In this document: piece after piece, positions 1-64,000 of the stretch | Layout of the letters: every line of letters begins with the position of its first letter | Numbering within the stretch: position 1 is the stretch's first letter | Assembly (NCBI RefSeq): GCF_002263495.1 | Contig: NZ_CP022753.1 | Coordinates: 5,394,001 to 5,458,000 of the forward strand | Direction: 5' to 3' | DNA length: 64,000 nt | Origin: Nocardiopsis gilva YIM 90087 | Lineage (GTDB): Bacteria; Actinomycetota; Actinomycetes; Streptosporangiales; Streptosporangiaceae | Notes under the pieces: generated by a model | The model's input: the letters and a program-made list of their open reading frames with translations, nothing else | Databases searched by the model: none | Told to the model about the DNA's origin: nothing | Program-made: the position numbers and the translations under genes

Positions 1-569
1 CGCCGGTTGTAGACGGACATGAGGAGCCGAGCCAGCGGGTTGCGGCGGGCGAACGCCACGTCGCTGACGACGGTGGAACCGAAGAACCGCCCGCCTGGCT
101 CCAGTACCCGGGCCGCCTGATCGAAGAAGGAGGCCTTCCCGGCGAAGCCGAGCCCTTGGTCCGGCAGGGTGTGCAGTACCAGCGACGCGCAGACCGAGGT
201 GAGGGTGCTGTCCACGAGCGGCCAGGTGCCCAGCGCGTCGGCCTGGTGCGTGACCGGGGAGAAGCGGCGCAGGCGCTGCGCGGTCAGCCGCAGCGGGTCG
301 GGGTTGATGTCGAGCAGGTGCAGCTCGCCGAAAGCGTCCCGTGCGGCGGACGCCGCCGCGGTATCCAGCAGTTTGCCTGTACCCACACCGACATCGAGGT
401 GCCGCGAACCGAGGTTTCGCTTGTACAGGTCCACGAGCCGAGGCTCGGGGCAGCCCCAGGCCAGTCGGGTGGAGAGTGTGAGGACGACGAAGTCGTAGTA
501 GCGGATCCAGCGGTCCGTGTAGACGGCTGAGGTCGGTTGGTCACCAGCGGAGGGCATGCTTCGGGCCAT
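1..569 (-). CDS. Class I SAM-dependent methyltransferase (partial)
   Basis: The 189 visible codons begin at ATG 569-567 and the frame stays open to the window edge, so the C-terminus is missing. Residues near 55-65 read HLDVGVGTGKLLD, a clear SAM-binding motif I. It is followed by an acidic strand end (HLLDINPDPLRL) and a post-motif-I block VTHQADALGTWPL. Later come VCASLVLHTLP and RVLEPGGRFFGSTV, typical of the class I methyltransferase fold (Methyltransf_11/25 type). The N-terminus has YTDRWIRYYDFVVLT, which is often seen where the substrate lid forms. A GGAG lies about 8 bases upstream of the ATG. The substrate cannot be told from sequence or neighbours. The next gene is 450 bases away on the same strand, so it is probably a separate unit. 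Confidence 0.8.
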   Translation of the reverse strand, partial: MARSMPSAGDQPTSAVYTDRWIRYYDFVVLTLSTRLAWGCPEPRLVDLYKRNLGSRHLDVGVGTGKLLDTAAASAARDAFGELHLLDINPDPLRLTAQRLRRFSPVTHQADALGTWPLVDSTLTSVCASLVLHTLPDQGLGFAGKASFFDQAARVLEPGGRFFGSTVVSDVAFARRNPLARLLMSVYNR

Positions 570-1016
570 AGGGATGCTCCGGTTCGAGATCAGGGAACAG
601 ACAACCCGGGATCGAAGGGGTGCGATTCAACGAACCACGCAATCGGCATGGTGGCGCTCACCCCACCGCCGCTCCGAGAGTGCAATGGTGTGATCTATAT
701 CGCCGCAACACGCACCGTTGCCACATTTCCGAGCATCCGTCACACATGCGGCGAACTCGAGGGCGGACGCACATACATTCCGCTGGTAAAGCGGAGCCTC
801 AATCCGCTCGAGAGCAGCGAACCTTCACTACAGAACCGGTCATCCCATTACCTAAAGTGACGCCCGCAAGGTCACGAAAACGAAAACGCCGACCACGGGC
901 GGCGAATAAGCCCTTCACTATCTACCAATTCAGCACGTCCGAAACACGCACATACCAGCCGGCCCCGCGAACCGGAGAACCCGCCCTCCCGCATCGGGCG
1001 ACGCTGAAGGCCCGAA
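570..1016. other. Intergenic stretch without a credible gene
   Basis: This 447-base gap separates the methyltransferase from the end of the sulfur operon. Open frames exist on both strands, but their translations are Arg/Pro-rich, lack any recognisable motif and have no good ribosome site. It presumably carries the methyltransferase promoter on the minus strand. I could not pick out a convincing -35/-10 pair, a tRNA or a terminator. Confidence 0.6.
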
Positions 1017-1538
1017 CTAGGGGAGCGGGGCGAACCCACCGAAGGCGCCCCCGTGGTAGAGCAATGGCGGCCGAAGGTCCTCCAGTACCAGTGTGTGGGT
1101 GACTTCTCCGACCACCAGCCAGTGGTCACCGATCAGTCGGGTGTCGAACCTGCGGCACACCAGGTGCGCGGACGCGCCGTCCAGCAAGGGCACCGCCTCC
1201 GGGCCCGGGCGCCACGACGTCGGCTCGGCGAACCGGTCCACATCCTTGCGGGCGAACCGCGCCGCCAGGTCAGACTGCTCCTCAGCGAGCAGGTGCACCC
1301 CGAACTCCCCGGCCAGGCGCAGTCGCGACCAGGTCGACGAGGATTCGGCGATATAGAAGGCCACCAGCGGCGGGTTGAGGCTCACGCTGGTGAACGACGT
1401 GGCGGTCAGGCCGACCGGCTGACCGTCCACACTCGCGGTGACAATGACGACCCCGGCCGGATGGTGGCGCAGCGTCGCGCGGACGTGGTCGGCCTCAGCA
1501 GGGGCGTGAGGGTGGGCGACGGCCTCCGTGGTACTCAT
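1017..1538 (-). CDS. Flavin reductase, FMN-binding split-barrel family
   Basis: A 173-residue protein of usual size for the flavin reductase-like domain (HpaC/DszD/RutF group). The core HPAGVVIVTASVDGQPVGLT near residues 25-45, then SFTSVSLNPPLVAFYI and TWSRLRLAGEFGVHLL, is the FMN-binding signature. The C-terminus has the expected GDHWLVVGEVTHTLV strand and a LLYHGGAFGGF end. A longer frame to 1610 exists, but the start at 1538 follows GGGAGAAG and begins MSTTEAV. It is the last gene of the sfn group and probably supplies reduced FMN to the monooxygenases SfnG and SfnB. Which reductase serves which enzyme is inference. Confidence 0.85.
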   Translation of the reverse strand: MSTTEAVAHPHAPAEADHVRATLRHHPAGVVIVTASVDGQPVGLTATSFTSVSLNPPLVAFYIAESSSTWSRLRLAGEFGVHLLAEEQSDLAARFARKDVDRFAEPTSWRPGPEAVPLLDGASAHLVCRRFDTRLIGDHWLVVGEVTHTLVLEDLRPPLLYHGGAFGGFAPLP

Positions 1539-1564
1539 CGGACTTCTCCCTGATCGTGGGGAAC

Positions 1565-2119
1565 TCAGGTGGTGGTGGAAGAGGGGGCGCGGAGGGAGGC
1601 CCGCAACCACGGGGCGGCGTCCGCGGCCCAGGGTTCCAGGACCTCGTCGAGCAGGGATGTGTCACCTCCTCCCCCATCGGTGGTGATGGCGTCCTGCGGC
1701 AGCGCCAACCCGGTGGTGGGCACGGCCGCGCCAAGCTCCAGCAACAGCGGACGCAGGTGCACGTCCACGGCCAGGGTGTGCGCGGGCGAGCCCATCACCA
1801 GCACGGGTACCGCCGTCACCCCGGACAGTCCGCCCGAGGGCAGGAGGTCAAGGAACACCTTCAGCAGACCGGTGTACGTGGCCTTGTACGTGGGGCTGGC
1901 CACGACCAGCAGGTCGGAGGCGCGCGCCCGCGCCAGCGCCGCGCCCACGCCGGGCGGCGGTCCCGGCGCGAGCAGCGACGGCGCCAAGTAGGACAACTCG
2001 ACCAGGTGCGCCTCCTCCGAGAGGCCGGCGGCGCGCACGGCGTGGCGGGCCACCGCCAGAGCGCCGGCCGCCGTGCGTGATCCGGCGCGGGGATTGCCGA
2101 CGAGAACGGTGGTGGTCAT
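1565..2119 (-). CDS. NAD(P)H-dependent FMN reductase (SsuE/MsuE-like flavodoxin fold)
   Basis: A 184-residue protein with a flavodoxin-like FMN reductase layout: TVLVGNPRAGSRT at the N-terminus (phosphate-binding loop), LLVVASPTYKATYTGLLKVF near residues 75-95 and PVLVMGSPAHTLAVD near 110-125. These match the SsuE/MsuE NADPH-dependent FMN reductase family, which feeds FMNH2 to sulfonate and dimethyl-sulfone monooxygenases. It lies between the sfnB-like gene and a second, unrelated flavin reductase. Two reductases from different folds beside two flavin-using oxygenases is consistent with a sulfur-starvation operon. Start ATG 2119; gaps to neighbours are short, so co-transcription is likely. 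Confidence 0.85.
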   Translation of the reverse strand: MTTTVLVGNPRAGSRTAAGALAVARHAVRAAGLSEEAHLVELSYLAPSLLAPGPPPGVGAALARARASDLLVVASPTYKATYTGLLKVFLDLLPSGGLSGVTAVPVLVMGSPAHTLAVDVHLRPLLLELGAAVPTTGLALPQDAITTDGGGGDTSLLDEVLEPWAADAAPWLRASLRAPSSTTT

Positions 2120-2192
2120 GGTTGGGTCTCCGGTTCAGGACGTGGCGGGGGCGGCTGCGGCGAAGGGGACATTGGGTGGTTGGATCGGGGCG

Positions 2193-3464
2193 CTACAACT
2201 GGCCGTGGCGTGGGGGACGGCGCCGGTTGAGGCAGTGGTCGCCGATGCGCTGCACCTTCCAGCGCACGGGGTCGTGGACGGTGTGGGTGCGGGCGTCGCG
2301 CCAGAGGCGATGCAGGTTCTCCCCCTCGGCGGTGGCGCGGGTGCCCGCCACCTCGAACAGCGCCGAGGAGACCGCCACCGCCGTCCGGCCCGCCACGACC
2401 TTGGCCGCGGCGACGGCGACGGAGGCCTCGGCGGTGACGTCGGCTGCGGCCTGACCGCTGTCCCTCGGGACGGTCGCGTCCAGTACCGCGTTCGCGGCGT
2501 CCACCCGGGCGGCGGCGGTGGCGAGCAAGGCCTCGGCAGAGCGCACGTCGACCTCCAGCTCGCCGAAGCGCTGGATGAGCAGGGGGTCCTCGGCGGCTGT
2601 GCCTACACCGCTCTCGGACCACGGGCGGCTCTTGGCGCGCACGAACTCGGCCGCTTGGGAGAGCGCGCCGCGCGCCACGCCGGTGTCGATCGCGGCGTGC
2701 AACAGTTGCGCGAAGGCACCGTAGGTGGTGGGCCCCTCGAAGATCCGGTACTGGGACAGGACGAACGTTCGGTCCACGGCCACGTCGGCCAGGTGCACGG
2801 TGCCGCTCGCGGTGGTGCGCTGTCCCATGCCGTTCCAGTCGTCCTCGACCCGTACGCCCGGAGCGTTGGCACGCACGTAGGCGGTGTGCGGACGCGGCCC
2901 GTCCGGCGTCTCGGCCGGTGCGACCACGGCGATCCAATCGGCGAACAGCGAACCGGTGGCGTAGTACTTGACGCCGTTGATCAGATAGCGGCTCCCCTCC
3001 TGTTCCAACCGGGTGGCGTAGGTGTGTGCGGTCGTGCCGGAACGCTCCGCTTGGGCGTTGCTCACCAGCGCCCCTGCCAGCACGTCACCGAACACCCGTT
3101 GCTGGGCCTCCACGCTCCCACGCAGCCGCAGCGCGTTGAGGAACGTGAAGTGGGGCTGCGGGATCTGGGCCAGGCTGAGGTCGGCGGTGCCGAGCAGCCG
3201 CAGCACTTCGGCCACGGTGGAGGCGCGCACATCGGCGCCGCCCAGGGCGCGGGGCACGGTGATACCCAGCAGTCCGCTGTGGGACAGCTCGCGGACCTGG
3301 GCGTGCGGTAGGCGGCGCTCCCTGTCACGCTTGGCCGCCCCGTCGGCGAGCCGGGGCACCAGCGCGCGGGCGACCTCGATCGCCTCGTCGTCGCTGGTGA
3401 GGACCTGGGGTTCGGTGGTGTCGGCGGGCCTGTCGGTTGTGGGGCCGGTGATGGTCTCGGGCAT
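2193..3464 (-). CDS. sfnB: SfnB/DszC-type acyl-CoA-dehydrogenase-fold flavin monooxygenase
   Basis: A 423-residue protein with the acyl-CoA dehydrogenase fold but the features of the SfnB/DszC sulfur-acquisition oxidoreductases. The N-terminal helical domain has LSHSGLLGITVPRALGGADV. The middle barrel has FGDVLAGALVSNAQAERSG and INGVKYYATGSLFADWIAVV. The C-terminal helices include RTAVAVSSALFEVAGTRAT and LHRLWRDARTHTVHDPVRWK. The start at 3464 (MPETITGPTT) is preceded by AGGAAAGG; a frame to 3662 lacks a ribosome site and its extra residues look non-coding. It sits directly downstream of sfnG on the same strand. Known members act in dimethyl sulfone or thiophene desulfurisation with FMNH2. 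The exact substrate is not certain. Confidence 0.85.
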   Translation of the reverse strand: MPETITGPTTDRPADTTEPQVLTSDDEAIEVARALVPRLADGAAKRDRERRLPHAQVRELSHSGLLGITVPRALGGADVRASTVAEVLRLLGTADLSLAQIPQPHFTFLNALRLRGSVEAQQRVFGDVLAGALVSNAQAERSGTTAHTYATRLEQEGSRYLINGVKYYATGSLFADWIAVVAPAETPDGPRPHTAYVRANAPGVRVEDDWNGMGQRTTASGTVHLADVAVDRTFVLSQYRIFEGPTTYGAFAQLLHAAIDTGVARGALSQAAEFVRAKSRPWSESGVGTAAEDPLLIQRFGELEVDVRSAEALLATAAARVDAANAVLDATVPRDSGQAAADVTAEASVAVAAAKVVAGRTAVAVSSALFEVAGTRATAEGENLHRLWRDARTHTVHDPVRWKVQRIGDHCLNRRRPPRHGQL

Positions 3465-3654
3465 GGGAAAACCTTTCCTGCACTCGGGCACGGCCGCCCC
3501 GCGCCGTGTCCCCGGGATCCCGGCCTCTGGGACCCCTACCTCTGGAATCCCAATTGGCATGACCTGGAGAAAGGGCACGAGGCGGCACGTGTGGGACGGC
3601 GGCACGCGGCCGTCGGTACGGCGGGTCAGGTGTACCGGGTGGGTTCGCGAGCGC

Positions 3655-4809
3655 CTAAGCACGCACAGCCCTGACCGCCTCCTCCGCGGGGGCGCCGTTG
3701 CCCAGGCGCTCGTCCACGTCTTTCTCCAGTTCCCGGATCACGGGCAGGACGTGTTCGCCGAAGTGGGCGACGTCTTCGAGGTAGTGCAGGAAGCCGAGCA
3801 GCAGCAGGTTCGCGCCGCGCGCCTTGTACTCCACCACGCGGCGGGCGATCTGCTCGGGCTCGCCGATCAGCCGGGTGCGGAAGCCGTCGTTGTACTGGAC
3901 CAGGTCCTCGAACTCCGAGTCCGCCCACATGCCCTTGCCGTCGGAGGCCGACCTCCCCGCTTGGGCGACGGCCTGGCGGAAGCCCTCCACGGCCTGGGTG
4001 TCGGCCTTAGTGACGATCTCGCGCAACACTTCGCGGGCCTCGGACTCGGTGTCACGGGCGATGAGGAAGGCGTTGAGCCCGAACCGGACGGTGCGCCCGT
4101 GGATCGCGGCCTCGGCCCGCACGTCGTCGACCTGCTCGGTGAAACCTTCGAAGTCCTTGCCGTTGGAGAAGTACCAGTCCGACACCCGGCCGGCCTGCTT
4201 GCGGGCGGCGGTGGAGTTGCCGCCTTGGAAGATCTCGGGGTGGGCGCGGCCCGGGACCTCCACGGGCTTGGGCTTGATGTCGAAGTCGTGGATGCGGTAG
4301 AAGTCCCCGCTGAACTCGGCGGAGTCGCTGCTCCACAGTTCGCGCAGGACCCGGATGAACTCCTCCGAGCGCCGGTAGCGCTCGTCGTGCTCCAGCCAGG
4401 GCTCGCCGAGACCGGTGAACTCGCCCTTGAACCAGCCGCTGACCACGTTGACGGCGGCGCGCCCGCCGGAGAGCTGGTCGGCGGTGGCGATGAACTTCGC
4501 GAGCACGCCGGGATGCCACAGGCCGGGGTGGACGGCGGCGATCAGCTTCAGGCGCTGGGTGGCCAGCAGGAGCGCCAGGCTGAAGCCCGTGGACTCGTGT
4601 TGGTAGGCGGCGCCGTAGCTGGCGGTGTAGCGCACCTGGGAGAGCGCGTAGTCGAAGCCGTTGTTCTCGGCGAGCACGGCTAACTCGCGGTTGTACTCGT
4701 ATCCCCAGTCGGTGCGCTGCTCGATGGTGCTGGTGACAAGGCCGCCGCTGACGTTGGGCACCCAGTAGGCGAAGCGCAGCGGCTCAGGGGTGGTCGGCTG
4801 GTCGGGCAT
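3655..4809 (-). CDS. sfnG: FMNH2-dependent dimethyl sulfone monooxygenase SfnG
   Basis: A 384-residue luciferase-like monooxygenase. The N-terminus PEPLRFAYWVPNVSGGLVTS is nearly diagnostic of SfnG, which converts dimethyl sulfone to methanesulfinate with FMNH2 and oxygen. Other shared blocks are IEQRTDWGYEYNR, ATADQLSGGRAAVNVVSGW, FTGLGEPWLEHDERYRRSEE, HPEIFQGGNSTAARKQAGRV and SEFEDLVQYNDGFRTRLIG. Start ATG 4809 follows a weak GAAAGG; the frame runs further upstream to 5037, but the added residues are Arg/Pro-rich and unlike the family. It is the first gene of the sulfur operon. An inverted repeat at 5021-5040 and two direct repeats at 4834-4871 lie in its leader and are candidate regulatory sites. 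Confidence 0.93.
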   Translation of the reverse strand: MPDQPTTPEPLRFAYWVPNVSGGLVTSTIEQRTDWGYEYNRELAVLAENNGFDYALSQVRYTASYGAAYQHESTGFSLALLLATQRLKLIAAVHPGLWHPGVLAKFIATADQLSGGRAAVNVVSGWFKGEFTGLGEPWLEHDERYRRSEEFIRVLRELWSSDSAEFSGDFYRIHDFDIKPKPVEVPGRAHPEIFQGGNSTAARKQAGRVSDWYFSNGKDFEGFTEQVDDVRAEAAIHGRTVRFGLNAFLIARDTESEAREVLREIVTKADTQAVEGFRQAVAQAGRSASDGKGMWADSEFEDLVQYNDGFRTRLIGEPEQIARRVVEYKARGANLLLLGFLHYLEDVAHFGEHVLPVIRELEKDVDERLGNGAPAEEAVRAVRA

Positions 4810-4833
4810 TGGTGAGGCCTTTCGTCCGAGTAC

Positions 4834-4871
4834 GTCTCCATTGGGGGTGGGGGATAGGTCTCCATTGGGGG
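4834..4871 (-). repeat. Two direct repeats in the sfnG leader
   Basis: GTCTCCATTGGGGG occurs at 4834-4847 and again at 4858-4871, exactly 24 bases apart. On the sfnG strand each copy reads as a G-poor block containing AATGGAG and lies 25-60 bases upstream of the start codon. The copies each place an ATG in the leader, so they might encode a very short upstream peptide or bind a regulator. No known motif was recognised. Confidence 0.45.
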
Positions 4872-5020
4872 GACGGTCCGGACCGAGGGACGGTCGGCTC
4901 CGCGCACGGCAGTGCCCTCGACCCGGATCCAATGGGGCCGACCTCGCGTCGGTGGTCGACCCCGGGTCGGCGGCTCCGCTCCTCCGTCGACCTGACGTCC
5001 AGGCTGCTCCTGATAAATCG

Positions 5021-5040
5021 ACTTTGTCAACCAACAAAGT
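5021..5040 (-). promoter_or_regulatory. Perfect inverted repeat upstream of the sfn operon
   Basis: ACTTTGT-CAACCA-ACAAAGT is a 7-6-7 perfect inverted repeat, about 210 bases upstream of the sfnG start. On the minus strand it contains TTGACA inside GGTTGACAAAGT, so it could overlap a -35 element or be an operator. The surrounding 5010-5060 is AT-rich compared with its neighbours and includes TAATGAT, which could be a -10. It is the only strong symmetric element in the leader. A role in sulfur-limitation control is inference. Confidence 0.5.
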
Positions 5041-5267
5041 AGGAAATAATCATTAGGACAGACACAGGCCCTCTGACCTGCGCGGCAGCAGCCCGAAGGA
5101 GCGGGAACCCGGCGCGCTCTTATGTCGCCGGTGGAGTGATGCCTCCCTCCGGGGGCGCGCACGCACTCCCTGGGGACGGCGGGACCGTGAACGCCCCTCA
5201 ACACCCACGGCCCGACCGCGCCGGGGAGCCCCGACCGGCATCCCAGCGCAGTGGTGGGAGGGCGGGA

Positions 5268-5435
5268 TCAGCGGGGCCGCGCCTTCTCCGCCCGGTTCAG
5301 GTGTGCCTGGACAAGGGCCAGGTAGGGGGAGGTGCGCTTGCGGCCGGTGGTGTGGTCGGTGAGGGTGAAGCGCCACCCATCCGGCGTGCGGTACCAGGTC
5401 AGGGTGAATCCCAGGGATTCGGCGCGGTGACGCAC
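5268..5435 (-). CDS. Small hypothetical protein, 55 residues
   Basis: A short frame starting at GTG 5435 and ending at TGA 5268, divergent from the GntR gene at 5523. The product reads VRHRAESLGFTLTWYRTPDG, then a strand-rich segment WRFTLTDHTTGRKR and a helical end YLALVQAHLNRAEKARPR. Codon third positions are G/C-rich and the composition is balanced, unlike the shadow frames around it. The ribosome site is poor. I do not recognise the family. The arrangement (regulator facing a tiny ORF) recurs about 1.3 kb downstream. Confidence 0.5.
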   Translation of the reverse strand: MRHRAESLGFTLTWYRTPDGWRFTLTDHTTGRKRTSPYLALVQAHLNRAEKARPR

Positions 5436-5522
5436 CTCGATGAAACAGCTTGCGCCTGTATGTTCACTCCCCTCAAGCTGTCCATGCAGATTCGCCCCGG
5501 AAATCCGCCGCCGAGGAGCCCC

Positions 5523-6272
5523 GTGAGCCGCCCCACGTATCAGCGCATCGCCGATGAACTGCGGCAGCGCATCATCACGGGCATTTACGCGCCGGGTGAC
5601 CGGCTCCCGTCACGCCAGGCCATCGCCGACGAGTTCGGGGCGGGCATGGGCGCGGCGGCACAGGCTCTCCGCCAACTCGTCGCGGAGGGGCACGTGGTGG
5701 CGCGCACGGGTTCGGGCACCTACGTGCGGTCGCGGCCGCCGGTGCGCCGCCTGACACGCAGCTGGTACCGGGAAGCGCGCGGTGGGTCGCCGTTTCGCGC
5801 GGACATGTCCGCGCAATCACTGCGCGGTGGCTGGGAGTGCTCGTCAGAGACGGTTGTGGCACCTGCCGATATCGCTGATCGGCTGGCTGTCGAACCCGCA
5901 GCGCCCGTGATGCGGACCCGCTATACGTTTACGGCCGACGACGAGCCGGTCATGCTCAGCACGTCCTATGAGCCGCTGGAGATCACGCGGGGTACGCCGG
6001 TGGTGCTGCCTGAGGACGGGCCGCACGCCGGGCGGGGCGTCGTCGAGCGGATGCGCGAGATCGGCCAGGAGATCACCTACGCCGCGGAGATCGTCACCGC
6101 GCGCCTGGCCGAGGCTGAGGAGGTCGACCGGCTAGGGGTCAGCCGCGGGCAGGTGGTGATGGTGATCCAGCGGACCTACTCCACGGCTGAGCGGCCAGTG
6201 GAGACAGCCGACATCGTGGTGCCGGTGGACCGCTACGAGCTGGCGTACATGATCCCGGTGAGACAGGAGTAG
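5523..6272 (+). CDS. GntR-family regulator with UTRA-type ligand domain
   Basis: A 249-residue HutC-subfamily regulator. The winged helix spans roughly residues 5-70: YQRIADELRQRIITGIYAPG, DRLPSRQAIADEF and HVVARTGSGTYV. The C-terminal UTRA-like domain (about 95-245) includes ETVVAPADIADRL, VMRTRYTFTADDEPVMLSTSY, RLGVSRGQVVMVIQRTYS and VETADIVVPVDRYELAY. GTG 5523 is chosen as start because GAGGAG lies 4 bases before it; upstream in-frame ATGs exist at 5460 and 5484 but lack a site. The recognition helix (GAGMGAAAQALRQLV) departs from the usual SRxTVRxAL pattern. Ligand and targets are unknown; the divergent 55-residue ORF is one candidate target. Confidence 0.85.
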   Translation: MSRPTYQRIADELRQRIITGIYAPGDRLPSRQAIADEFGAGMGAAAQALRQLVAEGHVVARTGSGTYVRSRPPVRRLTRSWYREARGGSPFRADMSAQSLRGGWECSSETVVAPADIADRLAVEPAAPVMRTRYTFTADDEPVMLSTSYEPLEITRGTPVVLPEDGPHAGRGVVERMREIGQEITYAAEIVTARLAEAEEVDRLGVSRGQVVMVIQRTYSTAERPVETADIVVPVDRYELAYMIPVRQE

Positions 6273-6302
6273 TCAGAGAAAGGCCCCCACCGTGGTGAGG
6301 CC

Positions 6303-6359
6303 GAGTGGTCCGCGTTCCTCACCGAGGTCAAGGCCGACCGCCTCTCGCACCCCAGGTAG
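6303..6359 (+). pseudogene. Remnant of a DUF397 protein C-terminus
   Basis: An 18-codon open stretch ending in TAG translates as EWSAFLTEVKADRLSHPR. This matches the typical end of DUF397 proteins (EWxAFxxxVKxGxF). The upstream part is not open or recognisable. DUF397 genes normally follow an Scr1-type XRE regulator in actinomycetes; neither that partner nor the DUF397 N-terminus is present. I read it as a decayed fragment between two GntR modules. Confidence 0.45.
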
Positions 6360-6366
6360 GACCCAT

Positions 6367-6642
6367 CTACTCGGCGACGTAGGTGCCCTTGCCTGGAACG
6401 GTGACCACCAGTCCCCGTTCCTGTAGTTCTCGGACGGCCCTTCGCGCAGTGAGACGGGCGATGCCGTACTGCTCCGCAAGACGTGTCTCTGCGGGGATCG
6501 GCCGGTCCGGCTGTAGCTCACCCGAAGCGATCTTGGCCGCGACGATGTTCGCCAACTGCATGTACAGCGGCGTTGCGCTCTCGTGCTTCAGCTCTTCTGT
6601 ACCACTCACGGCCTCAACATAGAAGGCCTCTGACCTGCGCAC
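6367..6642 (-). CDS. Short GntR-family DNA-binding protein
   Basis: About 91 residues if translation begins at GTG 6642, 80 if at the in-frame GTG 6609. It is nearly all winged helix: SATPLYMQLANIVAAKIASG, ELQPDRPIPAETRLAEQYGI, ARLTARRAVRELQERGLVVT and VPGKGTYVAE. No ligand domain follows, so this is a stand-alone GntR DNA-binding module of the kind common in actinomycete accessory regions. The gene faces a pair of small plus-strand ORFs at 6772 and 7020. The interval holds CCCTCT...AGAGGG symmetry, a possible site of autoregulation. Confidence 0.85.
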   Translation of the reverse strand: MRRSEAFYVEAVSGTEELKHESATPLYMQLANIVAAKIASGELQPDRPIPAETRLAEQYGIARLTARRAVRELQERGLVVTVPGKGTYVAE

Positions 6643-6652
6643 CCTAGTAGAT

Positions 6653-6676
6653 CCCTCTGCACCCCTATACAGAGGG
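6653..6676. promoter_or_regulatory. Candidate operator between GntR gene and small ORFs
   Basis: CCCTCT (6653-6658) and AGAGGG (6671-6676) form an inverted repeat around TATAC-rich DNA, followed by TATATACAG. The AT-rich TATAC/TATATAC elements could serve as -10 boxes for both directions. It lies just upstream of the short GntR gene and about 100 bases before the first plus-strand ORF. Function is inferred from position and symmetry only. Confidence 0.35.
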
Positions 6677-6771
6677 CTATATACAGCAGTACCCTGCCAA
6701 GAAAATCACACAGCAGACCCCGGCGGGTGCGGGAACACCCCCGGGGCGCGGTCTCAGTCGATGGAGGACTG

Positions 6772-7023
6772 ATGACGAACCCGATTCTGCCACCCATCAC
6801 TCGTCGGCAACGCCCGCGCTCGACCACGCGCACGCGCCCCTATGTTCCGGTGCTGCGCCCCGCACGGCCCCTCTCCCGCCCCGCCCGGTCGGCGCGCGCG
6901 GTGCGCCACTACGCGATGGCCGCGTGGAACCGCCAGCGCATGGGGCTGGCGCCCACTCCCCTGACCTATGCGCCCCGACTCGCCTACCACCCCCTCGCAG
7001 TAGGAGCGGGGGCAGCGCGGTGA
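6772..7023 (+). CDS. Small hypothetical basic protein, 83 residues
   Basis: ATG 6772 is preceded by GGAGG at 6763-6767. The product is Arg- and Pro-rich (MTNPILPPITRRQRPRSTTR near the start), with RAVRHYAMAAWNRQRMGL in the middle and no transmembrane segment. Its TGA overlaps the GTG of the next ORF by 4 bases (GTGA), which supports translation of both as a pair. I do not recognise the family. It is divergent from the short GntR gene and may be controlled by it. Confidence 0.5.
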   Translation: MTNPILPPITRRQRPRSTTRTRPYVPVLRPARPLSRPARSARAVRHYAMAAWNRQRMGLAPTPLTYAPRLAYHPLAVGAGAAR

Positions 7024-7316
7024 ACGAAGAAAAAGGCGTGCAGGACCCGATGCTGTGGCTCCTGCGCCGCCACTACGCCGGAACCTGGACCATCCGCCGC
7101 ACCGCCCATCTGTGGATCGCGGTGGCCACGAACCCCGACACCGACCGCGCGCCCACCGTCATGCACGACGACGTCGAGAAGTTCGTCCGCGAGCTGGAGA
7201 ACCCGCCCCCACGTGTCGGGCGCCGCATCTCGCTGCTGTCCACCTCCTGGTCAGCTGAACGACTCGACCAGATCGGCGACGGCGCCTACCGGGACGACAC
7301 CCCACCCATCACCTGA
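7020..7316 (+). CDS. Small hypothetical protein, 98 residues
   Basis: GTG 7020 overlaps the previous stop. The sequence starts VNEEKGVQDPMLWLLRRHYA, continues GTWTIRRTAHLWIAVATNPD and VMHDDVEKFVRELENPPPRV, and ends SAERLDQIGDGAYRDDTPPIT. Composition is balanced and looks like a small soluble alpha/beta protein. No family recognised. A strong hairpin terminator follows at 7337. Together with the preceding ORF and the facing GntR gene it forms a compact regulator plus small-ORF module. Confidence 0.6.
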   Translation: MNEEKGVQDPMLWLLRRHYAGTWTIRRTAHLWIAVATNPDTDRAPTVMHDDVEKFVRELENPPPRVGRRISLLSTSWSAERLDQIGDGAYRDDTPPIT

Positions 7317-7336
7317 CCGAAATCAGCGCCCCCAGC

Positions 7337-7366
7337 GAGCCCGCCGACCACGGAATCGGCGGGCTC
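7337..7366. terminator. Hairpin terminator between convergent genes
   Basis: GAGCCCGCCG at 7337-7346 pairs perfectly with CGGCGGGCTC at 7357-7366 across a 10-base loop. It lies 20 bases after the stop of the 98-residue ORF and about 70 bases before the end of the convergent PNPOx-like gene, so it may serve both directions. There is no long T tract, as is usual in this GC range. Confidence 0.7.
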
Positions 7367-7434
7367 CCGTCTCTCAGGGGCACGTCCCACCCGCAATCGG
7401 CTGACGCCGACTACCCCTTCGGGGCAACCGCCGA

Positions 7435-8073
7435 TCACACCGCAGGGTCGGTGTCCGCGCCGAGTTCGGCGAGGCGCTTGCGGAGGATCGCGTTTTCGTT
7501 CTCCAAGGCGTGGAGCCGTTCGTAGGTCGGCGCGAGTTCAGCGTCGGAGTGCCGACGGGGAATGTGCTTCGGACAGTTCCAGTCATGGCCTTCGAGGTCG
7601 ATCACCATGATCCGCTCCACGCGGCCGGCCGTGCGGGGTGAGCTCACCCGCTCGGCCAGGTCGGGGTCCTCGTCGAGGTTGCGCGTGTGCGCGTGGCCGA
7701 ACAGCTTGAGCCGGGACTGGTGGGCGTAGTCCATGAAGAACAGCGCCACGCGACTGTCGGTCTTGAGATTGCCGTTGGTGATGTACTGCCGGTTCCCGCG
7801 AACGTCGGCGTAGGCCAGCGTCAACGGGTCGACGACGTGCACGAACCCGGGCGGGCCACCGCGGAACTGGATGTAGGGCCAGCCGGTCTCGCCCACACTG
7901 CCGAGGTAGAACCCGTCCCGTCCCGTGATGAACTCGGTCTCGCGTTCGCCCAGCGGGTCGCGTTCCCGTCCCACGGCCTCGCCGAGGTTCTTCCAGCGGG
8001 CCGGGCGGGTGCCCTCGTCCTGCTGCAGCTGCCGCACCGTGTCCGTGAACGCCAGGCGCGCAAACCGGCTCAT
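7435..8073 (-). CDS. Pyridoxamine 5'-phosphate oxidase-family protein
   Basis: A 212-residue protein with a split-barrel flavin-binding domain: FITGRDGFYLGSVGETGWPY near residues 48-67, PGFVHVVDPLTLAYADVRGN, then KTDSRVALFFMDYAHQSRLK and FGHAHTRNLDEDPDL. The C-terminus ends in a coiled-coil-like tail (YERLHALENENAILRKRLAEL). ATG 8073 has GAGGAG about 10 bases upstream. The family binds FMN or F420 and acts on unknown small molecules; true PdxH is ruled out by the divergent C-terminus. A terminator separates it from the upstream gene, so it is probably expressed from its own promoter. Confidence 0.8.
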   Translation of the reverse strand: MSRFARLAFTDTVRQLQQDEGTRPARWKNLGEAVGRERDPLGERETEFITGRDGFYLGSVGETGWPYIQFRGGPPGFVHVVDPLTLAYADVRGNRQYITNGNLKTDSRVALFFMDYAHQSRLKLFGHAHTRNLDEDPDLAERVSSPRTAGRVERIMVIDLEGHDWNCPKHIPRRHSDAELAPTYERLHALENENAILRKRLAELGADTDPAV

Positions 8074-8218
8074 GCCATCATCACTCCTCGCTGTGCTTGT
8101 GCTCCGGCCCGCCGCGCGGCAGAGGCGGCCGGGCCCACTCGCCGCTCCATGCCAGCGTGACCGCCGGGACCCGCCGAGCCGGTGCGCGGGTGGCCCTGGC
8201 CGGGCCAGCCACGACCGC

Positions 8219-8247
8219 CCGGGCACCTGGACGCGCCAGGTGCCCGG
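8219..8247 (-). terminator. Hairpin terminator after the carboxymuconolactone-type gene
   Basis: CCGGGCACCTGG (8219-8230) pairs perfectly with CCAGGTGCCCGG (8236-8247) around a 5-base loop. It lies 15 bases downstream of the stop of the gene at 8262-8681. The rest of the 8074-8261 gap shows no gene and must hold the promoter of the PNPOx-like gene. Confidence 0.75.
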
Positions 8248-8261
8248 CGCAGTCGACGGGG

Positions 8262-8681
8262 TCAGCGCCTGGTGCTCGGGTCCTCCGCCTCCGCTTCGGC
8301 GCTCTCGGCTTCCTCCCGGATGATCTTCATCGTGTCGATCCCCACGGGGACGCCCGCGTAGACGGCAGCCTGGAGGGCGACTTCGGCGAGTTCCTCCGCG
8401 CTGCACCCGTTGCGCAGCGCACCGCCCACGTGCAGCCGTAGTTCAGCGGGGCGGTTCAGCGCGGCCAGGATGCCGACGTTGAGCAGGCTCCGCGTCCTGA
8501 GGTCGAGCCCGTCTCGCGTCCAGACAGTGCCCCAGGAGAACTCCGTAATGAGGTCGAGCAGGGGTTTGGCAGGCTCCCAACCGCGCAACATAGTGTTCAC
8601 GTATTGGTCGCCCAGTACCTGCCGGCGGATCCGGTCTCCGGCCGCGTAGCGGTCGGCCTCGTCTCCTTCGCTCCGCTCCAC
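8262..8681 (-). CDS. Carboxymuconolactone decarboxylase/AhpD-like protein
   Basis: A 139-residue protein of PcaC size. RIRRQVLGDQYVNTML, EFSWGTVWTRDGLDLRTRSL, LNVGILAALNRPAELRLHVG and CSAEELAEVALQAAVYAGVP are the hallmarks of the carboxymuconolactone decarboxylase family. The AhpD CxxC pair is absent, so a peroxidase role is unlikely. The start is GTG 8681 with AAGGAG 4 bases before it. No other beta-ketoadipate genes are nearby, so the true substrate may differ. It lies 38 bases after the FAD/NAD(P)-binding gene, likely in the same transcript. Confidence 0.85.
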   Translation of the reverse strand: MERSEGDEADRYAAGDRIRRQVLGDQYVNTMLRGWEPAKPLLDLITEFSWGTVWTRDGLDLRTRSLLNVGILAALNRPAELRLHVGGALRNGCSAEELAEVALQAAVYAGVPVGIDTMKIIREEAESAEAEAEDPSTRR

Positions 8682-8719
8682 TGTTCTCCTTCGCTCCTTC
8701 CCTTGGTCCGCGTTCGCGG

Positions 8720-10696
8720 TCAGTGCGCCGGAAGCGCATGCGGTTCGCTGGTCAACACGGCTTCGTGCCGTACGTCGTGGTCCCCGTCCGGGGGATCGTC
8801 GAGGCCGAGGACCGAGCGGGCGATCGCGTCGGCGTCACCGAGGATCACCGAGTCCACACCGGGCCGGACACCGGCGGCCGTGGCCCAGTGGACCCCTTCG
8901 GTGGGGACCCCGAACGCGTGCACGCCGGGGTTCGGGCGGCCGCACGCGTCGACCAGCCGGTAGGGCCGGTCGGTGACCTCCAGTCCGCCGGTGACGTGTT
9001 CGGTCCCGTTCGTGCGGAGCCGGTGCCGCCGCCCGATCCCGCTGTCGAGGAGGTAGCGCACCAGCGGGTCATCCGAGCCGACGACGCCGGGGTCCGGGAG
9101 GCGGGCGTCGATGAGCACGTCCCCGGTGTACTCGGCGCCGACCACGGCCGGTGAGGTCCCGGTGAAGTGGCCGCGCGGGTCGGCCGTTGCGGAGAACCCC
9201 GGCCCGGCGACGGTCACGATTCCGGCTTCGATCAGCGCGATCAGTTCCGCGATACGGCGCGGTGGCGGCCCGATCGAGACGAACGCGTTGAGCGGGGTGT
9301 AGAAGCCCGAGACGTGTTCCCGGTACGAGGCCGCGGTGAGCTGCCCGTGGTCGATGACCTGACGCACCTCGTTTCGCAGGTCCCGCAACGCGTCCAGCGC
9401 CGACTTGATCGGGTTGTCCACGTTGCCGCCGTAGGAGTTGACGAGGTCCTCACGGAGGTAGGCCAACAGGCGGTCGGTGAACGCTTCGGGAGAGGCGAAG
9501 ACGCCCTCTCCCAGCGGCCGGGAGATACAGTCCCAGTTCCACTCGGTGTCCCCGCCGATGCCGTGCCGACGCAGCAGCGGGCGCGTGTGCTCCGGCCCGT
9601 GGGTCAGTGCCGTGACGAGTTCCGTGGCGAAGGCGCGGCGGTCGGCCGCGGGGTCCGACTGCCGGGCCATCGCGCAGTAGTAGACGAACGCGACCTCGTT
9701 GGTGATGTGGGGCCACACGTCGTCGTAGAAGTCGAGCCCGCCGACGCCGCGCGCCCGGGCCCGCAGACGCTCGATGGTCTCCGGGGTGAGGAACCGCGGG
9801 ACGTGCCGACCGGTCACGCCCTTCTGGTTGGCGCCGCGTGCGTGGTAGGGAACGCCGCGCCGGGATCCGGCGACGATCCTGGGCTCCGTTCCCGAGGGCC
9901 GGTACACCAGGCCGCCGGTGGTTTCGTCGAAGCGGCCTCCGCGGGCGCTGGTCAGCAGGCTCAGGTAGTCGAAGAAGTTGAGTCCGAGGCCGTTCACGAG
10001 CACAGTGTTGCGCTCCGTCACATCGGCCAGGTCGATGTCCGCCGGGTTCGCGGGCGGGATGTACTGCAGCCCGTGCGTGATCGCGAACGCCTCCAGGCGG
10101 CGCTCCCGCTCGCGCAGGCTCGCCGGCAGGTGCCCGAGTGCCAGCACGACCTTGTCCACGGTGATCGCCTGGGTGCTGTGGGACGGGACAACGGCGTACC
10201 CGCCGGACCCCAGAGCAGTGACCGCGAGCACCCGGTCGGTGTGGACGTGTAATCGGACGTTGGCGGGCAGCCCCGCGCGGACGTGGTCGAGAACCCAGTG
10301 CAGGTACCTGCCGTACAGGGCGCGGGTCGGGTAGTCGTCGGCCGCGAGCCGGGCCGCCTGGGCGCGCAGCTCCGGATCGTCGAGCTCGTCCGCGCCGCCC
10401 CGTTGAATCCACTCGTACAGGCTCGGCCCGGGCACGATCGGCCCGCGGCACCGGACACTGGTGTCGTTGAACAGCGTGACCTGTGATGCCACCGTGTTCA
10501 TCAGCAGGTGCCAGGACTGCGTCGGGCGCCAGACGGATCCCGCCCCCGGTGATTCCGCATCGATCGCGTGCACGACAACCGGGGAATGGGGGTGGAGGCG
10601 GGCGTTCTCGACGATTCTCTCCAGCGTGGACATTCCTCGCGGCCCAAGCCCGACGATAGCGATGTTCCTGGTCACGGTTGCCTTTTCTGTTCTCAT
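8720..10696 (-). CDS. FAD/NAD(P)-binding oxidoreductase-like protein
   Basis: A 658-residue protein. The N-terminus RNIAIVGLGPRGMSTLERIV is a Rossmann dinucleotide loop of the FAD/NAD(P)-binding group (NAD_binding_9 type). Further blocks are SVWRPTQSWHLLMNTVASQV (residues about 55-75), VDKVVLALGHLP (about 180), NTVLVNGLGLNFFDYLSLL (about 235, a second dinucleotide loop) and a C-terminal PNPGVHAFGVPTEGVHWATA. The family is large and mostly uncharacterised; members appear in catabolic and natural-product clusters. A second possible start is GTG 10675, preceded by AAAAGG. It is flanked by an MFS pump upstream and a carboxymuconolactone-type protein downstream, suggesting uptake or export and processing of a small molecule. 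Confidence 0.75.
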   Translation of the reverse strand: MRTEKATVTRNIAIVGLGPRGMSTLERIVENARLHPHSPVVVHAIDAESPGAGSVWRPTQSWHLLMNTVASQVTLFNDTSVRCRGPIVPGPSLYEWIQRGGADELDDPELRAQAARLAADDYPTRALYGRYLHWVLDHVRAGLPANVRLHVHTDRVLAVTALGSGGYAVVPSHSTQAITVDKVVLALGHLPASLRERERRLEAFAITHGLQYIPPANPADIDLADVTERNTVLVNGLGLNFFDYLSLLTSARGGRFDETTGGLVYRPSGTEPRIVAGSRRGVPYHARGANQKGVTGRHVPRFLTPETIERLRARARGVGGLDFYDDVWPHITNEVAFVYYCAMARQSDPAADRRAFATELVTALTHGPEHTRPLLRRHGIGGDTEWNWDCISRPLGEGVFASPEAFTDRLLAYLREDLVNSYGGNVDNPIKSALDALRDLRNEVRQVIDHGQLTAASYREHVSGFYTPLNAFVSIGPPPRRIAELIALIEAGIVTVAGPGFSATADPRGHFTGTSPAVVGAEYTGDVLIDARLPDPGVVGSDDPLVRYLLDSGIGRRHRLRTNGTEHVTGGLEVTDRPYRLVDACGRPNPGVHAFGVPTEGVHWATAAGVRPGVDSVILGDADAIARSVLGLDDPPDGDHDVRHEAVLTSEPHALPAH

Positions 10697-10766
10697 GCCG
10701 ATTTCTGTGCAGGGGGACGGGTCGGAGCCGGCGGTTGGGGCCAGGACTCCGTACTCGGCGGATGCG

Positions 10767-12005
10767 CTAGCGGGCGCGGGATGACACTCGGCGCGTGGGC
10801 ACGGGAGCGCCGGGCCAGGAGAACGTCCGGAGGAGCAGCACTACCACCGCCCCCGCCACCAGGATCGCGCCGCCGATGAGCAGCGCCGGCTGGTAGCCGT
10901 GGTCGAGGGTTGGCTGGACGATCAGCGGCCCCAGGACCTGGCCCAGCCCGTAGGCGGTCGTGAGTGCGGCGGCCGAGCGCGGGACGTTGAGTTCGGCACC
11001 GGCGGCCAGCGCCAGCGTGGTGATTCCCATGAAGGTGCCGCCGAACAGGACGGCCGAGACGACGACCATCGCGGCGTTCTCGGTGACGCCGGGGAGCGCC
11101 ACAGCGGCCGCCTGCACCAGCAGCGCCATCACCAGCAAGGTCGGCCGGGAAACGCGGCGGGACCAGTACGACCACAGCACGCACGATGGAATGGCCGCCA
11201 CGCCGACCAGCACCCAGGCGCCGTTGCCCAACCAGGTCAGACCGGACCCGGCGAGCGCCGCCACGAGGAACGTCGCGGCGATGATGTAGCCGACGCCTTC
11301 GAGGAAGTAGCCCGCGAGCAGCAGCTGGAACGCTCGTCGGGGACCCGGCCCCGCGCCGCCTGTCCCGCTTGCGGCCTCGCGCGGATCCGCGGCCCGGTCG
11401 ATCAGCGTCCACACCGGCGCACCGAGGAGCAGCGCCAGCACAGCGGAGAGGTACCAGAACACCGGCCAGGACGTCGCGGGCCCGGCCACCAGCACCACGG
11501 TCCCGGAGAGCGCGATGCCCAGCCCGACCCCTCCGTAGGACCAGCCGGACAGGTGCGGGTTCCTCCGTAGTGTGCGCAGGAGCGCCTGCGCGGCCACGAT
11601 GAAGATGACCGCACTGGCCACTCCGGCGAGGAACCGCAGCGCCATCCACGCGGGCGCGGTGGTGACCAGCGGCATCGACGCGAGTGTGGCGACGAGGAGC
11701 GCCAGTGAGCCCCGTGCGACCACGCGGGAGGTCGCCAGGGACGGAAGCACGCTCAGCAGCACCGCCCCGGCGATGTAGCCCAGATAGTTGGCGGTGGCGA
11801 TCTGGGCACCCGATACGGCGCTCAACCCCGCCTGCTGCTCCATCATCGGCAGGATCGGGGTGTAGACGAACCGTCCGATACCCATGGCGGCCGCCAGCAC
11901 CACAGCGGCACGCCACAGCAGCCGCCGTTCGTTCCGTGCGTCGTCCGTTCCTGTGCTGGAAGTTCCGGACACGGATGCCCGCGGCACGCTTTCAGAGTCG
12001 ACCAC
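10767..12005 (-). CDS. MFS transporter, YbfB/YjiJ-like
   Basis: A 412-residue membrane protein with about 12 hydrophobic segments. The N-terminal block AAAMGIGRFVYTPILPMMEQ is characteristic of the YbfB/YjiJ (MFS_4) branch, and SGWSYGGVGLGIALSGTVVL and GPLIVQPTLDHGYQPALLIG fit the rest of that family. GTG 12005 follows GGGGGATTC. It heads a minus-strand group with the FAD/NAD(P)-binding and carboxymuconolactone-type genes. Substrate unknown. A second member of the same branch lies at 14952-16163, under different control. Confidence 0.85.
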   Translation of the reverse strand: MVDSESVPRASVSGTSSTGTDDARNERRLLWRAAVVLAAAMGIGRFVYTPILPMMEQQAGLSAVSGAQIATANYLGYIAGAVLLSVLPSLATSRVVARGSLALLVATLASMPLVTTAPAWMALRFLAGVASAVIFIVAAQALLRTLRRNPHLSGWSYGGVGLGIALSGTVVLVAGPATSWPVFWYLSAVLALLLGAPVWTLIDRAADPREAASGTGGAGPGPRRAFQLLLAGYFLEGVGYIIAATFLVAALAGSGLTWLGNGAWVLVGVAAIPSCVLWSYWSRRVSRPTLLVMALLVQAAAVALPGVTENAAMVVVSAVLFGGTFMGITTLALAAGAELNVPRSAAALTTAYGLGQVLGPLIVQPTLDHGYQPALLIGGAILVAGAVVVLLLRTFSWPGAPVPTRRVSSRAR

Positions 12006-12870
12006 GAATCCCCCGTTTTCTGGTCAAACGCGACCGATACAGCGACTAACAATGCGATACGGCCACGTATAACTCTCAGACCGACAAAGAAGACATCTGG
12101 CGCAGAGGATCGTATATCAACCGCCCAGCCACCCGGACAGCAGGGTGGCAGCGTAAAGGGAATGTAAATTCTCGGCCCCCGTTCCCTCTACTGCATTCGG
12201 AGCTGCGCGAACAGGGGCTCCCGCTCTCGCTGGTCGAGGCTGATCCGCTGGAATGGAGCTCTTCATTCGCGGGAGGGCTTTACATCGCCGACGTGGAGGG
12301 CGGGTAGCTCGCAGCGTCTGACCTGGAGCACCTCGACGTCGACGCAGGTGAGCGCGTCGTGAGAGCGCAGGGACGCGCCGCGCGACTATACTCCCGCCCT
12401 GCTCCCGATACGTGACTGCGTTGACGAGGCGCATGGTCAATAACAGATTTTTCGCAGGTCAGATGCGCAATGAAGATGGCACGGTGAGCCGCGTGAAAAG
12501 CGGACGGCCGTCGGTCCGACCCCGCCCCTGACCACACCTACTTGAACCTGAGAAATGCCCCGTGATCTGGGAATTAAGATCGCGGGGCATTCTTGTGTCG
12601 TGGCAGTTGCCGAGGGTGCGGCTGGGCGCCAGCGGGTGGCGGGGCCCAAAACGTGGGACGGGGAGCAGGTGAGTTCCACCGGGCAATGGATCGCGGCTCG
12701 CCCCTGATGCGCTCGGTCCCGTTCCCCACGACCGACAGCGGGAGCGCGCAGCAGCCGCACACGTCGTCGGTCGATCCGTGGGCGTCGATATCGTCGTGTG
12801 CGAGTTCGGAGTCGGCGATGCCCCCTGCGGTCAGACGCCTCACCCCCACCTGTCGCGAGGAGTCCCCCAC
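12006..12870. other. Long gap with an orphan terminator and possible gene remnants
   Basis: 865 bases. The first 100 carry the AT-richer promoter region of the MFS gene on the minus strand. Around 12195-12306 the plus strand reads LREQGLPLSLVEADPLEWSS before a stop, perhaps a decayed coding fragment. A 32-codon frame (12433-12531, ATG behind GAGG) ends shortly before the hairpin at 12554-12591. The minus-strand frame 12574-12870 contains an acidic stretch but becomes Pro/Arg-rich and overlaps the lipoprotein start, so I do not call it. Confidence 0.4.
12554..12591. terminator. Orphan rho-independent-like hairpin
   Basis: Left arm AATGCCCCGTGATCT (12554-12568) and right arm AGATCGCGGGGCATT (12577-12591) pair over 15 positions with one G-T wobble and an 8-base loop. 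It is followed by TCTTGTGT. No confident gene ends immediately upstream on either strand, so it may close a small transcript covering 12430-12550 or be left from a lost gene. Confidence 0.65.
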
Positions 12871-14505
12871 TTGTCATCCCTCACCCGTCACACGACACGC
12901 GGCCGTGCCGATGGACTCGGCCATCGGGCCAGACGCTTGGGAGCCCTGGTGGCATGTGCTCCCCTCGTCCTGGTCACAGCCTCGTGCGGACTGTTCGACG
13001 GAGCAGACTCGGCCGATTCAAAAGATGCCTCGCAGGAGCGGAAGTCCGAGGTCGCCGTCCCTGAGGCGTTCACCCGTGAGGTCATGCTCTTCAATAAGTA
13101 CGGAGACAACGCAGCGGCCCAACTGGAGCTGGAGGCGGTCGAGGCCACCGACGAATCCACCGCGGTCCACCTGACCCTCACCAATCAGGGCGACACGCTC
13201 ACCAATCTCTCCTTTGACAACACGAAGCCCATCCTCATCGATCCCGTCGACGGCACGGCATATCCGATGATGGCCGACCGGCCACTCGACTCCCCTGCCC
13301 GGGACTTCTACGGCAGTCATGACGACGGGGATGACGTGCCCTTCCTCAAGGGCGTCGACAACGCGTTGCGGTTCTATTTCCCGCCGCTGCCCGACCACGT
13401 CGAGTACGTCACCTTCCTTGGGTTCGGAGCGGGGGTCATGACGGGGGTCCCGGTGCAACGGGTGGACGAGCACCGCCCGATTCCGGAGCCCGGCGTCGAC
13501 GGGAAGAAGCGCGAGCCCAAACCGGGAGAAACGCTGGACTGGCCGGTCCGCGAGCCCGACGGCGACCAGCACGAGTTCGTCTTGGACGCCCAGGGATACG
13601 TGGAGGGGGCCGACAGCACGCTGATCCGTGAAGGAGATGAGGAGACCATCGCCCTCGATGCGGATGTGCTGTTCGCGTTCGACAAGGCCGAACTGACCGA
13701 CGAGGCAGCCGATCTCCTGGCCGACGCCGCCGCCTCCATCGAGACGAACGGGGCCGATGCCGCCGGGCCCATCGTGATCACGGGACACAGCGACGGCGTC
13801 GGCGACGACGCCTACAACCAGAAACTGTCCGAGAAGCGAGCCCAGGCCGTCCGGGAGAAACTGGAATCTCTGCTGGACGGAGGACACGACTTCGACGTCT
13901 CGGGCAAGGGCAGCTCCGAACCGATCGCCGAGGAGGGCGGGAAGGACGACGAGGAGGCACGCAAGCGCAACCGGCGCGTAGAGCTCTCCTACAAGGTCTC
14001 CTCCGGACGTCGTGGCAAGGAAGCCGACGCGTCGGACGACGGGGCCGGAATCGCCGCCGCCGAGCGGCATGTTGGGCTCCCTGCGTCCTACCGTTCGGAT
14101 CCAGGGAAGCCGGTGGCTAAGAAGCAGGACAGGGATTTCGATCTTGCCGTGTACCCGCTGCTGCGTGACGGTGCCCACCTGGTCGCCGAATTCGAGATCA
14201 CCAACAACGGGAGCGGATTCCGCACACCCGATCTGGGGGACGACCCGTCGCTGCGGAGGCACACCAAGAAGGGGGGCGAGTCGCTGAGCGGCTTCCGGAT
14301 CCTGCAGTCCGACCCGGAACTGGCTCGCTACCCGCTGCTGATGTTCTACAAGGACAAGTACGTTCCGATCGCGGAGCGCTCCCGCGCGATCGGTTCCGGT
14401 GAGAGCTTCCGTCTGGCCATGATGTTCCCCGCGCCGTCGCCGGAGACCAACGAGGTCACGCTGGACGCAGGCCCGTTCGGCGAGGTCAGCGTTCCCATCA
14501 CGTAG
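12871..14505 (+). CDS. OmpA-family lipoprotein
   Basis: A 544-residue protein if started at TTG 12871, which has GAGGAG 9 bases upstream; a GTG/ATG further upstream gives an unlikely long N-terminus. Residues about 20-45 form a signal peptide ending in the lipobox-like VTASCG. The middle is an extracellular beta-rich domain (MLFNKYGDNAAAQLELEAV; TAVHLTLTNQGDTLTNLSFD). An OmpA/MotB peptidoglycan-binding domain follows at about 245-370: DVLFAFDKAELTDEAADLLA, VITGHSDGVGDDAYNQKLSE and KRNRRVELSYK. The C-terminal 130 residues repeat the strand-rich character. It probably anchors to membrane and cell wall. A hairpin terminator follows directly. Confidence 0.85.
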   Translation: MSSLTRHTTRGRADGLGHRARRLGALVACAPLVLVTASCGLFDGADSADSKDASQERKSEVAVPEAFTREVMLFNKYGDNAAAQLELEAVEATDESTAVHLTLTNQGDTLTNLSFDNTKPILIDPVDGTAYPMMADRPLDSPARDFYGSHDDGDDVPFLKGVDNALRFYFPPLPDHVEYVTFLGFGAGVMTGVPVQRVDEHRPIPEPGVDGKKREPKPGETLDWPVREPDGDQHEFVLDAQGYVEGADSTLIREGDEETIALDADVLFAFDKAELTDEAADLLADAAASIETNGADAAGPIVITGHSDGVGDDAYNQKLSEKRAQAVREKLESLLDGGHDFDVSGKGSSEPIAEEGGKDDEEARKRNRRVELSYKVSSGRRGKEADASDDGAGIAAAERHVGLPASYRSDPGKPVAKKQDRDFDLAVYPLLRDGAHLVAEFEITNNGSGFRTPDLGDDPSLRRHTKKGGESLSGFRILQSDPELARYPLLMFYKDKYVPIAERSRAIGSGESFRLAMMFPAPSPETNEVTLDAGPFGEVSVPIT

Positions 14506-14510
14506 TCGGG

Positions 14511-14536
14511 CGTGGGGGCGGGGCTCCGCCCCCACG
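14511..14536 (+). terminator. Terminator after the OmpA-family lipoprotein
   Basis: CGTGGGGGCGG (14511-14521) pairs perfectly with CCGCCCCCACG (14526-14536) over a GGCT loop, starting 5 bases past the stop codon. Confidence 0.8.
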
Positions 14537-14951
14537 CGAGGGTAGGTGCCGACCGCGTCCCCGTCGTGCAGGCCCAGCCGTGGAGAGGAGAAAAGGCAAT
14601 CACGCTTCCTCCTCTGGAGGTGCCCGCTGGGCATCTGTGCCCGACGTCAGCACACACCATGGACTGATCCCGGGAGTGACTCGGGGTGGTGTCCACGACC
14701 GAAGACTCCTCCGGACACCACCAGTGACAGCGGTGGCCACCGACGGGCGATGCGGGGCACACGGCCCTCGCGATCGAGGTGCCGGAAGTGATCGCGACGA
14801 GGCCTATTGGGCCCGGCTCCGACGTCGTCGGCAAACTTCTCGATTCAGAAGGACGATCCTGGACCTGCGCATTGTATGTAGACAGACCTGTCTGTATATA
14901 CTTCCTCCATTCGGATCGTGACATCACCCGCCGACTCTCCGAAGGGCCCCT
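14537..14951. other. Gap with MFS promoter; no clear gene
   Basis: About 415 bases. The last 75 hold the TetR-type operator and AT-rich promoter of the MFS gene. A plus-strand frame around 14760-14900 reads TALAIEVPEVIATRPIGPGS and could be a decayed coding piece, but it has no start or ribosome site. Nothing else was recognised. Confidence 0.4.
14880..14893. promoter_or_regulatory. TetR-type operator upstream of the MFS gene
   Basis: AGACAG-AC-CTGTCT, a perfect 6-2-6 palindrome, sits about 60 bases before the MFS start and is embedded in TTGTATGTAG...GTATATAC, likely promoter elements. The identical 14-mer occurs at 16856-16869 beside the tetR gene, so binding by that TetR protein is strongly suggested. 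Confidence 0.8.
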
Positions 14952-16163
14952 ATGACCCCGTCCCGACCTGCCCCGAGCGTGCGCCACGTCGAGACGCCCT
15001 ACCTGCATCCGCTGCGGCTGGCGACGGCCGGAGCGGCGCTGATCGCCACCTGCTACGGGATCGCGCGCTTCGCCTATGGCCTGTTCGTCCCCGTGCTCCG
15101 CCAGGAGTTCGACCTCGATGCCGCGACCGCTGGTCTCATCGCTTCGAGTAGCTACACGGCCTACTGCATCGCGATCGTCGTCTCGATGGTGGTGACCGGC
15201 CGGGTGGCCCCACGCCGGGTCGCGGTCATGGCCGGGGCGCTGGCGACCGCGGGAACCGCGTTGATCGCATCCGCCACCGACACAGCGACGCTCTCCATCG
15301 GTGTGGTCGTCGCGGGGGCCAGCACTGGTGTGGCCTCACCTCCGCTGGCCGAGGCCGTGGCGCACCGGATCGGGCCGGGCCACCGGGACCGTGTGCAGAG
15401 TGTCGTCAACGCCGGAACGGGTGTGGGTGTCATGCTCTCGGGTCCCATAGCCCTGGCGGCCGGGGCACACTGGCGGCCCGCGTGGATCGTGTTCGCCCTG
15501 ATCGCGCTCGCCGTCACGGCGTGGAACGCCTGGGCCGTTCCCCCGGACATCCCCCGCACCGAACGCGGTGGCGCGCCCTCTCTGCTCCCCACCCCGCTGC
15601 TGGCGCCAGGGGCCGTCAGGATGCTCGCGGCCGCGGTGGCCATGGGCGCGGCCAGCTCCGCGGTCTGGACCTTCGGCCGGGACATCGTCATCACCGAGGG
15701 CGGTGCGAGCCCCGTGGCGTCGACCTTCATGTGGGTGTGCTTGGGCGCGGCCGGTGTCCTGGGGGCGTTCGCTGGGGACATCGCCGCGCGGACAGGGCTC
15801 GGCCGATCCTGGGGCGGCACCATGCTGGCCCTGGGCGCCGCTACCGCGGGCCTGGCCCTCATGACGGGGTCGTCCGCCGCGGTGATCGTTTCGGCGGCGG
15901 CGTTCGGGGTGTTCTACACGGTGCTGACGGGTCTCCTCCTGCTGTGGGGGATCCGCCTGTACCCGAACGCCCCCTCGTTCGGGGTGGGCTCCTCGTTCCT
16001 GATGATCGCGGCCGGCCAGGCCGTCGGGGCTCCCCTGGTCGGCGTGGCATCCGACCTGTGGTCGCCGGTCACCGCGTTCGGGCTCGCCGCGGGCGCGGCG
16101 GCGCTCGGCGCGCTGCTACGGCCTCGTTCTGCGCTGGGTCCCGGCCCGGTCGGGATCCGCTAG
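14952..16163 (+). CDS. MFS transporter, YbfB/YjiJ-like, TetR-controlled
   Basis: A 403-residue 12-segment major facilitator. CYGIARFAYGLFVPVLRQEF near residues 35-55 is the family's first-helix signature. Later segments include GASTGVASPPLAEAVAHRIG, SVVNAGTGVGVMLSGPIALA and FGVGSSFLMIAAGQAVGAPL. It is convergent with the tetR gene, which ends 13 bases beyond its stop. The perfect operator at 14880-14893 implies repression until an inducer, perhaps the exported substrate, binds the TetR protein. Related to but clearly different from the MFS gene at 10767-12005. Substrate unknown. Confidence 0.88.
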   Translation: MTPSRPAPSVRHVETPYLHPLRLATAGAALIATCYGIARFAYGLFVPVLRQEFDLDAATAGLIASSSYTAYCIAIVVSMVVTGRVAPRRVAVMAGALATAGTALIASATDTATLSIGVVVAGASTGVASPPLAEAVAHRIGPGHRDRVQSVVNAGTGVGVMLSGPIALAAGAHWRPAWIVFALIALAVTAWNAWAVPPDIPRTERGGAPSLLPTPLLAPGAVRMLAAAVAMGAASSAVWTFGRDIVITEGGASPVASTFMWVCLGAAGVLGAFAGDIAARTGLGRSWGGTMLALGAATAGLALMTGSSAAVIVSAAAFGVFYTVLTGLLLLWGIRLYPNAPSFGVGSSFLMIAAGQAVGAPLVGVASDLWSPVTAFGLAAGAAALGALLRPRSALGPGPVGIR

Positions 16164-16176
16164 CTCAGAACCCGTC

Positions 16177-16785
16177 TCACGGCGTGAGGCCATGCGCCGC
16201 GATCAATACCTCCGCCGCGTCGCGGGCGCCGCGCATCGCCTCGCTCCGGTCTCTGAGCACGGTGGTGACGGTCACGCCTTCCACGAGGACGAACAGCTGC
16301 TCGGCGAGGCCCTCGGGATCCGTGGCACCGGCCTGGGCCGCCAGTTCCTTCATGTAGGAGCGCATCCAGCGCTTCTGGTCCAGGGCCACCTGCCGCGCAG
16401 GGTGGCCGGGGGTGGAGATCTCGGCGACGGCGTTGACGAACGCACAGCCGCGGAAGCCCTCGACCTCGCCGGACAGCCACGCGTCGAGTGCATCGAAAAC
16501 CGCCAGCAGTCGGTCCCGCGGCTCGGATCGCTCCTCCACGGTCGTGGTCAACCGCGCGCGCCACACCTCATCGCGTTGCCGAAGATAGGCACCCACGAGT
16601 TCGTCTTTCGAGCCGAAGTGCTTGTACAGGGTCATCTTGGCCACGCCGGAGCGGGCCACGACCGTGTCGACCCCCGTGGCGCCGATGCCCTCCTCGTAGA
16701 AGAGTCGCGACGCCGTTTCAAGGACGCGCTGCGCTGCTGAACTCTGCACGCGCTGCCCGTTGGCCGGGCCCTTCTGAGCACTCAC
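16177..16785 (-). CDS. TetR-family transcriptional regulator
   Basis: A 202-residue regulator. The DNA-binding domain occupies about residues 15-65: AAQRVLETASRLFYEEGIGA, TGVDTVVARSGVAKMTLYKH and FGSKDELVGAYL. The C-terminal domain has FDALDAWLSGEVEGFRGCAF and QLFVLVEGVTVTTVLRDRSE, like the TetR_C_33/LmrA-type ligand domains. Start GTG 16785. Three related palindromes (one by the MFS gene, two in its own 5' region) make autoregulation and control of the pump the simplest reading. Confidence 0.9.
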   Translation of the reverse strand: MSAQKGPANGQRVQSSAAQRVLETASRLFYEEGIGATGVDTVVARSGVAKMTLYKHFGSKDELVGAYLRQRDEVWRARLTTTVEERSEPRDRLLAVFDALDAWLSGEVEGFRGCAFVNAVAEISTPGHPARQVALDQKRWMRSYMKELAAQAGATDPEGLAEQLFVLVEGVTVTTVLRDRSEAMRGARDAAEVLIAAHGLTP

Positions 16786-16822
16786 GATCCGCCGCCCCCT
16801 TACCGAACTCGATGCCTTGACT

Positions 16823-16836
16823 ATACAGATCCGTCT
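16823..16836. promoter_or_regulatory. Imperfect TetR-type operator near the tetR start
   Basis: ATACAG-AT-CCGTCT matches the perfect 14-mer at 11 of 14 positions and overlaps TTGACTATACAG, which could be promoter sequence. It lies about 40 bases upstream of the tetR start, so it probably takes part in autoregulation. Confidence 0.55.
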
Positions 16837-16855
16837 AGCTACTTTGAAACCAGGC

Positions 16856-16869
16856 AGACAGACCTGTCT
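16856..16869. promoter_or_regulatory. TetR-type operator, second perfect copy
   Basis: AGACAG-AC-CTGTCT, identical to the site at 14880-14893, lies between tetR (minus strand) and a small plus-strand ORF starting at 16897. It is placed to control both directions. Confidence 0.8.
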
Positions 16870-16896
16870 GTACTCCTTCGTCCCATCGGAGAGGCG

Positions 16897-17247
16897 ATGA
16901 CCACGCTGAAACGCCGGCTGCGGTCACTGATCACCGCCGTGGTGGACTTCCACCGGGAAATGGAGCGCGGCTTGACCGTGATGCGTTACGGCGAGACCCC
17001 GAGAAGCGCGCGCCGGACCTGCCCCTACCCCGCACACACGAACCGGCCACTGCCCCACCACGGGCAGCAGCGTCTGACAACCGTCGGACGCCCGTCTACA
17101 CGGAAAGGCGGGCGGGGGTCGGACCACCGAGCGACAAGCCGAAGGGGAAGAATCGGCGGCATCCAGCACAGGGATGTCGCCGTCGCTCACCTAGCGCCCG
17201 CCCGACGACCCGCCCTCGTCGATGCGCGACTGCAAGTCCGGATGTAG
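16897..17247 (+). CDS. Possible small protein divergent from tetR
   Basis: ATG 16897 follows GGAGAGG and lies 28 bases after the perfect TetR-type operator. The first 35 residues (MTTLKRRLRSLITAVVDFHR, then EMERGLTVMRYGETP) look like a genuine basic amphipathic helix. The remainder is Arg/Pro/His-rich and runs antisense into the frameshifted membrane gene, so the true end is doubtful; the gene may be truncated. No family recognised. Confidence 0.35.
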   Translation: MTTLKRRLRSLITAVVDFHREMERGLTVMRYGETPRSARRTCPYPAHTNRPLPHHGQQRLTTVGRPSTRKGGRGSDHRATSRRGRIGGIQHRDVAVAHLAPARRPALVDARLQVRM

Positions 17248-17683
17248 TCCTGGTCAGCCTCCACACGCTCACGTTCAAGATCGGCGATCCGCTCCTCATC
17301 GAGGCGATTCTGGAACCGTAGACAAGACGGAAGTCGCGGTCGGTCTCGTGCTCGGCCAGCTCCACCGGCATGATCTTGTTGACCAGGAACCAGCCAACAA
17401 CGAACAGCGGAACCATCACCACGACCAGCGGCGGGATGAACAGGGTTGCACCCAGGCAAATCACGCCAAGCGCGATCCGCCCCCAGACCCGATTGCGCCG
17501 GGCCTGCGCCTCCGGCGTCTGGCCCCGAGAACCGCGAGGCGTCGCAGCGGCGATCGCCTCCGCCTCATCCAGCTCACCCTGCTGAATCCTGACAATGTCG
17601 CCAGAGCTCACCCCGCAGGCATGGAGATAGCGAACGTGCTTGCGTCTCTCCATGAAGCTTCCGTACTGCCTCTTCTCTCCCAT
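17187..17683 (-). pseudogene. Small membrane protein gene with a one-base frameshift
   Basis: Starts MGEKRQYGSFMERRKHVRYL at 17683 and has two adjacent membrane segments (IALGVICLGATLFIPPLVVV; VPLFVVGWFLVNKI). After HETDRDFRLVYG the frame turns into low-quality residues up to 17096. In the next frame the downstream sequence reads FQNRLDEERIADLERERVEA then DQDYIRTCSRAST before stopping at 17187, a convincing charged helix. The switch lies at about 17312-17318 and needs one extra base. Either the gene is broken or the sequence has an error. It follows the immunity-like gene on the same strand. N-terminal GVSSGDIVRIQQGELDEAEA resembles a short cytosolic helix; function unknown. Confidence 0.6.
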
Positions 17684-17870
17684 CTGCCACCTTCCCGATC
17701 ATCGCGCTTTATAGGTCCGATGATCCTACCCTCGATAGGCTCACCACTCTCACTCCATCAACGCTGCGTGAAGGTCAGCACGGAGAAATCAAGGGAATAT
17801 TCAGCATCTTCTCCCACGCGCGCAATTTCCCATTCCACCACCTGACATTACCTTATACCTAATTGGCGCG

Positions 17871-18419
17871 CTAGTCCGCATCCCCGTATGCAGAACAGAC
17901 ACTAGAAGGAACTCGGTACCCTCTCGCTGCGTCCATATCAAAAATGACAAGAAGAGCATCCGGGATGTAGGAGATCCGGCCCTCTACAATCTCTCCCAAC
18001 GCAATGACAACGCTTTTTCCTCCAGCAAATCCGAGGCGAACAGCCCACGGGACTTCTGAACATCCTTCATTAGGAACGTGTCTAGCCACGCTGGATTGAT
18101 TGACTGATCGGCCAATGAAACCCCTCCAGCCAAAGGCTTCGGTCACATTAATATAATCATCCGACCGCTGTTGAACTGAGGGAAAGTCATCGCGCAAGTT
18201 CAGCGCCAGAGCCTCGTTCAGGCCATCAACAACCCAGGTGAAATATAGCGTCTTTCCGCTGGAGAACACGAGACATATGGCAACATCAACCTCGTGAAAG
18301 AGTCCTCCGTGCTCATGTCCACACGGCCACCCTTCCCCCTCAAGGGGGAGGTACCATGCCGACACCAAGGAATCACCGGGCACGAAATTGATCAGGTCTT
18401 CAATGAAGTTTTCTGACAT
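17871..18419 (-). CDS. Probable immunity protein for the Rhs toxin
   Basis: A 182-residue acidic protein without signal or membrane segment: MSENFIEDLINFVPGDSLVS, HEHGGLFHEVDVAICLVFSS, YINVTEAFGWRGFIGRSVNQ and PWAVRLGFAGGKSVVIALGE. I do not recognise a family. Three things suggest immunity: it starts 35 bases after the stop of the Rhs toxin gene on the same strand, it is small, acidic and cytosolic, and its base composition is much lower in GC than the genome around it (a 60-base line at 17941 is 50% GC, against 75% at 20041), as in the toxin tip. Polymorphic-toxin loci routinely place the cognate immunity gene here. Confidence 0.65.
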   Translation of the reverse strand: MSENFIEDLINFVPGDSLVSAWYLPLEGEGWPCGHEHGGLFHEVDVAICLVFSSGKTLYFTWVVDGLNEALALNLRDDFPSVQQRSDDYINVTEAFGWRGFIGRSVNQSSVARHVPNEGCSEVPWAVRLGFAGGKSVVIALGEIVEGRISYIPDALLVIFDMDAARGYRVPSSVCSAYGDAD

Positions 18420-18454
18420 TACGCATCCAAATTGACCTCTATCTCCCGCAGAGA

Positions 18455-21400
18455 TTAGTAGCGTCCAAAGTACTGGAACAATCCACTGGAATCGAAGGTT
18501 GCCCCGAACCCTCTGCCGCCAGCGCTATCCGGCATGATGTGACGAGTCCCTCCACGAAATCCGCCTGACGTCACAGGAGATACCGCACTACTCGGATGTG
18601 TCAGAATATCATCCAGAAGGCTCTGACCAGCAGAGTCAAACTCCTTACCGCTTACCTTAGGAAGATCCCCTCGGCCCATGTGCTTCTGATACTCCCGACC
18701 AGCCCTGGTCAAGTTATTCTTATCGGGCCTCATTCCACTTCGCGACAAGGCGTCCAGCCCGCCACAGTTGTGGGTGAGGACGTCACTCGAAGCGCCGACA
18801 GCGACGTTGTAGGTGTGGATGCCCTCAACCGTGAGGTTATGGACCTTCGCGGATTGAGTCCAAGCTCGGGTCGCGGTGACCTGGACCCACGTACCGGAAG
18901 AAGTCTCCAGCCACATGCCCGGACGCAGGTCGCCTGCGTCCAGCCACTCGCCCAGCTCGGGGACCCAGAAGGGGTGCGCCTCCGTGGCGATGATGATGTC
19001 ACCACCAGCCAGCGGGCCAGGCATACCGCCGTTTCCGTTGAGGCCGCCGGCGTCAGGGCCGAGCTCAGCTTCCGCAGGCTTCTCTGTGCTGGTGTCGACC
19101 GTGATCTCGACCAGGTCTTTCGACCCTTGGCCGATGATGGTGGCCAGAACCGTCTTCTCTGACTGTTCTCCCGTTTCGGGGTCAGTCGCGATGACCTTCT
19201 CGCCGACGTCGACATCCTCGATCGGCTTCTTCGACCCGTCGGCCATCAGAACGCCAGTGCCGGGGACAAAGCTGTTGCACCCGGTTGGCCCGTTGCGGGC
19301 GGCCCCGCCGCCCTTGCTACGGGAGAAGAAGCCAGAGAGCTTGCTGGACAGCCCCGAGCGGCCACCGCCAGCCCCAGCGCGGCTGGCGCCGCTGCTGAAC
19401 ATTGACCCGATCTTGCTGGAGGCTGCCGACGCGACCTTGCCGCCGAGGGCACCGCCGGCTGCGCCGAAGGCGCCGCCCAATGCCGTGGATGTTAGGGCGT
19501 CGGTGACGCTCCATTGCTCCTTGGGGGTATCCAGTTGGTATTGGACCAGGCCGGAGACCGCGCCGCCGAGGGCTGCGCAGCCGATGGTTCCGGCTCCGGC
19601 GGTGGCCACCGAGCAGGCGGCGCCGACTGCGATTCCGGCGCCCGTTGCGATAATGGTGTTCTTATGTCGACGGACGAAGGATGACGTGGCGCGATACGCG
19701 CGCTTCACATAACTCTTGGTCTTGTGGTAGGCGCGGCGGACATATCTTCTGGCCTGGTGGTACTTCTTCCGGACGTAGCGCTTCGCCTGGTGGTACTTCT
19801 TCTTGACGTACTTCTTGACCTTCTTGTACTGGCGCTTAACGTACTTCTTGCCCTTGTTGTAGACCTTCTTAGCCTTTTTCACTCCCTTCTTGACCTTGCT
19901 CTTGGTCCAGTTCCAGGCCTTGTCGAGGAACATCCCCGACGGGTCGCTCCAGGTGACCGGGTTGTTGTTGGAGTACACGTAGCCGTGCATCTGCTGGGCG
20001 TCGGTCGGGTCCATCACCGGGTCGACCGAGATGAACCGGCCGATCGCCGCGTCGTAGGCGCGGGCGCCCAGTTGGGTGAGGCCGGTGGACGCGTCGATCG
20101 TGCCGCCGACGAAGCCCTTCTCACCCGGCCACTCGCCGGTCGACGAGCGCTCCTCGCCGAACGGGGTGAACCGCCGCTGGACGGCCTCGCCCGTCGAAGC
20201 GTCGATCGCGAGCTGGCCGCTGCCGTGGTGGTCGGAGATCAGCCAGTGCAGCGACCCGTCGTTCTCGCGCATCGCGACCGTCTCGCCCGCGTGCTCGTAG
20301 TAGCGGGTCGCCTCGGTCTTCTGCTCCGCGGCGTCGAACCGAAGTTCCATTCCCGGCAGGTAAAGCGTCGACGACTGCGCGTCGCGGCGCAGCAGGCGCT
20401 GGCCGTTGGCGTCATAGGTGTAGCTGGTCGCCTGGTCGCCCTCGGTGACCTTGACCAGGTTCCCCTCCGCGTCCCACTCCAGGTTCTGGTCGTGCTCCGC
20501 GGTGAGTCGGCTGGTCATGTTGCCCGACTCGTCGTAGCCGTACTTCTCCAACCGGTCGCCCTCAGGCCCGGTCTCCTCGACCTTGGTGAGCGCGTGCGGC
20601 TGCAGCTTCCCCGGGTCGGGGTGGGTGTAGGTACGGACGGTGTCACCGCTGCTGGACGCGGAGTGCTTGGTCTCCGTCAGTCGGTTGCCGACCTTGTCGT
20701 AGGCGTACGAGTGCCAATAGGGCGCAGCGCCGCCCAGTGCGTCGGCCGACGGCTTCTCCGCACAGGACTTCTTGTCGTCGTCCTCTCCTGGTTTGGAGGT
20801 CCACGCCTCGGTGAGACGGCGCAGGCCGTCGTAGGCGAAGCACTGCGTGTCGCTTGCCAGTCCCTCCGCCGTGGGCTTGTCGCTGATGCTCAGGACGTTG
20901 CCCGCGTCGTCATACGTGTAGCTCTGGTGGCTCAGCGACCCGGACCCGATCTCGGGGACGGTGCTGATAGACGACAGCCTGCCGGTCCGCCGGTCGTAGT
21001 CGTAGGTCGCCCAGGTCTTCTTCGCCCCGCTGTTCCCCTTGTGGAACTCACGCTGGACCAGCTCGCCGATCTTGGAGAACTTGGCCTCGCTGACGACCTT
21101 GTCGCGACCGGCCTGCACCATCGTGGGCATGCCGAGTTCGTTGTAGTGGTACTGCACCAGCTCGCGCGGCAGCTTGCCCGCCTTGGGCAGCACAACGCTC
21201 TGCGTGGAGCCGTCGGGGTTGTAGTCGGTGGCGAACCGGTACTTCCCGGAGAGCACCCCCTCGCTCTCCGGGATGCTGATCTCGGTCATCAGCGGCTGGT
21301 ACAGCTTGTTGTACTTCAGCACCCGCTGGGTGTAGGCGCTATTGCCGCTATAGCGGGTCGCGGAGCTGAGCTGCCCCTTCTGCACCGTGTCGTAGACCAT

Positions 21401-24400
21401 CCCGACGCGCTGCGTCCCCTTCGGGGAGTCCTCGAAGACCCCGGTTTGGCGCCCCAGCTCGTCGTAGGTGTAGGCGAGGGTCCGGCCGCGACCGTCGGTC
21501 TGCGACACCAGCTGGTCGAGTTCGTCGTACTTGAAGGTCGTGGTTCCAGCGTCGGGGTCGACCGTCTTGATCTGCCGCCCCCGAAGGTCATACCTGTACT
21601 TCCAGACGTTGCCCGCCGGGTCGGTCACCGTGGCGAGCTCATCCGCCTTCGTGTAGGTGTACTTCGTGGCGTCGTACTTGCCTTCGGGCTTGTTCCCGTG
21701 GTGCTGCCGCATCTCGGTCATGCGCCCGCGAGCGTCGTAGAGGGTGGTTGTGGCAGTGTCGCCCGCCGGGACCGTAACCAGGGTCCGGTCACCCAGTTCC
21801 TGGACGCTGGTGCGCAGCACCTCCTTGCCGCGCGACCGCTGGACGGTGGCGGTCTGCCGCCCCGCTCCGTCGTAGACCGACTCGGTCTGCCTCGGGATCT
21901 CGTCCTCGTTGTTGACGACGAACAGCTTGTCGCTGGGCTCCTCGCCGTTCGGGTAGGCCTCCCGCTCCAGGACGACGTTGCCCCGCGAGTCGTAGAAGAC
22001 CTCGCTGATCAGCCGCCCGTCGATACCGGGGCTCTGCTGCTGCCGCGGGCGCAGCATGCCGTCGTAGATCTCGTAACTCGCGACGTAGTCCCCGCGGTTG
22101 TTGAGCTCATAGGTGACGACGCTGGAGGGCGCGTCGGCCCGGATGTTGTACTCGAACTTCGCGCTCGGCCGCTCCTTGTTCTTCTCCTTGTCCCGGTCGG
22201 CGAGCCAGACCGAGGTCATCCGCCCGAGCGGGTCGTAGGCGAGGTCGGTGCGATTCCCGTTGGCGTCGGTCTCCGAGACGAGCGACGAGCGCAGCGGGTC
22301 CATGCGCACGGTCGTGGTGTGCCCGAGCACATTGGTGTTGGCGATCTCCGTTTCCGGGCCGCCGGGCACGTCGGAGGAGTACGAGGTCTTCGAGACGTTC
22401 CCGGCCGCGTCGGTGTCGGTCACCTGGCGCCCGTACTTGTCGTAGGTGCCCTGCGAGATCGTCAGGTACTTGGGGGTGTCCCCGTCGTAGTCCTCGAGCT
22501 CCTGGGCCTTGGTGACGAGCCCGCGCGTGGGCTTCTCACCGAATCCCTTGCCGTCGTACAGGATCCGCTCGTCGGAGATCACGTCGTCCGGGTACGTGGG
22601 CTTCTCGCCGCACTTGACCGACAGCACCTCCTCACGGGACTGCAGCGCGATCAGCCATTTGTCGGTGTTACGTGCGTAGGAGACCCGGACGCACTGGTCG
22701 TCGTCGGGGTCGGACACGTCCCCGTGGTCGTCGATGCGGCTCAGGAACCCGTACTCGTCGAAGGTGCTGTCGGTGAGCGTGACGCGCTGCTTCCCGCCTT
22801 CGAGAGGGGTGTAGGTCCGCTCCGACTGCGTGTCGGTGTGATACGAGCGCAGGGTCCCCCACTTGTACTTGCGCTCGGCGGTCTGCTTCTTCCACGGGAT
22901 GCTGATCTCCTTGGAGATCACCTCACCGCCGGGGCCGTTGCGCTCGATGACTTCGCGCGTTTGACCGTTGAAGGCGTCATGGTCGGTGTCCGTGCCCCCT
23001 TCGGAGTCGGTGATCTTCACCGACCGCTTGCCGGACGACAGCTTGTCGCCGTCCATGCCCCGGTAGAAGAGGTACTCGGTCTCCGAGCGGGTGTCGTCCG
23101 GGTGCCCCTCGCGCACCTTGACGCGCTCGTACCCGCGCCACTGCGACCAGGTCTTCTGCTTCTCGGGGACCAGGCCGTCGGCGTCGTCGAAGTGCCAGGC
23201 GCCGCCGCCGAGGTACTCGTAGGAGGTGACGACGTCGGGCTGCCCGCCGACCAGGTCCTCCTCCGTGACCCGCGTGACGACGTACTTGTGGAACCAGTCG
23301 GTGAGCTCCTCCTCGCCCTCGGGTGTCCAGATCACCGGGTAGCAGCGCTTGGTGTTCTTGTCCGGCTTGGGTGTGGAGCCCGCCGTGCACTCCGGCGCGG
23401 AGTACTCGACGTGCACCCGCCCACCGGTCTCGTTGGAGACCGAGGTGATCCGGTACTTCAGCATCGGAGCAGGCCCGTCACGGGTGGAGTCGACCCGGTT
23501 CTCCATGGCTTGGCCGTGGAAGACCACCTTCGGCATCGTCTCTGTGCCGCCGACGTGCCCGGTGTGGGTGACGGACTTCAGCCACAGCGCCGGGTCGGTG
23601 CCGTCACCCGGCTTCGGGTAGGAGTGTTCGAGCTTCCACGAGTCGACCGGCTTGTAGCCGCTCCCGTCGTAGACCTCGGTGGTGACCTTGTCCAGTTTCT
23701 TGGTCGACCAGAAGGACGGCGAGTGCTTTCCGACGCACTTCTCGTCCTTCTTGCACTCCTGGTCGGTGGGGACGTCCGGCCAGTGCTTGGCATTGGCCTC
23801 GGTGCGCTTCTTGGGCGCGCAGTCGAAGTCCTTGCTGGGGATGCAGCGCTCGCCGACGGTGAACTTCACCCGGGCCGGGGCCTTGGCGAAGACGTCGTCG
23901 GAGCGCAGCCCGTACTCGATGCGGTTGAGGTTGCCCGCGCGGGTGTAGGGCGTCGCCTCGGTCTTGACGTTGCGGCCGTAGTAGTCGGTGTACTTGTCGT
24001 AGTAGTACGTGGTGACGTTGCCGTGCACGTCGACCTCGTAGTCGAGGTTCCACCGGTAGGCCTGCTGGCACCAGGAATCGGCGAACGACGACGCGTGGCA
24101 CGGCTCCCCGGAGTCGTTGCCGTAGACGGGCACGGTCCAGGTGGACTTGGTCTCCGGCTTGCCCTTCGACCATCCGGGCAGGCGGTTGCGGCCGAAGTAG
24201 TACTGGGTGCCGTCGGTGGTGGTGACGCGCCAGTACTCGCCGTCGTTGTCGCCGTTCTTGGCGCCGGTCAGCCGCTCGATCCTGGAGCCGTCGTCGTTGC
24301 GCGGGTGCCAGTCTCCGTCCTTGTCGATGATCAGCTCGGTCGACGTCCCGTTGAGGGACATGGTGGCGTTGTGGCGTCCCCAGCACTGGTCGCCGGTCTT

Positions 24401-25789
24401 GGATCCCTCGGCCTGACCGTCCTGCATGCACGCCTTGTAGCGGCGCTCGATGTATCCGGCGTCGTAGCTGAACCCCTCGCCGACCCAGGAGGTCTGGTTG
24501 TTGGACGACGCGGTGCGGCCGTCGACGCTCTGCGAGGAGTAGCTCAGCCCGATCTCGGGGGACTCCCCGGCCGCGACGCCGGGGGTCTCCATCGGGTACG
24601 ACCAGGTGAAGTCACCGGTCTGCTCCCCCACGCTCCACGTGGACGACGCCTGCAGCGGGGTCGCGGAGTAGTCGCCGGTACCGCCGGTGGGGGCGGCGGC
24701 CAGGGCGAGCAGCGTGCCGCTGCCTCCGCCGCTGGGTGCGGTCGGCGCGAGCGCGGACCGGTAGGCCCCCGGCTCGGGCACATCCGTCCCGGCGCTGGCA
24801 GGCGCCACGGCGGTCACCGTCTGCGCGTCGGCGTTGTTCTCCGAGTCCAGCTCGACCACGTCGGGTGCGTCGCCGGGGCAGCCGCCCTGCTCCAACACGC
24901 ATTCGTCCACGGCGACGAGGCGCAGCCGGGAGCCGTAGTCGGCGCCGAAGGCGGTCGCGAAGTCGGAGTAGTCGACGGAGACCTCGACCGGTCCGTCGGA
25001 GTCGCTGCCGTCGGTGCGCTTCAGGCGCAGCAGCAGTCCGGAGACGCCCGCCTTCTCCGCTGCTTCGCGGTCAAGGATCTCCAGGTCGGCGCCCTCGACC
25101 GCCGTCAGCGCGGAGGGTTCGGCGGACGGCTCGTCCTCGGTCGCGTCCTCCTGGGACGGTTCCGGGTCGCCGTCCGCGGCGGGTTCCCGTTCCGGTGCGG
25201 GCTCCGGCTGCCGCGGCTGCTCGCTGGGGGTGTCGGGTTCCTGCCCGCTCTCCTGCTCCGACGGCGAGTCCGCCTCAGGCGAGGGCTCGGGGGTGGGAGA
25301 GGACTGCACGGCCGCGCTGTCGGGGCCCGGAGACCGAACGGCGTCGCGCCGCTCGGACGGGGCCTCGTCCGTCTCCTCTGCCCCGCGCTTCTCCTGGGGC
25401 TGGTCGTCGGCCTCGGGGAGCGGGGACTCCCACTCTTCGGCCTCCTTCTCGGGCAGCGCCTTCGCGGAGACCACCGGCTCGGCGCCACCGCTGGATGCCT
25501 CGGAGCCGCCCGCCGGAATCTCGATCGTCTCCGGCTCCGGCCACTCGGCGTCCGGCAGCTCGGTGAGCGCTGCCTTCTCGGTCTCATCGTCAGCGGGGGC
25601 CACATTCACGGACGCGTCGCTGCCCGCGATGGAGGCCTCGTCGGGAGCGTCCGGACGGTGGTTGTAGGCGATGGCGGACGCCGGCATGACGGACAGCAGA
25701 CCGATGGCCATGACCAGGGCCACGCCCTGGGATGCGGCCTTACGTCCGGGAAAGCGCCGAGGGGCGGGCGTCACAGGGGGTTCAGACAC
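18455..25789 (-). CDS. Secreted Rhs-repeat polymorphic toxin with Hint domain
   Basis: 2444 residues, started at GTG 25789 behind GGAGG. Order: signal peptide (about 20-41); acidic Pro/Glu-rich linker (about 50-240); beta-rich Rhs N-terminal region with ATPLQASSTWSVGEQTGDFT near 375; many YD repeats to about 1880 (YDPLGRM, YDARGRM, YTYDELGRQTG); Rhs core end QLGARAYDAAIGRFISVDPV with NNNPVTWSDPSG (about 1905-1951); a Lys/Arg/Tyr-rich repeat segment (about 1955-2033); a Gly/Ala hydrophobic region (about 2035-2130); a Hint domain starting GCNSFVPGTGVLMADGS (about 2170) with HPFWV and ending VLTHNC (about 2341); then a toxin of about 100 residues (TRAGREYQKH, GQSLLDDILTHPSS, FRGG, GGRGFGATF, YFGRY). 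The Hint domain likely releases the tip by self-cleavage. The toxin resembles tips of the CdiA/Rhs RNase kind, but this assignment is tentative. GC drops in the tip. Confidence 0.9.
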   Translation of the reverse strand: MSEPPVTPAPRRFPGRKAASQGVALVMAIGLLSVMPASAIAYNHRPDAPDEASIAGSDASVNVAPADDETEKAALTELPDAEWPEPETIEIPAGGSEASSGGAEPVVSAKALPEKEAEEWESPLPEADDQPQEKRGAEETDEAPSERRDAVRSPGPDSAAVQSSPTPEPSPEADSPSEQESGQEPDTPSEQPRQPEPAPEREPAADGDPEPSQEDATEDEPSAEPSALTAVEGADLEILDREAAEKAGVSGLLLRLKRTDGSDSDGPVEVSVDYSDFATAFGADYGSRLRLVAVDECVLEQGGCPGDAPDVVELDSENNADAQTVTAVAPASAGTDVPEPGAYRSALAPTAPSGGGSGTLLALAAAPTGGTGDYSATPLQASSTWSVGEQTGDFTWSYPMETPGVAAGESPEIGLSYSSQSVDGRTASSNNQTSWVGEGFSYDAGYIERRYKACMQDGQAEGSKTGDQCWGRHNATMSLNGTSTELIIDKDGDWHPRNDDGSRIERLTGAKNGDNDGEYWRVTTTDGTQYYFGRNRLPGWSKGKPETKSTWTVPVYGNDSGEPCHASSFADSWCQQAYRWNLDYEVDVHGNVTTYYYDKYTDYYGRNVKTEATPYTRAGNLNRIEYGLRSDDVFAKAPARVKFTVGERCIPSKDFDCAPKKRTEANAKHWPDVPTDQECKKDEKCVGKHSPSFWSTKKLDKVTTEVYDGSGYKPVDSWKLEHSYPKPGDGTDPALWLKSVTHTGHVGGTETMPKVVFHGQAMENRVDSTRDGPAPMLKYRITSVSNETGGRVHVEYSAPECTAGSTPKPDKNTKRCYPVIWTPEGEEELTDWFHKYVVTRVTEEDLVGGQPDVVTSYEYLGGGAWHFDDADGLVPEKQKTWSQWRGYERVKVREGHPDDTRSETEYLFYRGMDGDKLSSGKRSVKITDSEGGTDTDHDAFNGQTREVIERNGPGGEVISKEISIPWKKQTAERKYKWGTLRSYHTDTQSERTYTPLEGGKQRVTLTDSTFDEYGFLSRIDDHGDVSDPDDDQCVRVSYARNTDKWLIALQSREEVLSVKCGEKPTYPDDVISDERILYDGKGFGEKPTRGLVTKAQELEDYDGDTPKYLTISQGTYDKYGRQVTDTDAAGNVSKTSYSSDVPGGPETEIANTNVLGHTTTVRMDPLRSSLVSETDANGNRTDLAYDPLGRMTSVWLADRDKEKNKERPSAKFEYNIRADAPSSVVTYELNNRGDYVASYEIYDGMLRPRQQQSPGIDGRLISEVFYDSRGNVVLEREAYPNGEEPSDKLFVVNNEDEIPRQTESVYDGAGRQTATVQRSRGKEVLRTSVQELGDRTLVTVPAGDTATTTLYDARGRMTEMRQHHGNKPEGKYDATKYTYTKADELATVTDPAGNVWKYRYDLRGRQIKTVDPDAGTTTFKYDELDQLVSQTDGRGRTLAYTYDELGRQTGVFEDSPKGTQRVGMVYDTVQKGQLSSATRYSGNSAYTQRVLKYNKLYQPLMTEISIPESEGVLSGKYRFATDYNPDGSTQSVVLPKAGKLPRELVQYHYNELGMPTMVQAGRDKVVSEAKFSKIGELVQREFHKGNSGAKKTWATYDYDRRTGRLSSISTVPEIGSGSLSHQSYTYDDAGNVLSISDKPTAEGLASDTQCFAYDGLRRLTEAWTSKPGEDDDKKSCAEKPSADALGGAAPYWHSYAYDKVGNRLTETKHSASSSGDTVRTYTHPDPGKLQPHALTKVEETGPEGDRLEKYGYDESGNMTSRLTAEHDQNLEWDAEGNLVKVTEGDQATSYTYDANGQRLLRRDAQSSTLYLPGMELRFDAAEQKTEATRYYEHAGETVAMRENDGSLHWLISDHHGSGQLAIDASTGEAVQRRFTPFGEERSSTGEWPGEKGFVGGTIDASTGLTQLGARAYDAAIGRFISVDPVMDPTDAQQMHGYVYSNNNPVTWSDPSGMFLDKAWNWTKSKVKKGVKKAKKVYNKGKKYVKRQYKKVKKYVKKKYHQAKRYVRKKYHQARRYVRRAYHKTKSYVKRAYRATSSFVRRHKNTIIATGAGIAVGAACSVATAGAGTIGCAALGGAVSGLVQYQLDTPKEQWSVTDALTSTALGGAFGAAGGALGGKVASAASSKIGSMFSSGASRAGAGGGRSGLSSKLSGFFSRSKGGGAARNGPTGCNSFVPGTGVLMADGSKKPIEDVDVGEKVIATDPETGEQSEKTVLATIIGQGSKDLVEITVDTSTEKPAEAELGPDAGGLNGNGGMPGPLAGGDIIIATEAHPFWVPELGEWLDAGDLRPGMWLETSSGTWVQVTATRAWTQSAKVHNLTVEGIHTYNVAVGASSDVLTHNCGGLDALSRSGMRPDKNNLTRAGREYQKHMGRGDLPKVSGKEFDSAGQSLLDDILTHPSSAVSPVTSGGFRGGTRHIMPDSAGGRGFGATFDSSGLFQYFGRY

Positions 25790-25903
25790 AGGATTCCTCC
25801 TGACCCGTCGATCGAAGTCGACGGGCCTGCTGCAACATCGAGGTGAGTGAGGGGAACGGGGGGTACGGGCGCCTTTCCGCGGCGGCCTAGCGGCGCGGCA
25901 AGG

Positions 25904-28900
25904 TCACGGGACGAACCCCTTCCTGACCAGAAGCACGTCCGGTTCGCTGAGTACGCCCTGGTAGACGTGGACATCGTCGATGTCGCCGCCCCAGGCGCCC
26001 GTCAGCCGTTCCTCGAACCGCGCGGCGCCGATGACCAGAGGACCGTCGGCGTTCCAGGGGGTCTTCTGCACGTCGGTGTCCTGCTTGACCCCGTCGACGT
26101 AGAGCGCCAGCTCGCCGGTGGTGTGGTCATAGGTGGCGGCCAGGTGGGTCCAGGTGCCCAGCTCGGGCGCGTCCTTGGACAGCGCCCTCGGCCACCCCTT
26201 GCTGCCGACCTTGTCCTCGGGGGCCATCTTGAGCACCCAGTTGTCCCAGTCGTAGGTGTTCTGCTGACCGAGGTAAAAGCCGCTGTGCTTGCTGCCGTCC
26301 TGGGACACGGCGGTGGAGTTGGTGCCGGTCTCATCCAGGCGCACCCACGCCGCGACGCTGAAGCTGCGGTCGGTGCGGATGGCCGGGGCCTCGGTGGTGA
26401 TGCGCTCGTCCTTGCCGTTGAGCGTTACCCCGGTGGACAGGGTGTGGTCGTTGTCCGCGCCGCCCCAGGCGGTGTCCGGGTTTCCATGCAGGGCGCCTGT
26501 CAGCCCGTGGTCACTGGAGTCGGCCACCGAGGTGCCGGAGGATTCGTCCAGGTCCCAACGGCCCTCCAGTGCGGCCGGACGGTTGGCGAGGCGCCACGGC
26601 TCGGAATGCTCTTCCGATTCGTCGAGGACGTCGTCGACGACGACCCGGTCCCAAAGGCGGACATCGTCGATAGCGCCGGGCCAAGCATCGTAGGGCTTTC
26701 CCTTGAACTGCGCCCCACCGATGAGCAGCGGACCCTTGGCGGTCCACGGGGTCTTCTGGACGCTGGTGCCCTGTTTGACGCCGTCGACGTAGAGCGCCAG
26801 TTCGCCGGTGGCCGGGTCGAAGGTGCCCAGCAGGTGAGTCCACACCCCGGCCTTGGCCGGTTTCTTGGAGTAGACGCGGTGAGCGACACTCGTGGAGGCG
26901 GTGTCATCGCTCGGAGCCTGCTTGAACACCCACGAGCCCTTGCCGACCCGGTGGTTGTAGCCGAGGTAGAAGCCGCTGTGCCACTCACCTTCCTGCGCGA
27001 CAGCGGTGTGGTTGCGGGTCGGGTCGTCCAACCGCACCCAGGCGGCGACGCTGAACGCCTTGCTGGTGTCGACCACCGGGCCGTCGGTGGCGAGTCGGCC
27101 GTCCCTACCGTCGGTCTTGACCGCCGTCCCGTTCAGCCGGTGGGAGTCGCCGTCCAGCACGCCGACTCGGCCGCGGGCCCAGTCGACGCCTCCCGACGCC
27201 GTCGCGGTACGACCGTCCTTCACCTCGTCGGCCGCCGTACTTCCTTTCCCTTCGTCGAAGGGGAAGTGGGCGACAGGGCCGCTTGGGGGCGCAACGGTGA
27301 ACGTGTAGACCAGCACGCAGTCCGAGGAGTTGCCGTGGGCATCGGTGGTGCGGGCGTGGATCAGATTGGGGCCGTCCGAGCGCGGCGTGATGGTCGTGGT
27401 GACCGACCCGCCCGGCTTGGCGGGGGTGAGCTTGGTGGAGCAGGAGGCGTCGTTGACGCTGTAGTGGTAGGCGGCCGCGTCTTTGACGCCGTTGGCGGAG
27501 AAGGTGAACGCCCCCGACTTGCCCACGGTCCCGGTCAGCGCGTCACCGGCGGGGTAGTCCTCAGCGGCCACCTTGGGTCCGGTAGCGGGCTTGGACGTGT
27601 CGACCTTGATGTAGCACCAGTCCGACCACGGGTAGCCCCATGCCGTCTTGTCATGGGCGATGGCACGGTAGCCGAGCAGCTTTCCCTCGGGGAGGGGTTG
27701 GGCCTTGGCGCTCTGATAGCTGCCCCTGGGCCATTTGTCGACGTCCTTGTAGACCGTGTCCACGTATCCGACGCGGTCGCCCTTGCCGTCGATCTTCCAC
27801 TCGAATCGGGTCTTCAGTTTCTGCCCGACGAACGCGGAGTCGTAGTCACGGACATAGGCGCGCAGGACCGGTGTCCTGGTGTTGATCAGGCGGGGCTTCT
27901 TCGGGTCGGTGGAGCACACGCCGCCGTGGGAGTCCGACATCTTGGACGTCGACGGCTGGGCCGGCTTGTTGTTGTACTTCACCACCAGCTTCGGATTCTT
28001 GGCGAAGCGCCGCCAGTCCCAGTTGGAGTTGGACACCTTCTCGTTGCCGTACATCCCGTAGGTCACCGACTGGTGCCCGGCCTTGGCCGCCGACGTGTAG
28101 GCCTGGGTGGCGTCGAACTCCACACCCTTGCCCCCGCAGGCCGGGCGCCCCTTGTCGACGTTGACCGTGTCCTGCTTGGTGAGTTTCTCCGGCTGCTTCT
28201 TCCAGGTGGTCTTGGACGACAGGATCCGGGTCCGCCACAGGGTGACCTTGGCGTTGGTGCAGCCGAAGGCATGGGTCACCTCCGCACGCAGGGTGGCCGA
28301 CGTGATAACCGTGGTCGGCTTCTTCGTGCGCGCATAGACGCTGAACCGCCAGAACGCGCGCTTGGTGCTGCCGGTCTGGGGCTCGTAGCCGACGCCGGTG
28401 TCCTTGTCGGACCGGTTGTAGTACACCTGCGACGGGAAGCGCTTGTTCACGTACGCCCAGGCCTTGCGGCTGACCGAGACCGAGGGGTCGATGTAGACAG
28501 GGTACTCGGTGTCGGGGTCGGTGAGCATCGCCTGGTCCGGCACCAGCTTGATCGACGACGGCTCGACCGTGGTCGCGATCGGCTCGATGCGCGCACCGGT
28601 GGCGGCGCGTGCGGTCCGCTCCACCTCGGGGACATCGTCGCCCGAGGAGTCCCACATGGCCGGGGTCGTGGCGGTGAACACGGTCTCGCCGCCCTTGTCG
28701 CCCAGCGCTTCGAGGTTGCCCGCTTCGTCGGCGCTCATCCGCACGCCCGTGGTGCCCAGCGCCAGTTCGAGCTCGGCCAGCTTCGGGTTCTGGGCGGCCT
28801 TGCGCGACTTGACCACCAGGACCTGGGAAAACCCGTCGGTTCCGGCCGTGAGCACCAGGTCGACATCCGGCAGCACGTCGGCGTAGGTGGCGCGGTCCTC

Positions 28901-29347
28901 CTCCAGCGTCGGAGCGGGGAGCTCGCCGGGCCAGTCCAGCTCGACCGCCTTGGATCCGATTCCGATCCGGGCCATCGGCGCATCGCCACCGCCGGAGAAC
29001 TCGACCTCGGCCGAGGACGCCGTGGGCTGCACCATGCCGTCACCGGACGTGACCAGGGTGGTGTCGACCGGCGCCCAACCGTCGGACGTGCGGACCCGCT
29101 CGGGCACCGCCGACTGCTCCAAGGTGAACGAACCATCCGGCTCAGCGAACACCTGCGACCGTTCGTCCGTCGCAGAAGTGATCTCCACCCGCTCACCCGA
29201 CCTCTCGGCCTGCTCCGAGGCCGAGTGCTCCTCCGCTGTCAGGTCTTCGGCTGGGGAGTCTGCGTCGGCGGGGGCCGGCGCCGCCGAGAGCAAGCTCCCG
29301 ACCAGCACGCCCGCCACCACGGCGGCACTCCTTCTCACGGCACGCAT
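25904..29347 (-). CDS. Secreted DNRLRE/LamG-domain protein
   Basis: 1147 residues from ATG 29347 (GGAG just upstream); a GTG at 29359 adds four residues. Signal peptide MRAVRRSAAVVAGVLVGSLL followed by SAAPAPADA. A long beta-rich region includes a DNRLRE-like domain around 285-460 (DPSVSVSRKAWAYVNKRFPS, YYNRSDKDTGVGYE, RAFWRFSVYA). Near the C-terminus are two LamG/concanavalin-like domains (about 700-900 and 935-1145), each with ELALYVDGVKQ and a DDV-containing last strand (AIDDVRLWDR; DIDDVHVYQG). It ends 114 bases before the Rhs gene on the same strand. Such proteins accompany actinomycete Rhs toxins, probably as cell-surface or carrier partners; that role is inference. Confidence 0.85.
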   Translation of the reverse strand: MRAVRRSAAVVAGVLVGSLLSAAPAPADADSPAEDLTAEEHSASEQAERSGERVEITSATDERSQVFAEPDGSFTLEQSAVPERVRTSDGWAPVDTTLVTSGDGMVQPTASSAEVEFSGGGDAPMARIGIGSKAVELDWPGELPAPTLEEDRATYADVLPDVDLVLTAGTDGFSQVLVVKSRKAAQNPKLAELELALGTTGVRMSADEAGNLEALGDKGGETVFTATTPAMWDSSGDDVPEVERTARAATGARIEPIATTVEPSSIKLVPDQAMLTDPDTEYPVYIDPSVSVSRKAWAYVNKRFPSQVYYNRSDKDTGVGYEPQTGSTKRAFWRFSVYARTKKPTTVITSATLRAEVTHAFGCTNAKVTLWRTRILSSKTTWKKQPEKLTKQDTVNVDKGRPACGGKGVEFDATQAYTSAAKAGHQSVTYGMYGNEKVSNSNWDWRRFAKNPKLVVKYNNKPAQPSTSKMSDSHGGVCSTDPKKPRLINTRTPVLRAYVRDYDSAFVGQKLKTRFEWKIDGKGDRVGYVDTVYKDVDKWPRGSYQSAKAQPLPEGKLLGYRAIAHDKTAWGYPWSDWCYIKVDTSKPATGPKVAAEDYPAGDALTGTVGKSGAFTFSANGVKDAAAYHYSVNDASCSTKLTPAKPGGSVTTTITPRSDGPNLIHARTTDAHGNSSDCVLVYTFTVAPPSGPVAHFPFDEGKGSTAADEVKDGRTATASGGVDWARGRVGVLDGDSHRLNGTAVKTDGRDGRLATDGPVVDTSKAFSVAAWVRLDDPTRNHTAVAQEGEWHSGFYLGYNHRVGKGSWVFKQAPSDDTASTSVAHRVYSKKPAKAGVWTHLLGTFDPATGELALYVDGVKQGTSVQKTPWTAKGPLLIGGAQFKGKPYDAWPGAIDDVRLWDRVVVDDVLDESEEHSEPWRLANRPAALEGRWDLDESSGTSVADSSDHGLTGALHGNPDTAWGGADNDHTLSTGVTLNGKDERITTEAPAIRTDRSFSVAAWVRLDETGTNSTAVSQDGSKHSGFYLGQQNTYDWDNWVLKMAPEDKVGSKGWPRALSKDAPELGTWTHLAATYDHTTGELALYVDGVKQDTDVQKTPWNADGPLVIGAARFEERLTGAWGGDIDDVHVYQGVLSEPDVLLVRKGFVP

Positions 29348-29787
29348 CCGCTCCGGCACCCGTTCACGTCGTCATTGACTCCGGTGCCTCCGCACAAACC
29401 CGACGGAGACATAAAGCGCGGATAAAGCTGCCAGAACTTCATAACCGTGTGCAACTGTGTTGCAACTCACAGAAAAGTGTTCCCCTGGGAAATCGGGGAG
29501 AATTCCCAGGAAGGGAACGGTGTAACCACCTGCAGAAACGAATGCCGGTTTACACGATTCTCGGAGGTGATTGTAATTTTTTGGGAAAATAATGGTGCAC
29601 CCTCGGCCGCAAGCGCGACCAAACCGCAACCTTCGGTACGCATGCGTGATGAATGGTCCGTTAAGATCCCTCCGGATCCTTGTGCCTGCAACACGAGAAT
29701 AGGCGGAAACGCACGCGGTGGCCCACGGAATGGCGACCTCACACCTGCCGCGAATGCGCTCCCCCGTGGGTGGAGAACACCCGCTGG
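29348..29787. other. Gap upstream of the LamG gene, no gene seen
   Basis: 440 bases separating the polymorphic-toxin locus from the sterol locus. The part nearest the LamG start is AT-rich (TAAAGCGCGGATAAAGCTGC; TGTGTTGCAACTC) and probably holds its promoter. Short open frames across it have no ribosome site or recognisable product. No terminator after the P450 gene was found. Confidence 0.5.
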
Positions 29788-31062
29788 TCAGCGATACCGC
29801 ACCGGAAGGTGTTTGATCCCGTTGATCCAGGAAGAACGGAACCGCTGCGGAGGCCCGGCCTGCCGGATGTCGGGCATGTGGTCGGCGATCGCGTCGAAGA
29901 TCAGGCCGATCTCCAACCGGGCGAGGTTGGCGCCCAGGCAGTAGTGGGCGCCTGTGCCGCCGAAGCCGAGGTGGGGGTTGGGATCCCGCGTGATGTCGAA
30001 GGTGAAGGGATCCTCGAACACGTCCTCGTCGAAGTTGGCCGAGCTGTAGTACAGGCCCACGCGCTCGCCCCTGCGGACCGTCTGCCCGCCGATCTCGGTG
30101 TCGGCCGTCGCGGTGCGCTGGAACGCGATCACCGGTGTCGCCCACCGCACGATCTCGTCGGCGGCGGTTCGGGGGCGGTCGTGTTTGTAGAGCTCCCACT
30201 GGTCCGGGTTCTCCAGGAAGGCCAGCATGCCGTGGGTGATGGCGTTGCGCGTGGTCTCGTTCCCGGCCACGGACAGCAGGATCACAAAGAACCCGAATTC
30301 GTCGTCGGTCAGTCCGCGGCCGTCGATGTCGGCGTGCACGAGCTTGGACACGATGTCGGGGCGCGCTTCCGCGCGGCGCTCCCCCGCCAGCACCATGGCG
30401 TAGGCGAGGATCTCCGCCGCGGCGACGGGCGGATCCACTGTGTACTCGGGCTCGTCGTAGCCCAGCATCTCGTTGGACCAGCCGAACAACCGCGCGCGGT
30501 CCTCCTGCGCCACCCCGATCAGCTCGGCGATGGCCTGCAGCGGCAGCTCGGTGGCGACCTCGGTGACGAAGTCCCCCTCGCCCCGAGCCGCGGCGTCGGC
30601 CGCGATCCGCTCCGCCCGCGCGCGCAGGGCCTCTTCCAGCGTGCCGATCGCCCGCGGCGTGAACCCCCGCTGCACGATCTTGCGGAGCTTCGTGTGCTCC
30701 GGCGGGTCGATGTTGATCAGCATGTTCTGCCGCTGCACCTCGAGCCCGTCCGCGCTCAACCCCTCGTAGAAGCGAATGACCGCGGTATTGGCGTGGGTGG
30801 AGTACAGATCGGCGTTGATCGACGCCTCCCGCACGTCGGCGTGCCTGCTCAGGATCCACAGTCCGCCGTCGTCGAAGCCGCTCGTCGCGGGCTGCGGGTT
30901 CCAGTAGACGGACCGCGTCGCGCGCAGGGCGGCGAACTCCTCATGCGGGATGCGCTCGGCGATGAGGTCGGGGTCGGTGAAGTCGAATCCGTCGGGGAGG
31001 GTGGGGCGGGGAGACGGGGGAGATGGGGGAGACTGCGGAGGCTGGGGAGGTTCGGGTGTCAT
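29788..31062 (-). CDS. cyp125: Cytochrome P450, CYP125-type sterol C26 monooxygenase
   Basis: 424 residues from ATG 31062, with AGGAG 10 bases upstream. The N-terminus GFDFTDPDLIAERIPHEEFA, then NIDPPEHTKLRKIVQRGFTP and FFVILLSVAGNETTRNAITH (oxygen-binding helix I), EIVRWATPVIAFQRTA (ExxR helix), ANFDEDVFEDPFTFDITRDP and the haem loop FGGTGAHYCLGANLARLE with its cysteine, closely follow mycobacterial CYP125, which oxidises the terminal side-chain carbon of cholesterol and related sterols. It is the last gene of the minus-strand sterol group, after a FadD19-type ligase. The electron partners (ferredoxin and reductase) are not in the window. CYP142 is a less likely alternative given the C-terminal LNGIKHLPV-like end (here INGIKHLPVRYR). 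Confidence 0.9.
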   Translation of the reverse strand: MTPEPPQPPQSPPSPPSPRPTLPDGFDFTDPDLIAERIPHEEFAALRATRSVYWNPQPATSGFDDGGLWILSRHADVREASINADLYSTHANTAVIRFYEGLSADGLEVQRQNMLINIDPPEHTKLRKIVQRGFTPRAIGTLEEALRARAERIAADAAARGEGDFVTEVATELPLQAIAELIGVAQEDRARLFGWSNEMLGYDEPEYTVDPPVAAAEILAYAMVLAGERRAEARPDIVSKLVHADIDGRGLTDDEFGFFVILLSVAGNETTRNAITHGMLAFLENPDQWELYKHDRPRTAADEIVRWATPVIAFQRTATADTEIGGQTVRRGERVGLYYSSANFDEDVFEDPFTFDITRDPNPHLGFGGTGAHYCLGANLARLEIGLIFDAIADHMPDIRQAGPPQRFRSSWINGIKHLPVRYR

Positions 31063-31139
31063 TTGGGGGCGTCTCCTTGTTGGTCCTGGCGACCGATCGA
31101 GGCGCGGGTGTGGGGACGGCTCCGGGGGCGGTGCTGGGG

Positions 31140-32732
31140 CTAGTGATGTGGTGCTGCGGCTGCCACGCGTCTGGCCCACCTGTAGTCGGCCTTTCCGCTG
31201 GGTGAGCGGCGCACTTCGGGGACCATGCGGTACTGGCGCGGCACCTTGTAGCCCGCGACCCTTTCGCGGACGAAGGCATCCAGGTCGGGCGCCGCGACGC
31301 CGCCGACGGCCGACACCACGGCGGCCACCCGCTGTCCGAAGCGATCGTCGTCGACGCCGACCACCACGGCGTCGCTCACCTGCGGGTGGCCTTTCAAGAC
31401 CGACTCGATTTCTTCGGGGAAGACCTTCTCTCCGCCGGTGTTGATGCAGACGGAGCCCCGGCCGTGGACGGTGACGGTGCCGTCGGCCTCGACCGTGGCC
31501 ATGTCGCCGGTGAGCGTGTAGCGCACACCCCCGGCCTCCACGAACGTCGCGGCCGTCTTCTCCCGATCCTTGTAGTAGCCGAGCGGCACCCGCCCCGACC
31601 GGGCGACCTGGCCGATATCCCCCGAACCCGGCGCCACCGGCCGCAGGTCCGAGCCCAGCACGGTGATGCGCTCGTCGTCGAAGCGGTAGCGCAGCCCCGT
31701 CTCCGGTGTGGCCCCCGCGACGCCCCACGCGACCAGGCCCGTCTCGGTGGACCCGTAGTTGTCGAGAACGGCCCGCCCCGGCAGCAGCTCCTCCAGCCGG
31801 GCACGGACCGAGCCGGACAGGATGGCGCCGCTGGAGCTGATGACGTGGAGCGAGGAGACGTCGTGGCCGCCCGCCTCCAGCGCGTCGGCGAGCGGAGCGG
31901 CCATGGCGTCGCCGACGAGGTTGATCGTCAGCACACGCTCCCGCTCGATCGCCCGCAGCACCGCATCGGCGTCGAACCTGCGGACCAGCACGATCGTGCC
32001 GCCGCTCCACAGGCAGATGAAGGCGGTGAGTTGCGCGGCGCCGTGCATCAGCGGTGCCACCGGCATCATCACCACCCCGCCGCCCGATGTCGCCTTCTCC
32101 ACCAGCTCCTCGGGGGTGGCGACCGGTTCGCCGCCGGGGTTGCCGCCGCCGTGGCCGCTGAAGAACAGGTCTTCCTGGCGCCACATCACCCCCTTGGGCA
32201 GGCCGGTGGTGCCGCCCGTGTAGATGATGTAGAGGTCGTCGCCGGAGCGCTTCGGGAAGTCCCGTTCGGGGCTGCTTCCGGCCAGTGCCGCCTCATAGGT
32301 GATAGCGGTGACGTGCGGTCCCGCGTCGAGGGGCGGGCCGCCCACCGCGACGAGGTGGCGCAGCGTCGGAACCCGGGGGAGCACGGCCGCGACACGGTCG
32401 CCGAACTCCGCGTCGTAGACGAGCCCGGCGAGGTCGGCGTCGGTGTAGAGGTACCGCAGCTCATCGGCGACATAGCGGTAGTTGACGTTGACCGGCACCG
32501 CCCGGATCTTCAGCACGGCGAGGAGGGACTCGATGTAGGCGGCCCCGTTGTACAGCTGCATGCCGACGTGGGCGCCGGGGCCGATCCCGGAGGCGGTCAG
32601 GTGGTGCGCCAGCCGGTTAGCGCGCACCTCAAGTTCGGCGTAGCCGCGGCGGTCGTCGCCGCAGACGAGGGCGGTTCGGTCGCCGATCCGGTCGGCGATG
32701 CTCTCGAACATGTCGGCGAGGTTGAACTGCAT
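31140..32732 (-). CDS. fadD19: Steroid-CoA ligase, FadD19-type
   Basis: 530 residues from ATG 32732 (MQFNLADMFESIADRIGDRT), which has GGGAGG before it; a GTG seven codons upstream is possible. Adenylate-forming signatures: IIYTGGTTGLPKGVMWRQED (ATP loop, about 165-185), DNYGSTETG (about 320), YTLTGDMATVEADGTVTVHG (about 415), GRGSVCINTGGEKVFPEEIE (about 430) and SPSGKADYRWA with the catalytic lysine near the C-terminus. Alignment by eye to mycobacterial FadD19 is good throughout, including SPERDF and ALKGHP-like blocks. FadD19 activates the carboxylated sterol side chain as the CoA ester after CYP125 oxidation and is needed for C24-branched sterols in rhodococci. It lies 78 bases upstream of the P450 gene. 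Confidence 0.85.
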   Translation of the reverse strand: MQFNLADMFESIADRIGDRTALVCGDDRRGYAELEVRANRLAHHLTASGIGPGAHVGMQLYNGAAYIESLLAVLKIRAVPVNVNYRYVADELRYLYTDADLAGLVYDAEFGDRVAAVLPRVPTLRHLVAVGGPPLDAGPHVTAITYEAALAGSSPERDFPKRSGDDLYIIYTGGTTGLPKGVMWRQEDLFFSGHGGGNPGGEPVATPEELVEKATSGGGVVMMPVAPLMHGAAQLTAFICLWSGGTIVLVRRFDADAVLRAIERERVLTINLVGDAMAAPLADALEAGGHDVSSLHVISSSGAILSGSVRARLEELLPGRAVLDNYGSTETGLVAWGVAGATPETGLRYRFDDERITVLGSDLRPVAPGSGDIGQVARSGRVPLGYYKDREKTAATFVEAGGVRYTLTGDMATVEADGTVTVHGRGSVCINTGGEKVFPEEIESVLKGHPQVSDAVVVGVDDDRFGQRVAAVVSAVGGVAAPDLDAFVRERVAGYKVPRQYRMVPEVRRSPSGKADYRWARRVAAAAPHH

Positions 32733-32855
32733 CCGGCCTCCCGGTGTGGTCACTCCCCCGGAGGTCAGCCCCGTTGTGTCGGTGTTCGCCCCGTTAGCCC
32801 CGTGTCGGTGCCGCTGATGCTTCTGTTGTTGGCTGCGGTGGTTTCCGTCAGGTCG

Positions 32856-34014
32856 TCATGGTCGGTCCGCTCCGACGATCCACATCGCGAAGAACTGTGA
32901 TCCCGCCCCGTAGGCGTGGCCGAGGGCGACGCGTGCCCCGTCGATCTGGTGCTCGCCCGCCGCGCCCCGCACCTGCTGGGCCGCCTCGGCGAACCTGATC
33001 AGCCCGGACGCCCCGATCGGGTTGGCGGAGAGCACCCCGCCCGACGGGTTCCACGGCGTGTCTCCGTCGAATGCGGTCGCCCCCGCCTCGGTGAGCTTCC
33101 AGCCCTCCCCTTCGTCGGTGAACCCGAGGTTCTCCAGCCACATCGGCTCGTACCAGCTGAACGGCACATACACCTCGGCCACGTCGATCTCACGGCGCGG
33201 GTTGGCGATCCCGGCCTGGTGGTAGACATCGGCCGCGCAGTCCCGGCCCGCCCTCGGGTTGACGGCGTCGCGCCCGGCGAACGAGATCGGCTCGCTGCGC
33301 ATGGCGGTGCCGCGCACCCACGCCGGGGCACCGCGCGCCGCCCGGGCCGCCGTCTCCCCGCCGAGCACCACGGCGCACGCCCCATCGGACGAAGGGCACG
33401 TTTCGAGGTAGCGGATGGGCTCCCAGAGCATGGGCGAGCCCGCCACCGTCTCCGGGGTGATGTCCGGAATCCGGAGGTGGGCATAGGGGTTGCGCAGCGC
33501 GTTGCGCCGGTCCTTGGCCGCGACGATGTGCCCGATGTGGCCGGGCGCCCCCGCGCGCTCGATATAGGCGCGGATGAACGGGGCGAAGTACCCGCCGGCG
33601 CCCACCACCAGAGAGGTCGACATGGGGTGGGCGACCGTCAGCGCCCACGTCGCGTTGGACTCCGACTGCTTCTCCCACGCGACCACGAGCACCCGCTCGA
33701 ACGCCCCGCTGGCGATGTGGCTCGCCCGACGATGGCCGTCGATCCGCCGACCGACCCGCCGTGTGCACCCGCAGCAGCGGCTTGCCCCGCGCCCCGAGCG
33801 CGTCCGCCAGGTACAGGTCGGGCATGATGACGCCCTCGAAGAGGTCGGGCGCCTTGCCCAGGACCACCGCGTCGATGTCGGCGAAGGTCAGCCCCGCGTC
33901 CTCCAGCGCGCGCAGCGCCGCCTCGCGCACCAGCCCCGCGATGGAGACGTCGTCGCGCCGGGTGCGGTAGCGCGTCTGCCCGACCCCGATGACCGCCACA
34001 GGCCTGCCGCTCAT
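32856..34014 (-). pseudogene. ltp3: Ltp3-type thiolase-fold protein, two frameshifts
   Basis: Begins MSGRPVAVIGVGQTRYRTRR at ATG 34014 and reads well through LYLADALGARGKPLLRVHTAG. The next residues, SVGGSTAIVG, are encoded one frame over (33731-33750), and SHIASGAFERVLVVAWEKQS onward in the third frame, down to the stop at 32856. One missing base near 33751-33756 and another near 33724-33728 explain it. The rest is intact: AHPMSTSLVVGAGGYFAPFI, NALRNPYAHLRIPDITPETV, ESCPSSDGACAVVLGG-like block, NPSGGVLSANPIGASGLIRF and VALGHAYGAGSQFFAMWIVG. It matches Ltp3 lipid-transfer/aldolase proteins of sterol catabolism (no thiolase cysteine in VHTAGSVGG). Two lesions 25 bases apart suggest either local sequencing error or a truly inactive gene. 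Confidence 0.8.
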
Positions 34015-34015
34015 C

Positions 34016-35104
34016 TCACCCCTCCAGTACCGCGACGAGGTTGTGCTGCAGGCACGGCCCCTGGGCCGCGTGGGCGACGCCGCGCTCCGTTGTGCCCTCG
34101 GCGATCCGACGGGCAACCTCGCCCACCCGGACCAGCCCGGTGGCCATCACCGGGTCGGCGCCGAGCGGCCCGCCCGAGGGGTTGACCTCGACCTCGCCCC
34201 CGAGGCCGAGCGCCCGGCGCAGCAGCGGCTCCTCGTGGCTGAAGCGGGCGTGCACCTCGGCGATCTGGACCGGGGCCTTGCCCACCCCGGCCGCGACGGC
34301 GGCGAGCTCGGCCGACTCGCACCGTGTCAGATCGCGGACCCCGGGGCTGTGCGGGTCGATGCGCTGCTCCAACCCGCGGATCCACACCGGGCGCCTGCCC
34401 TGGGCGTCGGCGATGCGGTAGGCGGTGTCGCCGGAGGCGAGGACGACGGCGGCGGCGCCGTCGCAGGGCCGCGCGATGTCACCCGTCCGCAGCGGGTGCG
34501 CCACGTAGTCCTCCTGGTCGAGCAGCGCGTCGGGGGTGAACCCGGCCTCGGCCGAGGAGGGGTTGGCGCGTGCGGCCGTGTGTGCGCGGGCGGCCACGTC
34601 GGCGAGGTCCCGCTCGCTCACGCGCCCGGCGTCCAGCAGGGCACGGGCCTGGAGCGCGCCCAGCGCGACGTGGTCGACCTCCAGCGGAGCCAGGTAGTAG
34701 GGGTCGAGCTGCTGGGTGAGGATCTCGGGCAGCTCGCCCTGGGTGGCCTTGCCGAATCCGTAGACGAGGGCCGTAGCAGTGCCAGCGTCCCCGTGCCGCA
34801 GGCGCAGCCACGCCTCGTACAGCGCCCAGGCGGCGTCCATCTCGACGTGGCTCTCGCTGATGGGCGGCCACGCCCCCACGGCATCGAGCGCGCCGACGAA
34901 GGAGAAGGGGACACCGGCGAGGTAGTCGAGGCTGCCGGAGACGGTGAACCCGATGTCGCTCCGGTCGATCCCGGAACGGGTGATGACGTCGGAGACCACC
35001 TCGTGGACGAGGGCCGCCTCGGGTGTCCCGTTGTCGGTGGCGCTGTGCCGGGTCTGCGCGAAGGCGACGACGGCGATGTCGGCGCTGCCGTTCGGGGTGC
35101 TCAC
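34016..35104 (-). CDS. ltp4: Ltp4-type thiolase-fold protein (sterol side-chain aldolase)
   Basis: 362 residues from GTG 35104, overlapping the DUF35 stop by 4 bases; its own stop is one base before the ltp3-like ATG. Blocks: DIAVVAFAQTRHSATDNGTP, GFTVSGSLDYLAGVPFSFVG, VEMDAAWALYEAWLRLRHGD, RARAHTAAR-like helix, GDIARPCDGAAAVVLASGDT, IAEVHARFSHEEPLLRRALG and NPSGGPLGADPVMATGLVRV. This is the SCP-x thiolase fold, but the position of the nucleophilic cysteine is occupied by the EMDAAW segment, as in Ltp-type retro-aldol enzymes rather than true thiolases. Such proteins form complexes with DUF35 partners, and the DUF35 gene is directly upstream. Confidence 0.85.
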   Translation of the reverse strand: MSTPNGSADIAVVAFAQTRHSATDNGTPEAALVHEVVSDVITRSGIDRSDIGFTVSGSLDYLAGVPFSFVGALDAVGAWPPISESHVEMDAAWALYEAWLRLRHGDAGTATALVYGFGKATQGELPEILTQQLDPYYLAPLEVDHVALGALQARALLDAGRVSERDLADVAARAHTAARANPSSAEAGFTPDALLDQEDYVAHPLRTGDIARPCDGAAAVVLASGDTAYRIADAQGRRPVWIRGLEQRIDPHSPGVRDLTRCESAELAAVAAGVGKAPVQIAEVHARFSHEEPLLRRALGLGGEVEVNPSGGPLGADPVMATGLVRVGEVARRIAEGTTERGVAHAAQGPCLQHNLVAVLEG

Positions 35105-36024
35105 CGGCTCTCCCCTCCTTCCTGGTGGTCGGGGACGAACCAGCGGATGCTCGGCCGCGTGCGGCTGCGCTCCTCGGGCGGCAGCCACTCGGCCCGCACG
35201 CGCATTCCGGTGCGCACCTGGGACACCTCCACCCGGCCGATCAGGGCGAGCAGGTCCACGTCGGCCCCGTCCAGGCGCACGTAACCGGTGACGAACGGGA
35301 CCTCGGGGGCGCGGGGGTCGGGGACGTGGTTGACCGAGTACATGGTGAGCACGCCGGTGTCCGGCAGCTCGACCTCCTCCACACCGGGACTGCCGTCCGT
35401 GGGGTCGAAGTCCCGCAGGGGGACATAAACGGTGCCGTGCCGGGAGCGCATGCCGAGGATCCGGCCCTCCACCTGCCCGTCGAGGTAGCGGGTGAGGGCC
35501 GTCCCGGCCCGGATCGTGTAGTCCAGCCGGCTGGGCGAGACGACCCGGTCGACCTCGGGGCGGAAGTAGGCGATGTCGGTGATGGCGCCGACGCGCTCGT
35601 CGCGCAGCCGGGGCCGGACCCGCAGTCCGGTGCGCAGGTCGCGCGGCGGGGCGGCGCCGGTGTCGGGGCCGAAGCTCAGGGCGTGCAGCATCGGGGTGTC
35701 GGCGCCGTCGAGCAGGATCAGCGCCCAAGCGAAGGGGTGGTCGAGGGGGTGTTTGGGCCGGGGGGCGGCCACCCAGGTCCACGTCGTCACCGTCCCGGCC
35801 GGACCGACGCCGACGAACTCGTCGGTGACCGGCGAGGCGTCGTCTGGGTCGTACTCGGTGGGCGGCACGAGGACGCGGCCCGAGCGGGTGCGCACCCCGA
35901 CGAGGCGCCCGTCGCGCAGCTCGGTGAGGAAGCGTCCGATCACCGGGCCGGTGCTGCGGGTGTAGCCGCCGGGGAACTCGACCGTGTGATCGCCGGTGAG
36001 GGGCTGGTGGGGTGGGGGTCCCAT
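35101..36024 (-). CDS. Two-module DUF35 (OB-fold) protein, partner of Ltp aldolase
   Basis: 307 residues from ATG 36024 with AGAGG upstream. Two DUF35-like halves: residues about 25-140 (PVIGRFLTELRDGRLVGVRT, SGRVLVPPTEYDP, TWTWVAAPRPKHPLDHPFAW) and about 175-300 (ALTRYLDGQVEGRILGMRSR, HGTVYVPLRDFDP, VTGYVRLDGADVDLLALIGR). The first half lacks the zinc-ribbon cysteines found in many DUF35 proteins; the motif there is RTRSGRVLVPP. Rv3521-type proteins stand next to ltp4 and ltp3 in mycobacteria in the same order. It likely stabilises the aldolase and gives substrate access. Its start overlaps the region of the upstream ligase stop. Confidence 0.85.
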   Translation of the reverse strand: MGPPPHQPLTGDHTVEFPGGYTRSTGPVIGRFLTELRDGRLVGVRTRSGRVLVPPTEYDPDDASPVTDEFVGVGPAGTVTTWTWVAAPRPKHPLDHPFAWALILLDGADTPMLHALSFGPDTGAAPPRDLRTGLRVRPRLRDERVGAITDIAYFRPEVDRVVSPSRLDYTIRAGTALTRYLDGQVEGRILGMRSRHGTVYVPLRDFDPTDGSPGVEEVELPDTGVLTMYSVNHVPDPRAPEVPFVTGYVRLDGADVDLLALIGRVEVSQVRTGMRVRAEWLPPEERSRTRPSIRWFVPDHQEGGESR

Positions 36025-36026
36025 GC

Positions 36027-37595
36027 TCACCTCTGTTCGCTGGTCGCGCCGTCGCTCTGCCAGTAGGGGTCCCGGAGCTTTCGTTTGATCAGCTTGCCGT
36101 TGGGTTCGCGGGGCATCTCGGCGATGAAGTCGATGCTCTTGGGCCACTTCATCCGGGCCAGTCGCCCGTCGAGGGAGCGCAGCAGCCGGTCGGCCAGCTC
36201 GGGGCCGGGTTCGACGCCGTCCGCCGGTTCGATGACGGCCTTGATCTGCTGGCCCCATTCGGCGTCGGGGACGCCGAACACCGCGACGTCCATGACATCG
36301 GGGTGGGAGAGCAGCTCGTTCTCGATCTCGGCGGGGTAGATGTTGGCGCCCCCGGAGATGATCAGGTCCGATCTTCGGTCGCTCAGGTACAGGTAGCCGT
36401 CGGCGTCCACGTGCCCCAGGTCGCCCATGGTGAAGTAGTCGCGCAGCCGGGCCGCCGCGGTCTTCTCCCGGTCGCCCTTGTACTCGAACTCCGAGCCGGT
36501 CATCTTCAGGTAGACGGTGCCGACCTCCCCGGTGGGGACCTCGTTGCCGTCGTCGTCGACGATCATCAGCTCGGTGATCGGCCACGGGCGGCCGACCGAT
36601 CCGGGGTGCGCGCGCCAGTCCTCGGGGGTGGCGATGGTGCCGCCGCCCTCGGTGGCGGCGTAGTACTCGTAGACGCAGTCGCCCCACCACTCCAGCATCG
36701 CCTCCTTCACGGCACGCGGGCAGGGCGCGGCGCCGTGGATGAGCCAGCGCATGGACGACACGTCGTAGCGTTTGCGCACCTCCTCGGGCAGGTGCAGCAT
36801 CCGCTTGAAGTGCGTCGGGACCATGTGCGTGCTGGTGACCCGGTACGTCTCGACCAACCGGAGCGTCTCCTCGGCCGACCACCCGTCCATATAGACGACG
36901 GTGTGCCCCATGTGCAGGGCGATGGTGCTGAACTGCGTGACGGCGGTGTGGTAGGTCGGCGAGGTGACCAGGTGCGTGTGGTCCGGCCCCGGTTCGATGC
37001 CGAAGACGTGGAAGAGGGACGTGATCAGCTCGGCGGCGTCGTCGGGGTCCAGCTCACCGAGCGGGCGGCGCACGGCCTTGGGCCGTCCCGAGGTGCCCGA
37101 GGTGTAGTGCATGGCGAGCCCGGCCGTGCGGTTCTCGGGGGTGACGTCGGCGTGGCGCCCCAGGAGGTCGTCGAGCGGGGCGCAGCCGGGGATGCGGCCC
37201 ACCGAGATCCGCGCTGTCGATGGCAGGCCCGCGGTGTCGGCGCCGCGGATGCCCTCCTCGGCGTAGCGCTCGTGGACGACGAACGCCTTGGCCTCGCTGT
37301 CGGCCAGGACGTGCGCGATCTCCGGGGCGGTGAAGTGCCAGTTGATCGGCGTGTAGTACAGGCCGGCCTGGGTGGCGGCCAGGTAGAGGGTGAGGCCGTC
37401 GGCGCCGTTGGGGATCAGCCCGCAGACGACATCGCCGGTGCGCAGCCCCATTCCGCGCAGCGCGTGGACGAGACGGTTCGCGCGGCCGAGCAGGTCTCCG
37501 GCGCGGTACTCCGTGCCGTCGGGGTCCACGCAGGCGAGCCGACCCGGGTCGGCCTGCGCGAGCCGCCAGAAGCCGGGCCGTGTCGCATCCGCCAT
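36027..37595 (-). CDS. Acyl-CoA synthetase (FadD family)
   Basis: 522 residues from ATG 37595 (MADATRPGFWRLAQADPGRL), with GGAG 6 bases before it. Adenylation motifs: MHYTSGTSGRPKAVRRPLGE (about 165), YEYYAATEGGG (about 310), DYFTMGDLGHVDADGYLYLS (about 395), DRRSDLIISGGANIYPAEIE (about 415) and REPNGKLIKRKLRDPYW with the C-terminal lysine. It belongs to the FadD acyl-CoA ligases but not to the FadD19 clade; FadD4/FadD12-like is my best guess. As first gene of the operon it may activate a different sterol-derived acid or a side-chain fragment. It faces the echA19-like gene across a 156-base divergent promoter. Confidence 0.82.
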   Translation of the reverse strand: MADATRPGFWRLAQADPGRLACVDPDGTEYRAGDLLGRANRLVHALRGMGLRTGDVVCGLIPNGADGLTLYLAATQAGLYYTPINWHFTAPEIAHVLADSEAKAFVVHERYAEEGIRGADTAGLPSTARISVGRIPGCAPLDDLLGRHADVTPENRTAGLAMHYTSGTSGRPKAVRRPLGELDPDDAAELITSLFHVFGIEPGPDHTHLVTSPTYHTAVTQFSTIALHMGHTVVYMDGWSAEETLRLVETYRVTSTHMVPTHFKRMLHLPEEVRKRYDVSSMRWLIHGAAPCPRAVKEAMLEWWGDCVYEYYAATEGGGTIATPEDWRAHPGSVGRPWPITELMIVDDDGNEVPTGEVGTVYLKMTGSEFEYKGDREKTAAARLRDYFTMGDLGHVDADGYLYLSDRRSDLIISGGANIYPAEIENELLSHPDVMDVAVFGVPDAEWGQQIKAVIEPADGVEPGPELADRLLRSLDGRLARMKWPKSIDFIAEMPREPNGKLIKRKLRDPYWQSDGATSEQR

Positions 37596-37633
37596 TGAGA
37601 TCTCCCTCACATTTAGACGCGCTCGGCGCTAAG

Positions 37634-37648
37634 TAGATCACGTTCTCG
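37634..37648. promoter_or_regulatory. Imperfect KstR-like site at the sterol divergent promoter
   Basis: TAGATCACGTTCTCG matches 12 of 15 positions of the site at 59296-59310 and keeps the ACGTTCT half of the KstR pattern, but the left half has ATC instead of AAC. It lies about 40 bases before the acyl-CoA ligase start. A real half-site or a decayed operator is possible. Confidence 0.35.
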
Positions 37649-37717
37649 TTTTGTCGCGCAAGACATGTCACCGTGGGTTTTGGCATCTAGAATTGGTTTC
37701 TCTTGCTCGCCCACTTC

Positions 37718-37733
37718 ACACCGTTAACGGTGT
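37718..37733. promoter_or_regulatory. Perfect 16-base palindrome before the echA19-like gene
   Basis: ACACCGTTAACGGTGT is a perfect palindrome ending 18 bases before the ATG of the hydratase gene. Its spacing does not fit the KstR pattern. Position right over the expected transcript start suggests a repressor site, perhaps for a TetR-family protein encoded elsewhere. Confidence 0.55.
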
Positions 37734-37751
37734 TCACAACCAGGAGGCCAC

Positions 37752-38564
37752 ATGGCCGAGCTTCTCCACGTTTCAACCCCGCACTGCCATGTGATAAAAG
37801 ACGGCTCCATCGTGACGGTGACGATGCACCGCCCGGAGGCCCGCAACGCGCTCTCGACCGACATGCTCGTCGGACTGGCCGACGCCTTCGGCTACATCGA
37901 TTCCGAGCCCCAGGTGCGCGTGGGCATCCTGACCGGCGCGGACGGCGCGTTCTGTTCCGGCGCCGACCTCAAGGCCATGGGCACCCCCTCGGAGGACCCC
38001 CGGGTGCGGCGGCGGGCGGCCGAGATCGAGGACTTCCACTGGAAGGGGCTGCTCCGGCAGGCGCGGCCGAGCAAGCCCCTGGTGGCCGCTGTGGAGGGGC
38101 CCGCTGTGGCGGGCGGAACGGAGCTGGTCGCGGGTACCGACATCCGCATCGCGGCGCGCGGCGCGACGTTCGGCCTGTACGAGGCGCGGCGCGGGCTGTT
38201 CCCCATGGGCGGCTGCGCCGTCCGCCTCGCCCGGCAGATCCCCTACACGCACGCCATGGACATGCTGCTCACCGGGCGCTCCTACACCGCGCGCGAGGCC
38301 GCCGACATCGGGTTGGTCACCCGGGTCGTCCCCGATGGCGCCGCGATGGACGCCGCCCGGACGGCCGCCGAGGCGATCGCCGCCTGCGGGCCGCTGGCCG
38401 TGCAGGCGATCCTGCGGGTCCACCGCGAGACCGAGGGGATGGCCGAGGAGGAGGCGCTGCGGGTCTCCGACCGGGTCGGCTGGCAGGTGATGGCGTCGGA
38501 CGACGCCAAGGAGGGCGCGCGGGCGTTCGCGGAGAAGCGCGCCGCACGGTTCACCGGAACGTGA
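37752..38564 (+). CDS. echA19: Enoyl-CoA hydratase, EchA19-type
   Basis: 270 residues; ATG 37752 follows AGGAGG. Crotonase-fold signatures: VTMHRPEARNALSTDMLVGL (about 22-42), ILTGADGAFCSGADLKAMG (oxyanion loop, about 58-76), KPLVAAVEGPAVAGGTELVA (about 113-132), ATFGLYEARRGLFPMGGCAV with a catalytic-region glutamate (about 138-157) and LTGRSYTAREAADIGLVTRV. It agrees with EchA19, the hydratase of sterol side-chain beta-oxidation that acts after CoA activation. It is transcribed divergently from the sterol operon. A dehydrogenase (ChsE-type) to supply its enoyl substrate is not in the window. Confidence 0.85.
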   Translation: MAELLHVSTPHCHVIKDGSIVTVTMHRPEARNALSTDMLVGLADAFGYIDSEPQVRVGILTGADGAFCSGADLKAMGTPSEDPRVRRRAAEIEDFHWKGLLRQARPSKPLVAAVEGPAVAGGTELVAGTDIRIAARGATFGLYEARRGLFPMGGCAVRLARQIPYTHAMDMLLTGRSYTAREAADIGLVTRVVPDGAAMDAARTAAEAIAACGPLAVQAILRVHRETEGMAEEEALRVSDRVGWQVMASDDAKEGARAFAEKRAARFTGT

Positions 38565-38591
38565 GGCGCGCCGCGCCCCGCGGCTTGGCGG

Positions 38592-39722
38592 TCACTCGGG
38601 GATGGTCGGCGGGTGGGTGTGGGCCCCGTCCTGCGCGCGCGGAGCGGAGTAGCGCACCAGTTTCCTGGGCAGCCCGCCGGAGACGGCACCGCGGGTGACC
38701 ACTCGCGCCCCGGCGATCAGGTCGAACAGGCCCGTCTGGTCGCGGCGCGTCATGGCCGGGAGGCCGTGCAGGGCCGGCACCGCGAGCGCCCACCACTGGA
38801 GGTCGAGCACGAACAGCACGGTGACGGGCGTGTAGAGCAGCGCCGAGCGCAGCAGCACCCGCCACCGCTCAGCGGGCCGTGGGCGGCCGAGCCCGGCGAG
38901 CGCGAGGTGGACGGAGGCGCGGCCGGGCGTGCAGCGGTCGCGCCGCAGCAGAGGGAGGGCCAGCCCGAACAGCGCCGCCAGCGCGACGAGGGCGACGTCC
39001 GTCGCGGCGGCGCCCGCGTGCCGGGGCAAAGCGCCGACCGCCACCGCGAGGGCGGCCAGCGTGCCCGCGCCGAACCACCACAGCCCCAGATCGAGCCCGT
39101 GGCCGAGGACGCGGCGGGAGATCGGGGGCGGCATCATGTCGGCCGTCGCCCCGGGCCAGGGGCGGGGCAGCCACCGGACCGCGGCGATGCCGACCAGCCA
39201 CCCGACGAGCACTCCGAGGCCGCCGAGGACGACATCGTCGACGGCCGCGACCCGGTAGGCGCACGGGTAGAGTCCGAGCACCCCGGTCAGCTGCACCACC
39301 TCGACCAGCAGGGCGAGCAGGAGACCGAACGCGACGGTGACCACCGCCCCGCGCCGGTAGCGGTAGCGGGCGAGCAGGCCGACGGGCACGTAGACACCGG
39401 CGGCGAGCGCGATGTGCGCGGCCGCGGGCCACGACACGGGTGCCGACCGGACGACGGCCAGTGGCGTGAACAGCGGGGCGGAACCGCCGCTGATGGCGCA
39501 CAGGCCGTCGACGCCGCGCGGCAGCGGATAGACCGCGTACACCGCCAGCCCGACACCGACCAGCACCGTGATGAGGGTGACCTGACCAGGCCAACCACGC
39601 ATCGGCCCATAGCGCTGATGGTGGCGCGCGAAGAACAGCGCGGCGCCCAAGAGGATCCCCAGTGCGACCCCAGGAAACACGATCGCCGCCACTGTGGGAT
39701 CACCCGCGAAAATCCCTGCCAT
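38592..39722 (-). CDS. VanZ-like/RDD-domain membrane protein
   Basis: 376 residues, many membrane segments. The N-terminal half is VanZ-like: LPRGVDGLCAISGGSAPLFT, VYVPVGLLARYRYRRGAVVT, LLVEVVQLTGVLGLYPCAYR and AAVDDVVLGGLGVLVGWLVG. The C-terminal half (about 200-360) is an RDD-type domain: RRVLGHGLDLGLWWFGAGTL, LLRRDRCTPGRASVHLALAG and DLQWWALAVPALHG. VanZ plus RDD fusions are known from actinomycetes; function is unclear, perhaps lipid or glycopeptide-related. ATG 39722 is preceded by GAGG. It converges with the hydratase gene, whose stop is 27 bases away, and is unrelated to the sterol genes. Confidence 0.8.
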   Translation of the reverse strand: MAGIFAGDPTVAAIVFPGVALGILLGAALFFARHHQRYGPMRGWPGQVTLITVLVGVGLAVYAVYPLPRGVDGLCAISGGSAPLFTPLAVVRSAPVSWPAAAHIALAAGVYVPVGLLARYRYRRGAVVTVAFGLLLALLVEVVQLTGVLGLYPCAYRVAAVDDVVLGGLGVLVGWLVGIAAVRWLPRPWPGATADMMPPPISRRVLGHGLDLGLWWFGAGTLAALAVAVGALPRHAGAAATDVALVALAALFGLALPLLRRDRCTPGRASVHLALAGLGRPRPAERWRVLLRSALLYTPVTVLFVLDLQWWALAVPALHGLPAMTRRDQTGLFDLIAGARVVTRGAVSGGLPRKLVRYSAPRAQDGAHTHPPTIPE

Positions 39723-40143
39723 AAGTACCTCAGGCTAGCGGCCGCGGCCTCATTGCGCAGCGAAAACGTGGATCCCACGGTAACCGTCGCAGCGCCCAAC
39801 AGACCGGACGAACCGCCACACAGGCGACGCATTCGGTAACTTTTTGATAATCCTTCTGCTGTCCCGCGAACCACTCCACACCCCAACGCACACGCATACT
39901 CAGGACGAACGCCCTGGTTAGGACCAAAGTCCCAGCTCGGTACTCCCGTCACCAACCGACTGCATACCGCAACCTCCACGAAAACAGTTGATCTCGGGCG
40001 AGATACGATCCCCTCGCCGACCCCTAGAGCAATGGCTTTTTCACCGGCGCACCCCTGATCCCCGGTGCCGTCGCGCGGTAGATCCCCGACAGACGACGAG
40101 TGTCCCCGGCCCGGTGCGCCCGTCTCCGGGCCATAGGAGAGCA
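39723..40143. other. Gap between VanZ/RDD gene and conservon
   Basis: 421 bases between divergent genes. It contains AT-rich DNA at 39838-39865 (TAACTTTTTGATAATCC) and a short symmetric element GTTGATCTCGGGCGAGAT at 39987-40004, whose ATCTCG-GG-CGAGAT core shares its left end with the long hairpins elsewhere in the window. The conservon promoter should be here. No gene seen. Confidence 0.5.
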
Positions 40144-42981
40144 GTGCAGGCAGCAAAAGAACAGCGAGTCACCGGCATCGGCACTCGCCTCCGCAAAATC
40201 GTCCTGGCCCCCACGGCGGCCCTCATCGCGCTGTGGCTGGTGGTGACCGGCTATCTCGGCTACAGCGCCGTTCTCCAGTACGCCCTCGTCCAAGGGAACC
40301 GGGAGCTGCTGACCCCGTCGGCGGTCGCGCTCACCGCGGTCATGGACGAGCGATCGGCCACGATCGCCTTCCTGGAGGACCCGGACGGGCAGCGCGACGC
40401 GCTGCGCAAGGCGCGCGCCACCTCCGACGAGCACATGAGCACCTTCCTTGACAAGTTCAAGGATGTCCTGCCCTACTCGCCCGAGCGCGTCCAGGAGCGC
40501 CTCCACGACCTGGACGAGCAGTTCTCCGAGATCGAGGACTTCCGCGCACACGTCGACGACGACGTGAAGAACGGGGAGGGCTCCCGTCAGTCGGTCCTGA
40601 GCTACTACAACGACCTCTCCGAGGCCGGGGCCGACCTGTTCGAGGAGGTCGGGCGCACCGGGCACGCCGCCGAGACCATCGGTCCGGGCATGACCGCCGT
40701 CTACACCTTCCGCGTGGTCGACACCCTCGGGCAGGCCGACGCCCAGCTCGCCCGCGGCATGGCCACCGGCGAGCTCTCCCGGGAGGACCAGGTGGAGTTC
40801 ACCCGGCTCGTCGGTTCCTACCGCGGCACGGTCGAGGCGCTCCACGAGTACTACGGGCCCGAGACCGGTCAGAAGCTGCGGGAGCTACAGAAGAGCGACG
40901 AGTGGGCGAAGCTGGAGAAGCTGGAGAACGAGATCTCCGACCGCCCCATCGGCACCACGACGGACCCGATCACCGGAGAGACCAGCCAGGACCTGTCCAT
41001 GCCGGTGGACGCCGAGGAGTGGCAGGCGGCCTATGCCCCGGTGAAGTCGACCCTCACCGACATCGGCGCCGAGCAGTCCCTGCAGACATCGGAGATCCAG
41101 GAGGGCGTGGCGGTTCGGGCCATCAGCTACGCCGTCGGGGGCAGCATCGGCATCGCCGTGCTGTCGATCCTGGCGTTCGGCTACGCGCGCCGGGCCGCGG
41201 AAAGCCTGATTGACCGGCTCAACGGGCTCCGCGACGACACGCGCGACCTCTCCGAGGTCAAGCTGCCCACGATCATGGAGCGGCTCGGTCGGCACGAACC
41301 CGTGGACCTCGACTCCGAGCTGCCCGACCTGATCTCGCGCCAGGAGGGCGACGAGATCGGGCAGGTCGCCCGCTCGTTCGACACCGCCCAGCGCACCGCC
41401 GTCCAGGCCGCGGTGCGCCAGGCCGAGCTGCGCCAGGGCATCAACCGGGTGTTCCTCAACATCGCGCACCGCAGCCAGACGCTGGTCCACCGGCAGCTGC
41501 GCCTGCTCGACAAGATGGAGCACGAGCAGGAGGACCCGGAGCACCTCACCGAGCTGTTCAAGCTGGACCACCTGGCCACGCGCGCGCGGCGCAACGCCGA
41601 GAACCTGCTGATCCTCGGCGGTGAGACGCCGGGCCGCACCTGGCACCGCCCGATGCCACTGATCGACGTCCTGCGCGGGGCGATCTCGGAATCCGGCGAC
41701 TACACCCGCGTGGAACGGCAGCACATCGCGCGGGTCCAGCTCAAGGGCCCGGCCGTCGCCGACGTCATCCACCTCGTCGCCGAGCTGGTCGACAACGCCA
41801 CGACCTTCTCCCCGCCGCACACCCAGGTCCGCCTCAGCAGCGACCAGGTGCCCAACGGTGTCGTGGTCGAGATCGAGGACCGCGGCCTGGGCATGCGCGA
41901 GGACGAGTTCGAGGCCGCCAACGAGCTCCTGGCCCACCCGCCGGAGTTCGACGTCATGCGGCTCAACGAGAAGATGCGCCTGGGCCTGTTCGTCGTCTCG
42001 CGCCTGGCGCACCGCCACGACATCAAGGTCCAGCTGCGTTCGTCGCCCTACGGAGGCGTGCAGGCGATCGTCCTGCTGCCCACGGCCGTCATCGCCGGCG
42101 ACCCGCTCGCCCTGCCCCAGGGGGTCGAGGACACCGGGGAGCAGCGGATCATCCCCGCGAGGGAGGAGTCCCCCGAGCAGGACGGCACCGCCGAATCCGG
42201 TGGCGGGCTGCGCCGCTGCACGGACGGCAACGACGGCAGCGGCACCGCAGGCGACGACACCCCCCCTTCCAGCGGTGGACTGCGCCGCTGCACCGACGGC
42301 AACGACGGCAGCGGCACCGCAGGCGACGACACCCCCCCTTCCAGCGGTGGACTGCGCCGCTGCACCGACGGCAACGACGGCAGCGGCACGGCCGGCTTCT
42401 CGGCCATCGGGCCGACGCACAGCGTGAACGGCACGAAGGAGAAGGACCCCGCACTGGCCCCGGGGGCGCTCACCGGCGATGTGCTGGCGAGCACCCCGAC
42501 CCCGCCCTCTTCTTCGTCCGACACCGGCGCGCGCCCGTCGCTGCCCCGGCGCGAGCTGCGACCCGGTGTGTGGAAGGGCGCCGACGAGCTGCGCCAGCAC
42601 TCGCAGGACCGCCCGAAGCCGCCGACGCTGCCGCGTCGTCGCGAGGCGGCCCCCAACGACGTGTCACCGGTATCCCCCGCTCCGGTCGACGCCTCGGCAC
42701 CGACCGACACGCCTACGGCTTCTGAGGAGGGATCGGCCACGACGAACGACGGACGCCCGACGCTGCCCCGACGCACCCCCCAGGTGAATCTGGCCCCGCA
42801 GCTCTCCGAGGAACCCGAGGCGACCCCCACACCCGACAGCTCCAGCCCCCAGCAGGATGAGGACCGCTCGACGCGGCTGCGCCGCAACATGGCCGCATTC
42901 CAGCAGGGCACCGAACGAGGTCGGCTCGAGGCGAAACAGCGCCAGAACGACAGCGAGAGCGAGAAGGACTCCCGATCTTGA
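40144..42981 (+). CDS. cvnA: Conservon sensor kinase-like protein CvnA
   Basis: 945 residues from GTG 40144 (GGAG 4 bases before); the frame extends upstream without support. Membrane segment at about 18-40 (VLAPTAALIALWLVVTGYLG), an extracellular nitrate/nitrite-sensor-like helical domain (about 45-320: TAVMDERSATIAFLEDPDGQ; GPGMTAVYTFRVVDTLGQAD), a second membrane segment (about 326-348), HAMP-like linker and a HATPase domain (AELVDNATTFSPPHTQV about 543, EIEDRGLGM about 575, LGLFVVSRLAHRHDIKVQLR about 612). The dimerisation region lacks a canonical His box (NRVFLNIAHRSQTLVHRQLR). The 260-residue tail is disordered, Pro-rich, carries a 24-residue tandem repeat and repeats the motif LPRR. 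First gene of cvnABCD. Confidence 0.92.
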   Translation: MQAAKEQRVTGIGTRLRKIVLAPTAALIALWLVVTGYLGYSAVLQYALVQGNRELLTPSAVALTAVMDERSATIAFLEDPDGQRDALRKARATSDEHMSTFLDKFKDVLPYSPERVQERLHDLDEQFSEIEDFRAHVDDDVKNGEGSRQSVLSYYNDLSEAGADLFEEVGRTGHAAETIGPGMTAVYTFRVVDTLGQADAQLARGMATGELSREDQVEFTRLVGSYRGTVEALHEYYGPETGQKLRELQKSDEWAKLEKLENEISDRPIGTTTDPITGETSQDLSMPVDAEEWQAAYAPVKSTLTDIGAEQSLQTSEIQEGVAVRAISYAVGGSIGIAVLSILAFGYARRAAESLIDRLNGLRDDTRDLSEVKLPTIMERLGRHEPVDLDSELPDLISRQEGDEIGQVARSFDTAQRTAVQAAVRQAELRQGINRVFLNIAHRSQTLVHRQLRLLDKMEHEQEDPEHLTELFKLDHLATRARRNAENLLILGGETPGRTWHRPMPLIDVLRGAISESGDYTRVERQHIARVQLKGPAVADVIHLVAELVDNATTFSPPHTQVRLSSDQVPNGVVVEIEDRGLGMREDEFEAANELLAHPPEFDVMRLNEKMRLGLFVVSRLAHRHDIKVQLRSSPYGGVQAIVLLPTAVIAGDPLALPQGVEDTGEQRIIPAREESPEQDGTAESGGGLRRCTDGNDGSGTAGDDTPPSSGGLRRCTDGNDGSGTAGDDTPPSSGGLRRCTDGNDGSGTAGFSAIGPTHSVNGTKEKDPALAPGALTGDVLASTPTPPSSSSDTGARPSLPRRELRPGVWKGADELRQHSQDRPKPPTLPRRREAAPNDVSPVSPAPVDASAPTDTPTASEEGSATTNDGRPTLPRRTPQVNLAPQLSEEPEATPTPDSSSPQQDEDRSTRLRRNMAAFQQGTERGRLEAKQRQNDSESEKDSRS
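42203..42396 (+). repeat. 72-base tandem repeat inside cvnA
   Basis: Two full units and one partial unit of 72 bases, anchored by CTGCGCCGCTGCAC at 42208, 42280 and 42352. Each unit encodes SGGLRRCTDGNDGSGTAGDD plus TPPS; the third stops after SGTAG. The units are nearly identical at the DNA level, which suggests recent expansion and likely copy-number variation between strains. Each contains one cysteine (RRCTDG) in an otherwise cysteine-free disordered tail. Confidence 0.9.
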
Positions 42982-43427
42982 CCAACAACGCCGCAATGGA
43001 CCTGAACTGGCTGCTGGACGAGCTCGTCGAGCGGGCCGCCGGTGCCAAGTACGCCATCGTCCTGTCCGCCGACGGCCTGCTGATCGGCCGCTCCCAGGAG
43101 CTGAGCAAGGACGACGCCGAACAGCTCTCCGCCGTGGCCTCGGCGTTCCAGAGCCTGGCCCGCGGCACCGGCCGCCAGTTCCGCGGCGGACAGGTGTTGC
43201 AGACCGTCGTGGAGATGGAGCACGCCTACCTGTTCGTCACCGGCGCCGGGAGCGGCGCCTGCCTCGCGGTTATCGCCGACGAGGGATCCGACGTCGGCCT
43301 CATCGCCTACGAGATGAACGTCCTGGTGGAGCAGGCCGGGAGGTTCCTCAACGCCGCTCCCCGCGAGAACGGCGGCACCGGCGAGACGTCGACTGTCGGC
43401 GGAGCCGCCGAGAATGCCACCGGTTGA
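42978..43427 (+). CDS. cvnB: Roadblock/LC7-domain protein CvnB
   Basis: 149 residues. Starts at TTG 42978, overlapping the cvnA stop (TTGA), or at ATG 42996. DLNWLLDELVERAAGAKYAI, VLSADGLLIGRSQELSKDDA, EQLSAVASAFQSLARGTGRQ, TVVEMEHAYLFVTGAGSGAC and DVGLIAYEMNVLVEQAGRFL form a complete roadblock/LC7 fold, as in MglB-like regulators of small GTPases. In conservons CvnB is thought to act with CvnD as a GTPase-regulating partner at the membrane. The last 20 residues are disordered. Confidence 0.92.
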   Translation: MTNNAAMDLNWLLDELVERAAGAKYAIVLSADGLLIGRSQELSKDDAEQLSAVASAFQSLARGTGRQFRGGQVLQTVVEMEHAYLFVTGAGSGACLAVIADEGSDVGLIAYEMNVLVEQAGRFLNAAPRENGGTGETSTVGGAAENATG

Positions 43428-43441
43428 GGCGGAGGTGAGCC

Positions 43442-43813
43442 ATGTCAGATCACAATGAGGAGCACGAGGCGGACTCGGTCGGTCCGCTGGTACGCCCCTA
43501 TGTCATCGCACAGGGGCGGCAGCGCTCCGACACCGTCAAGTTGGACATGGTCAGCGTGGTCATCGCGGCCCGTGCCGAGGTCGACGAGATGTCCCTCGAA
43601 CCCGAGCAGGTGCGGATCCTGGAATTCTGCCGCCGCCCGCAGTCCGTGGCGGAGGTGTCCTCGCACCTGGGCCTTCCGATCGCGGTGACCAAGGTTCTGA
43701 TCGGCGACCTCATCGGCCGGGGCTATGTCCTGGCTCGCGCCCCCTACACAACCGAGAGCCCGGTCAGCCGGGACGTACTCCAGGCGGTACTCGATGGCAT
43801 CCAACGACTCTGA
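43442..43813 (+). CDS. cvnC: DUF742 protein CvnC
   Basis: 123 residues; ATG 43442 behind GGAGG. GPLVRPYVIAQGRQRSDTVK at the N-terminus is the DUF742 signature, followed by PEQVRILEFCRRPQSVAEVS and HLGLPIAVTKVLIGDLIGRG, a winged-helix-like end. It is the third conservon gene, 14 bases after cvnB, and overlaps cvnD by 20 bases, so translation is coupled. Confidence 0.92.
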   Translation: MSDHNEEHEADSVGPLVRPYVIAQGRQRSDTVKLDMVSVVIAARAEVDEMSLEPEQVRILEFCRRPQSVAEVSSHLGLPIAVTKVLIGDLIGRGYVLARAPYTTESPVSRDVLQAVLDGIQRL

Positions 43814-44381
43814 CCGCGCGGCGGAGCACATCCCCTCCGCGATCAAGATCCTCGTCGCAGGCGGTTTCGGAGCCGGTAAGACCACCCTCGTCGGTTCGGT
43901 CAGCGAGGTGACCCCGCTCAACACCGAGGAGGTGATGACCGAGGCGAGCCTCGGCGTGGACGACCTCGCCGGGGTGGAGGCGAAGACCACCACCACGGTC
44001 GCGCTCGACTTCGGCCGGATCACCATCTCCGACCAGCTCGTGCTGTACCTGTTCGGCACCCCGGGCCAGGAGCGCTTCTGGTTCATGTGGGAGGAGCTGG
44101 CGGTCGGCGCGCTGGGGGCGGTGGTCATCGCCGACACCCGGCGGCTGGAGACCTGCTTCGCCGCGGTCGACTTCTTCGAGCGGCGCGGGCTGCCGTTCGT
44201 GGTCGCGGTGAACTGCTTCGAGGGGGCGCACCGCTACGACGTGGACGAGGTCGCCGCCGCGCTCAACATCCCCTCCGGCATTCCCGTTGTCCTGTGCGAC
44301 GTGCGTGAGCGCGAATCGAGCAAGGAGGTCCTGCTGACGCTCGTGCGGCACGTCGCCGAGAGCATGGCCATGCCGGTGTAG
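43794..44381 (+). CDS. cvnD: Conservon GTPase CvnD
   Basis: 195 residues from ATG 43794, inside the end of cvnC; a longer upstream frame is a shadow of cvnC. Small-GTPase features: KILVAGGFGAGKTTLVGSVS (P-loop GxGxGKT, about 18-37), EAKTTTTVALDFGRI (switch I threonine), LFGTPGQERFWFMWEELAVG (switch II, GTPGQE, about 83-102), VVAVNCFEG in place of NKxD, and VVLCDVRE for the SAK-like loop. It is the ATP/GTP-binding component of the conservon, a membrane-associated G-protein-like switch. Two small hairpins follow at 44392-44438. Confidence 0.92.
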   Translation: MASNDSDRAAEHIPSAIKILVAGGFGAGKTTLVGSVSEVTPLNTEEVMTEASLGVDDLAGVEAKTTTTVALDFGRITISDQLVLYLFGTPGQERFWFMWEELAVGALGAVVIADTRRLETCFAAVDFFERRGLPFVVAVNCFEGAHRYDVDEVAAALNIPSGIPVVLCDVRERESSKEVLLTLVRHVAESMAMPV

Positions 44382-44391
44382 GACCTCCCAG

Positions 44392-44438
44392 GTCACACGG
44401 CTCCCTGTGACAACCGGGTTCCACAGGGTCGCACCCGG
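44392..44438 (+). terminator. Probable terminator after the conservon
   Basis: Two stacked hairpins: GTCACA (44392-44397) with TGTGAC (44406-44411), and CCGGGT (44414-44419) with ACCCGG (44433-44438). They start 11 bases after the cvnD stop. Stems are short, so termination may be partial. Confidence 0.4.
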
Positions 44439-44552
44439 CTGGCCGCACCGTTTTCCACCGTCTTACTCTTGCGATGAGTAGGTGGTGGCGTGCACTTTCC
44501 GTGCATTCCACCACCTATCCCCCACAACAACGGCGGAATCGGAAGAGTTCGC

Positions 44553-45506
44553 ATGAAACGGTACGACTGGTACGACGAGATCCACCGGCTGGACGCGGAA
44601 GCCGACTGTCGGCGGATCACCCAGATCCTCGCCTGGCATGAGTTTCCGTGGGACATCACCCAGGCCCTGGGGCTGGCCCTGTACCGCACCTACGCTGTCC
44701 CCAGCATCGGCGGTCTGCTCGACCGCACCCGCGAATTCACCACCCGAACCCAGTACCGCTACGACGACACCGCGCTGCTGCTCGGCGCGATGCTGCACCA
44801 CGGCTTCGAGCCGGGCGAGGGGCGCGACGCGCTGCGTCGGATGAACCAGATGCACCGCTCCTTCGACATCTGCAACGACGACTACCGCTACGTGCTGAGC
44901 ACGTTCGTGGTCATGCCGGTGATCTGGCTCAACGACCTCGGTTACGGGTGGCGCAAGCTGACCGAGCACGAGATCACCGCCGCCACCAACTACTACCGCG
45001 TGCTCGGCAGGCACATGGCGATCAAGGACATCCCGGAGACCTACGCCGAGTTCTACGAGCTCTACGACTCCTACGAGCGGGAGAACTTCGCCTACTCCGA
45101 GGGCGGGCGCGCCGTCTCCGACGCCACCCTCGACCTGATGGTGGACTTCTATCCACCGTGGCAGCGCACGGTCATCCGCCCCTTCAGCATGGCGCTCCTG
45201 GACGACCGCCTGATCCGCGCGTTCGGCTACCCGGCGCCCTCGCGATTCTGGCGCTTCGCCGCCCGCGCGGGGCTGCGGGCCCGGGCGAAGGTCGTCCGGT
45301 TCATGCCGCCGCGCGTGGAGCCCTTCCAGGAGAAGGACAGCCCGAACATCCGCAGCTACCCCCACGGCTACGACGTCAACCGCATCGGCACCTTCCCGCA
45401 GGGGTGCCCGGTCCCCCACGACCTGCTCACCACCGAGGTCCCCGGTACCGACATCCGTGTCCCCGCACCGGGACAGGAACTCGCACCGGAGCAGAAGACG
45501 ACCTGA
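44553..45506 (+). CDS. MpaB/rubber-oxygenase-family (DUF2236-like) protein
   Basis: 317 residues from ATG 44553 (MKRYDWYDEIHRLDAEADCR), with GGAAGAG upstream; the frame opens earlier but without a site. ILAWHEFPWDITQALGLALY, PSIGGLLDRTREFTTRTQYR, YDDTALLLGAMLHHGFEPGE, ALRRMNQMHRSFDICNDDYR, LSTFVVMPVIWLNDLGYGWR and YYRVLGRHMAIKDIPETYAE fit the ER-bound oxygenase MpaB/B'/latex-clearing oxygenase fold, probably haem-binding through a conserved histidine. Actinomycete members are poorly characterised. Upstream at about 44463-44482 TACTC-TTGCGAT-GAGTA gives weak symmetry. A long hairpin closes the gene. Confidence 0.8.
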   Translation: MKRYDWYDEIHRLDAEADCRRITQILAWHEFPWDITQALGLALYRTYAVPSIGGLLDRTREFTTRTQYRYDDTALLLGAMLHHGFEPGEGRDALRRMNQMHRSFDICNDDYRYVLSTFVVMPVIWLNDLGYGWRKLTEHEITAATNYYRVLGRHMAIKDIPETYAEFYELYDSYERENFAYSEGGRAVSDATLDLMVDFYPPWQRTVIRPFSMALLDDRLIRAFGYPAPSRFWRFAARAGLRARAKVVRFMPPRVEPFQEKDSPNIRSYPHGYDVNRIGTFPQGCPVPHDLLTTEVPGTDIRVPAPGQELAPEQKTT

Positions 45507-45515
45507 GTCAGCAAA

Positions 45516-45577
45516 GTTGATCTCGGAGATATTGGGGTCAAAATCGCCCGTGAGACCCCAATATCTCCGAGATCAAC
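45516..45577. terminator. Long perfect hairpin, GTTGATCTCGG family, copy 1
   Basis: Arms of 24 bases (45516-45539 and 45554-45577) pair perfectly; the left arm starts GTTGATCTCGGAGATATTGG and the loop is 14 bases. It lies between two convergent genes and can terminate both. The outer sequence is shared with the hairpins at 46805 and 55833. Confidence 0.85.
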
Positions 45578-45607
45578 GGAGGGACCGGCGAGATCGGTGG
45601 GGAAACG

Positions 45608-46726
45608 TCAGTCGTCCCTGACAACCGTGTTCAGGCGTTCCAGGGTGTCGCCGAACTCCGCCATGAACTCGTAGATGACCTGGGAGGTGGGCTTCACCCG
45701 GTTCAGGCTGCCCACGATCTGACCGACCGGGGACGGCGTGAGCCGGGGATGGCGGATCCGGCCGACCCGGCGCAGCGCGTCGGCGATCAGCATGAACTGC
45801 AGGGGCATGGGCAGTGCCCCGGGTGAGTCCGCGCCCTCCCACGCGTCGGTCCAGTCGTTGCGCAGCATGCGCGCGGGCTTGCCCGTCAGGGACCGCGACC
45901 GGACGGTGTCGCGCGAGGTGGCGCCGAGGATCTGCTCCAGGGATCCGGGCGGGGTGTCGGACTCCTCCGTGGCCAGCCAGACCGAGCCGGTCCACACCCC
46001 CTCGGCCCCCAACGCCATGCCCGCGGCCATCTGCCGACCGCCCCCGATACCGCCCGCCGCGAGCACCGGCGCCGGAGCGACCGCGTCGACGATCTCGGGG
46101 ACCAGCACCATCGTGGCCACGTCTCCGGTGTGCCCGCCGGCCTCGGTGCCCTGGGCGACGATGACGTCGACGCCCACCTCGCGCTGCTTGCGCGCGTGGC
46201 GCACGCTTCCGGCGATCCCGGCGACGGGGACGCCGCAGGCGTTCGCCTGCCCGACCACGTCGGCGGGCGGCGCTCCCAGCGCGTTGGCCAGCAGGCCGAT
46301 GGGGTGGCGCAGCGCGACCTCGACCTGCGGCCGCGCGGTGGCGTCGGTCCATCCGAGCAGGAAGTGCGCGGTGTCCGAGTGCGTGAGCTCAGGAACCCCG
46401 TGCCGGGCGAGCAGGTCGTTGACGAAGTGCCGGTGCTCGTCGGGGATGAACTCCGCCAGCCGGTCCCGCAGCCCCTCGCCATTGGCCGCGGCGAGGTCGG
46501 CCCCCTCGTACATGGCGGGCATGACGACATCGACGCCGTAGGGCCTGCCGCCCACGTGCTCGTCGATCCAGGTGAGTTCGTGTTCCAGTTCCTCGGGCGT
46601 GAAGTAGAGCGCACCGAGCACCCCCATGCCTCCGGCCCTGCTCACAGCGGCGACGACGTCACGGCAGTGGCTGAAGGCGAAGATCGGGAGGTCGATGCCG
46701 AACATCTCGGTCGCACGGGTTCGCAT
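45608..46726 (-). CDS. Nitronate monooxygenase-family flavoprotein
   Basis: 372 residues, TIM-barrel FMN enzyme. MFGIDLPIFAFSHCRDVVAA, VSRAGGMGVLGALYFTPEEL, VDVIVAQGTEAGGHTGDVAT (about 185-205), VLVPEIVDAVAPAPVLAAGG, IGGGRQMAAGMALGAEGVWT are the NPD/NMO signature, including the phosphate-binding GGxxxG. C-terminal residues include LTGKPARMLRNDWTDAWEG. The substrate need not be a nitronate; IpdC-type members reduce sterol ring intermediates. A perfect KstR-like site 22 bases before its ATG supports a link to sterol metabolism, though this subfamily is not IpdC itself. Confidence 0.85.
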   Translation of the reverse strand: MRTRATEMFGIDLPIFAFSHCRDVVAAVSRAGGMGVLGALYFTPEELEHELTWIDEHVGGRPYGVDVVMPAMYEGADLAAANGEGLRDRLAEFIPDEHRHFVNDLLARHGVPELTHSDTAHFLLGWTDATARPQVEVALRHPIGLLANALGAPPADVVGQANACGVPVAGIAGSVRHARKQREVGVDVIVAQGTEAGGHTGDVATMVLVPEIVDAVAPAPVLAAGGIGGGRQMAAGMALGAEGVWTGSVWLATEESDTPPGSLEQILGATSRDTVRSRSLTGKPARMLRNDWTDAWEGADSPGALPMPLQFMLIADALRRVGRIRHPRLTPSPVGQIVGSLNRVKPTSQVIYEFMAEFGDTLERLNTVVRDD

Positions 46727-46747
46727 GCGGTCATGGAAACACGAAAC

Positions 46748-46761
46748 TGAAACACGTTCTA
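46748..46761. promoter_or_regulatory. KstR-like operator before the nitronate monooxygenase-like gene
   Basis: TGAAACACGTTCTA satisfies the KstR pattern TnnAACnnGTTnnA at every fixed position and also keeps the archetypal AACACGTTCTA half. It lies 22-35 bases upstream of the ATG at 46726, where a repressor would cover the promoter. Confidence 0.65.
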
Positions 46762-46804
46762 GACACGCTCCACGAACTGTTTCCCCGAGTGCGCCCCTTC
46801 CCTC

Positions 46805-46866
46805 GTTGATCTCGGTGATATCGACCGAATACTCGCCGGTATTCGGTCGATATCACCGAGATCAAC
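46805..46866. terminator. Long perfect hairpin, GTTGATCTCGG family, copy 2
   Basis: Arms of 28 bases (46805-46832 and 46839-46866) pair perfectly around a 6-base loop. The outer end GTTGATCTCGG is the same as in the other copies, while the inner arm sequence differs and is compensated on both sides. It follows the dprE2 stop by 12 bases on the minus strand and separates it from the next gene. Confidence 0.85.
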
Positions 46867-46878
46867 GGACGAGGAGCG

Positions 46879-47703
46879 TCAGCGGGGCAGCCGTCGCCAC
46901 ACCGGCCGCGGCAGCACGCGCAGACCGGCGAACAGCAGCTGCAGCTTGCGCGGGACCCAGACGACGCAGGACCCCTTGCGCAGACCTTCGGCGACCGCCT
47001 CGGCGACCTGGCGGGCCGTCGCCGGGAAGGGCGCGGATGAGACGTGGGCGGACATGCGCGTGGGCACGTAGCCGGGCCGGACGATCATCACGCGGGCGCC
47101 GGTGCCGTGCAGGGAGTCGCCGAGCCCCTGGGCGAAGCCGTCCAGACCCGCCTTGGCCGCGCCGTAGACGAAGTTGGCGCGGCGCACCCGCACGCCGGCC
47201 ACCGAGGAGATGACCACGAAGGTCCCGTGTCCCTGCTCCTTGAGCCGGGCGGCCACGGCGATGCCGGCGGAGACGTGCCCGGTGAAGTTGGCCGTGGCGG
47301 CGTCGGCGGCGGCCACCGGGTCGGTGTCGAAGACGGCCTGCTCGCCGAGGACGCCGAAGGCGTCGATGACGGCGTCAAGGTCGCCGACGAGCTTCACGGC
47401 CTCGGCGACCGCGTCGGCGTGGGTGTCGGGACGGGCGGCGTCGAAGTCGATCGTGTGGACCGCGGAGGCGCCCAGGGAGAGCAGCCGTTCGGCGGCCTTC
47501 TTTTCGATGCCCTGGCTCTCCGGCCCCCCGTCCTCCTCGATGTCCGCGGCACCGTGCTCGCCCTCCTCGCTCGGGGCGGGCCGGGCCGCCAGCACGACCT
47601 TGCGGGCGCCGTCGCGGACCAGGCGTTCCACGATGGTCAGCCCGATCTCGCTCCGGCCGCCCAGGAGGAGGACCGTGTCCACCGTCCCCACCGCGTTCCG
47701 CAT
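46879..47703 (-). CDS. dprE2: Decaprenylphosphoryl-2-keto-ribose reductase DprE2
   Basis: 274 residues; ATG 47703 follows GAGGAGGAG. VDTVLLLGGRSEIGLTIVER is the NAD(P) loop of short-chain dehydrogenases in the DprE2 form (LLLGGxSEIG). Also IDFDA at about 90, DAVIDAFGVLGEQAV, TFVVISSVAGVRVRRANFVY (catalytic Ser), VYGAAKAGLDGFAQGLGDSL (Tyr-x3-Lys) and VRPGYVPTRMSAHVSSAPFP. Compared with mycobacterial DprE2 there is an acidic insert (EEGEHGAADIEEDGG, about 45-65). With DprE1 it epimerises decaprenylphosphoryl-ribose to the arabinose donor. It is separated from dprE1 by about 8 kb here, whereas in mycobacteria they adjoin. Confidence 0.88.
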   Translation of the reverse strand: MRNAVGTVDTVLLLGGRSEIGLTIVERLVRDGARKVVLAARPAPSEEGEHGAADIEEDGGPESQGIEKKAAERLLSLGASAVHTIDFDAARPDTHADAVAEAVKLVGDLDAVIDAFGVLGEQAVFDTDPVAAADAATANFTGHVSAGIAVAARLKEQGHGTFVVISSVAGVRVRRANFVYGAAKAGLDGFAQGLGDSLHGTGARVMIVRPGYVPTRMSAHVSSAPFPATARQVAEAVAEGLRKGSCVVWVPRKLQLLFAGLRVLPRPVWRRLPR

Positions 47704-47785
47704 GCGCTCCTCCTCGTCCGGGATCTTGGACGTAGCTTCCCAAACCGCGCGGGCCGGGGGAAGAGTCGGCCGCGAAAACCGCGTG

Positions 47786-48349
47786 TCAGCGACGGCCGTG
47801 GCGCACCTTGACCGAGCCGTACGTGATGTGGCCGCTGATCCGGACGTGAAGCGCTCCCGGCTCGGCGCGCTCCGGGACGCGGGAGCGGACGGCGCCGTAG
47901 TCGCTTGTGAGTCCGTCGAGATCGGCCGAGGCGCCGCGCGGGAGGGTGATCAGCACGCTCCCGCTTCGCATCGAGACTTCGATGTCGACCACCGGGTGGG
48001 GGATGGTGGCCTCGGTCAGGTCCAGACGCACCGATCCGGCCTCGGAGCTGACCTTGAGGCGGCGTGGGACGACCCAGTCACCTTTGCGCCTGATCACTCC
48101 GCTGCGCTGGCGCAGTTCGACGGTCTCGGGGCGAGCGGGGACCACGTCGAGCGCGCCGGGCAGGTCGTGCAGCAGCGCCCGCAGCTCGTCGTCGAATGTG
48201 GACTGGTAGGCGGCGGTGGAACGGTCGTTGAACTCGTCGAGGGTGAGGCGCCCATCGGCGTAGGCCTGGCTGATGTGGCGCACGACCTGTTCCCGCTCGG
48301 CGTCGGAGACACGTTGGCGGGGCGAGGGCGATCCGGGCAGCGACTCCAT
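47786..48349 (-). CDS. DUF1707 protein with LiaF-like C-terminal domain
   Basis: 187 residues from ATG 48349. The N-terminus RQRVSDAEREQVVRHISQAY, ADGRLTLDEFNDRSTAAYQS is the DUF1707 (SHOCT-like) helical motif. The C-terminal half is beta-rich, with VSMRSGSVLITLPRGASADL and ALHVRISGHITYGSVKVRHG, like the LiaF/cell-wall-stress response domain; no membrane segment lies between. Such proteins are probably membrane-stress modulators. The frame continues upstream to 48466 without a ribosome site. Confidence 0.8.
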   Translation of the reverse strand: MESLPGSPSPRQRVSDAEREQVVRHISQAYADGRLTLDEFNDRSTAAYQSTFDDELRALLHDLPGALDVVPARPETVELRQRSGVIRRKGDWVVPRRLKVSSEAGSVRLDLTEATIPHPVVDIEVSMRSGSVLITLPRGASADLDGLTSDYGAVRSRVPERAEPGALHVRISGHITYGSVKVRHGRR

Positions 48350-48514
48350 GCAGGCAGCGTATCCAGGGCGCGCTGGCGCGTTGATGCAATTGCTTATGAG
48401 CAATCCCGAAGTCCGCTCACGGGAGGACTGGGGGCGCTTACTCCGGGTAGGGGGTGGACGGCGCATCTATATCCCGCGGAATAAGGTGACACAACCGAAT
48501 AGCAGGAGGCCTTC

Positions 48515-48880
48515 GTGGTCGGATTCGCTGTCGTCTGCTTGACCGGTGCCGCACTGACCGCGGCCGTCCTGATTGTCGTCCGCACGAGGCGGCGTCGGGG
48601 CGGTTCCACCCCCGTGGTCCTCCCCCGCAGGACCGAGGCCGAGAGCGGAGACGAGGCCTGGTACCACGTCCACCGGGCGTTCGCTCCGTGTTCCTCCTGG
48701 ATGGCCGGGATCATCGTGGTCACCGCCCTGCTCGCGGGCACGGTCCCCGTGGAGGTGCTGGAACTGTCCGTCCTGCTGATCCTGACGGGATCGGTCGCCG
48801 TCACGTTCATCTGGAGCGTGATGGCCCCGCGCAGCCCGCTCCACCGCCGCCCCTATGAGTACGAGGACCACTGGGACTGA
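48515..48880 (+). CDS. Small membrane protein, 121 residues
   Basis: GTG 48515 behind AGGAGG. VVGFAVVCLTGAALTAAVLI is an N-terminal membrane segment, followed by a basic loop (RTRRRRGGS), a cytosolic or external middle (DEAWYHVHRAFAPCSSWMAG) and two further hydrophobic segments (IIVVTALLAGTVPVEVLELS; VLLILTGSVAVTFIWSVMAP). No family recognised. It is divergent from the DUF1707 gene and convergent with the response regulator. Confidence 0.65.
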   Translation: MVGFAVVCLTGAALTAAVLIVVRTRRRRGGSTPVVLPRRTEAESGDEAWYHVHRAFAPCSSWMAGIIVVTALLAGTVPVEVLELSVLLILTGSVAVTFIWSVMAPRSPLHRRPYEYEDHWD

Positions 48881-48965
48881 CGCCGCGGCCGACCGCGCTC
48901 CCTGACCGGTGTCCTGAACTTCCGGGGTCTCACCCCCGACGCGGGCCGCGCAGGCGGTGGCCGAC

Positions 48966-49661
48966 TCAGGCCCGCGGCGGGCCGATCCAGTGGAAGCGGC
49001 GCTCGGGGCGCCCGGCGGTGCCGTAGCGCAGCCGCACCTCGGCCTTGCCTTCCTGGACGAAGAACTCCAGGTAGCGGCGGGCGCTCACGCGCGCCAGTCC
49101 GGTGAGCTCGGCGCACTCCGATGCCGACACCTCGCCCGCGCGGCTCAGTTCCCGCTCGACGAGCCGGGCCGACTCCGGTGTGAGCCCCTTGGGCATGTCC
49201 CGGGCGCTCGATTCGGTGGCGCTGGGCACCGACCGCCCGAAGACGCGGTCCACATCGGTCTGGCGCGGGGCGCCGCCGTCCGCGAGGATCCGGCGCGTCT
49301 CCTGGTAGCGCAGCAGCCGGTCGCGCAGGGTCTCGGCGTCGAAGGGCTTGATCACGTAACTCACCGCGCCGCCCTGCAGTGCCTGGCGCACCGTCGCGGC
49401 ATCCCGCGCCGCCGTGATGATCAGGGCGTCCACCTCCGGGCCGCCGCCCGCGCGCAGCCGCCGCAGGACCTCGGTACCGGGCATGTCGGGGAGGTAGATG
49501 TCCAGCAGCAGCAGGTCGGGGCGGAGCTCCGCGGTGAGGTCCAGCGCCTCGGCGGCGGTGCGCGCCTCGCCCACCACGGTGAACCCCGGGACCCGTTCCA
49601 CGAGCTTGCGGTGGACCTGGGCGACCATGAAGTCGTCATCGACGACCAGCACCCGGATCAC
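48966..49661 (-). CDS. CitB/DctR-type response regulator
   Basis: 231 residues from GTG 49661, overlapping the sensor stop by 4 bases. Receiver domain (1-120): IRVLVVDDDFMVAQVHRKLV with the acidic pair, LLLLDIYLPDMPGTEVLRRL with the phospho-acceptor aspartate, ALIITAARDAATVRQALQGG and YVIKPFDAETLRDRLLRYQE. The C-terminal helix-turn-helix (about 170-220) is KGLTPESARLVERELSRAGE, VSASECAELTGLARVSARRY. This architecture belongs to the CitB/DcuR/TctD-like regulators of organic-acid uptake. The divergent tctCBA genes are the expected targets. Confidence 0.9.
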   Translation of the reverse strand: MIRVLVVDDDFMVAQVHRKLVERVPGFTVVGEARTAAEALDLTAELRPDLLLLDIYLPDMPGTEVLRRLRAGGGPEVDALIITAARDAATVRQALQGGAVSYVIKPFDAETLRDRLLRYQETRRILADGGAPRQTDVDRVFGRSVPSATESSARDMPKGLTPESARLVERELSRAGEVSASECAELTGLARVSARRYLEFFVQEGKAEVRLRYGTAGRPERRFHWIGPPRA

Positions 49662-51400
49662 GGTCGGCTCCCTTCCTCTCCAACGTCGGCCGCTGTGTCC
49701 CCCGCCCCGTAGGGCAGGCGGGCGGTGAACTCCGAGCCCGTCACGTCGACGCCGCCGCCCCGGCGAGCGCACACGAGTCGGACCAGTGCGAGCCCGACGC
49801 CGCGCCCGGAGGCGCGTCCGGGGACGGCCCCGCTGTGCGCCGACTCGTGGTCGCGCGGGCCTTTGGTGCTGAACCCGGTGCGGAACACCTGCTCGGCCAG
49901 CTCCGTGGGCACACCCGCACCTGAGTCGCGCACCCGGACCCGCACGGCGTTCGCCGACGCCGCGGACGCCGTCTCGGCAGAGGCGCCGTCCCCTTCATCC
50001 TCATCGACGTCCACCACCTCCTCGGCGCCCTCGGCCTCCTCGGTCAGCTCCACCTCGACCCACGACCCATCGTCGCCCCTGATGGCGTCCAGAGCGTTGT
50101 CGACGAGGTTGCCGACGACCGTGACCAGGTCGGACGACAGGCCTTCGTCATGGAGGCCGAGGTCGGTCGCGTCCGAAACAAGCAGCCTGCTGCCCTGCTC
50201 GGCGGCGAGGCTCGCCTTGGCGATGAGCAGCGCGGCCACCGAGGGGTCGACGACCCGCGATGCCACATCCTCGGTCAGCCGGGCCCGCGCCCCGCCGATC
50301 CGGTTCACGTACCGCCCGACCTCCTCATACTCCTCCAGCTCCAGCAGCCCGGCGATGACGTGCAGCCGGTTGCTGAACTCGTGCGCCTGGGCGCGCAGTG
50401 CCTCGGTGGAGGTGCGGCTCGCGTCGAGTTCGTGCCGCAGCGCGACCAGGGCGGTGCGGTCGCGCATCGTGGTGACCGAGCCGATGGGACGGTCCCGGTA
50501 GTACAGCGGCATGCGGTTGAGGGTGACCAGGCGGTTGTTCATCAGCACCACCCGGTCGGGCTCCTGGACCCGGTCGGTGAACGCGTCGACCAGGTCGGGG
50601 GCGACGCCCAGGTCCGCCAGGCGGCGGCCCTCCGCATTCGGCGGAAGACGCAGCAGCTCGGCCGCGGTGTCGTTGACCAGCGTGACCCGGTCCTCCGCGT
50701 CGAGACCGAGCACGCCCTCCTTGATTCCGCGCAGCATGGCCTCGCGGTGTTCGGCCAGGCGGGTGATCTCCCCGGGTTCCAGGCCCAGGGTCTGGCGCTT
50801 GACCCGGCGTGCGAGCAACAGGGAGCCCGCGACGCCCAGGACCGAGGCGATGCCGAGGTAGACCAGCAGCGTGGGCGCGGCGGTGGCGAGCCGCTCGATC
50901 GGGCCGGGGTAGTCGCGTCCGGCCGCGACGAAGCCGAGGATGTCGCCGTCCTTCCCGATCACGGGGACGTGGGCGGCCAGTACCTGCCGTCCGCCGATGT
51001 CGGTGACCCCGGTCCAGGAGCGCCCGTCGAGGACGTCGCTGTCCCCCATGTCGATCTCCCGCCCGATGCGGCGCGGGTCGACGGCGGTCAGGGCGCGCCG
51101 GTCGGAACGCGCCACGACGAGGTGGTCGGCACCGGCGAGGCTGCGCACGCCCTCGGCCGTGGGCTGCAGTATGCCCTCGCGGCGCTGGTCCCGGAGCCCG
51201 ACGCGCACCGTGTCCATCGAGGCCGCCGTCTCCGCGACGGCCTGCATGCGACGCCCCTCGGTCCGCCGGAAGCCCGCGTCGGCCTGGGCCAGTGACACGC
51301 CCGCGACCGCGAACAGCACGACCACGACGATCACCAGCTGCAGGGCGAGGAACTGACCGGCCAGGGTCGGCCGCGCCAGTCGGGCCAGCGGTGGACGCAC
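49658..51400 (-). CDS. CitA/DcuS-type sensor histidine kinase
   Basis: 580 residues from GTG 51400 with GGGGGAG before it. Membrane segments at about 15-40 (LALQLVIVVVVLFAVAGVSL) and about 175-198 flank an extracytoplasmic sensor (about 45-172: TVRVGLRDQRREGILQPTAE; GRQVLAAHVPVIGKDGDILG), the PAS-like CitA fold. A cytosolic PAS domain (HREAMLRGIKEGVLGLDAED) and a SpoOB/CitA dimerisation helix with RAQAHEFSNRLHVIAGLLEL (His in HEFSNRLH) follow, then a HATPase domain: NLVDNALDAI, VRVRDSGAGVP, GRGVGLALVRLVCARRGGGV. An acidic insert (TEEAEGAEEVVDVDEDEGDG) sits within the ATPase domain. The ligand is probably a tricarboxylate. Confidence 0.9.
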   Translation of the reverse strand: MRPPLARLARPTLAGQFLALQLVIVVVVLFAVAGVSLAQADAGFRRTEGRRMQAVAETAASMDTVRVGLRDQRREGILQPTAEGVRSLAGADHLVVARSDRRALTAVDPRRIGREIDMGDSDVLDGRSWTGVTDIGGRQVLAAHVPVIGKDGDILGFVAAGRDYPGPIERLATAAPTLLVYLGIASVLGVAGSLLLARRVKRQTLGLEPGEITRLAEHREAMLRGIKEGVLGLDAEDRVTLVNDTAAELLRLPPNAEGRRLADLGVAPDLVDAFTDRVQEPDRVVLMNNRLVTLNRMPLYYRDRPIGSVTTMRDRTALVALRHELDASRTSTEALRAQAHEFSNRLHVIAGLLELEEYEEVGRYVNRIGGARARLTEDVASRVVDPSVAALLIAKASLAAEQGSRLLVSDATDLGLHDEGLSSDLVTVVGNLVDNALDAIRGDDGSWVEVELTEEAEGAEEVVDVDEDEGDGASAETASAASANAVRVRVRDSGAGVPTELAEQVFRTGFSTKGPRDHESAHSGAVPGRASGRGVGLALVRLVCARRGGGVDVTGSEFTARLPYGAGDTAADVGEEGSRP

Positions 51401-51631
51401 CGGGGCTCCCCCTCTCGGCCGAAGCGGTGATGATGCGTCATCGTCGCACGTGGTCGGTGTGCGGGACGGCGGCAGGGGTCGTGACCACTACGACCGAAAC
51501 GTCCACTACCACCAATGCCCGCATAACCGACATAACGCTTTTCGCCCCCGTTGCCCGCTGTTTTCATGTGCGTTACGTCACGTCGGCCCAGCCGGCGGAA
51601 TCCCCCGTACCCCCTGTTCACGGAGGCGCAC

Positions 51632-52705
51632 ATGTTCCGCGCACGTCCCGCCGCCCCATCCACCGCGGCCACGCCCACCTCTGCCGCGAGCCGAGCCGCG
51701 GCCGGTGCCGCCGCCTGCGTCGGCCTCGCGCTCGTGGCCACCGCCTGCGGCTCCGGCGGCGGGCAGAACGCCGACGGCCCCTGGGCCCCGACCCGCCCGA
51801 TCGAGATCGTCGCACCGGCGGCCACCGGCGGTGGATGGGACACGCTGGCCCGCACCAGCTCCCGCGTCCTGGAGGAGGAAGGCCTGGTCGACAAGCCGAT
51901 CCAGGTGGTGAACAAGCCCGGCGGCGGGGGCGCCATCGGCTGGGCCTATGTGGCCGCCACGCCGGACGACCCGCACCGGCTGTTCGTGACGAGCCCGCCC
52001 ATGACGCTCGTGCCGCTCACCGACGACTCCACCTACGACCACGAGGACTTCACCCCGATCGCGCGGCTGAGCACCGGCTACATGGCCTACCTGGTTCCGG
52101 CCGACTCCCCGTTGAAAACCTTCGACGACCTCGTCGAGGCGATGCGCGAGGACCCCGGCGAGATCTCGGTGGCCGGCGGCTCCTCACCGGGCAGCATGGA
52201 CCACGTCGCCCTGGCCGGAGCCGTCGACGCCGCGGGCCTCGACCCGAAGGACCTCAACTACGTGCCCTTCGACGGCGGCGGCGAGGCGCTGGCCCAGGCC
52301 CTCGGCGGCCACGTGGACGCGGCCGTGACCGGCGCCTCCGAGGCGACCGGACTGGTGGAATCGGGCGACCTGCGGGCGCTGGCGGTCTCGTCGCCGGAGC
52401 GGGTGGAGACCCTGCCCGACGTCCCCACGCTCACAGAGGAAGGCGTCGACTACACGTTCGACATCTGGCGCGGCGTGATGGGTCCCGGCGGCATGACCGA
52501 CGACCAGGTCGCCTACTACGAGAAGGCGTTCGCGGACATGGCCGAGAAGGACAGCTGGAAGACCGAGACCCGCAAGCTGGGGTGGGTCGACTCCTACATG
52601 GGCAGTGAGGACTTCGGCGCGTTCCTCGACCAGAGCCGTGCGGAGTCCGCCCAGATCCTGAGCGAGGTCGGGCTGCGCAAGGACGAGGGCGGGACCCAGT
52701 CATGA
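51632..52705 (+). CDS. tctC: Tripartite tricarboxylate transporter binding protein TctC
   Basis: 357 residues from ATG 51632 (GGAGG upstream). Lipoprotein signal ending LVATACGSGGG. TctC features: RPIEIVAPAATGGGWDTLAR, VVNKPGGGGAIGWAYVAATP, PIARLSTGYMAYLVPADSPL, EISVAGGSSPGSMDHVALAG and GHVDAAVTGASEATGLVESG. It captures the organic acid outside the membrane and delivers it to TctB/TctA. It overlaps tctB (ATGA). The two-component genes are divergent, 231 bases upstream; that gap contains GATGA-TGCG-TCATC symmetry near 51428. Confidence 0.9.
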   Translation: MFRARPAAPSTAATPTSAASRAAAGAAACVGLALVATACGSGGGQNADGPWAPTRPIEIVAPAATGGGWDTLARTSSRVLEEEGLVDKPIQVVNKPGGGGAIGWAYVAATPDDPHRLFVTSPPMTLVPLTDDSTYDHEDFTPIARLSTGYMAYLVPADSPLKTFDDLVEAMREDPGEISVAGGSSPGSMDHVALAGAVDAAGLDPKDLNYVPFDGGGEALAQALGGHVDAAVTGASEATGLVESGDLRALAVSSPERVETLPDVPTLTEEGVDYTFDIWRGVMGPGGMTDDQVAYYEKAFADMAEKDSWKTETRKLGWVDSYMGSEDFGAFLDQSRAESAQILSEVGLRKDEGGTQS

Positions 52706-53232
52706 CGCCCTTCCGCTTCTCCAACCGCGCGGTGGCGGTGGTGGTCGGCCTGATCGCCGCGGGCTACCTGGCGCTCGCCTTCCAGCTGCCGGACTTCACC
52801 GCCGTGAGCGTCCCGGTCCAGCCCGCGACGCTGCCCCGCTGGCTCGGGGTGTTCCTGCTCGTCCTGGCCGCTCTGCTCTTCTTCCAGCGCACACCTCCCG
52901 AGGAGGACGGCGGACCCGGCGGGACCGCCGCGCCGACAGCCTCCGGCACGGACACGACGGGGCCCGAAGGGGGCACCCGCCTGGGCCGCCTCGCCGACAG
53001 CCGGCTCGAACTCGCCCTCTTCGCGTCCTCGATCGCCGTCTACATCGCGCTGCTCGAACCGGTCGGGTTCCTCATCTCCACGACCGTCTACATCGCCGCC
53101 GTGACCGCCTACCTGGGCTACCGCCGCCACTGGGTGACGGGGCTGGTGAGCGTCGGCGTCGCGGCCGGGCTGTACTTCCTCATGTCCGACTTCCTCAACG
53201 TGGCGCTGCCCGCCGGGCCGCTTCCGTTCTGA
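52702..53232 (+). CDS. tctB: Tripartite tricarboxylate transporter small membrane subunit TctB
   Basis: 176 residues with four predicted membrane segments: AVAVVVGLIAAGYLALAFQL, WLGVFLLVLAALLFFQ, LALFASSIAVYIALLEPVGF and TTVYIAAVTAYLGYRRHWVT plus a last one near the end. A Gly/Thr/Pro-rich loop (EEDGGPGGTAAPTASGTDTT) separates the halves. Size, topology and position between tctC and tctA identify it, since TctB sequences are weakly conserved. Confidence 0.85.
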   Translation: MTPFRFSNRAVAVVVGLIAAGYLALAFQLPDFTAVSVPVQPATLPRWLGVFLLVLAALLFFQRTPPEEDGGPGGTAAPTASGTDTTGPEGGTRLGRLADSRLELALFASSIAVYIALLEPVGFLISTTVYIAAVTAYLGYRRHWVTGLVSVGVAAGLYFLMSDFLNVALPAGPLPF

Positions 53233-53257
53233 TCCCCTCCTGACCCGCGGAGCCACC

Positions 53258-54823
53258 ATGGAAATGCTCAGTCACATCGGCTACGGGTTCGGGATCGCGT
53301 TCGCCCCGGAGAGCCTGCTGTTCGTCCTGATCGGCGTGCTCGCCGGGACGATCATCGGCATCCTGCCCGGCCTCGGCCCGATGAGCGCGATCGCGCTGAT
53401 GATCCCGATCGCCTTCGGCATGGACCCGACCACGGCCATCATCATGCTCGCGGGCGTCTACTACGGCGCCATCTTCGGCGGGTCCACCTCGTCGATCCTG
53501 CTGAACGCGCCCGGCGTGGCCGGAACGGTCGCGACCTCGTTCGACGGCTACCCGATGGCGCGCCAAGGCAAGGCGGGCAAGGCCCTGGCCATCGCCGCCA
53601 TCGCCTCCTTCGTCGGCGGCACGGTCGGCGTCGTGCTGCTCATGCTGATCGCCCCGACGCTCGCGAAGTTCGCGGTCAGCTTCGGCCCGGCCGAGTACTT
53701 CGCGCTCATGGCCCTCGGCCTCACCGCCGTGGTGTCCCTGGGCGGGAAGAACCTGGTCAAGGGGCTCATCGCCGCGGTGATCGGGGTGATGATCTCGCTG
53801 ATCGGGATCGACTCCCAGACCTCCACGCCGCGTTTCACCTTCGACCTGCCGGAGCTGTACGAGGGCGTCGAGTTCCTCATCGTTGCCCTGGGTGTGTTCG
53901 CGTTGGCCGAGGTCTTCGCGCTGCTGGCCCGACGCGGGCTCGGCGGCGCCGACGGCACCGTGTCGTCGCTGCGGCTCAGCCGGTCCGACGTCAAGGCCAT
54001 GGCCCCGGCCACGGGGCGCGGTTCCCTGCTGGGTTTCTTCACCGGCGTGCTGCCCGGCGCCGGGGCGACGGTGGCGTCGTTCCTCGCCTACTCCTCGGAG
54101 AAGCGCATCGCCAAGGACGGCCACACGTTCGGAACCGGGAACGTGAAGGGCGTCGCCGCCCCCGAGTCCGCCAACAACGCGGCGGCCGTGGGCTCCTTCG
54201 TCCCGCTGCTCACCCTGGGTGTACCGGGTTCGGGCACCACCGCGATCCTGCTCGGCGCGCTGCTGGTGCTCGGCGTACAGCCCGGCCCGCTGATGCTGAC
54301 CGACCGCCCCGACGTGTTCTGGGGAGTGGTGGCCAGCATGTACGTGGGCAACATCGTGCTGCTGGTCCTCAACCTGCCGCTCATCCCGGTCTTCGCGAAA
54401 GTCCTCAAGACGCCCAAGGCGGTGCTGTTGCCCCTGGTCGTCGTGTTCTGCGTGGTCGGCGTGTACGGTTTGAGCTTCAGCGTGTTCGACCTGTGGCTGC
54501 TGCTCGGCTTCGGGGTCGTGGGGTACCTGATGCGGCAGAACGGCTTCCCCGCGGCACCGCTGATCCTCGGGCTGATCCTGGGCGGCATGATGGAGCGCTC
54601 GATGCGCCAGGCGCTGCAGATCTCCTCGGGCGACTGGTCCACGTTCGTGACGTCGCCGGTGTCGGGCGTCCTGCTGGGCCTGGCCGTGCTGGCGGTCGCG
54701 GGTCCGCTGATCGCGCGAACGCGGCGCGGGCGCGGCACCGCGGAAACGGCGCCCCCTGCCCCGGTCTCCGCGAGCGACGACGGCGGGCACGACGCGGACG
54801 CCGACGCCGTTCGCGGACGGTAG
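53258..54823 (+). CDS. tctA: Tripartite tricarboxylate transporter large membrane subunit TctA
   Basis: 521 residues. Strong TctA motifs: GTIIGILPGLGPMSAIALMI (about 32-51), GVYYGAIFGGSTSSILLNAP (about 68-87), FDGYPMARQGKAGKALAIAA, GFFTGVLPGAGATVASFLAY (about 260-280), FVPLLTLGVPGSGTTAILLG and VVASMYVGNIVLLVLNLPLI. About 11-12 membrane segments. The C-terminus is a short acidic tail. It is 25 bases after tctB and 16 bases before the second binding-protein gene. Confidence 0.93.
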   Translation: MEMLSHIGYGFGIAFAPESLLFVLIGVLAGTIIGILPGLGPMSAIALMIPIAFGMDPTTAIIMLAGVYYGAIFGGSTSSILLNAPGVAGTVATSFDGYPMARQGKAGKALAIAAIASFVGGTVGVVLLMLIAPTLAKFAVSFGPAEYFALMALGLTAVVSLGGKNLVKGLIAAVIGVMISLIGIDSQTSTPRFTFDLPELYEGVEFLIVALGVFALAEVFALLARRGLGGADGTVSSLRLSRSDVKAMAPATGRGSLLGFFTGVLPGAGATVASFLAYSSEKRIAKDGHTFGTGNVKGVAAPESANNAAAVGSFVPLLTLGVPGSGTTAILLGALLVLGVQPGPLMLTDRPDVFWGVVASMYVGNIVLLVLNLPLIPVFAKVLKTPKAVLLPLVVVFCVVGVYGLSFSVFDLWLLLGFGVVGYLMRQNGFPAAPLILGLILGGMMERSMRQALQISSGDWSTFVTSPVSGVLLGLAVLAVAGPLIARTRRGRGTAETAPPAPVSASDDGGHDADADAVRGR

Positions 54824-54839
54824 GGAGGTCGACCGAGCG

Positions 54840-55820
54840 ATGTGGACAGGGCGCCGGTGCCTGACCGCCGTGACCGCTCCGCTGGCGCTAGTGCTGGCGG
54901 CGGCGGTGGTCGGCTGCGCACCGGCGCCCGCCGTACCCGAGCTGCGGATCATGGTCCCCAACCCGCCCGGCGGGGGCTATGACACCACCGCGCGGACGGT
55001 GGCGGCCGCTCTGGAGGAAACCGGGCTGGCCGGAGAGACCGGGGTGTTCAACGTCCCCGGATCGGCCGGGACGACGGGACTGCACCGGCTCCTCTACGAG
55101 GAGGGCAACGAGCAGCTGCTGCTGCAGATGGGCATGGGGCTGGTCGCCCGCACGCACATCAACGACGAGACCCCGGTCACCGCCGCCACGCCGCTGGCCC
55201 GGCTGGTGGAGGAGCCGATGGTCATCCTGGTCCCGCCCGACTCTCCCTACCGGACCTTCGACGACCTCGCCGAGGACTGGCGCGACCCCGGCGTCCGGCT
55301 CACCCTGGGCGGCGGGTCCAGCCCCGGCGGGCCTGACCACCTCCCGCTGATGCTTCTGGCCGAGGAGATCGGGGTGGACCCCGGCAAGGTCGACTACGCG
55401 TGGCACGACGGCGGCGGGGAGACGCTCGCCGCCCTGCTCCAGCACGACGTCGACGCCGCGGCGGCGGGGGCGGGCGAGTACCGGCAGGCCATCGCCGCCG
55501 GGCAGCTGCGGGTTCTGGCGGTCAGCGGGCCGGAGCGCACCGGAGGCATCGACGCGCCGACCCTCCGCGAGCTCGGATTCGACCTGGTGTTCATGAACTG
55601 GCGGGGCCTGCTCGCCCCGCCCGGCATCAGCGAGCGCGAGCGCGACGCGCTCATCGCCGTCCTCGACGACCTGCACGCCACCCCGGAGTGGCGGTCCGCG
55701 CTCAACGAGGCGCACTGGACGGACGCCTACCTCACCGGCGACGACTTCGGCGCGTTTCTGGCGGCCGAGGACCGCGACGTCGGCGATGTCCTGGGCAGGC
55801 TCGGCCTCGCCGACCGGTGA
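54840..55820 (+). CDS. Second TctC-type substrate-binding lipoprotein
   Basis: 326 residues. Signal ending AAVVGCAPAPA (lipobox). PELRIMVPNPPGGGYDTTAR, GVFNVPGSAGTTGLHRLLYE, ARLVEEPMVILVPPDSPYRT, TLGGGSSPGGPDHLPLMLLA and HDVDAAAAGAGEYRQAIAAG follow the TctC pattern closely, yet the protein is clearly diverged from the first one. A second receptor in the same operon may widen the substrate range or feed the same TctBA pair at a different affinity. The gene ends at a long hairpin. Confidence 0.88.
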   Translation: MWTGRRCLTAVTAPLALVLAAAVVGCAPAPAVPELRIMVPNPPGGGYDTTARTVAAALEETGLAGETGVFNVPGSAGTTGLHRLLYEEGNEQLLLQMGMGLVARTHINDETPVTAATPLARLVEEPMVILVPPDSPYRTFDDLAEDWRDPGVRLTLGGGSSPGGPDHLPLMLLAEEIGVDPGKVDYAWHDGGGETLAALLQHDVDAAAAGAGEYRQAIAAGQLRVLAVSGPERTGGIDAPTLRELGFDLVFMNWRGLLAPPGISERERDALIAVLDDLHATPEWRSALNEAHWTDAYLTGDDFGAFLAAEDRDVGDVLGRLGLADR

Positions 55821-55832
55821 CGCGCTTCCCCT

Positions 55833-55894
55833 GTTGATCTCGGAGATATTGGGATAAAAATCAACGCTGAGACCCCAATATCTCCGAGATCAAC
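55833..55894. terminator. Long hairpin, GTTGATCTCGG family, copy 3
   Basis: Arms of 21 bases (55833-55853 and 55874-55894) pair perfectly; left arm begins GTTGATCTCGGAGATATTGG as in copy 1. Just inside, one base differs from copy 1 (A for G at 55854) and breaks a pair. It sits between the convergent second TctC-type gene and dprE1. Confidence 0.85.
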
Positions 55895-55910
55895 GGGGGA
55901 AGCGGCAGCG

Positions 55911-57311
55911 TCACAGCTCCAACCTGCGCGACAGGTCGGAGACGAGGACGCCACGCGGGTCGACGCGGTCGCGGACCGCACGCCACTCGTCGAGGCGCGG
56001 GTACATCGCGTGCACGACGGGCGCCTCGGCCCGGCTGTCCTTGGCCAGGTAGATGCGTCCGCCCGCGGCGAGGACCTGCTCATCGCAGCCGCGCAGCAGG
56101 CGGGCGAGGCCGGGGAGCTCGGCGGGCAGGTCGAGGGCCAGGGTCCAGCCGGGCATCGGGAAGGACAGCGGCGCGGGGGTGCCCGGACCGAAGCGTTTGA
56201 GCACCGTGAGGAAGGACGGCGCACCGGCCGACGCCAGCCGCTCGGCGATCCGGCGCAGGGTGTCCTCCTCGCCGAACGGCACGACGAACTGGTACTGCAC
56301 CAGGCCGTGCGGCCCGTACATGCGGTTCCAGCCGCGCACGGCGTCCAGGGGGTGGAAGAACGACCCGAGTCCCTGGATCTCGGCGCGACCGCGCCGGGGC
56401 GCGCGGGCGTAGTAGGCGGTGTTGAACGCCCGTACGCTCCACGCGTTGAGCAGCCGCGGCGGCACCCAGGGCGGTGCCCCGGCCACCGTTCGCGGGGTGT
56501 AGCGCAGGGGGTCGCGGCGCCAGCGGGAGGGCAGGTCGCCGATGCGGGCGTGGTGGGCGCGGGTGAGCACGCCGCGGCCCATGGAGGCGCCGCGGGCCAG
56601 CAGGTCGAGCCAGCAGACGGTGTAGTGGTACCGGTCGTCGGACTCGCTCATCAGCGCGAGCGCGGCGTCCAGGTCCGGCGTGCGGTCGGTGTCGACCCGC
56701 GCAGCGGACGTCTCCACCCGGATGACATCGAACGTCGCCTCGGTGATGATCCCGGTCAGGCCCATGCCGCCCACCGTCGCCCAGAACAGCTCCGGGTCCT
56801 TCGCCGGGCCGATGACGCGCTCGGCGCCGTCGGGGGTGACGAGGGTCAGGGACCGCACGTGCGCGCCGAAAGAGGAGTCCACGTGGTGGTTCTTGCCGTG
56901 GATGTCGGCGCCGATCGCACCGCCCACGGTGATGTGCCGCGTTCCGGGGGTCACCGGCACGAAGTAGCCGTGCGGCAGCAGGTACTCCATGAGGTCGGCG
57001 AGGCTGGTCCCGGCCGACGCGGTCACGGTGCCCGCCCCCGGGTCCAACCGCAGGCACGGGGCGAGGTCGGCGCACTCGATCACCAGGCCCCCGGCGCTCT
57101 GCGCGGCGTCGCCGTAGCTACGGCCCAGGCCACGCGCGATCGCTCCGCGTCCCGCCGCCTCGGCGGCGCCCGACGCGTCGTCCCCGTTCGCCACACCCTC
57201 GGCTCCCGCTCCACGGAGGAGCAGCGCCACGTCTTCGGCGGTGCGCGGACGGGCGACCGTCGCGAGGGTGGGGGCCGTGCGTCCCCACCCGCTGAGAAGG
57301 CGCCGGTTCAC
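55911..57311 (-). CDS. dprE1: Decaprenylphosphoryl-ribose oxidase DprE1
   Basis: 466 residues from GTG 57311, overlapping the ubiA stop by 4 bases. FAD-binding (p-cresol methylhydroxylase/VAO fold): ARPRTAEDVALLLRG, RGLGRSYGDAAQSAGGLVIE, VTPGTRHITVGGAIGADIHG, KNHHVDSSFGAHVRSLTLVT and FWATVGGMGLTGIITEATFD. In the C-terminal half, VCWLDLLARG, GRGVLTRAHHA, YGPHGLVQYQFVVPFGEEDT and LDEWRAVRDRVDPRGVLVSD correspond to DprE1. The benzothiazinone-target cysteine of mycobacterial DprE1 lies in the segment equivalent to LVQYQFVVPFG, where I see Y-Q-F-V-V and no cysteine. It oxidises decaprenylphosphoryl-ribose to the keto sugar. Confidence 0.9.
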   Translation of the reverse strand: MNRRLLSGWGRTAPTLATVARPRTAEDVALLLRGAGAEGVANGDDASGAAEAAGRGAIARGLGRSYGDAAQSAGGLVIECADLAPCLRLDPGAGTVTASAGTSLADLMEYLLPHGYFVPVTPGTRHITVGGAIGADIHGKNHHVDSSFGAHVRSLTLVTPDGAERVIGPAKDPELFWATVGGMGLTGIITEATFDVIRVETSAARVDTDRTPDLDAALALMSESDDRYHYTVCWLDLLARGASMGRGVLTRAHHARIGDLPSRWRRDPLRYTPRTVAGAPPWVPPRLLNAWSVRAFNTAYYARAPRRGRAEIQGLGSFFHPLDAVRGWNRMYGPHGLVQYQFVVPFGEEDTLRRIAERLASAGAPSFLTVLKRFGPGTPAPLSFPMPGWTLALDLPAELPGLARLLRGCDEQVLAAGGRIYLAKDSRAEAPVVHAMYPRLDEWRAVRDRVDPRGVLVSDLSRRLEL

Positions 57312-58240
57312 GCGTAGATCCCGACGCCGATCAGCCCCACCAGCGCCAGCAGGCAGAGTTGGAGCGGGCGGTCGCGCAGGGCGATCTCCTCGGGTTCCTC
57401 GCCGACACCGCGGTCGACCAGCTGGTGGTACCGGAGCACGAACACGAAGAAGGGGACGATGCTCGCCGCGTGGAATCCGTTGGGTTCGTGGGCGGCGCCG
57501 CCCTCCAGCGCCCACAGGCAGTAGGTGACGATCATGGCGGCGGACGCCATGGTGCGGATCTGCACCAGGTAGCTCCGGGAGTACCCGTTGAGGGAGGCGC
57601 GGGCGCCTTCGCTGCCGGGGTTGCGGAGTTCCGCCTCCCGCTTTCCTGCCACGACCAGGAGCGCGGCCAGCGACACCACGATGATGAACCAGCCGGTGAT
57701 GGGGACGCCGATGACGACGCCTCCGGCGACGGCGCGCAGCACGTGGCACCCGGCGACGGTGGCGATGTCGACGACGGTGATGTCCTTCAGCCACAGCGTG
57801 TAGGCGGTGGTGAGGGCGAGGTAGCCGAGGAGCACCGCGAGCAGGGGCAGGTTGCCGCTGGCGATGGCCACGAGCAGGGCGCCGGCCACCAGGGCGACGC
57901 CCGTGCCCACGGCGAGGGGGACCGGGACGATGCCGGCTGCGACGGGGCGGTTCCGCTTGCGCTCGTGCAGCCGGTCGTGGTGCACGTCGCGGGCGTCGTT
58001 GAGGAGGTAGGTGCCGCTCGCGGCGAGGCAGAACAGCACGAAGGTCAGGACGGTCCAGCCGAGCACTCCCGGGTCGGTGAGCATCCCTGCGGTTCCGGGA
58101 GCGGCGAGGACCAGCAGGTTCTTCAGCCACTGCTTGGGCCGAGCGGCCCGGAGGAGGCCAACCGCGCGCGCCCCCGGCCCCGGTGCCGACGCGGGGAGCG
58201 TCAACGCCGGGGCCGGGGCGGGGTAGAGCGATTCGCCCAT
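57308..58240 (-). CDS. ubiA: UbiA-type decaprenyl-phosphate phosphoribosyltransferase
   Basis: 310 residues, about 9 membrane segments. AARPKQWLKNLLVLAAPGTA and NDARDVHHDRLHERKRNRPV (the Asp-rich NDxxDxxxD-like motif, about 80-100) are the signature of prenyl-phosphate phosphoribosyltransferases such as Rv3806c; the second acidic loop is GKREAELRNPGSEGARASLN. The first step of DPA synthesis is transfer of phosphoribose to decaprenyl phosphate. It overlaps dprE1 by 4 bases and lies 15 bases after the DUF3068 gene, so all three form an operon. Confidence 0.88.
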   Translation of the reverse strand: MGESLYPAPAPALTLPASAPGPGARAVGLLRAARPKQWLKNLLVLAAPGTAGMLTDPGVLGWTVLTFVLFCLAASGTYLLNDARDVHHDRLHERKRNRPVAAGIVPVPLAVGTGVALVAGALLVAIASGNLPLLAVLLGYLALTTAYTLWLKDITVVDIATVAGCHVLRAVAGGVVIGVPITGWFIIVVSLAALLVVAGKREAELRNPGSEGARASLNGYSRSYLVQIRTMASAAMIVTYCLWALEGGAAHEPNGFHAASIVPFFVFVLRYHQLVDRGVGEEPEEIALRDRPLQLCLLALVGLIGVGIYA

Positions 58241-58255
58241 GGAATCACCAGACGT

Positions 58256-59194
58256 TCAGTGCCGACCGTGGGCCGACGTCCGGGCTCCGACGAGCAGGAC
58301 GCCGCCGAGGGCGATCAGCACCACGCCGACGACGAGCATCGTCAGCGGCAGGGTGGTGCGCACGAGCGGGATCAGGGACGCGCCCTCGGACGCGGTCTCC
58401 ACGTTGGACTTCTTGGTCTCGTCGGTGAAGCGCATGTCGCCGTCGAAGAGGACCAGCTTCTCCTCGCCGTCGACGAAGGCGCCGCGGTGCTGCTGTTCGC
58501 GCAGGTCGATCGGGGCGCCGGTGGTCGGCTCGATCCAGTAGGTGCGGGTGTTGCTGTACATCACGTCGGTGGTGGCGTCACCCTTGCCCTTCATGTCCAG
58601 CAGGGACTTGGGCAGGACCTTCTCCTCGATCTTGGTCGGCTCGACCTTCTGCGTGAACTTGTAGGTGTCGATCTTCTTGCCGTCGATGTCGAGGGTCTCC
58701 TCGCCCTCGAACTTGATGGGGAGGGTCTCCTTGGTGGCGGTGTCGAAGAACTCGTAGTCCTTCTTCTCGGTGAGGAAGGGGAACTTGAACGCCTGGCCGC
58801 TCTGCTTGGCCGGTTCCTCGTTGACCGAGGCGTCGCAGCAGTCGACCGCTTCGCCGGTGACCCGGTCGTGGCCGGTGCGGCGGGTGGTGGAAAGGAACGC
58901 GAAGTCCTTGTCGACATCCTTGACCCAGGTGAACTGGTCCCAGACGGCAGTGTCGTCGTCGCTGGCGGCCACGTCGCCGCGGATGGTGGTGTAGGCCTCC
59001 ACCTTTGCGTGCTCGACCAGTTCCAGGTCTTTGGCGCTGAAGTAGGTGACGTCGTCACCCCGGTTGACCGTCTCGCTGTACTGGTCGAGGGGGGTCTTCA
59101 TCGCGGCGCCGGCGACCCAGAACCGCAGCAGCGGGGCCAAGACCAGACAGAAGACCCCGAGCGCAATGCAGACGACTGCGGCGGTACGACGCAT
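58256..59194 (-). CDS. DUF3068 (PorA-like) membrane-anchored protein
   Basis: 312 residues; ATG 59194 behind GGGAG. N-terminal membrane anchor AAVVCIALGVFCLVLAPLLR, a large extracytoplasmic beta-rich domain (DQYSETVNRGDDVTYFSAKD; EETLDIDGKKIDTYKFTQKV; RTYWIEPTTGAPIDLREQQH) and a C-terminal membrane helix LTMLVVGVVLIALGGVLLVG. This is the DUF3068 layout, known from actinomycetes with envelope lipids; function unknown. As first gene of the operon with ubiA and dprE1 it is likely linked to the DPA or cell-wall pathway. A KstR-like site lies about 100 bases upstream. Confidence 0.85.
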   Translation of the reverse strand: MRRTAAVVCIALGVFCLVLAPLLRFWVAGAAMKTPLDQYSETVNRGDDVTYFSAKDLELVEHAKVEAYTTIRGDVAASDDDTAVWDQFTWVKDVDKDFAFLSTTRRTGHDRVTGEAVDCCDASVNEEPAKQSGQAFKFPFLTEKKDYEFFDTATKETLPIKFEGEETLDIDGKKIDTYKFTQKVEPTKIEEKVLPKSLLDMKGKGDATTDVMYSNTRTYWIEPTTGAPIDLREQQHRGAFVDGEEKLVLFDGDMRFTDETKKSNVETASEGASLIPLVRTTLPLTMLVVGVVLIALGGVLLVGARTSAHGRH

Positions 59195-59295
59195 GAGTTC
59201 TCCCGGGCAGAGTTAAGCGGATCTGGAACTTGCTTCATTTTCGGGTAGAGTACTTGTCCATGGCGTGCAACGTCACCAGGGCGTGTCCGAATTTT

Positions 59296-59309
59296 TATAA
59301 CACGTTCTA
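59296..59309. promoter_or_regulatory. KstR-like operator between DUF3068 and acyltransferase genes
   Basis: TATAACACGTTCTA fits TnnAACnnGTTnnA at every fixed position and resembles the archetype TAGAACACGTTCTA. It sits in the divergent gap, 102 bases from the DUF3068 start and 110 from the acyltransferase start, in an AT-rich patch (ATTTTTATAAC). Confidence 0.6.
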
Positions 59310-59418
59310 GTCTGACACGGGGTCGGTGACCTGCCCCCAGGTACCCCCCAGCTAGAGCTCGGCGCTCGCGCCACGCGCCCACACCCGCCAGCCGAAGGCA
59401 TGTGTAGGAGGCCGGCCT

Positions 59419-60879
59419 GTGACAGCACCGCCCGAAGCGAATGGGGCCGCGGCTGGAAACCCACCCGCGGCCGGCATCGTGACCGGCAACGGCAGGGGTA
59501 CCACCGCCCCTGCCACCGCAGCCAGGCCCGACTCCCGGTTTCTACCCCAGGTCAGAGGGCATATCACCGGGCTCGACGGCATCCGGGCCATCGCCGCCCT
59601 GATGGTGCTGGTGTTCCACGTGGGGATCGAGACCGGCGCGGCGCTCCACCCCGGTGTCTTCGGCGCCTTCCTCTCGGGCGGGCAGTACGGTGTCCCGCTG
59701 TTCTTCGCGCTGTCGGGACTGCTGCTGTACCGGCCGTGGGCGCGCGCCGCCCTCGACGGCACGCCGCGCCCCGCCGTCCTCCCCTACCTGTGGCGACGCG
59801 CCCTGCGGGTGCTCCCCGCCTACTGGATCGTTGCGGCCACGGCGCTGCTGATCTGGTCGGACGACCGACTGGGGTCGGTGGGCGCCTGGGTCGAGGTGAT
59901 GACGCTGACCTTCACCTACGACCTCGACCCGTGGTGGGTGGGGACGGGCCCCTACGGCCTGGGCCAGATGTGGAGCCTGTGCGTCGAGGTCTCCTACTAC
60001 CTGCTGCTCCCGGTGATCGCGTACCTGCTGGCCCGCTACGCCGGGCGCGCGGGACAGGGCCGCGGGCGCGGCGGACGCGGCGCGGCGAACACCGGCGACG
60101 GCCCCACCGCCTCCATCGTGGACGTCCGGGCCAAGCGCCTCCTCATCGGCCTGGCCGTGATGGTGGTGCTGAGCCTGCTGGCCTTCTTCCCGCAGTTCTA
60201 TCCGGAGCCGCGCCCCTACATGCACTCCTGGCTGCCGCGCACGCTCGGCATGTTCGCGGTCGGGATGGGGCTCGCGGTGGTCTCGGAGTGGGCCTGGCGT
60301 GAGTCCGGCCCCGACGGCCCGGTGCGCCGCTTCTGCCGGACCCTCCCGCGCGCGGCGACGCTGTGCTGGTCGCTCGCGGCGATCGTCTACATCCTCGCCT
60401 GCACGCCGGCCGCCGGTCCCCGGTTCGTCGGCGTGGACGGCCTGTGGGTCGGCTGGTTCAACTCGATCATCTCGATGGCCTTCGCGTTCTTCCTCATCGC
60501 GCCGGTGGCACTGATGCCGCGGTACGACGCGGCTTCCGAGAGCACCGGCGACGGCGGCAGCCCGCTATCGCGCTGGAGCGAGGGCGCCTGGCTGCGGCGG
60601 CTGCTGGCCCACCCCGTGAGCGTCTACCTCGGCAAGATCTCCTACGGGATCTTCCTGTGGCAGTTCGTGGTCCTGTACATGTGGCGCGGCTTCACAGGCC
60701 AGGAGATCTTCACGGGCTCCTTCTGGTTCGACATCGTTCCCGTCACCTTGGGCACGATCCTGTGCGCCGCAGCCACGTACCGGTGGGTGGAGGAACCCAG
60801 CCGCCGCTGGTACAACGCGGTCGGTCCCGGGCGCGGAAAGCGGAAGGCGAAGGCGGAGCAAACGGCCGCCACCGGCTGA
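59419..60879 (+). CDS. OafA/YrhL-type acyltransferase
   Basis: 486 residues from GTG 59419 (AGGAGG 7 bases before). Acyltransferase-3 signature HITGLDGIRAIAALMVLVFH (with the conserved R-A and H), GGQYGVPLFFALSGLLLYRP (about 92-112), TYDLDPWWVGTGPYGLGQMW, SLCVEVSYYLLLPVIAYLLA and GKISYGIFLWQFVVLYMWRG near the end. About ten membrane segments. Such enzymes acylate sugars of lipids, polysaccharides or natural products. Its place between DPA genes and a GT-C protein suggests a glycan or glycolipid substrate; that is inference. Confidence 0.87.
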   Translation: MTAPPEANGAAAGNPPAAGIVTGNGRGTTAPATAARPDSRFLPQVRGHITGLDGIRAIAALMVLVFHVGIETGAALHPGVFGAFLSGGQYGVPLFFALSGLLLYRPWARAALDGTPRPAVLPYLWRRALRVLPAYWIVAATALLIWSDDRLGSVGAWVEVMTLTFTYDLDPWWVGTGPYGLGQMWSLCVEVSYYLLLPVIAYLLARYAGRAGQGRGRGGRGAANTGDGPTASIVDVRAKRLLIGLAVMVVLSLLAFFPQFYPEPRPYMHSWLPRTLGMFAVGMGLAVVSEWAWRESGPDGPVRRFCRTLPRAATLCWSLAAIVYILACTPAAGPRFVGVDGLWVGWFNSIISMAFAFFLIAPVALMPRYDAASESTGDGGSPLSRWSEGAWLRRLLAHPVSVYLGKISYGIFLWQFVVLYMWRGFTGQEIFTGSFWFDIVPVTLGTILCAAATYRWVEEPSRRWYNAVGPGRGKRKAKAEQTAATG

Positions 60880-60969
60880 CCGGGGGCGGCCTGAGGACAC
60901 GGACGCATAGGGCGGGGCCGCGACCGCGACTCGGGCCCTGCGCCCCGTGCCGCACGCGACCCGTCGACG

Positions 60970-63123
60970 CTAGTCGTCGCCCGACCCGCCAGCGGTGTCC
61001 TTCTTCCCGCCGTCCTCGTCCTTCTCGTCGGCCTTAGTGTCCTTCGTGCCCTTCTCGCCGTCGCCGTCATCCTCGTCGGCGTCCTGCTGTGCCCAGGGGT
61101 CGCCGTCGGTCTGCGGCTCCAGCTCGCCGAAGGTCACCCACTTCATGCACAGTTCGTCCTGCTTGGTGTGGAGCAGCAGCTTGCTGCCCGCACCGGGAAC
61201 GGGGACGTACCACATGCCGCCCTTCGGGGCGGCGGGCAGTTCGGTGTCGATCCACGAGTCGCCGAGGACGACGCCGATGCGCGTGGAGGTCTCGGCGGTG
61301 TAGTTGATCGCGAGGATCATCGTCGGCCCGCCGAACGACTCGACCTGCCACATCACCTCGCCTTCGAGGGTGGACATGCACTTGTCGTCGTCCGGCTTGC
61401 CGAAGAACGCGCTGTCATCCTTGGGCTTGGCGGGGACGAGGTATCCGGCGTCGTTGAACACGAGCGCGGTGTCCGAGGGGCCGGGGCTGCGGAGCCGCTC
61501 GGCGACCCCCTCGTCGGCGAGCGGGCTCAGGACGTAGGAGCTGAGTCCGCGCGGGCCGTTCCACGGCAGCACGATGTCCGCGGGCACGGGGCGCGGGTAG
61601 ACGCCCGCCTCCTTCGGGATCTCCGACATCTGGGCGCGCACGGTGTCCAGGTACCAGCGCACCCGGTTGCCGCTGAGGGTGTCGGCGAAGGCGTAGGTCG
61701 AGTACCCGGCGGCGAGGATGAAGACCGTGGTGGCCGCGATGGTGACATCGCGGGCGCGCTTGGGCGGCGGCACCCACCGGAACGCGGCGTGGCCGTCCGT
61801 GCCACCTGCGTGGGAACCGCGTCCGGGGTCGTCCGTGCCCGGACTCTCCTCCCGTGTGGGGATGTAGGCGAAGGCGAGGCAGATCGCGAACACGAGCGCG
61901 GCGTCGGCGACGTAGCGCGGGTCGAAGCCGATGGCGTCCTCGTAGCGGCCGCGCGCGATGAGGGTCGGGATGATGTCCACGACCACCAGATAGCCGAGCA
62001 CGATCGCCCAGGCGCGCCACGAACGGCGGCGCAGCAGCAGGCTGACGCCGACGACCACCGCCAGGACCGACCACGCGCCGATGACCATGGGGGCGGACGG
62101 GTTGAGCAGGCCGCCGGCCGGGGTGACCGGACCCCATTCGAAGGGTCCGCCGACGGTTCCGGCCGGGAAGGTCTCGCCGAGCAGCCGCCGCGCCGCCGAC
62201 ACGGCGGTGTCCAGCTTGGGCAGACCGGCGCCCTCGCCCTGGGCGGTGTCCTGCTTGGAGATGTAGAGCAGCCCGTGCCCCACGGACAGCGCGCCCATAC
62301 CGACCCAGAAGGGCATGTCGCGTTCCAGGGTCGTGGCGATGACCTTGGGGAACCTGCCGCGCACGAGGAAGGCGGCGGCAACGACGAACAGCAGCGGGGG
62401 CAGGAACAGCGCCTTCACGGAGAAGGCCATGCCGAGCACGACGGCGCCCGCGGTCATCCAGCCGTACCGGACGTCGCCGGTCCGCAGGTAGCGCACCATC
62501 CACAGCAGCGACAGCGCCATGGCCAGCTGGAACGGCACGGCGTTCAGCGCGGCGGCCCACCAGGCGAGGACCGGCATCGTCAGCGGGGCGAAAAGGTAGA
62601 CGGCCAGCGGGGCGAGAATGGCCCAGCGGCGGCCGAAGACCACCCACAGCAGCCGGAAGACGGCGGCCGACGCGCCCGCCTGGAAGGCGACCATGATCCC
62701 GGTGGCCAGGCCCCAGTCGTAGGGCGCGATGGCGGTCTGGATGTAGGCGAGCAGCATCGCCCCGGGCATCAGGTGGCCCTTGTGCAGACTGGTCAGATAG
62801 TCCGGGGTGAGGTTGGTGGCCGCGGCGTTCCCGAAGAAGAGGAAGTCGTCCTCGACGAAGTAGGCCGAACGCAGCACATAGATCTTGAGCGCGAGGGCGG
62901 CGATGATCAGGACGCCGCCGAGCACCACCAGGGGATCGCGCAGGCCGTAGTCGGCCGCGGCGATGGCCCGACGCACCAGCGTCTGGTCGCTGCGGCCGTC
63001 ACCGGAAGCAGCGGCATCGGCTTCGGCAGGTGTCGAGGAGCCGGAGGTAACGTCAGGGGTGGGATCGCCACCGCTGACGCCGTGCCCATCGGCCTCCTGC
63101 CTCGTGCCTTCGGAACCAGGCAT
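60970..63123 (-). CDS. GT-C-like multi-pass membrane protein, candidate glycosyltransferase
   Basis: 717 residues. After a disordered N-terminus, about 12-13 membrane segments run from residue 48 to 470. The first outer loop has RSAYFVEDDFLFFGNA (about 70-85), an acidic E-D-D motif in the place used by GT-C glycosyltransferases, followed by LHKGHLMPGAMLLAYIQTAI. The C-terminal 230 residues (VRWYLDTVRAQMSEIPKEAG; PADIVLPWNGPRGLSSYVLS; MWYVPVPGAGSKLLLHTKQD) look like an extracytoplasmic beta-domain, ending in a low-complexity Asp/Lys/Glu tail. No confident family name. The nearby DPA genes make an arabinofuranosyltransferase plausible, not proven. A KstR-like site lies before it. Confidence 0.6.
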   Translation of the reverse strand: MPGSEGTRQEADGHGVSGGDPTPDVTSGSSTPAEADAAASGDGRSDQTLVRRAIAAADYGLRDPLVVLGGVLIIAALALKIYVLRSAYFVEDDFLFFGNAAATNLTPDYLTSLHKGHLMPGAMLLAYIQTAIAPYDWGLATGIMVAFQAGASAAVFRLLWVVFGRRWAILAPLAVYLFAPLTMPVLAWWAAALNAVPFQLAMALSLLWMVRYLRTGDVRYGWMTAGAVVLGMAFSVKALFLPPLLFVVAAAFLVRGRFPKVIATTLERDMPFWVGMGALSVGHGLLYISKQDTAQGEGAGLPKLDTAVSAARRLLGETFPAGTVGGPFEWGPVTPAGGLLNPSAPMVIGAWSVLAVVVGVSLLLRRRSWRAWAIVLGYLVVVDIIPTLIARGRYEDAIGFDPRYVADAALVFAICLAFAYIPTREESPGTDDPGRGSHAGGTDGHAAFRWVPPPKRARDVTIAATTVFILAAGYSTYAFADTLSGNRVRWYLDTVRAQMSEIPKEAGVYPRPVPADIVLPWNGPRGLSSYVLSPLADEGVAERLRSPGPSDTALVFNDAGYLVPAKPKDDSAFFGKPDDDKCMSTLEGEVMWQVESFGGPTMILAINYTAETSTRIGVVLGDSWIDTELPAAPKGGMWYVPVPGAGSKLLLHTKQDELCMKWVTFGELEPQTDGDPWAQQDADEDDGDGEKGTKDTKADEKDEDGGKKDTAGGSGDD

Positions 63124-63189
63124 GAGCTCTCACTTCCCAGGGGGTCGGTGCCGGGCCATTTGACGACACCACACAAAGTGATGTCACAA

Positions 63190-63203
63190 TATAACAAGTT
63201 TCA
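63190..63203. promoter_or_regulatory. KstR-like site upstream of the GT-C gene
   Basis: TATAACAAGTTTCA fits TnnAACnnGTTnnA exactly, but the inner two bases and right arm differ from the other sites. It sits 67 bases before the GT-C start and about 100 before the methyltransferase, in AT-rich DNA. Confidence 0.45.
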
Positions 63204-63303
63204 CATGATGCTATGAGTGTCGCCGCAGCTCCATTGTGGCGGAACAACCAGAACAAGAACCGGGTTCACCCCCGGGTTAGGGATGCCGCCAGGGGGTGGG
63301 ATC

Positions 63304-64000
63304 GTGGGCCTCGACGAGGTGCGTGAGGACTGGACCCGGCTCGGATCGACCGAGCCGCTGTGGGCGGTGTGCGTCGACCCGTCCAAGCGCGGTGGCGGCT
63401 GGGACGACGACGAGTTCCTGGCGTCGGGTTCCGCCGAGATCGATGGTGCCATGCGGCGCCTGGAGGAACTCGGCATCCGGCCGGACGGAGGCCGCGCCCT
63501 GGACTTCGGCTGCGGCGCGGGGCGGCTCTCCAACGCGCTCGCCGCACACTTCACGTCGGTGGTCGGCGTCGACATCTCCGAACCGATGCTGGCGGAGGCC
63601 CGCCGCCTGGACCGCAGTGGCGGCCGGATCGAGTTCCGCCTGAACGACACCACCGATCTGCGGTCGTTCCCGGACGACACGTTCGACCTCGTCTACACCG
63701 ACCTCGTGCTGCAGCACCTCCCGCCGGAGCTGGCCGAGGGCTACCTGCACGAGTTCTGCCGCGTGATCCGGCCGGGCGGGGCCATGGTCATCGGCATCCC
63801 GGCGCGCGAGCGGCGGACCTTCAAGGGCCTGGTCTTCAAGTACCTGCCGTGGCCGCTGATCCGCGTCGCCCAACGGGTCATCCTGCGCTACCCCGCCCCG
63901 ATGCGCATGCACACCCTGTCACCGGACGACCTGGCCGCAACACTGGCTCCCACCGGTGCCCGGATCGTCGCCTCCGACGAATACTGGGGCGGCGACCACT
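63304..64000 (+). CDS. Class I SAM-dependent methyltransferase (partial)
   Basis: 232 codons are visible; the frame is open to the window end. GTG 63304 lies after a G-rich AGGGGGTGGG; ATG 63283 is in frame and adds seven residues. The N-terminus DEVREDWTRLGSTEPLWAVC is typical of small-molecule or glycolipid methyltransferases. SAM motifs: RALDFGCGAGRLSNALAAHF (about 60-80), VVGVDISEPMLAEARRLDRS, FRLNDTTDLRSFPDDTFDLV and YTDLVLQHLPPELAEGYLHE, RVIRPGGAMVIGIP. It is divergent from the GT-C gene. Substrate unknown; envelope glycan modification is a guess from the neighbours. Confidence 0.82.
   Translation, partial: MGLDEVREDWTRLGSTEPLWAVCVDPSKRGGGWDDDEFLASGSAEIDGAMRRLEELGIRPDGGRALDFGCGAGRLSNALAAHFTSVVGVDISEPMLAEARRLDRSGGRIEFRLNDTTDLRSFPDDTFDLVYTDLVLQHLPPELAEGYLHEFCRVIRPGGAMVIGIPARERRTFKGLVFKYLPWPLIRVAQRVILRYPAPMRMHTLSPDDLAATLAPTGARIVASDEYWGGDH

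Follow-up and report, generated by a model that had tools for sequence, protein, structure and literature searches.

Nocardiopsis gilva YIM 90087 carries a high number of dispersed palindromes of near-fixed length, 62 bp, which are concentrated at the ends of genes. Their two arms covary; in a related lineage identical units stand in unrelated flanks, and orthologous sites of related genomes either hold or lack a copy. The fixed length, the conserved ends, the dispersal as an exact unit, the patchy distribution and the lack of room for a gene point to a non-autonomous mobile palindrome. We propose, with moderate confidence, that it is moved by an enzyme acting in trans and survives at gene 3' ends, where it would mark or end transcripts. 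A first-pass annotation of one stretch of the chromosome had suggested a dispersed, lineage-specific, REP-like family concentrated at gene ends. The counts agree with this suggestion: 143 copies were found in N. gilva, 83 in a congener (G001) and 50 in G009, which is treated here as Nocardiopsis suaedae, and siting was determined for 74 of the N. gilva copies.

Hairpins in the analysed stretch

The window, that is, the whole stretch of 64,000 nucleotides that was analysed, had been reported to contain three long hairpins. All three were confirmed, and each is exactly 62 bp in length (Table 1). They were the only hairpins recovered over the entire 64 kb by a de novo hairpin finder (score of at least 16, loop of at most 20). 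Their siting at gene ends was likewise borne out: the + strand gene stops 9 bp before copy 1 and the - strand gene stops 30 bp after it, copy 2 lies 12 bp from a stop, and copy 3 is separated from its two flanking stop codons by 12 and 16 bp. By look, the five genes that flank the copies are of an ordinary metabolic or transport type.

Table 1. Hairpins of the window and the genes beside them (positions within the window)
Feature	Position	Strand	Remarks
Solitary end GTTGATCTCGGGCGAGAT	39987..40004	+	Outside any 62-bp pair
Gene upstream of copy 1	44553..45506	+	MpaB/rubber-oxygenase catalytic domain (PF09995)
Copy 1	45516..45577	.	62-bp palindrome, inner-arm subfamily A; convergent genes on both sides
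Gene convergent on copy 1	45608..46726	-	Nitronate monooxygenase (PF03060)
Copy 2	46805..46866	.	62-bp palindrome, subfamily B; 12 bp past the stop codon of gene 46879-47703 (- strand)
Gene ending at copy 2	46879..47703	-	Short-chain dehydrogenase (PF00106)
Gene ending at copy 3	54891..55820	+	TctC-type substrate-binding protein (PF03401)
Copy 3	55833..55894	.	62-bp palindrome, subfamily A; convergent genes on both sides
Copy 3 with complementary flanks	55823..55904	.	CGCTTCCCC / GGGGAAGCG, lengthening the stem
Gene convergent on copy 3	55911..57311	-	FAD-binding oxidoreductase (PF01565, PF04030)

The stem comprises 24 bp in copy 1, 29 bp in copy 2 (one flanking pair counted) and 31 bp with one mismatch in copy 3 (its complementary flanks counted). 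Copies 1 and 3 had been thought to differ by one substitution. This was wrong: they differ at six positions, namely 22 and 24, in the stem of copy 1, and 31, 32, 34 and 35, in the loop. The end word GTTGATCTCGG occurs seven times in the window as against 0.03 times expected from shuffles, and the three pairs use six of the seven. A related short palindrome noted at 39987 is indeed present, as a solitary end, but it lies about 140-157 bp ahead of the called gene start at 40144 and at no gene end; possibly, it is an internally deleted relic. Rfam models gave no match at the gathering threshold between positions 39000 and 57000 of the window.

Copy number and structure in N. gilva

A pattern joining the two ends, GTTGATCTCGG-N39..41-CCGAGATCAAC, matched 143 times in the single 6,142,152-bp contig of the genome, which counts the copies that keep both 11-base ends; the reversed-pattern control matched 0 times. 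Further measurements were made on a sample of 74 of the 143 copies of this genome (G000), consisting of 71 distinct copies among the matches listed, all located below 2.98 Mb, and the three of the window. With spacers of 5-150 allowed, the element was 62 bp long in 72 of the 74 and 61 bp in two. In the sampled stretches, which were picked for holding copies, 148 of 151 end words belonged to pairs of 61-62 bp. The end word is thus almost never solitary (one of seven in the window), and its interpretation as a DNA-uptake word was rejected.

By our own grouping, the inner arms of the 62-mers fall into subfamilies A (GAGATATTGGGG), B (GGGATATCGACC) and C/D (GGAAAGTGCGCC and GCGACGTGCACC). Covariation of the arms was analysed in a set of 113 copies that four genomes supplied (72 + 27 + 13 + 1; three 61-bp copies were excluded and a 68-bp copy of G001 fell outside the pattern). 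Watson-Crick pairs exceeded the expectation for independent sides at every position from 12 to 24, for example in 95 of 113 copies versus 46 expected at position 12, and in 112 versus 56 at position 21. The 11-base ends are invariant in this set because the copies were selected by those ends. The centre of the 113 copies is a near-constant YCGSC, which gives the element an orientation. On its left the flank is pyrimidine-rich and on its right purine-rich, tandem copies included, so the stem often runs imperfectly past 62 bp; pairing exceeded independence at flank positions 2, 3 and 6 (62 vs 50, 51 vs 36 and 37 vs 26; n = 74). The whole element folds with an average of -26.6 kcal/mol, and its 31-nt halves fold no better than shuffles (-1.72 vs -1.77 kcal/mol, 89 distinct halves). 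Palindromes can undergo hairpin-templated repair. The paired variation of the arms could reflect such repair, selection at the RNA level, or founders that were already perfect.

Siting at gene ends

Genes were called with a codon-usage caller made for this analysis. Convergent genes flank 44 of the 74 sampled copies, tandem genes 25 and divergent genes 2; the other 3 fall inside called genes, which may reflect wrong calls. The family is therefore far from a handful of hairpins unrelated to gene ends. Compared with a background of spacers measuring 80 bp or more, taken from these stretches, themselves picked for holding copies, spacers with a copy were more often convergent (44/71 vs 12/134, Fisher p = 1.3e-15) and less often divergent (2/71 vs 47/134, Fisher p = 2.7e-8). 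The tandem copies lie at a median of 25 bp from the upstream stop and 102 bp from the downstream start, and in 6 of these 25 cases the called stop codon is a TGA within the element end. Such siting could also come from selection against insertion elsewhere.

The sequence beside the hairpins bears on their possible role at transcript ends. A T-run of four or more was found in 0 of 113 cases within the 12 bases downstream of the hairpin in the sense direction, and these bases are 60% G (113 sense-strand windows). This indicates that the hairpins are not canonical intrinsic terminators. As to the earlier idea that they could be terminators, the siting at gene ends fits it, but the canonical intrinsic type finds no support. 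A strong hairpin just past the stop codons, as in I-shaped terminators, is present. Judged from the sequence, the palindrome may serve to end transcripts from both directions, or may be tolerated where they end. Among tandem copies of known direction, stem mismatches comprise 6 G.U, 4 A.C and 19 others; they are too few and give no clear RNA-specific wobble bias.

Between stop codon and hairpin, the sequence contains 52% C and 22% G (84 gene ends), and at ends without a copy the C/G percentages are 40/36 (28 convergent ends) and 39/34 (86 tandem ends). A C-rich leader of the Rho type was considered and rejected: the same skew, C to the left and G to the right, is seen in both flanks of tandem copies, and is therefore a feature of the element's setting and no evidence for Rho.

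Orthologous sites in a congener

Among the 83 copies of G001, 28 were measured in stretches picked for holding copies, with spacers of 5-150 allowed; 27 of them are 62 bp long, the remaining one being the 68-bp copy. For 61 of the 74 N. gilva copies a match was found somewhere in the G001 stretches, and 42 could be compared on both sides, after exclusion of 13 without a G001 match and 19 with one orthologous side only. According to the script thresholds, the 42 orthologous spacers comprise 16 with a family-type hairpin (one of them, L141, borderline, with 18 pairs and 16/22 end bases), 7 with another strong hairpin (score of at least 12) and 19 with neither; by eye, at least 4 of these 19 hold a diverged copy or a remnant (a diverged homologue at L131; remnants at L110, for its second copy, and at L116 and L117). 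The hairpin is thus dispensable at many gene ends. In a control of 22 other G001 gene-end spacers of at least 62 bp, mostly tandem, a family hairpin occurred once (Fisher p = 0.003).

The inner-arm subfamily differs at 11 of the 16 shared sites and is the same at 5. The copies of the window illustrate this range: the orthologous spacer of copy 1 has no counterpart, the site of copy 2 holds a 62-bp hairpin of subfamily A instead, and the site of copy 3 agrees in both subfamily and orientation. Thus, the two species have gene-end slots in common, and the contents of the slots differ. The differences may stem from separate insertions at preferred spots, from ancient tandem doublets that lost different members, or from conversion of one copy by another.

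Palindromes of 62 bp in further genomes

G009 is taken as N. suaedae because its PF01797 match has the coordinates found in the genome of L012. Its 50 copies have the same ends and other arms; together with locus L012, 13 of 14 copies measured in stretches picked for copies (spacers of 5-150) are 62 bp long. N. potens contains 52 palindromes with the ends GATGATCTTGAC, and among the 50 listed, 47 are 62 bp and 3 are 61 bp in length (spacers of 30-50). Outside Nocardiopsis, a pattern spanning 58 bp of a 62-bp palindrome with the ends GTTGACTTGCGGC gave 31 and 69 forward matches in Actinomadura G125 and G126, respectively, 4 in G124, 1 in G132 and none in the six other genomes searched. In G126 all 18 full copies measured are 62 bp long (spacers of 5-150); L236, picked for a copy, has no full match. 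In G120, taken with L009, 10 of 10 measured in this way are 62 bp. When 80 named loci were searched for G[AT]TGA...TCA[AT]C palindromes of any length from 44 to 83, five of the seven matches fell at 62. These otherwise different sequences share the length of 62 bp, a start GWTGAY, an end RTCAWC and usually a C before and a G after the element; the ends met were GTTGAT, GATGAT or GTTGAC.

The degenerate pattern GWTGAY-N50-RTCAWC occurs at least 10 times in 19 of 297 genomes of the GTDB family (maximum 364), as against 0-7 times in the other 278 and 0-3 for the reversed control. Of the 19 carriers, two make up g1, six are the full sample of g9, eight belong to g37 (taken to be Actinomadura), and g2, g42 and g52 contribute one each. 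In a class-wide survey of 394 genomes, 2 of the 353 outside the family reached 10 by pattern counts only (G463 with 39 and G424 with 21). G078 gave 10 matches to the reversed pattern and 0 to the forward one, which indicates that counts near 10 can come from other repeats. Another 21 copies, from G228, G042 and N. potens, lie in spacers of the types ++ (8), +- (7), -- (3) and -+ (1), with one in a called gene and one with an open side; 17 of the 21 have C before and G after. Since L293 and L294 are the same element with its flanks reversed, from a duplicated region, these 21 rows are not all independent.

Evidence for mobility

One and the same 62-mer accounts for 9 of the 19 full copies examined in Actinomadura G126. 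Past a single base on either side, the flanks of the 19 copies are unrelated, and all 19 have the bordering C and G. Identical copies in scattered places indicate recent spread. The joined flanks of 18 G126 copies were searched in 60 congeners, and 30 loci were examined. Spacers lacking the element were found for six copies: L254 (in three genomes), L246 (one), L247 (seven), L237 (five), L243 (one) and L240 (one); G186 holds a diverged 62-mer at the L237 site. None of the 30 loci gave a clean empty site whose boundary could be read to the base, the spacer of the nearest relative being 84% identical with extra indels. Absence in a relative alone cannot separate gain from loss.

A target duplication of k = 3-12 was seen in at most one copy (k = 4) in either set of 74 G000 and 19 G126 copies. 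In seven stretches with lone ends (L286-L292), no longer or autonomous element bounded by such ends was found; most lone ends examined belong to copies with one mutated or diverged end, whose partner arm is visible alongside. Nor did the Y1 (PF01797) genes and these seven stretches yield a mobilising enzyme.

Discussion

The first-pass annotation raised two explanations, elements moved by a RAYT and terminators proper to the host lineage. Purely host terminators would be strong bidirectional terminators that recombination copies around and selection retains, no mobility machinery being involved. The siting at gene ends agrees with this, as do the stem pairing that diverged copies retain, among them the orthologues of L102 and L149 in G001, and the 7 of 42 G001 spacers that hold another hairpin, as if the slots needed one, a count that lacks a baseline frequency for gene ends. 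However, terminators require neither 62 bp across unrelated sequences nor conserved ends, identical 62-mers stand in unrelated flanks, a U-tract is absent from a G-rich downstream region, and G001 lacks a strong hairpin at 19 of the 42 slots. Host terminators alone are thus an unlikely explanation.

It is quite unlikely that the element is a REP or REPIN, with two REPs head to head and tags at the outer ends, moved by a RAYT, i.e., a Y1 tyrosine transposase. Such a reading draws on traits that REPs also have according to PMC3733652 (extragenic, palindromic, of high copy number, near 3' ends and preferring convergent genes), and on the outer GWTG, which looks tag-like in our reading. PF01797 genes do occur, two in N. 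gilva and one each in G001, N. halophila and N. endophytica. Yet none of these five full Y1 loci (about 3.3 kb each) contains a 62-bp element. N. potens, with 52 copies, has no PF01797 match (its genome is a draft in many contigs, where absence is no proof), and G009, with 50 copies, has a partial match of 30/121 model positions at 23.3 bits (cut-off 23). There is no GTAG or CGTC tag at the ends, and the halves do not fold as REPs would. Spread by a RAYT is therefore unsupported. A MITE of a classical DDE insertion sequence, in which the two terminal inverted repeats have joined back to back, would account for conserved ends, a variable middle and dispersal; it is very unlikely given that no target duplication of 3-12 bp rises above chance in the 74 G000 and 19 G126 copies, that lone ends mostly show a mutated or diverged partner arm with no longer element in the stretches examined, and that different insertion sequences could hardly give rise to an equal length of 62 bp in unrelated sequence. 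Finally, a palindrome bound by a protein for chromosome organisation or regulation, and spread by selection, might explain the conserved ends with the near-constant central YCGSC, and a fixed length would suit a symmetric complex. This is highly improbable in view of the siting at gene ends rather than promoters, the unrelated sequences of relatives and the absence of copies from orthologous sites.

REPINs are symmetric doublets that spread as one unit and can fold into a hairpin, and the present element resembles them in this. Set against REPINs (PMC3116915) and REP-associated tyrosine transposases (PMC2817692), it differs in that no RAYT linkage was found in the Y1 loci examined, the middle is palindromic and the length is near-constant. 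REP units measure 20-40 bp, carry an unpaired 4-nt tag and have stems of 5-13 bp, and the CGTC REP elements occur without an associated transposase gene, according to PMC3733652. Like the GTAG and CGTC REPs of that account, the elements studied here are short extragenic palindromes in tens to hundreds of copies, with subfamilies and a convergent or post-3'-end siting. Unlike them, they form a single 62-bp palindrome that has no such tag, does not fold as a half and keeps its length across unrelated sequences. REPs are the nearest known kind: the siting is alike, but the tests of tag, half-hairpin and transposase linkage fail. Haemophilus influenzae has about 1300 uptake words, whose inverted pairs make terminators (PMC5217627). 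There, too, a repeated short word stands as inverted pairs in gene-end hairpins; here, in contrast, 148 of 151 end words are paired at 61-62 bp, in stretches picked for copies. I-shaped, U-tract-less terminators of GC-rich bacteria (PMC8914203, citing Mitra et al. 2009) likewise have a strong stem at transcript ends with no U-rich tail, but what defines them is structure, not a common sequence or a set length. In the open literature, whose coverage leaves out most subscription papers, no account of such 62-bp palindromes came up for these genera, and the literal end motif led to no paper on genome repeats, judged by title.

We therefore return to the mobile palindrome and outline how it may work. 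The unit would consist of 62 bp in two 31-bp halves and represent one lineage of a wider class, which has the length, the ends GWTGAY...RTCAWC and usually the bordering C and G in common, but not the internal sequence. An enzyme supplied in trans may recognise the ends, or the folded 62-nt single strand, and paste copies without target duplication. The surviving copies would be those at gene 3' ends, where transcripts arriving from both directions would fold the palindrome into an equally strong hairpin, which may mark or end both convergent transcripts, through Rho-assisted or U-tract-independent termination or by shielding them against 3' exonucleases. The TGA within the element end is the called stop codon of some genes. 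More tentatively, such palindromes could form a mobile class found mainly in one GTDB actinomycete family, with total turnover of sequence between genera around a constant 62 bp, the ends GWTGAY...RTCAWC and the bordering C and G; its machinery would measure the 62-nt hairpin or the two 31-bp halves, and be able to swap subfamilies at a gene-end slot.

Dispersed palindromes are well known in proteobacteria. For actinomycetes, the literature searched gave no description of a class that is defined by exact length rather than sequence and has no linked RAYT. Its constant 62 bp offers a physical lead to the putative enzyme. The orthologous gene ends of two species, which show the same subfamily, another one, an ordinary hairpin, a remnant or nothing, offer a natural experiment on transcript ends. 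If the more tentative reading, a mobile class with swapped subfamilies, is true, the transcript ends of the genome would be continually refurnished by a parasite.

A second hairpin family and nested repeats

Another dispersed family of hairpins, bounded by GATGATCATGG and CCATGATCATC, was found in the N. gilva genome (G000). A search permitting a spacer range of 34-44 recovered 12 copies there, all of them exactly 60 bp long, and many carry AAAACGGACA within an asymmetric core; the congener G001 has three copies. In G042, another genome, there are 62-bp elements with cores (AAACGGACA) that resemble the AAAACGGACA-containing cores in the G000 60-bp family. Some 62-bp copies are embedded in long nested inverted repeats, with arms of roughly 50-77 nt and a total length of about 600-700 bp, and a 60-bp GATGATCATGG hairpin lies inside these same repeats. 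Related long repeats were found around the loci L130, L144, L146, L152, L154, and L157. Roughly 10-35 bp outward of several hairpins, on either side, a motif recurs.

Coordinates of the features
Feature	Location
Outer motif close to ACTGACGTTTCACCACCG	flanks of L095, L124, L129, L142, L144, L154; window 45596-45612
Nested inverted repeats	L124:2152-2853; L135:2056-2691
60-bp hairpin, example	G000:C1:1693352-1693411
Copies in repeated region, G001:C1 413-430 kb	L291:1003; L291:6394; L292:1004
Tandem pair, N. suaedae	L012:7095-7300
Solitary end word	window 39987-40004

Copies in relatives and a solitary end

Matches to GWTGAY-N50-RTCAWC reached a family maximum of 364 in G272 (297 genomes); outside the family, the class survey of 394 genomes gave 39 in G463 and 21 in G424. 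The three copies in the repeated region of G001 are closely similar with identical immediate flanks, and both L291 copies lie inside a called ORF of 7.5 kb. The solitary end word in the window, possibly a relic left after internal deletion, forms a short palindrome, and the gene downstream of it encodes NIT and HATPase domains. In N. suaedae, two elements stand in tandem downstream of a nitronate monooxygenase gene, each with the same CCGCCTGGCGGACCCCC before it. Such a doublet is a possible source of subfamily switching through differential loss.
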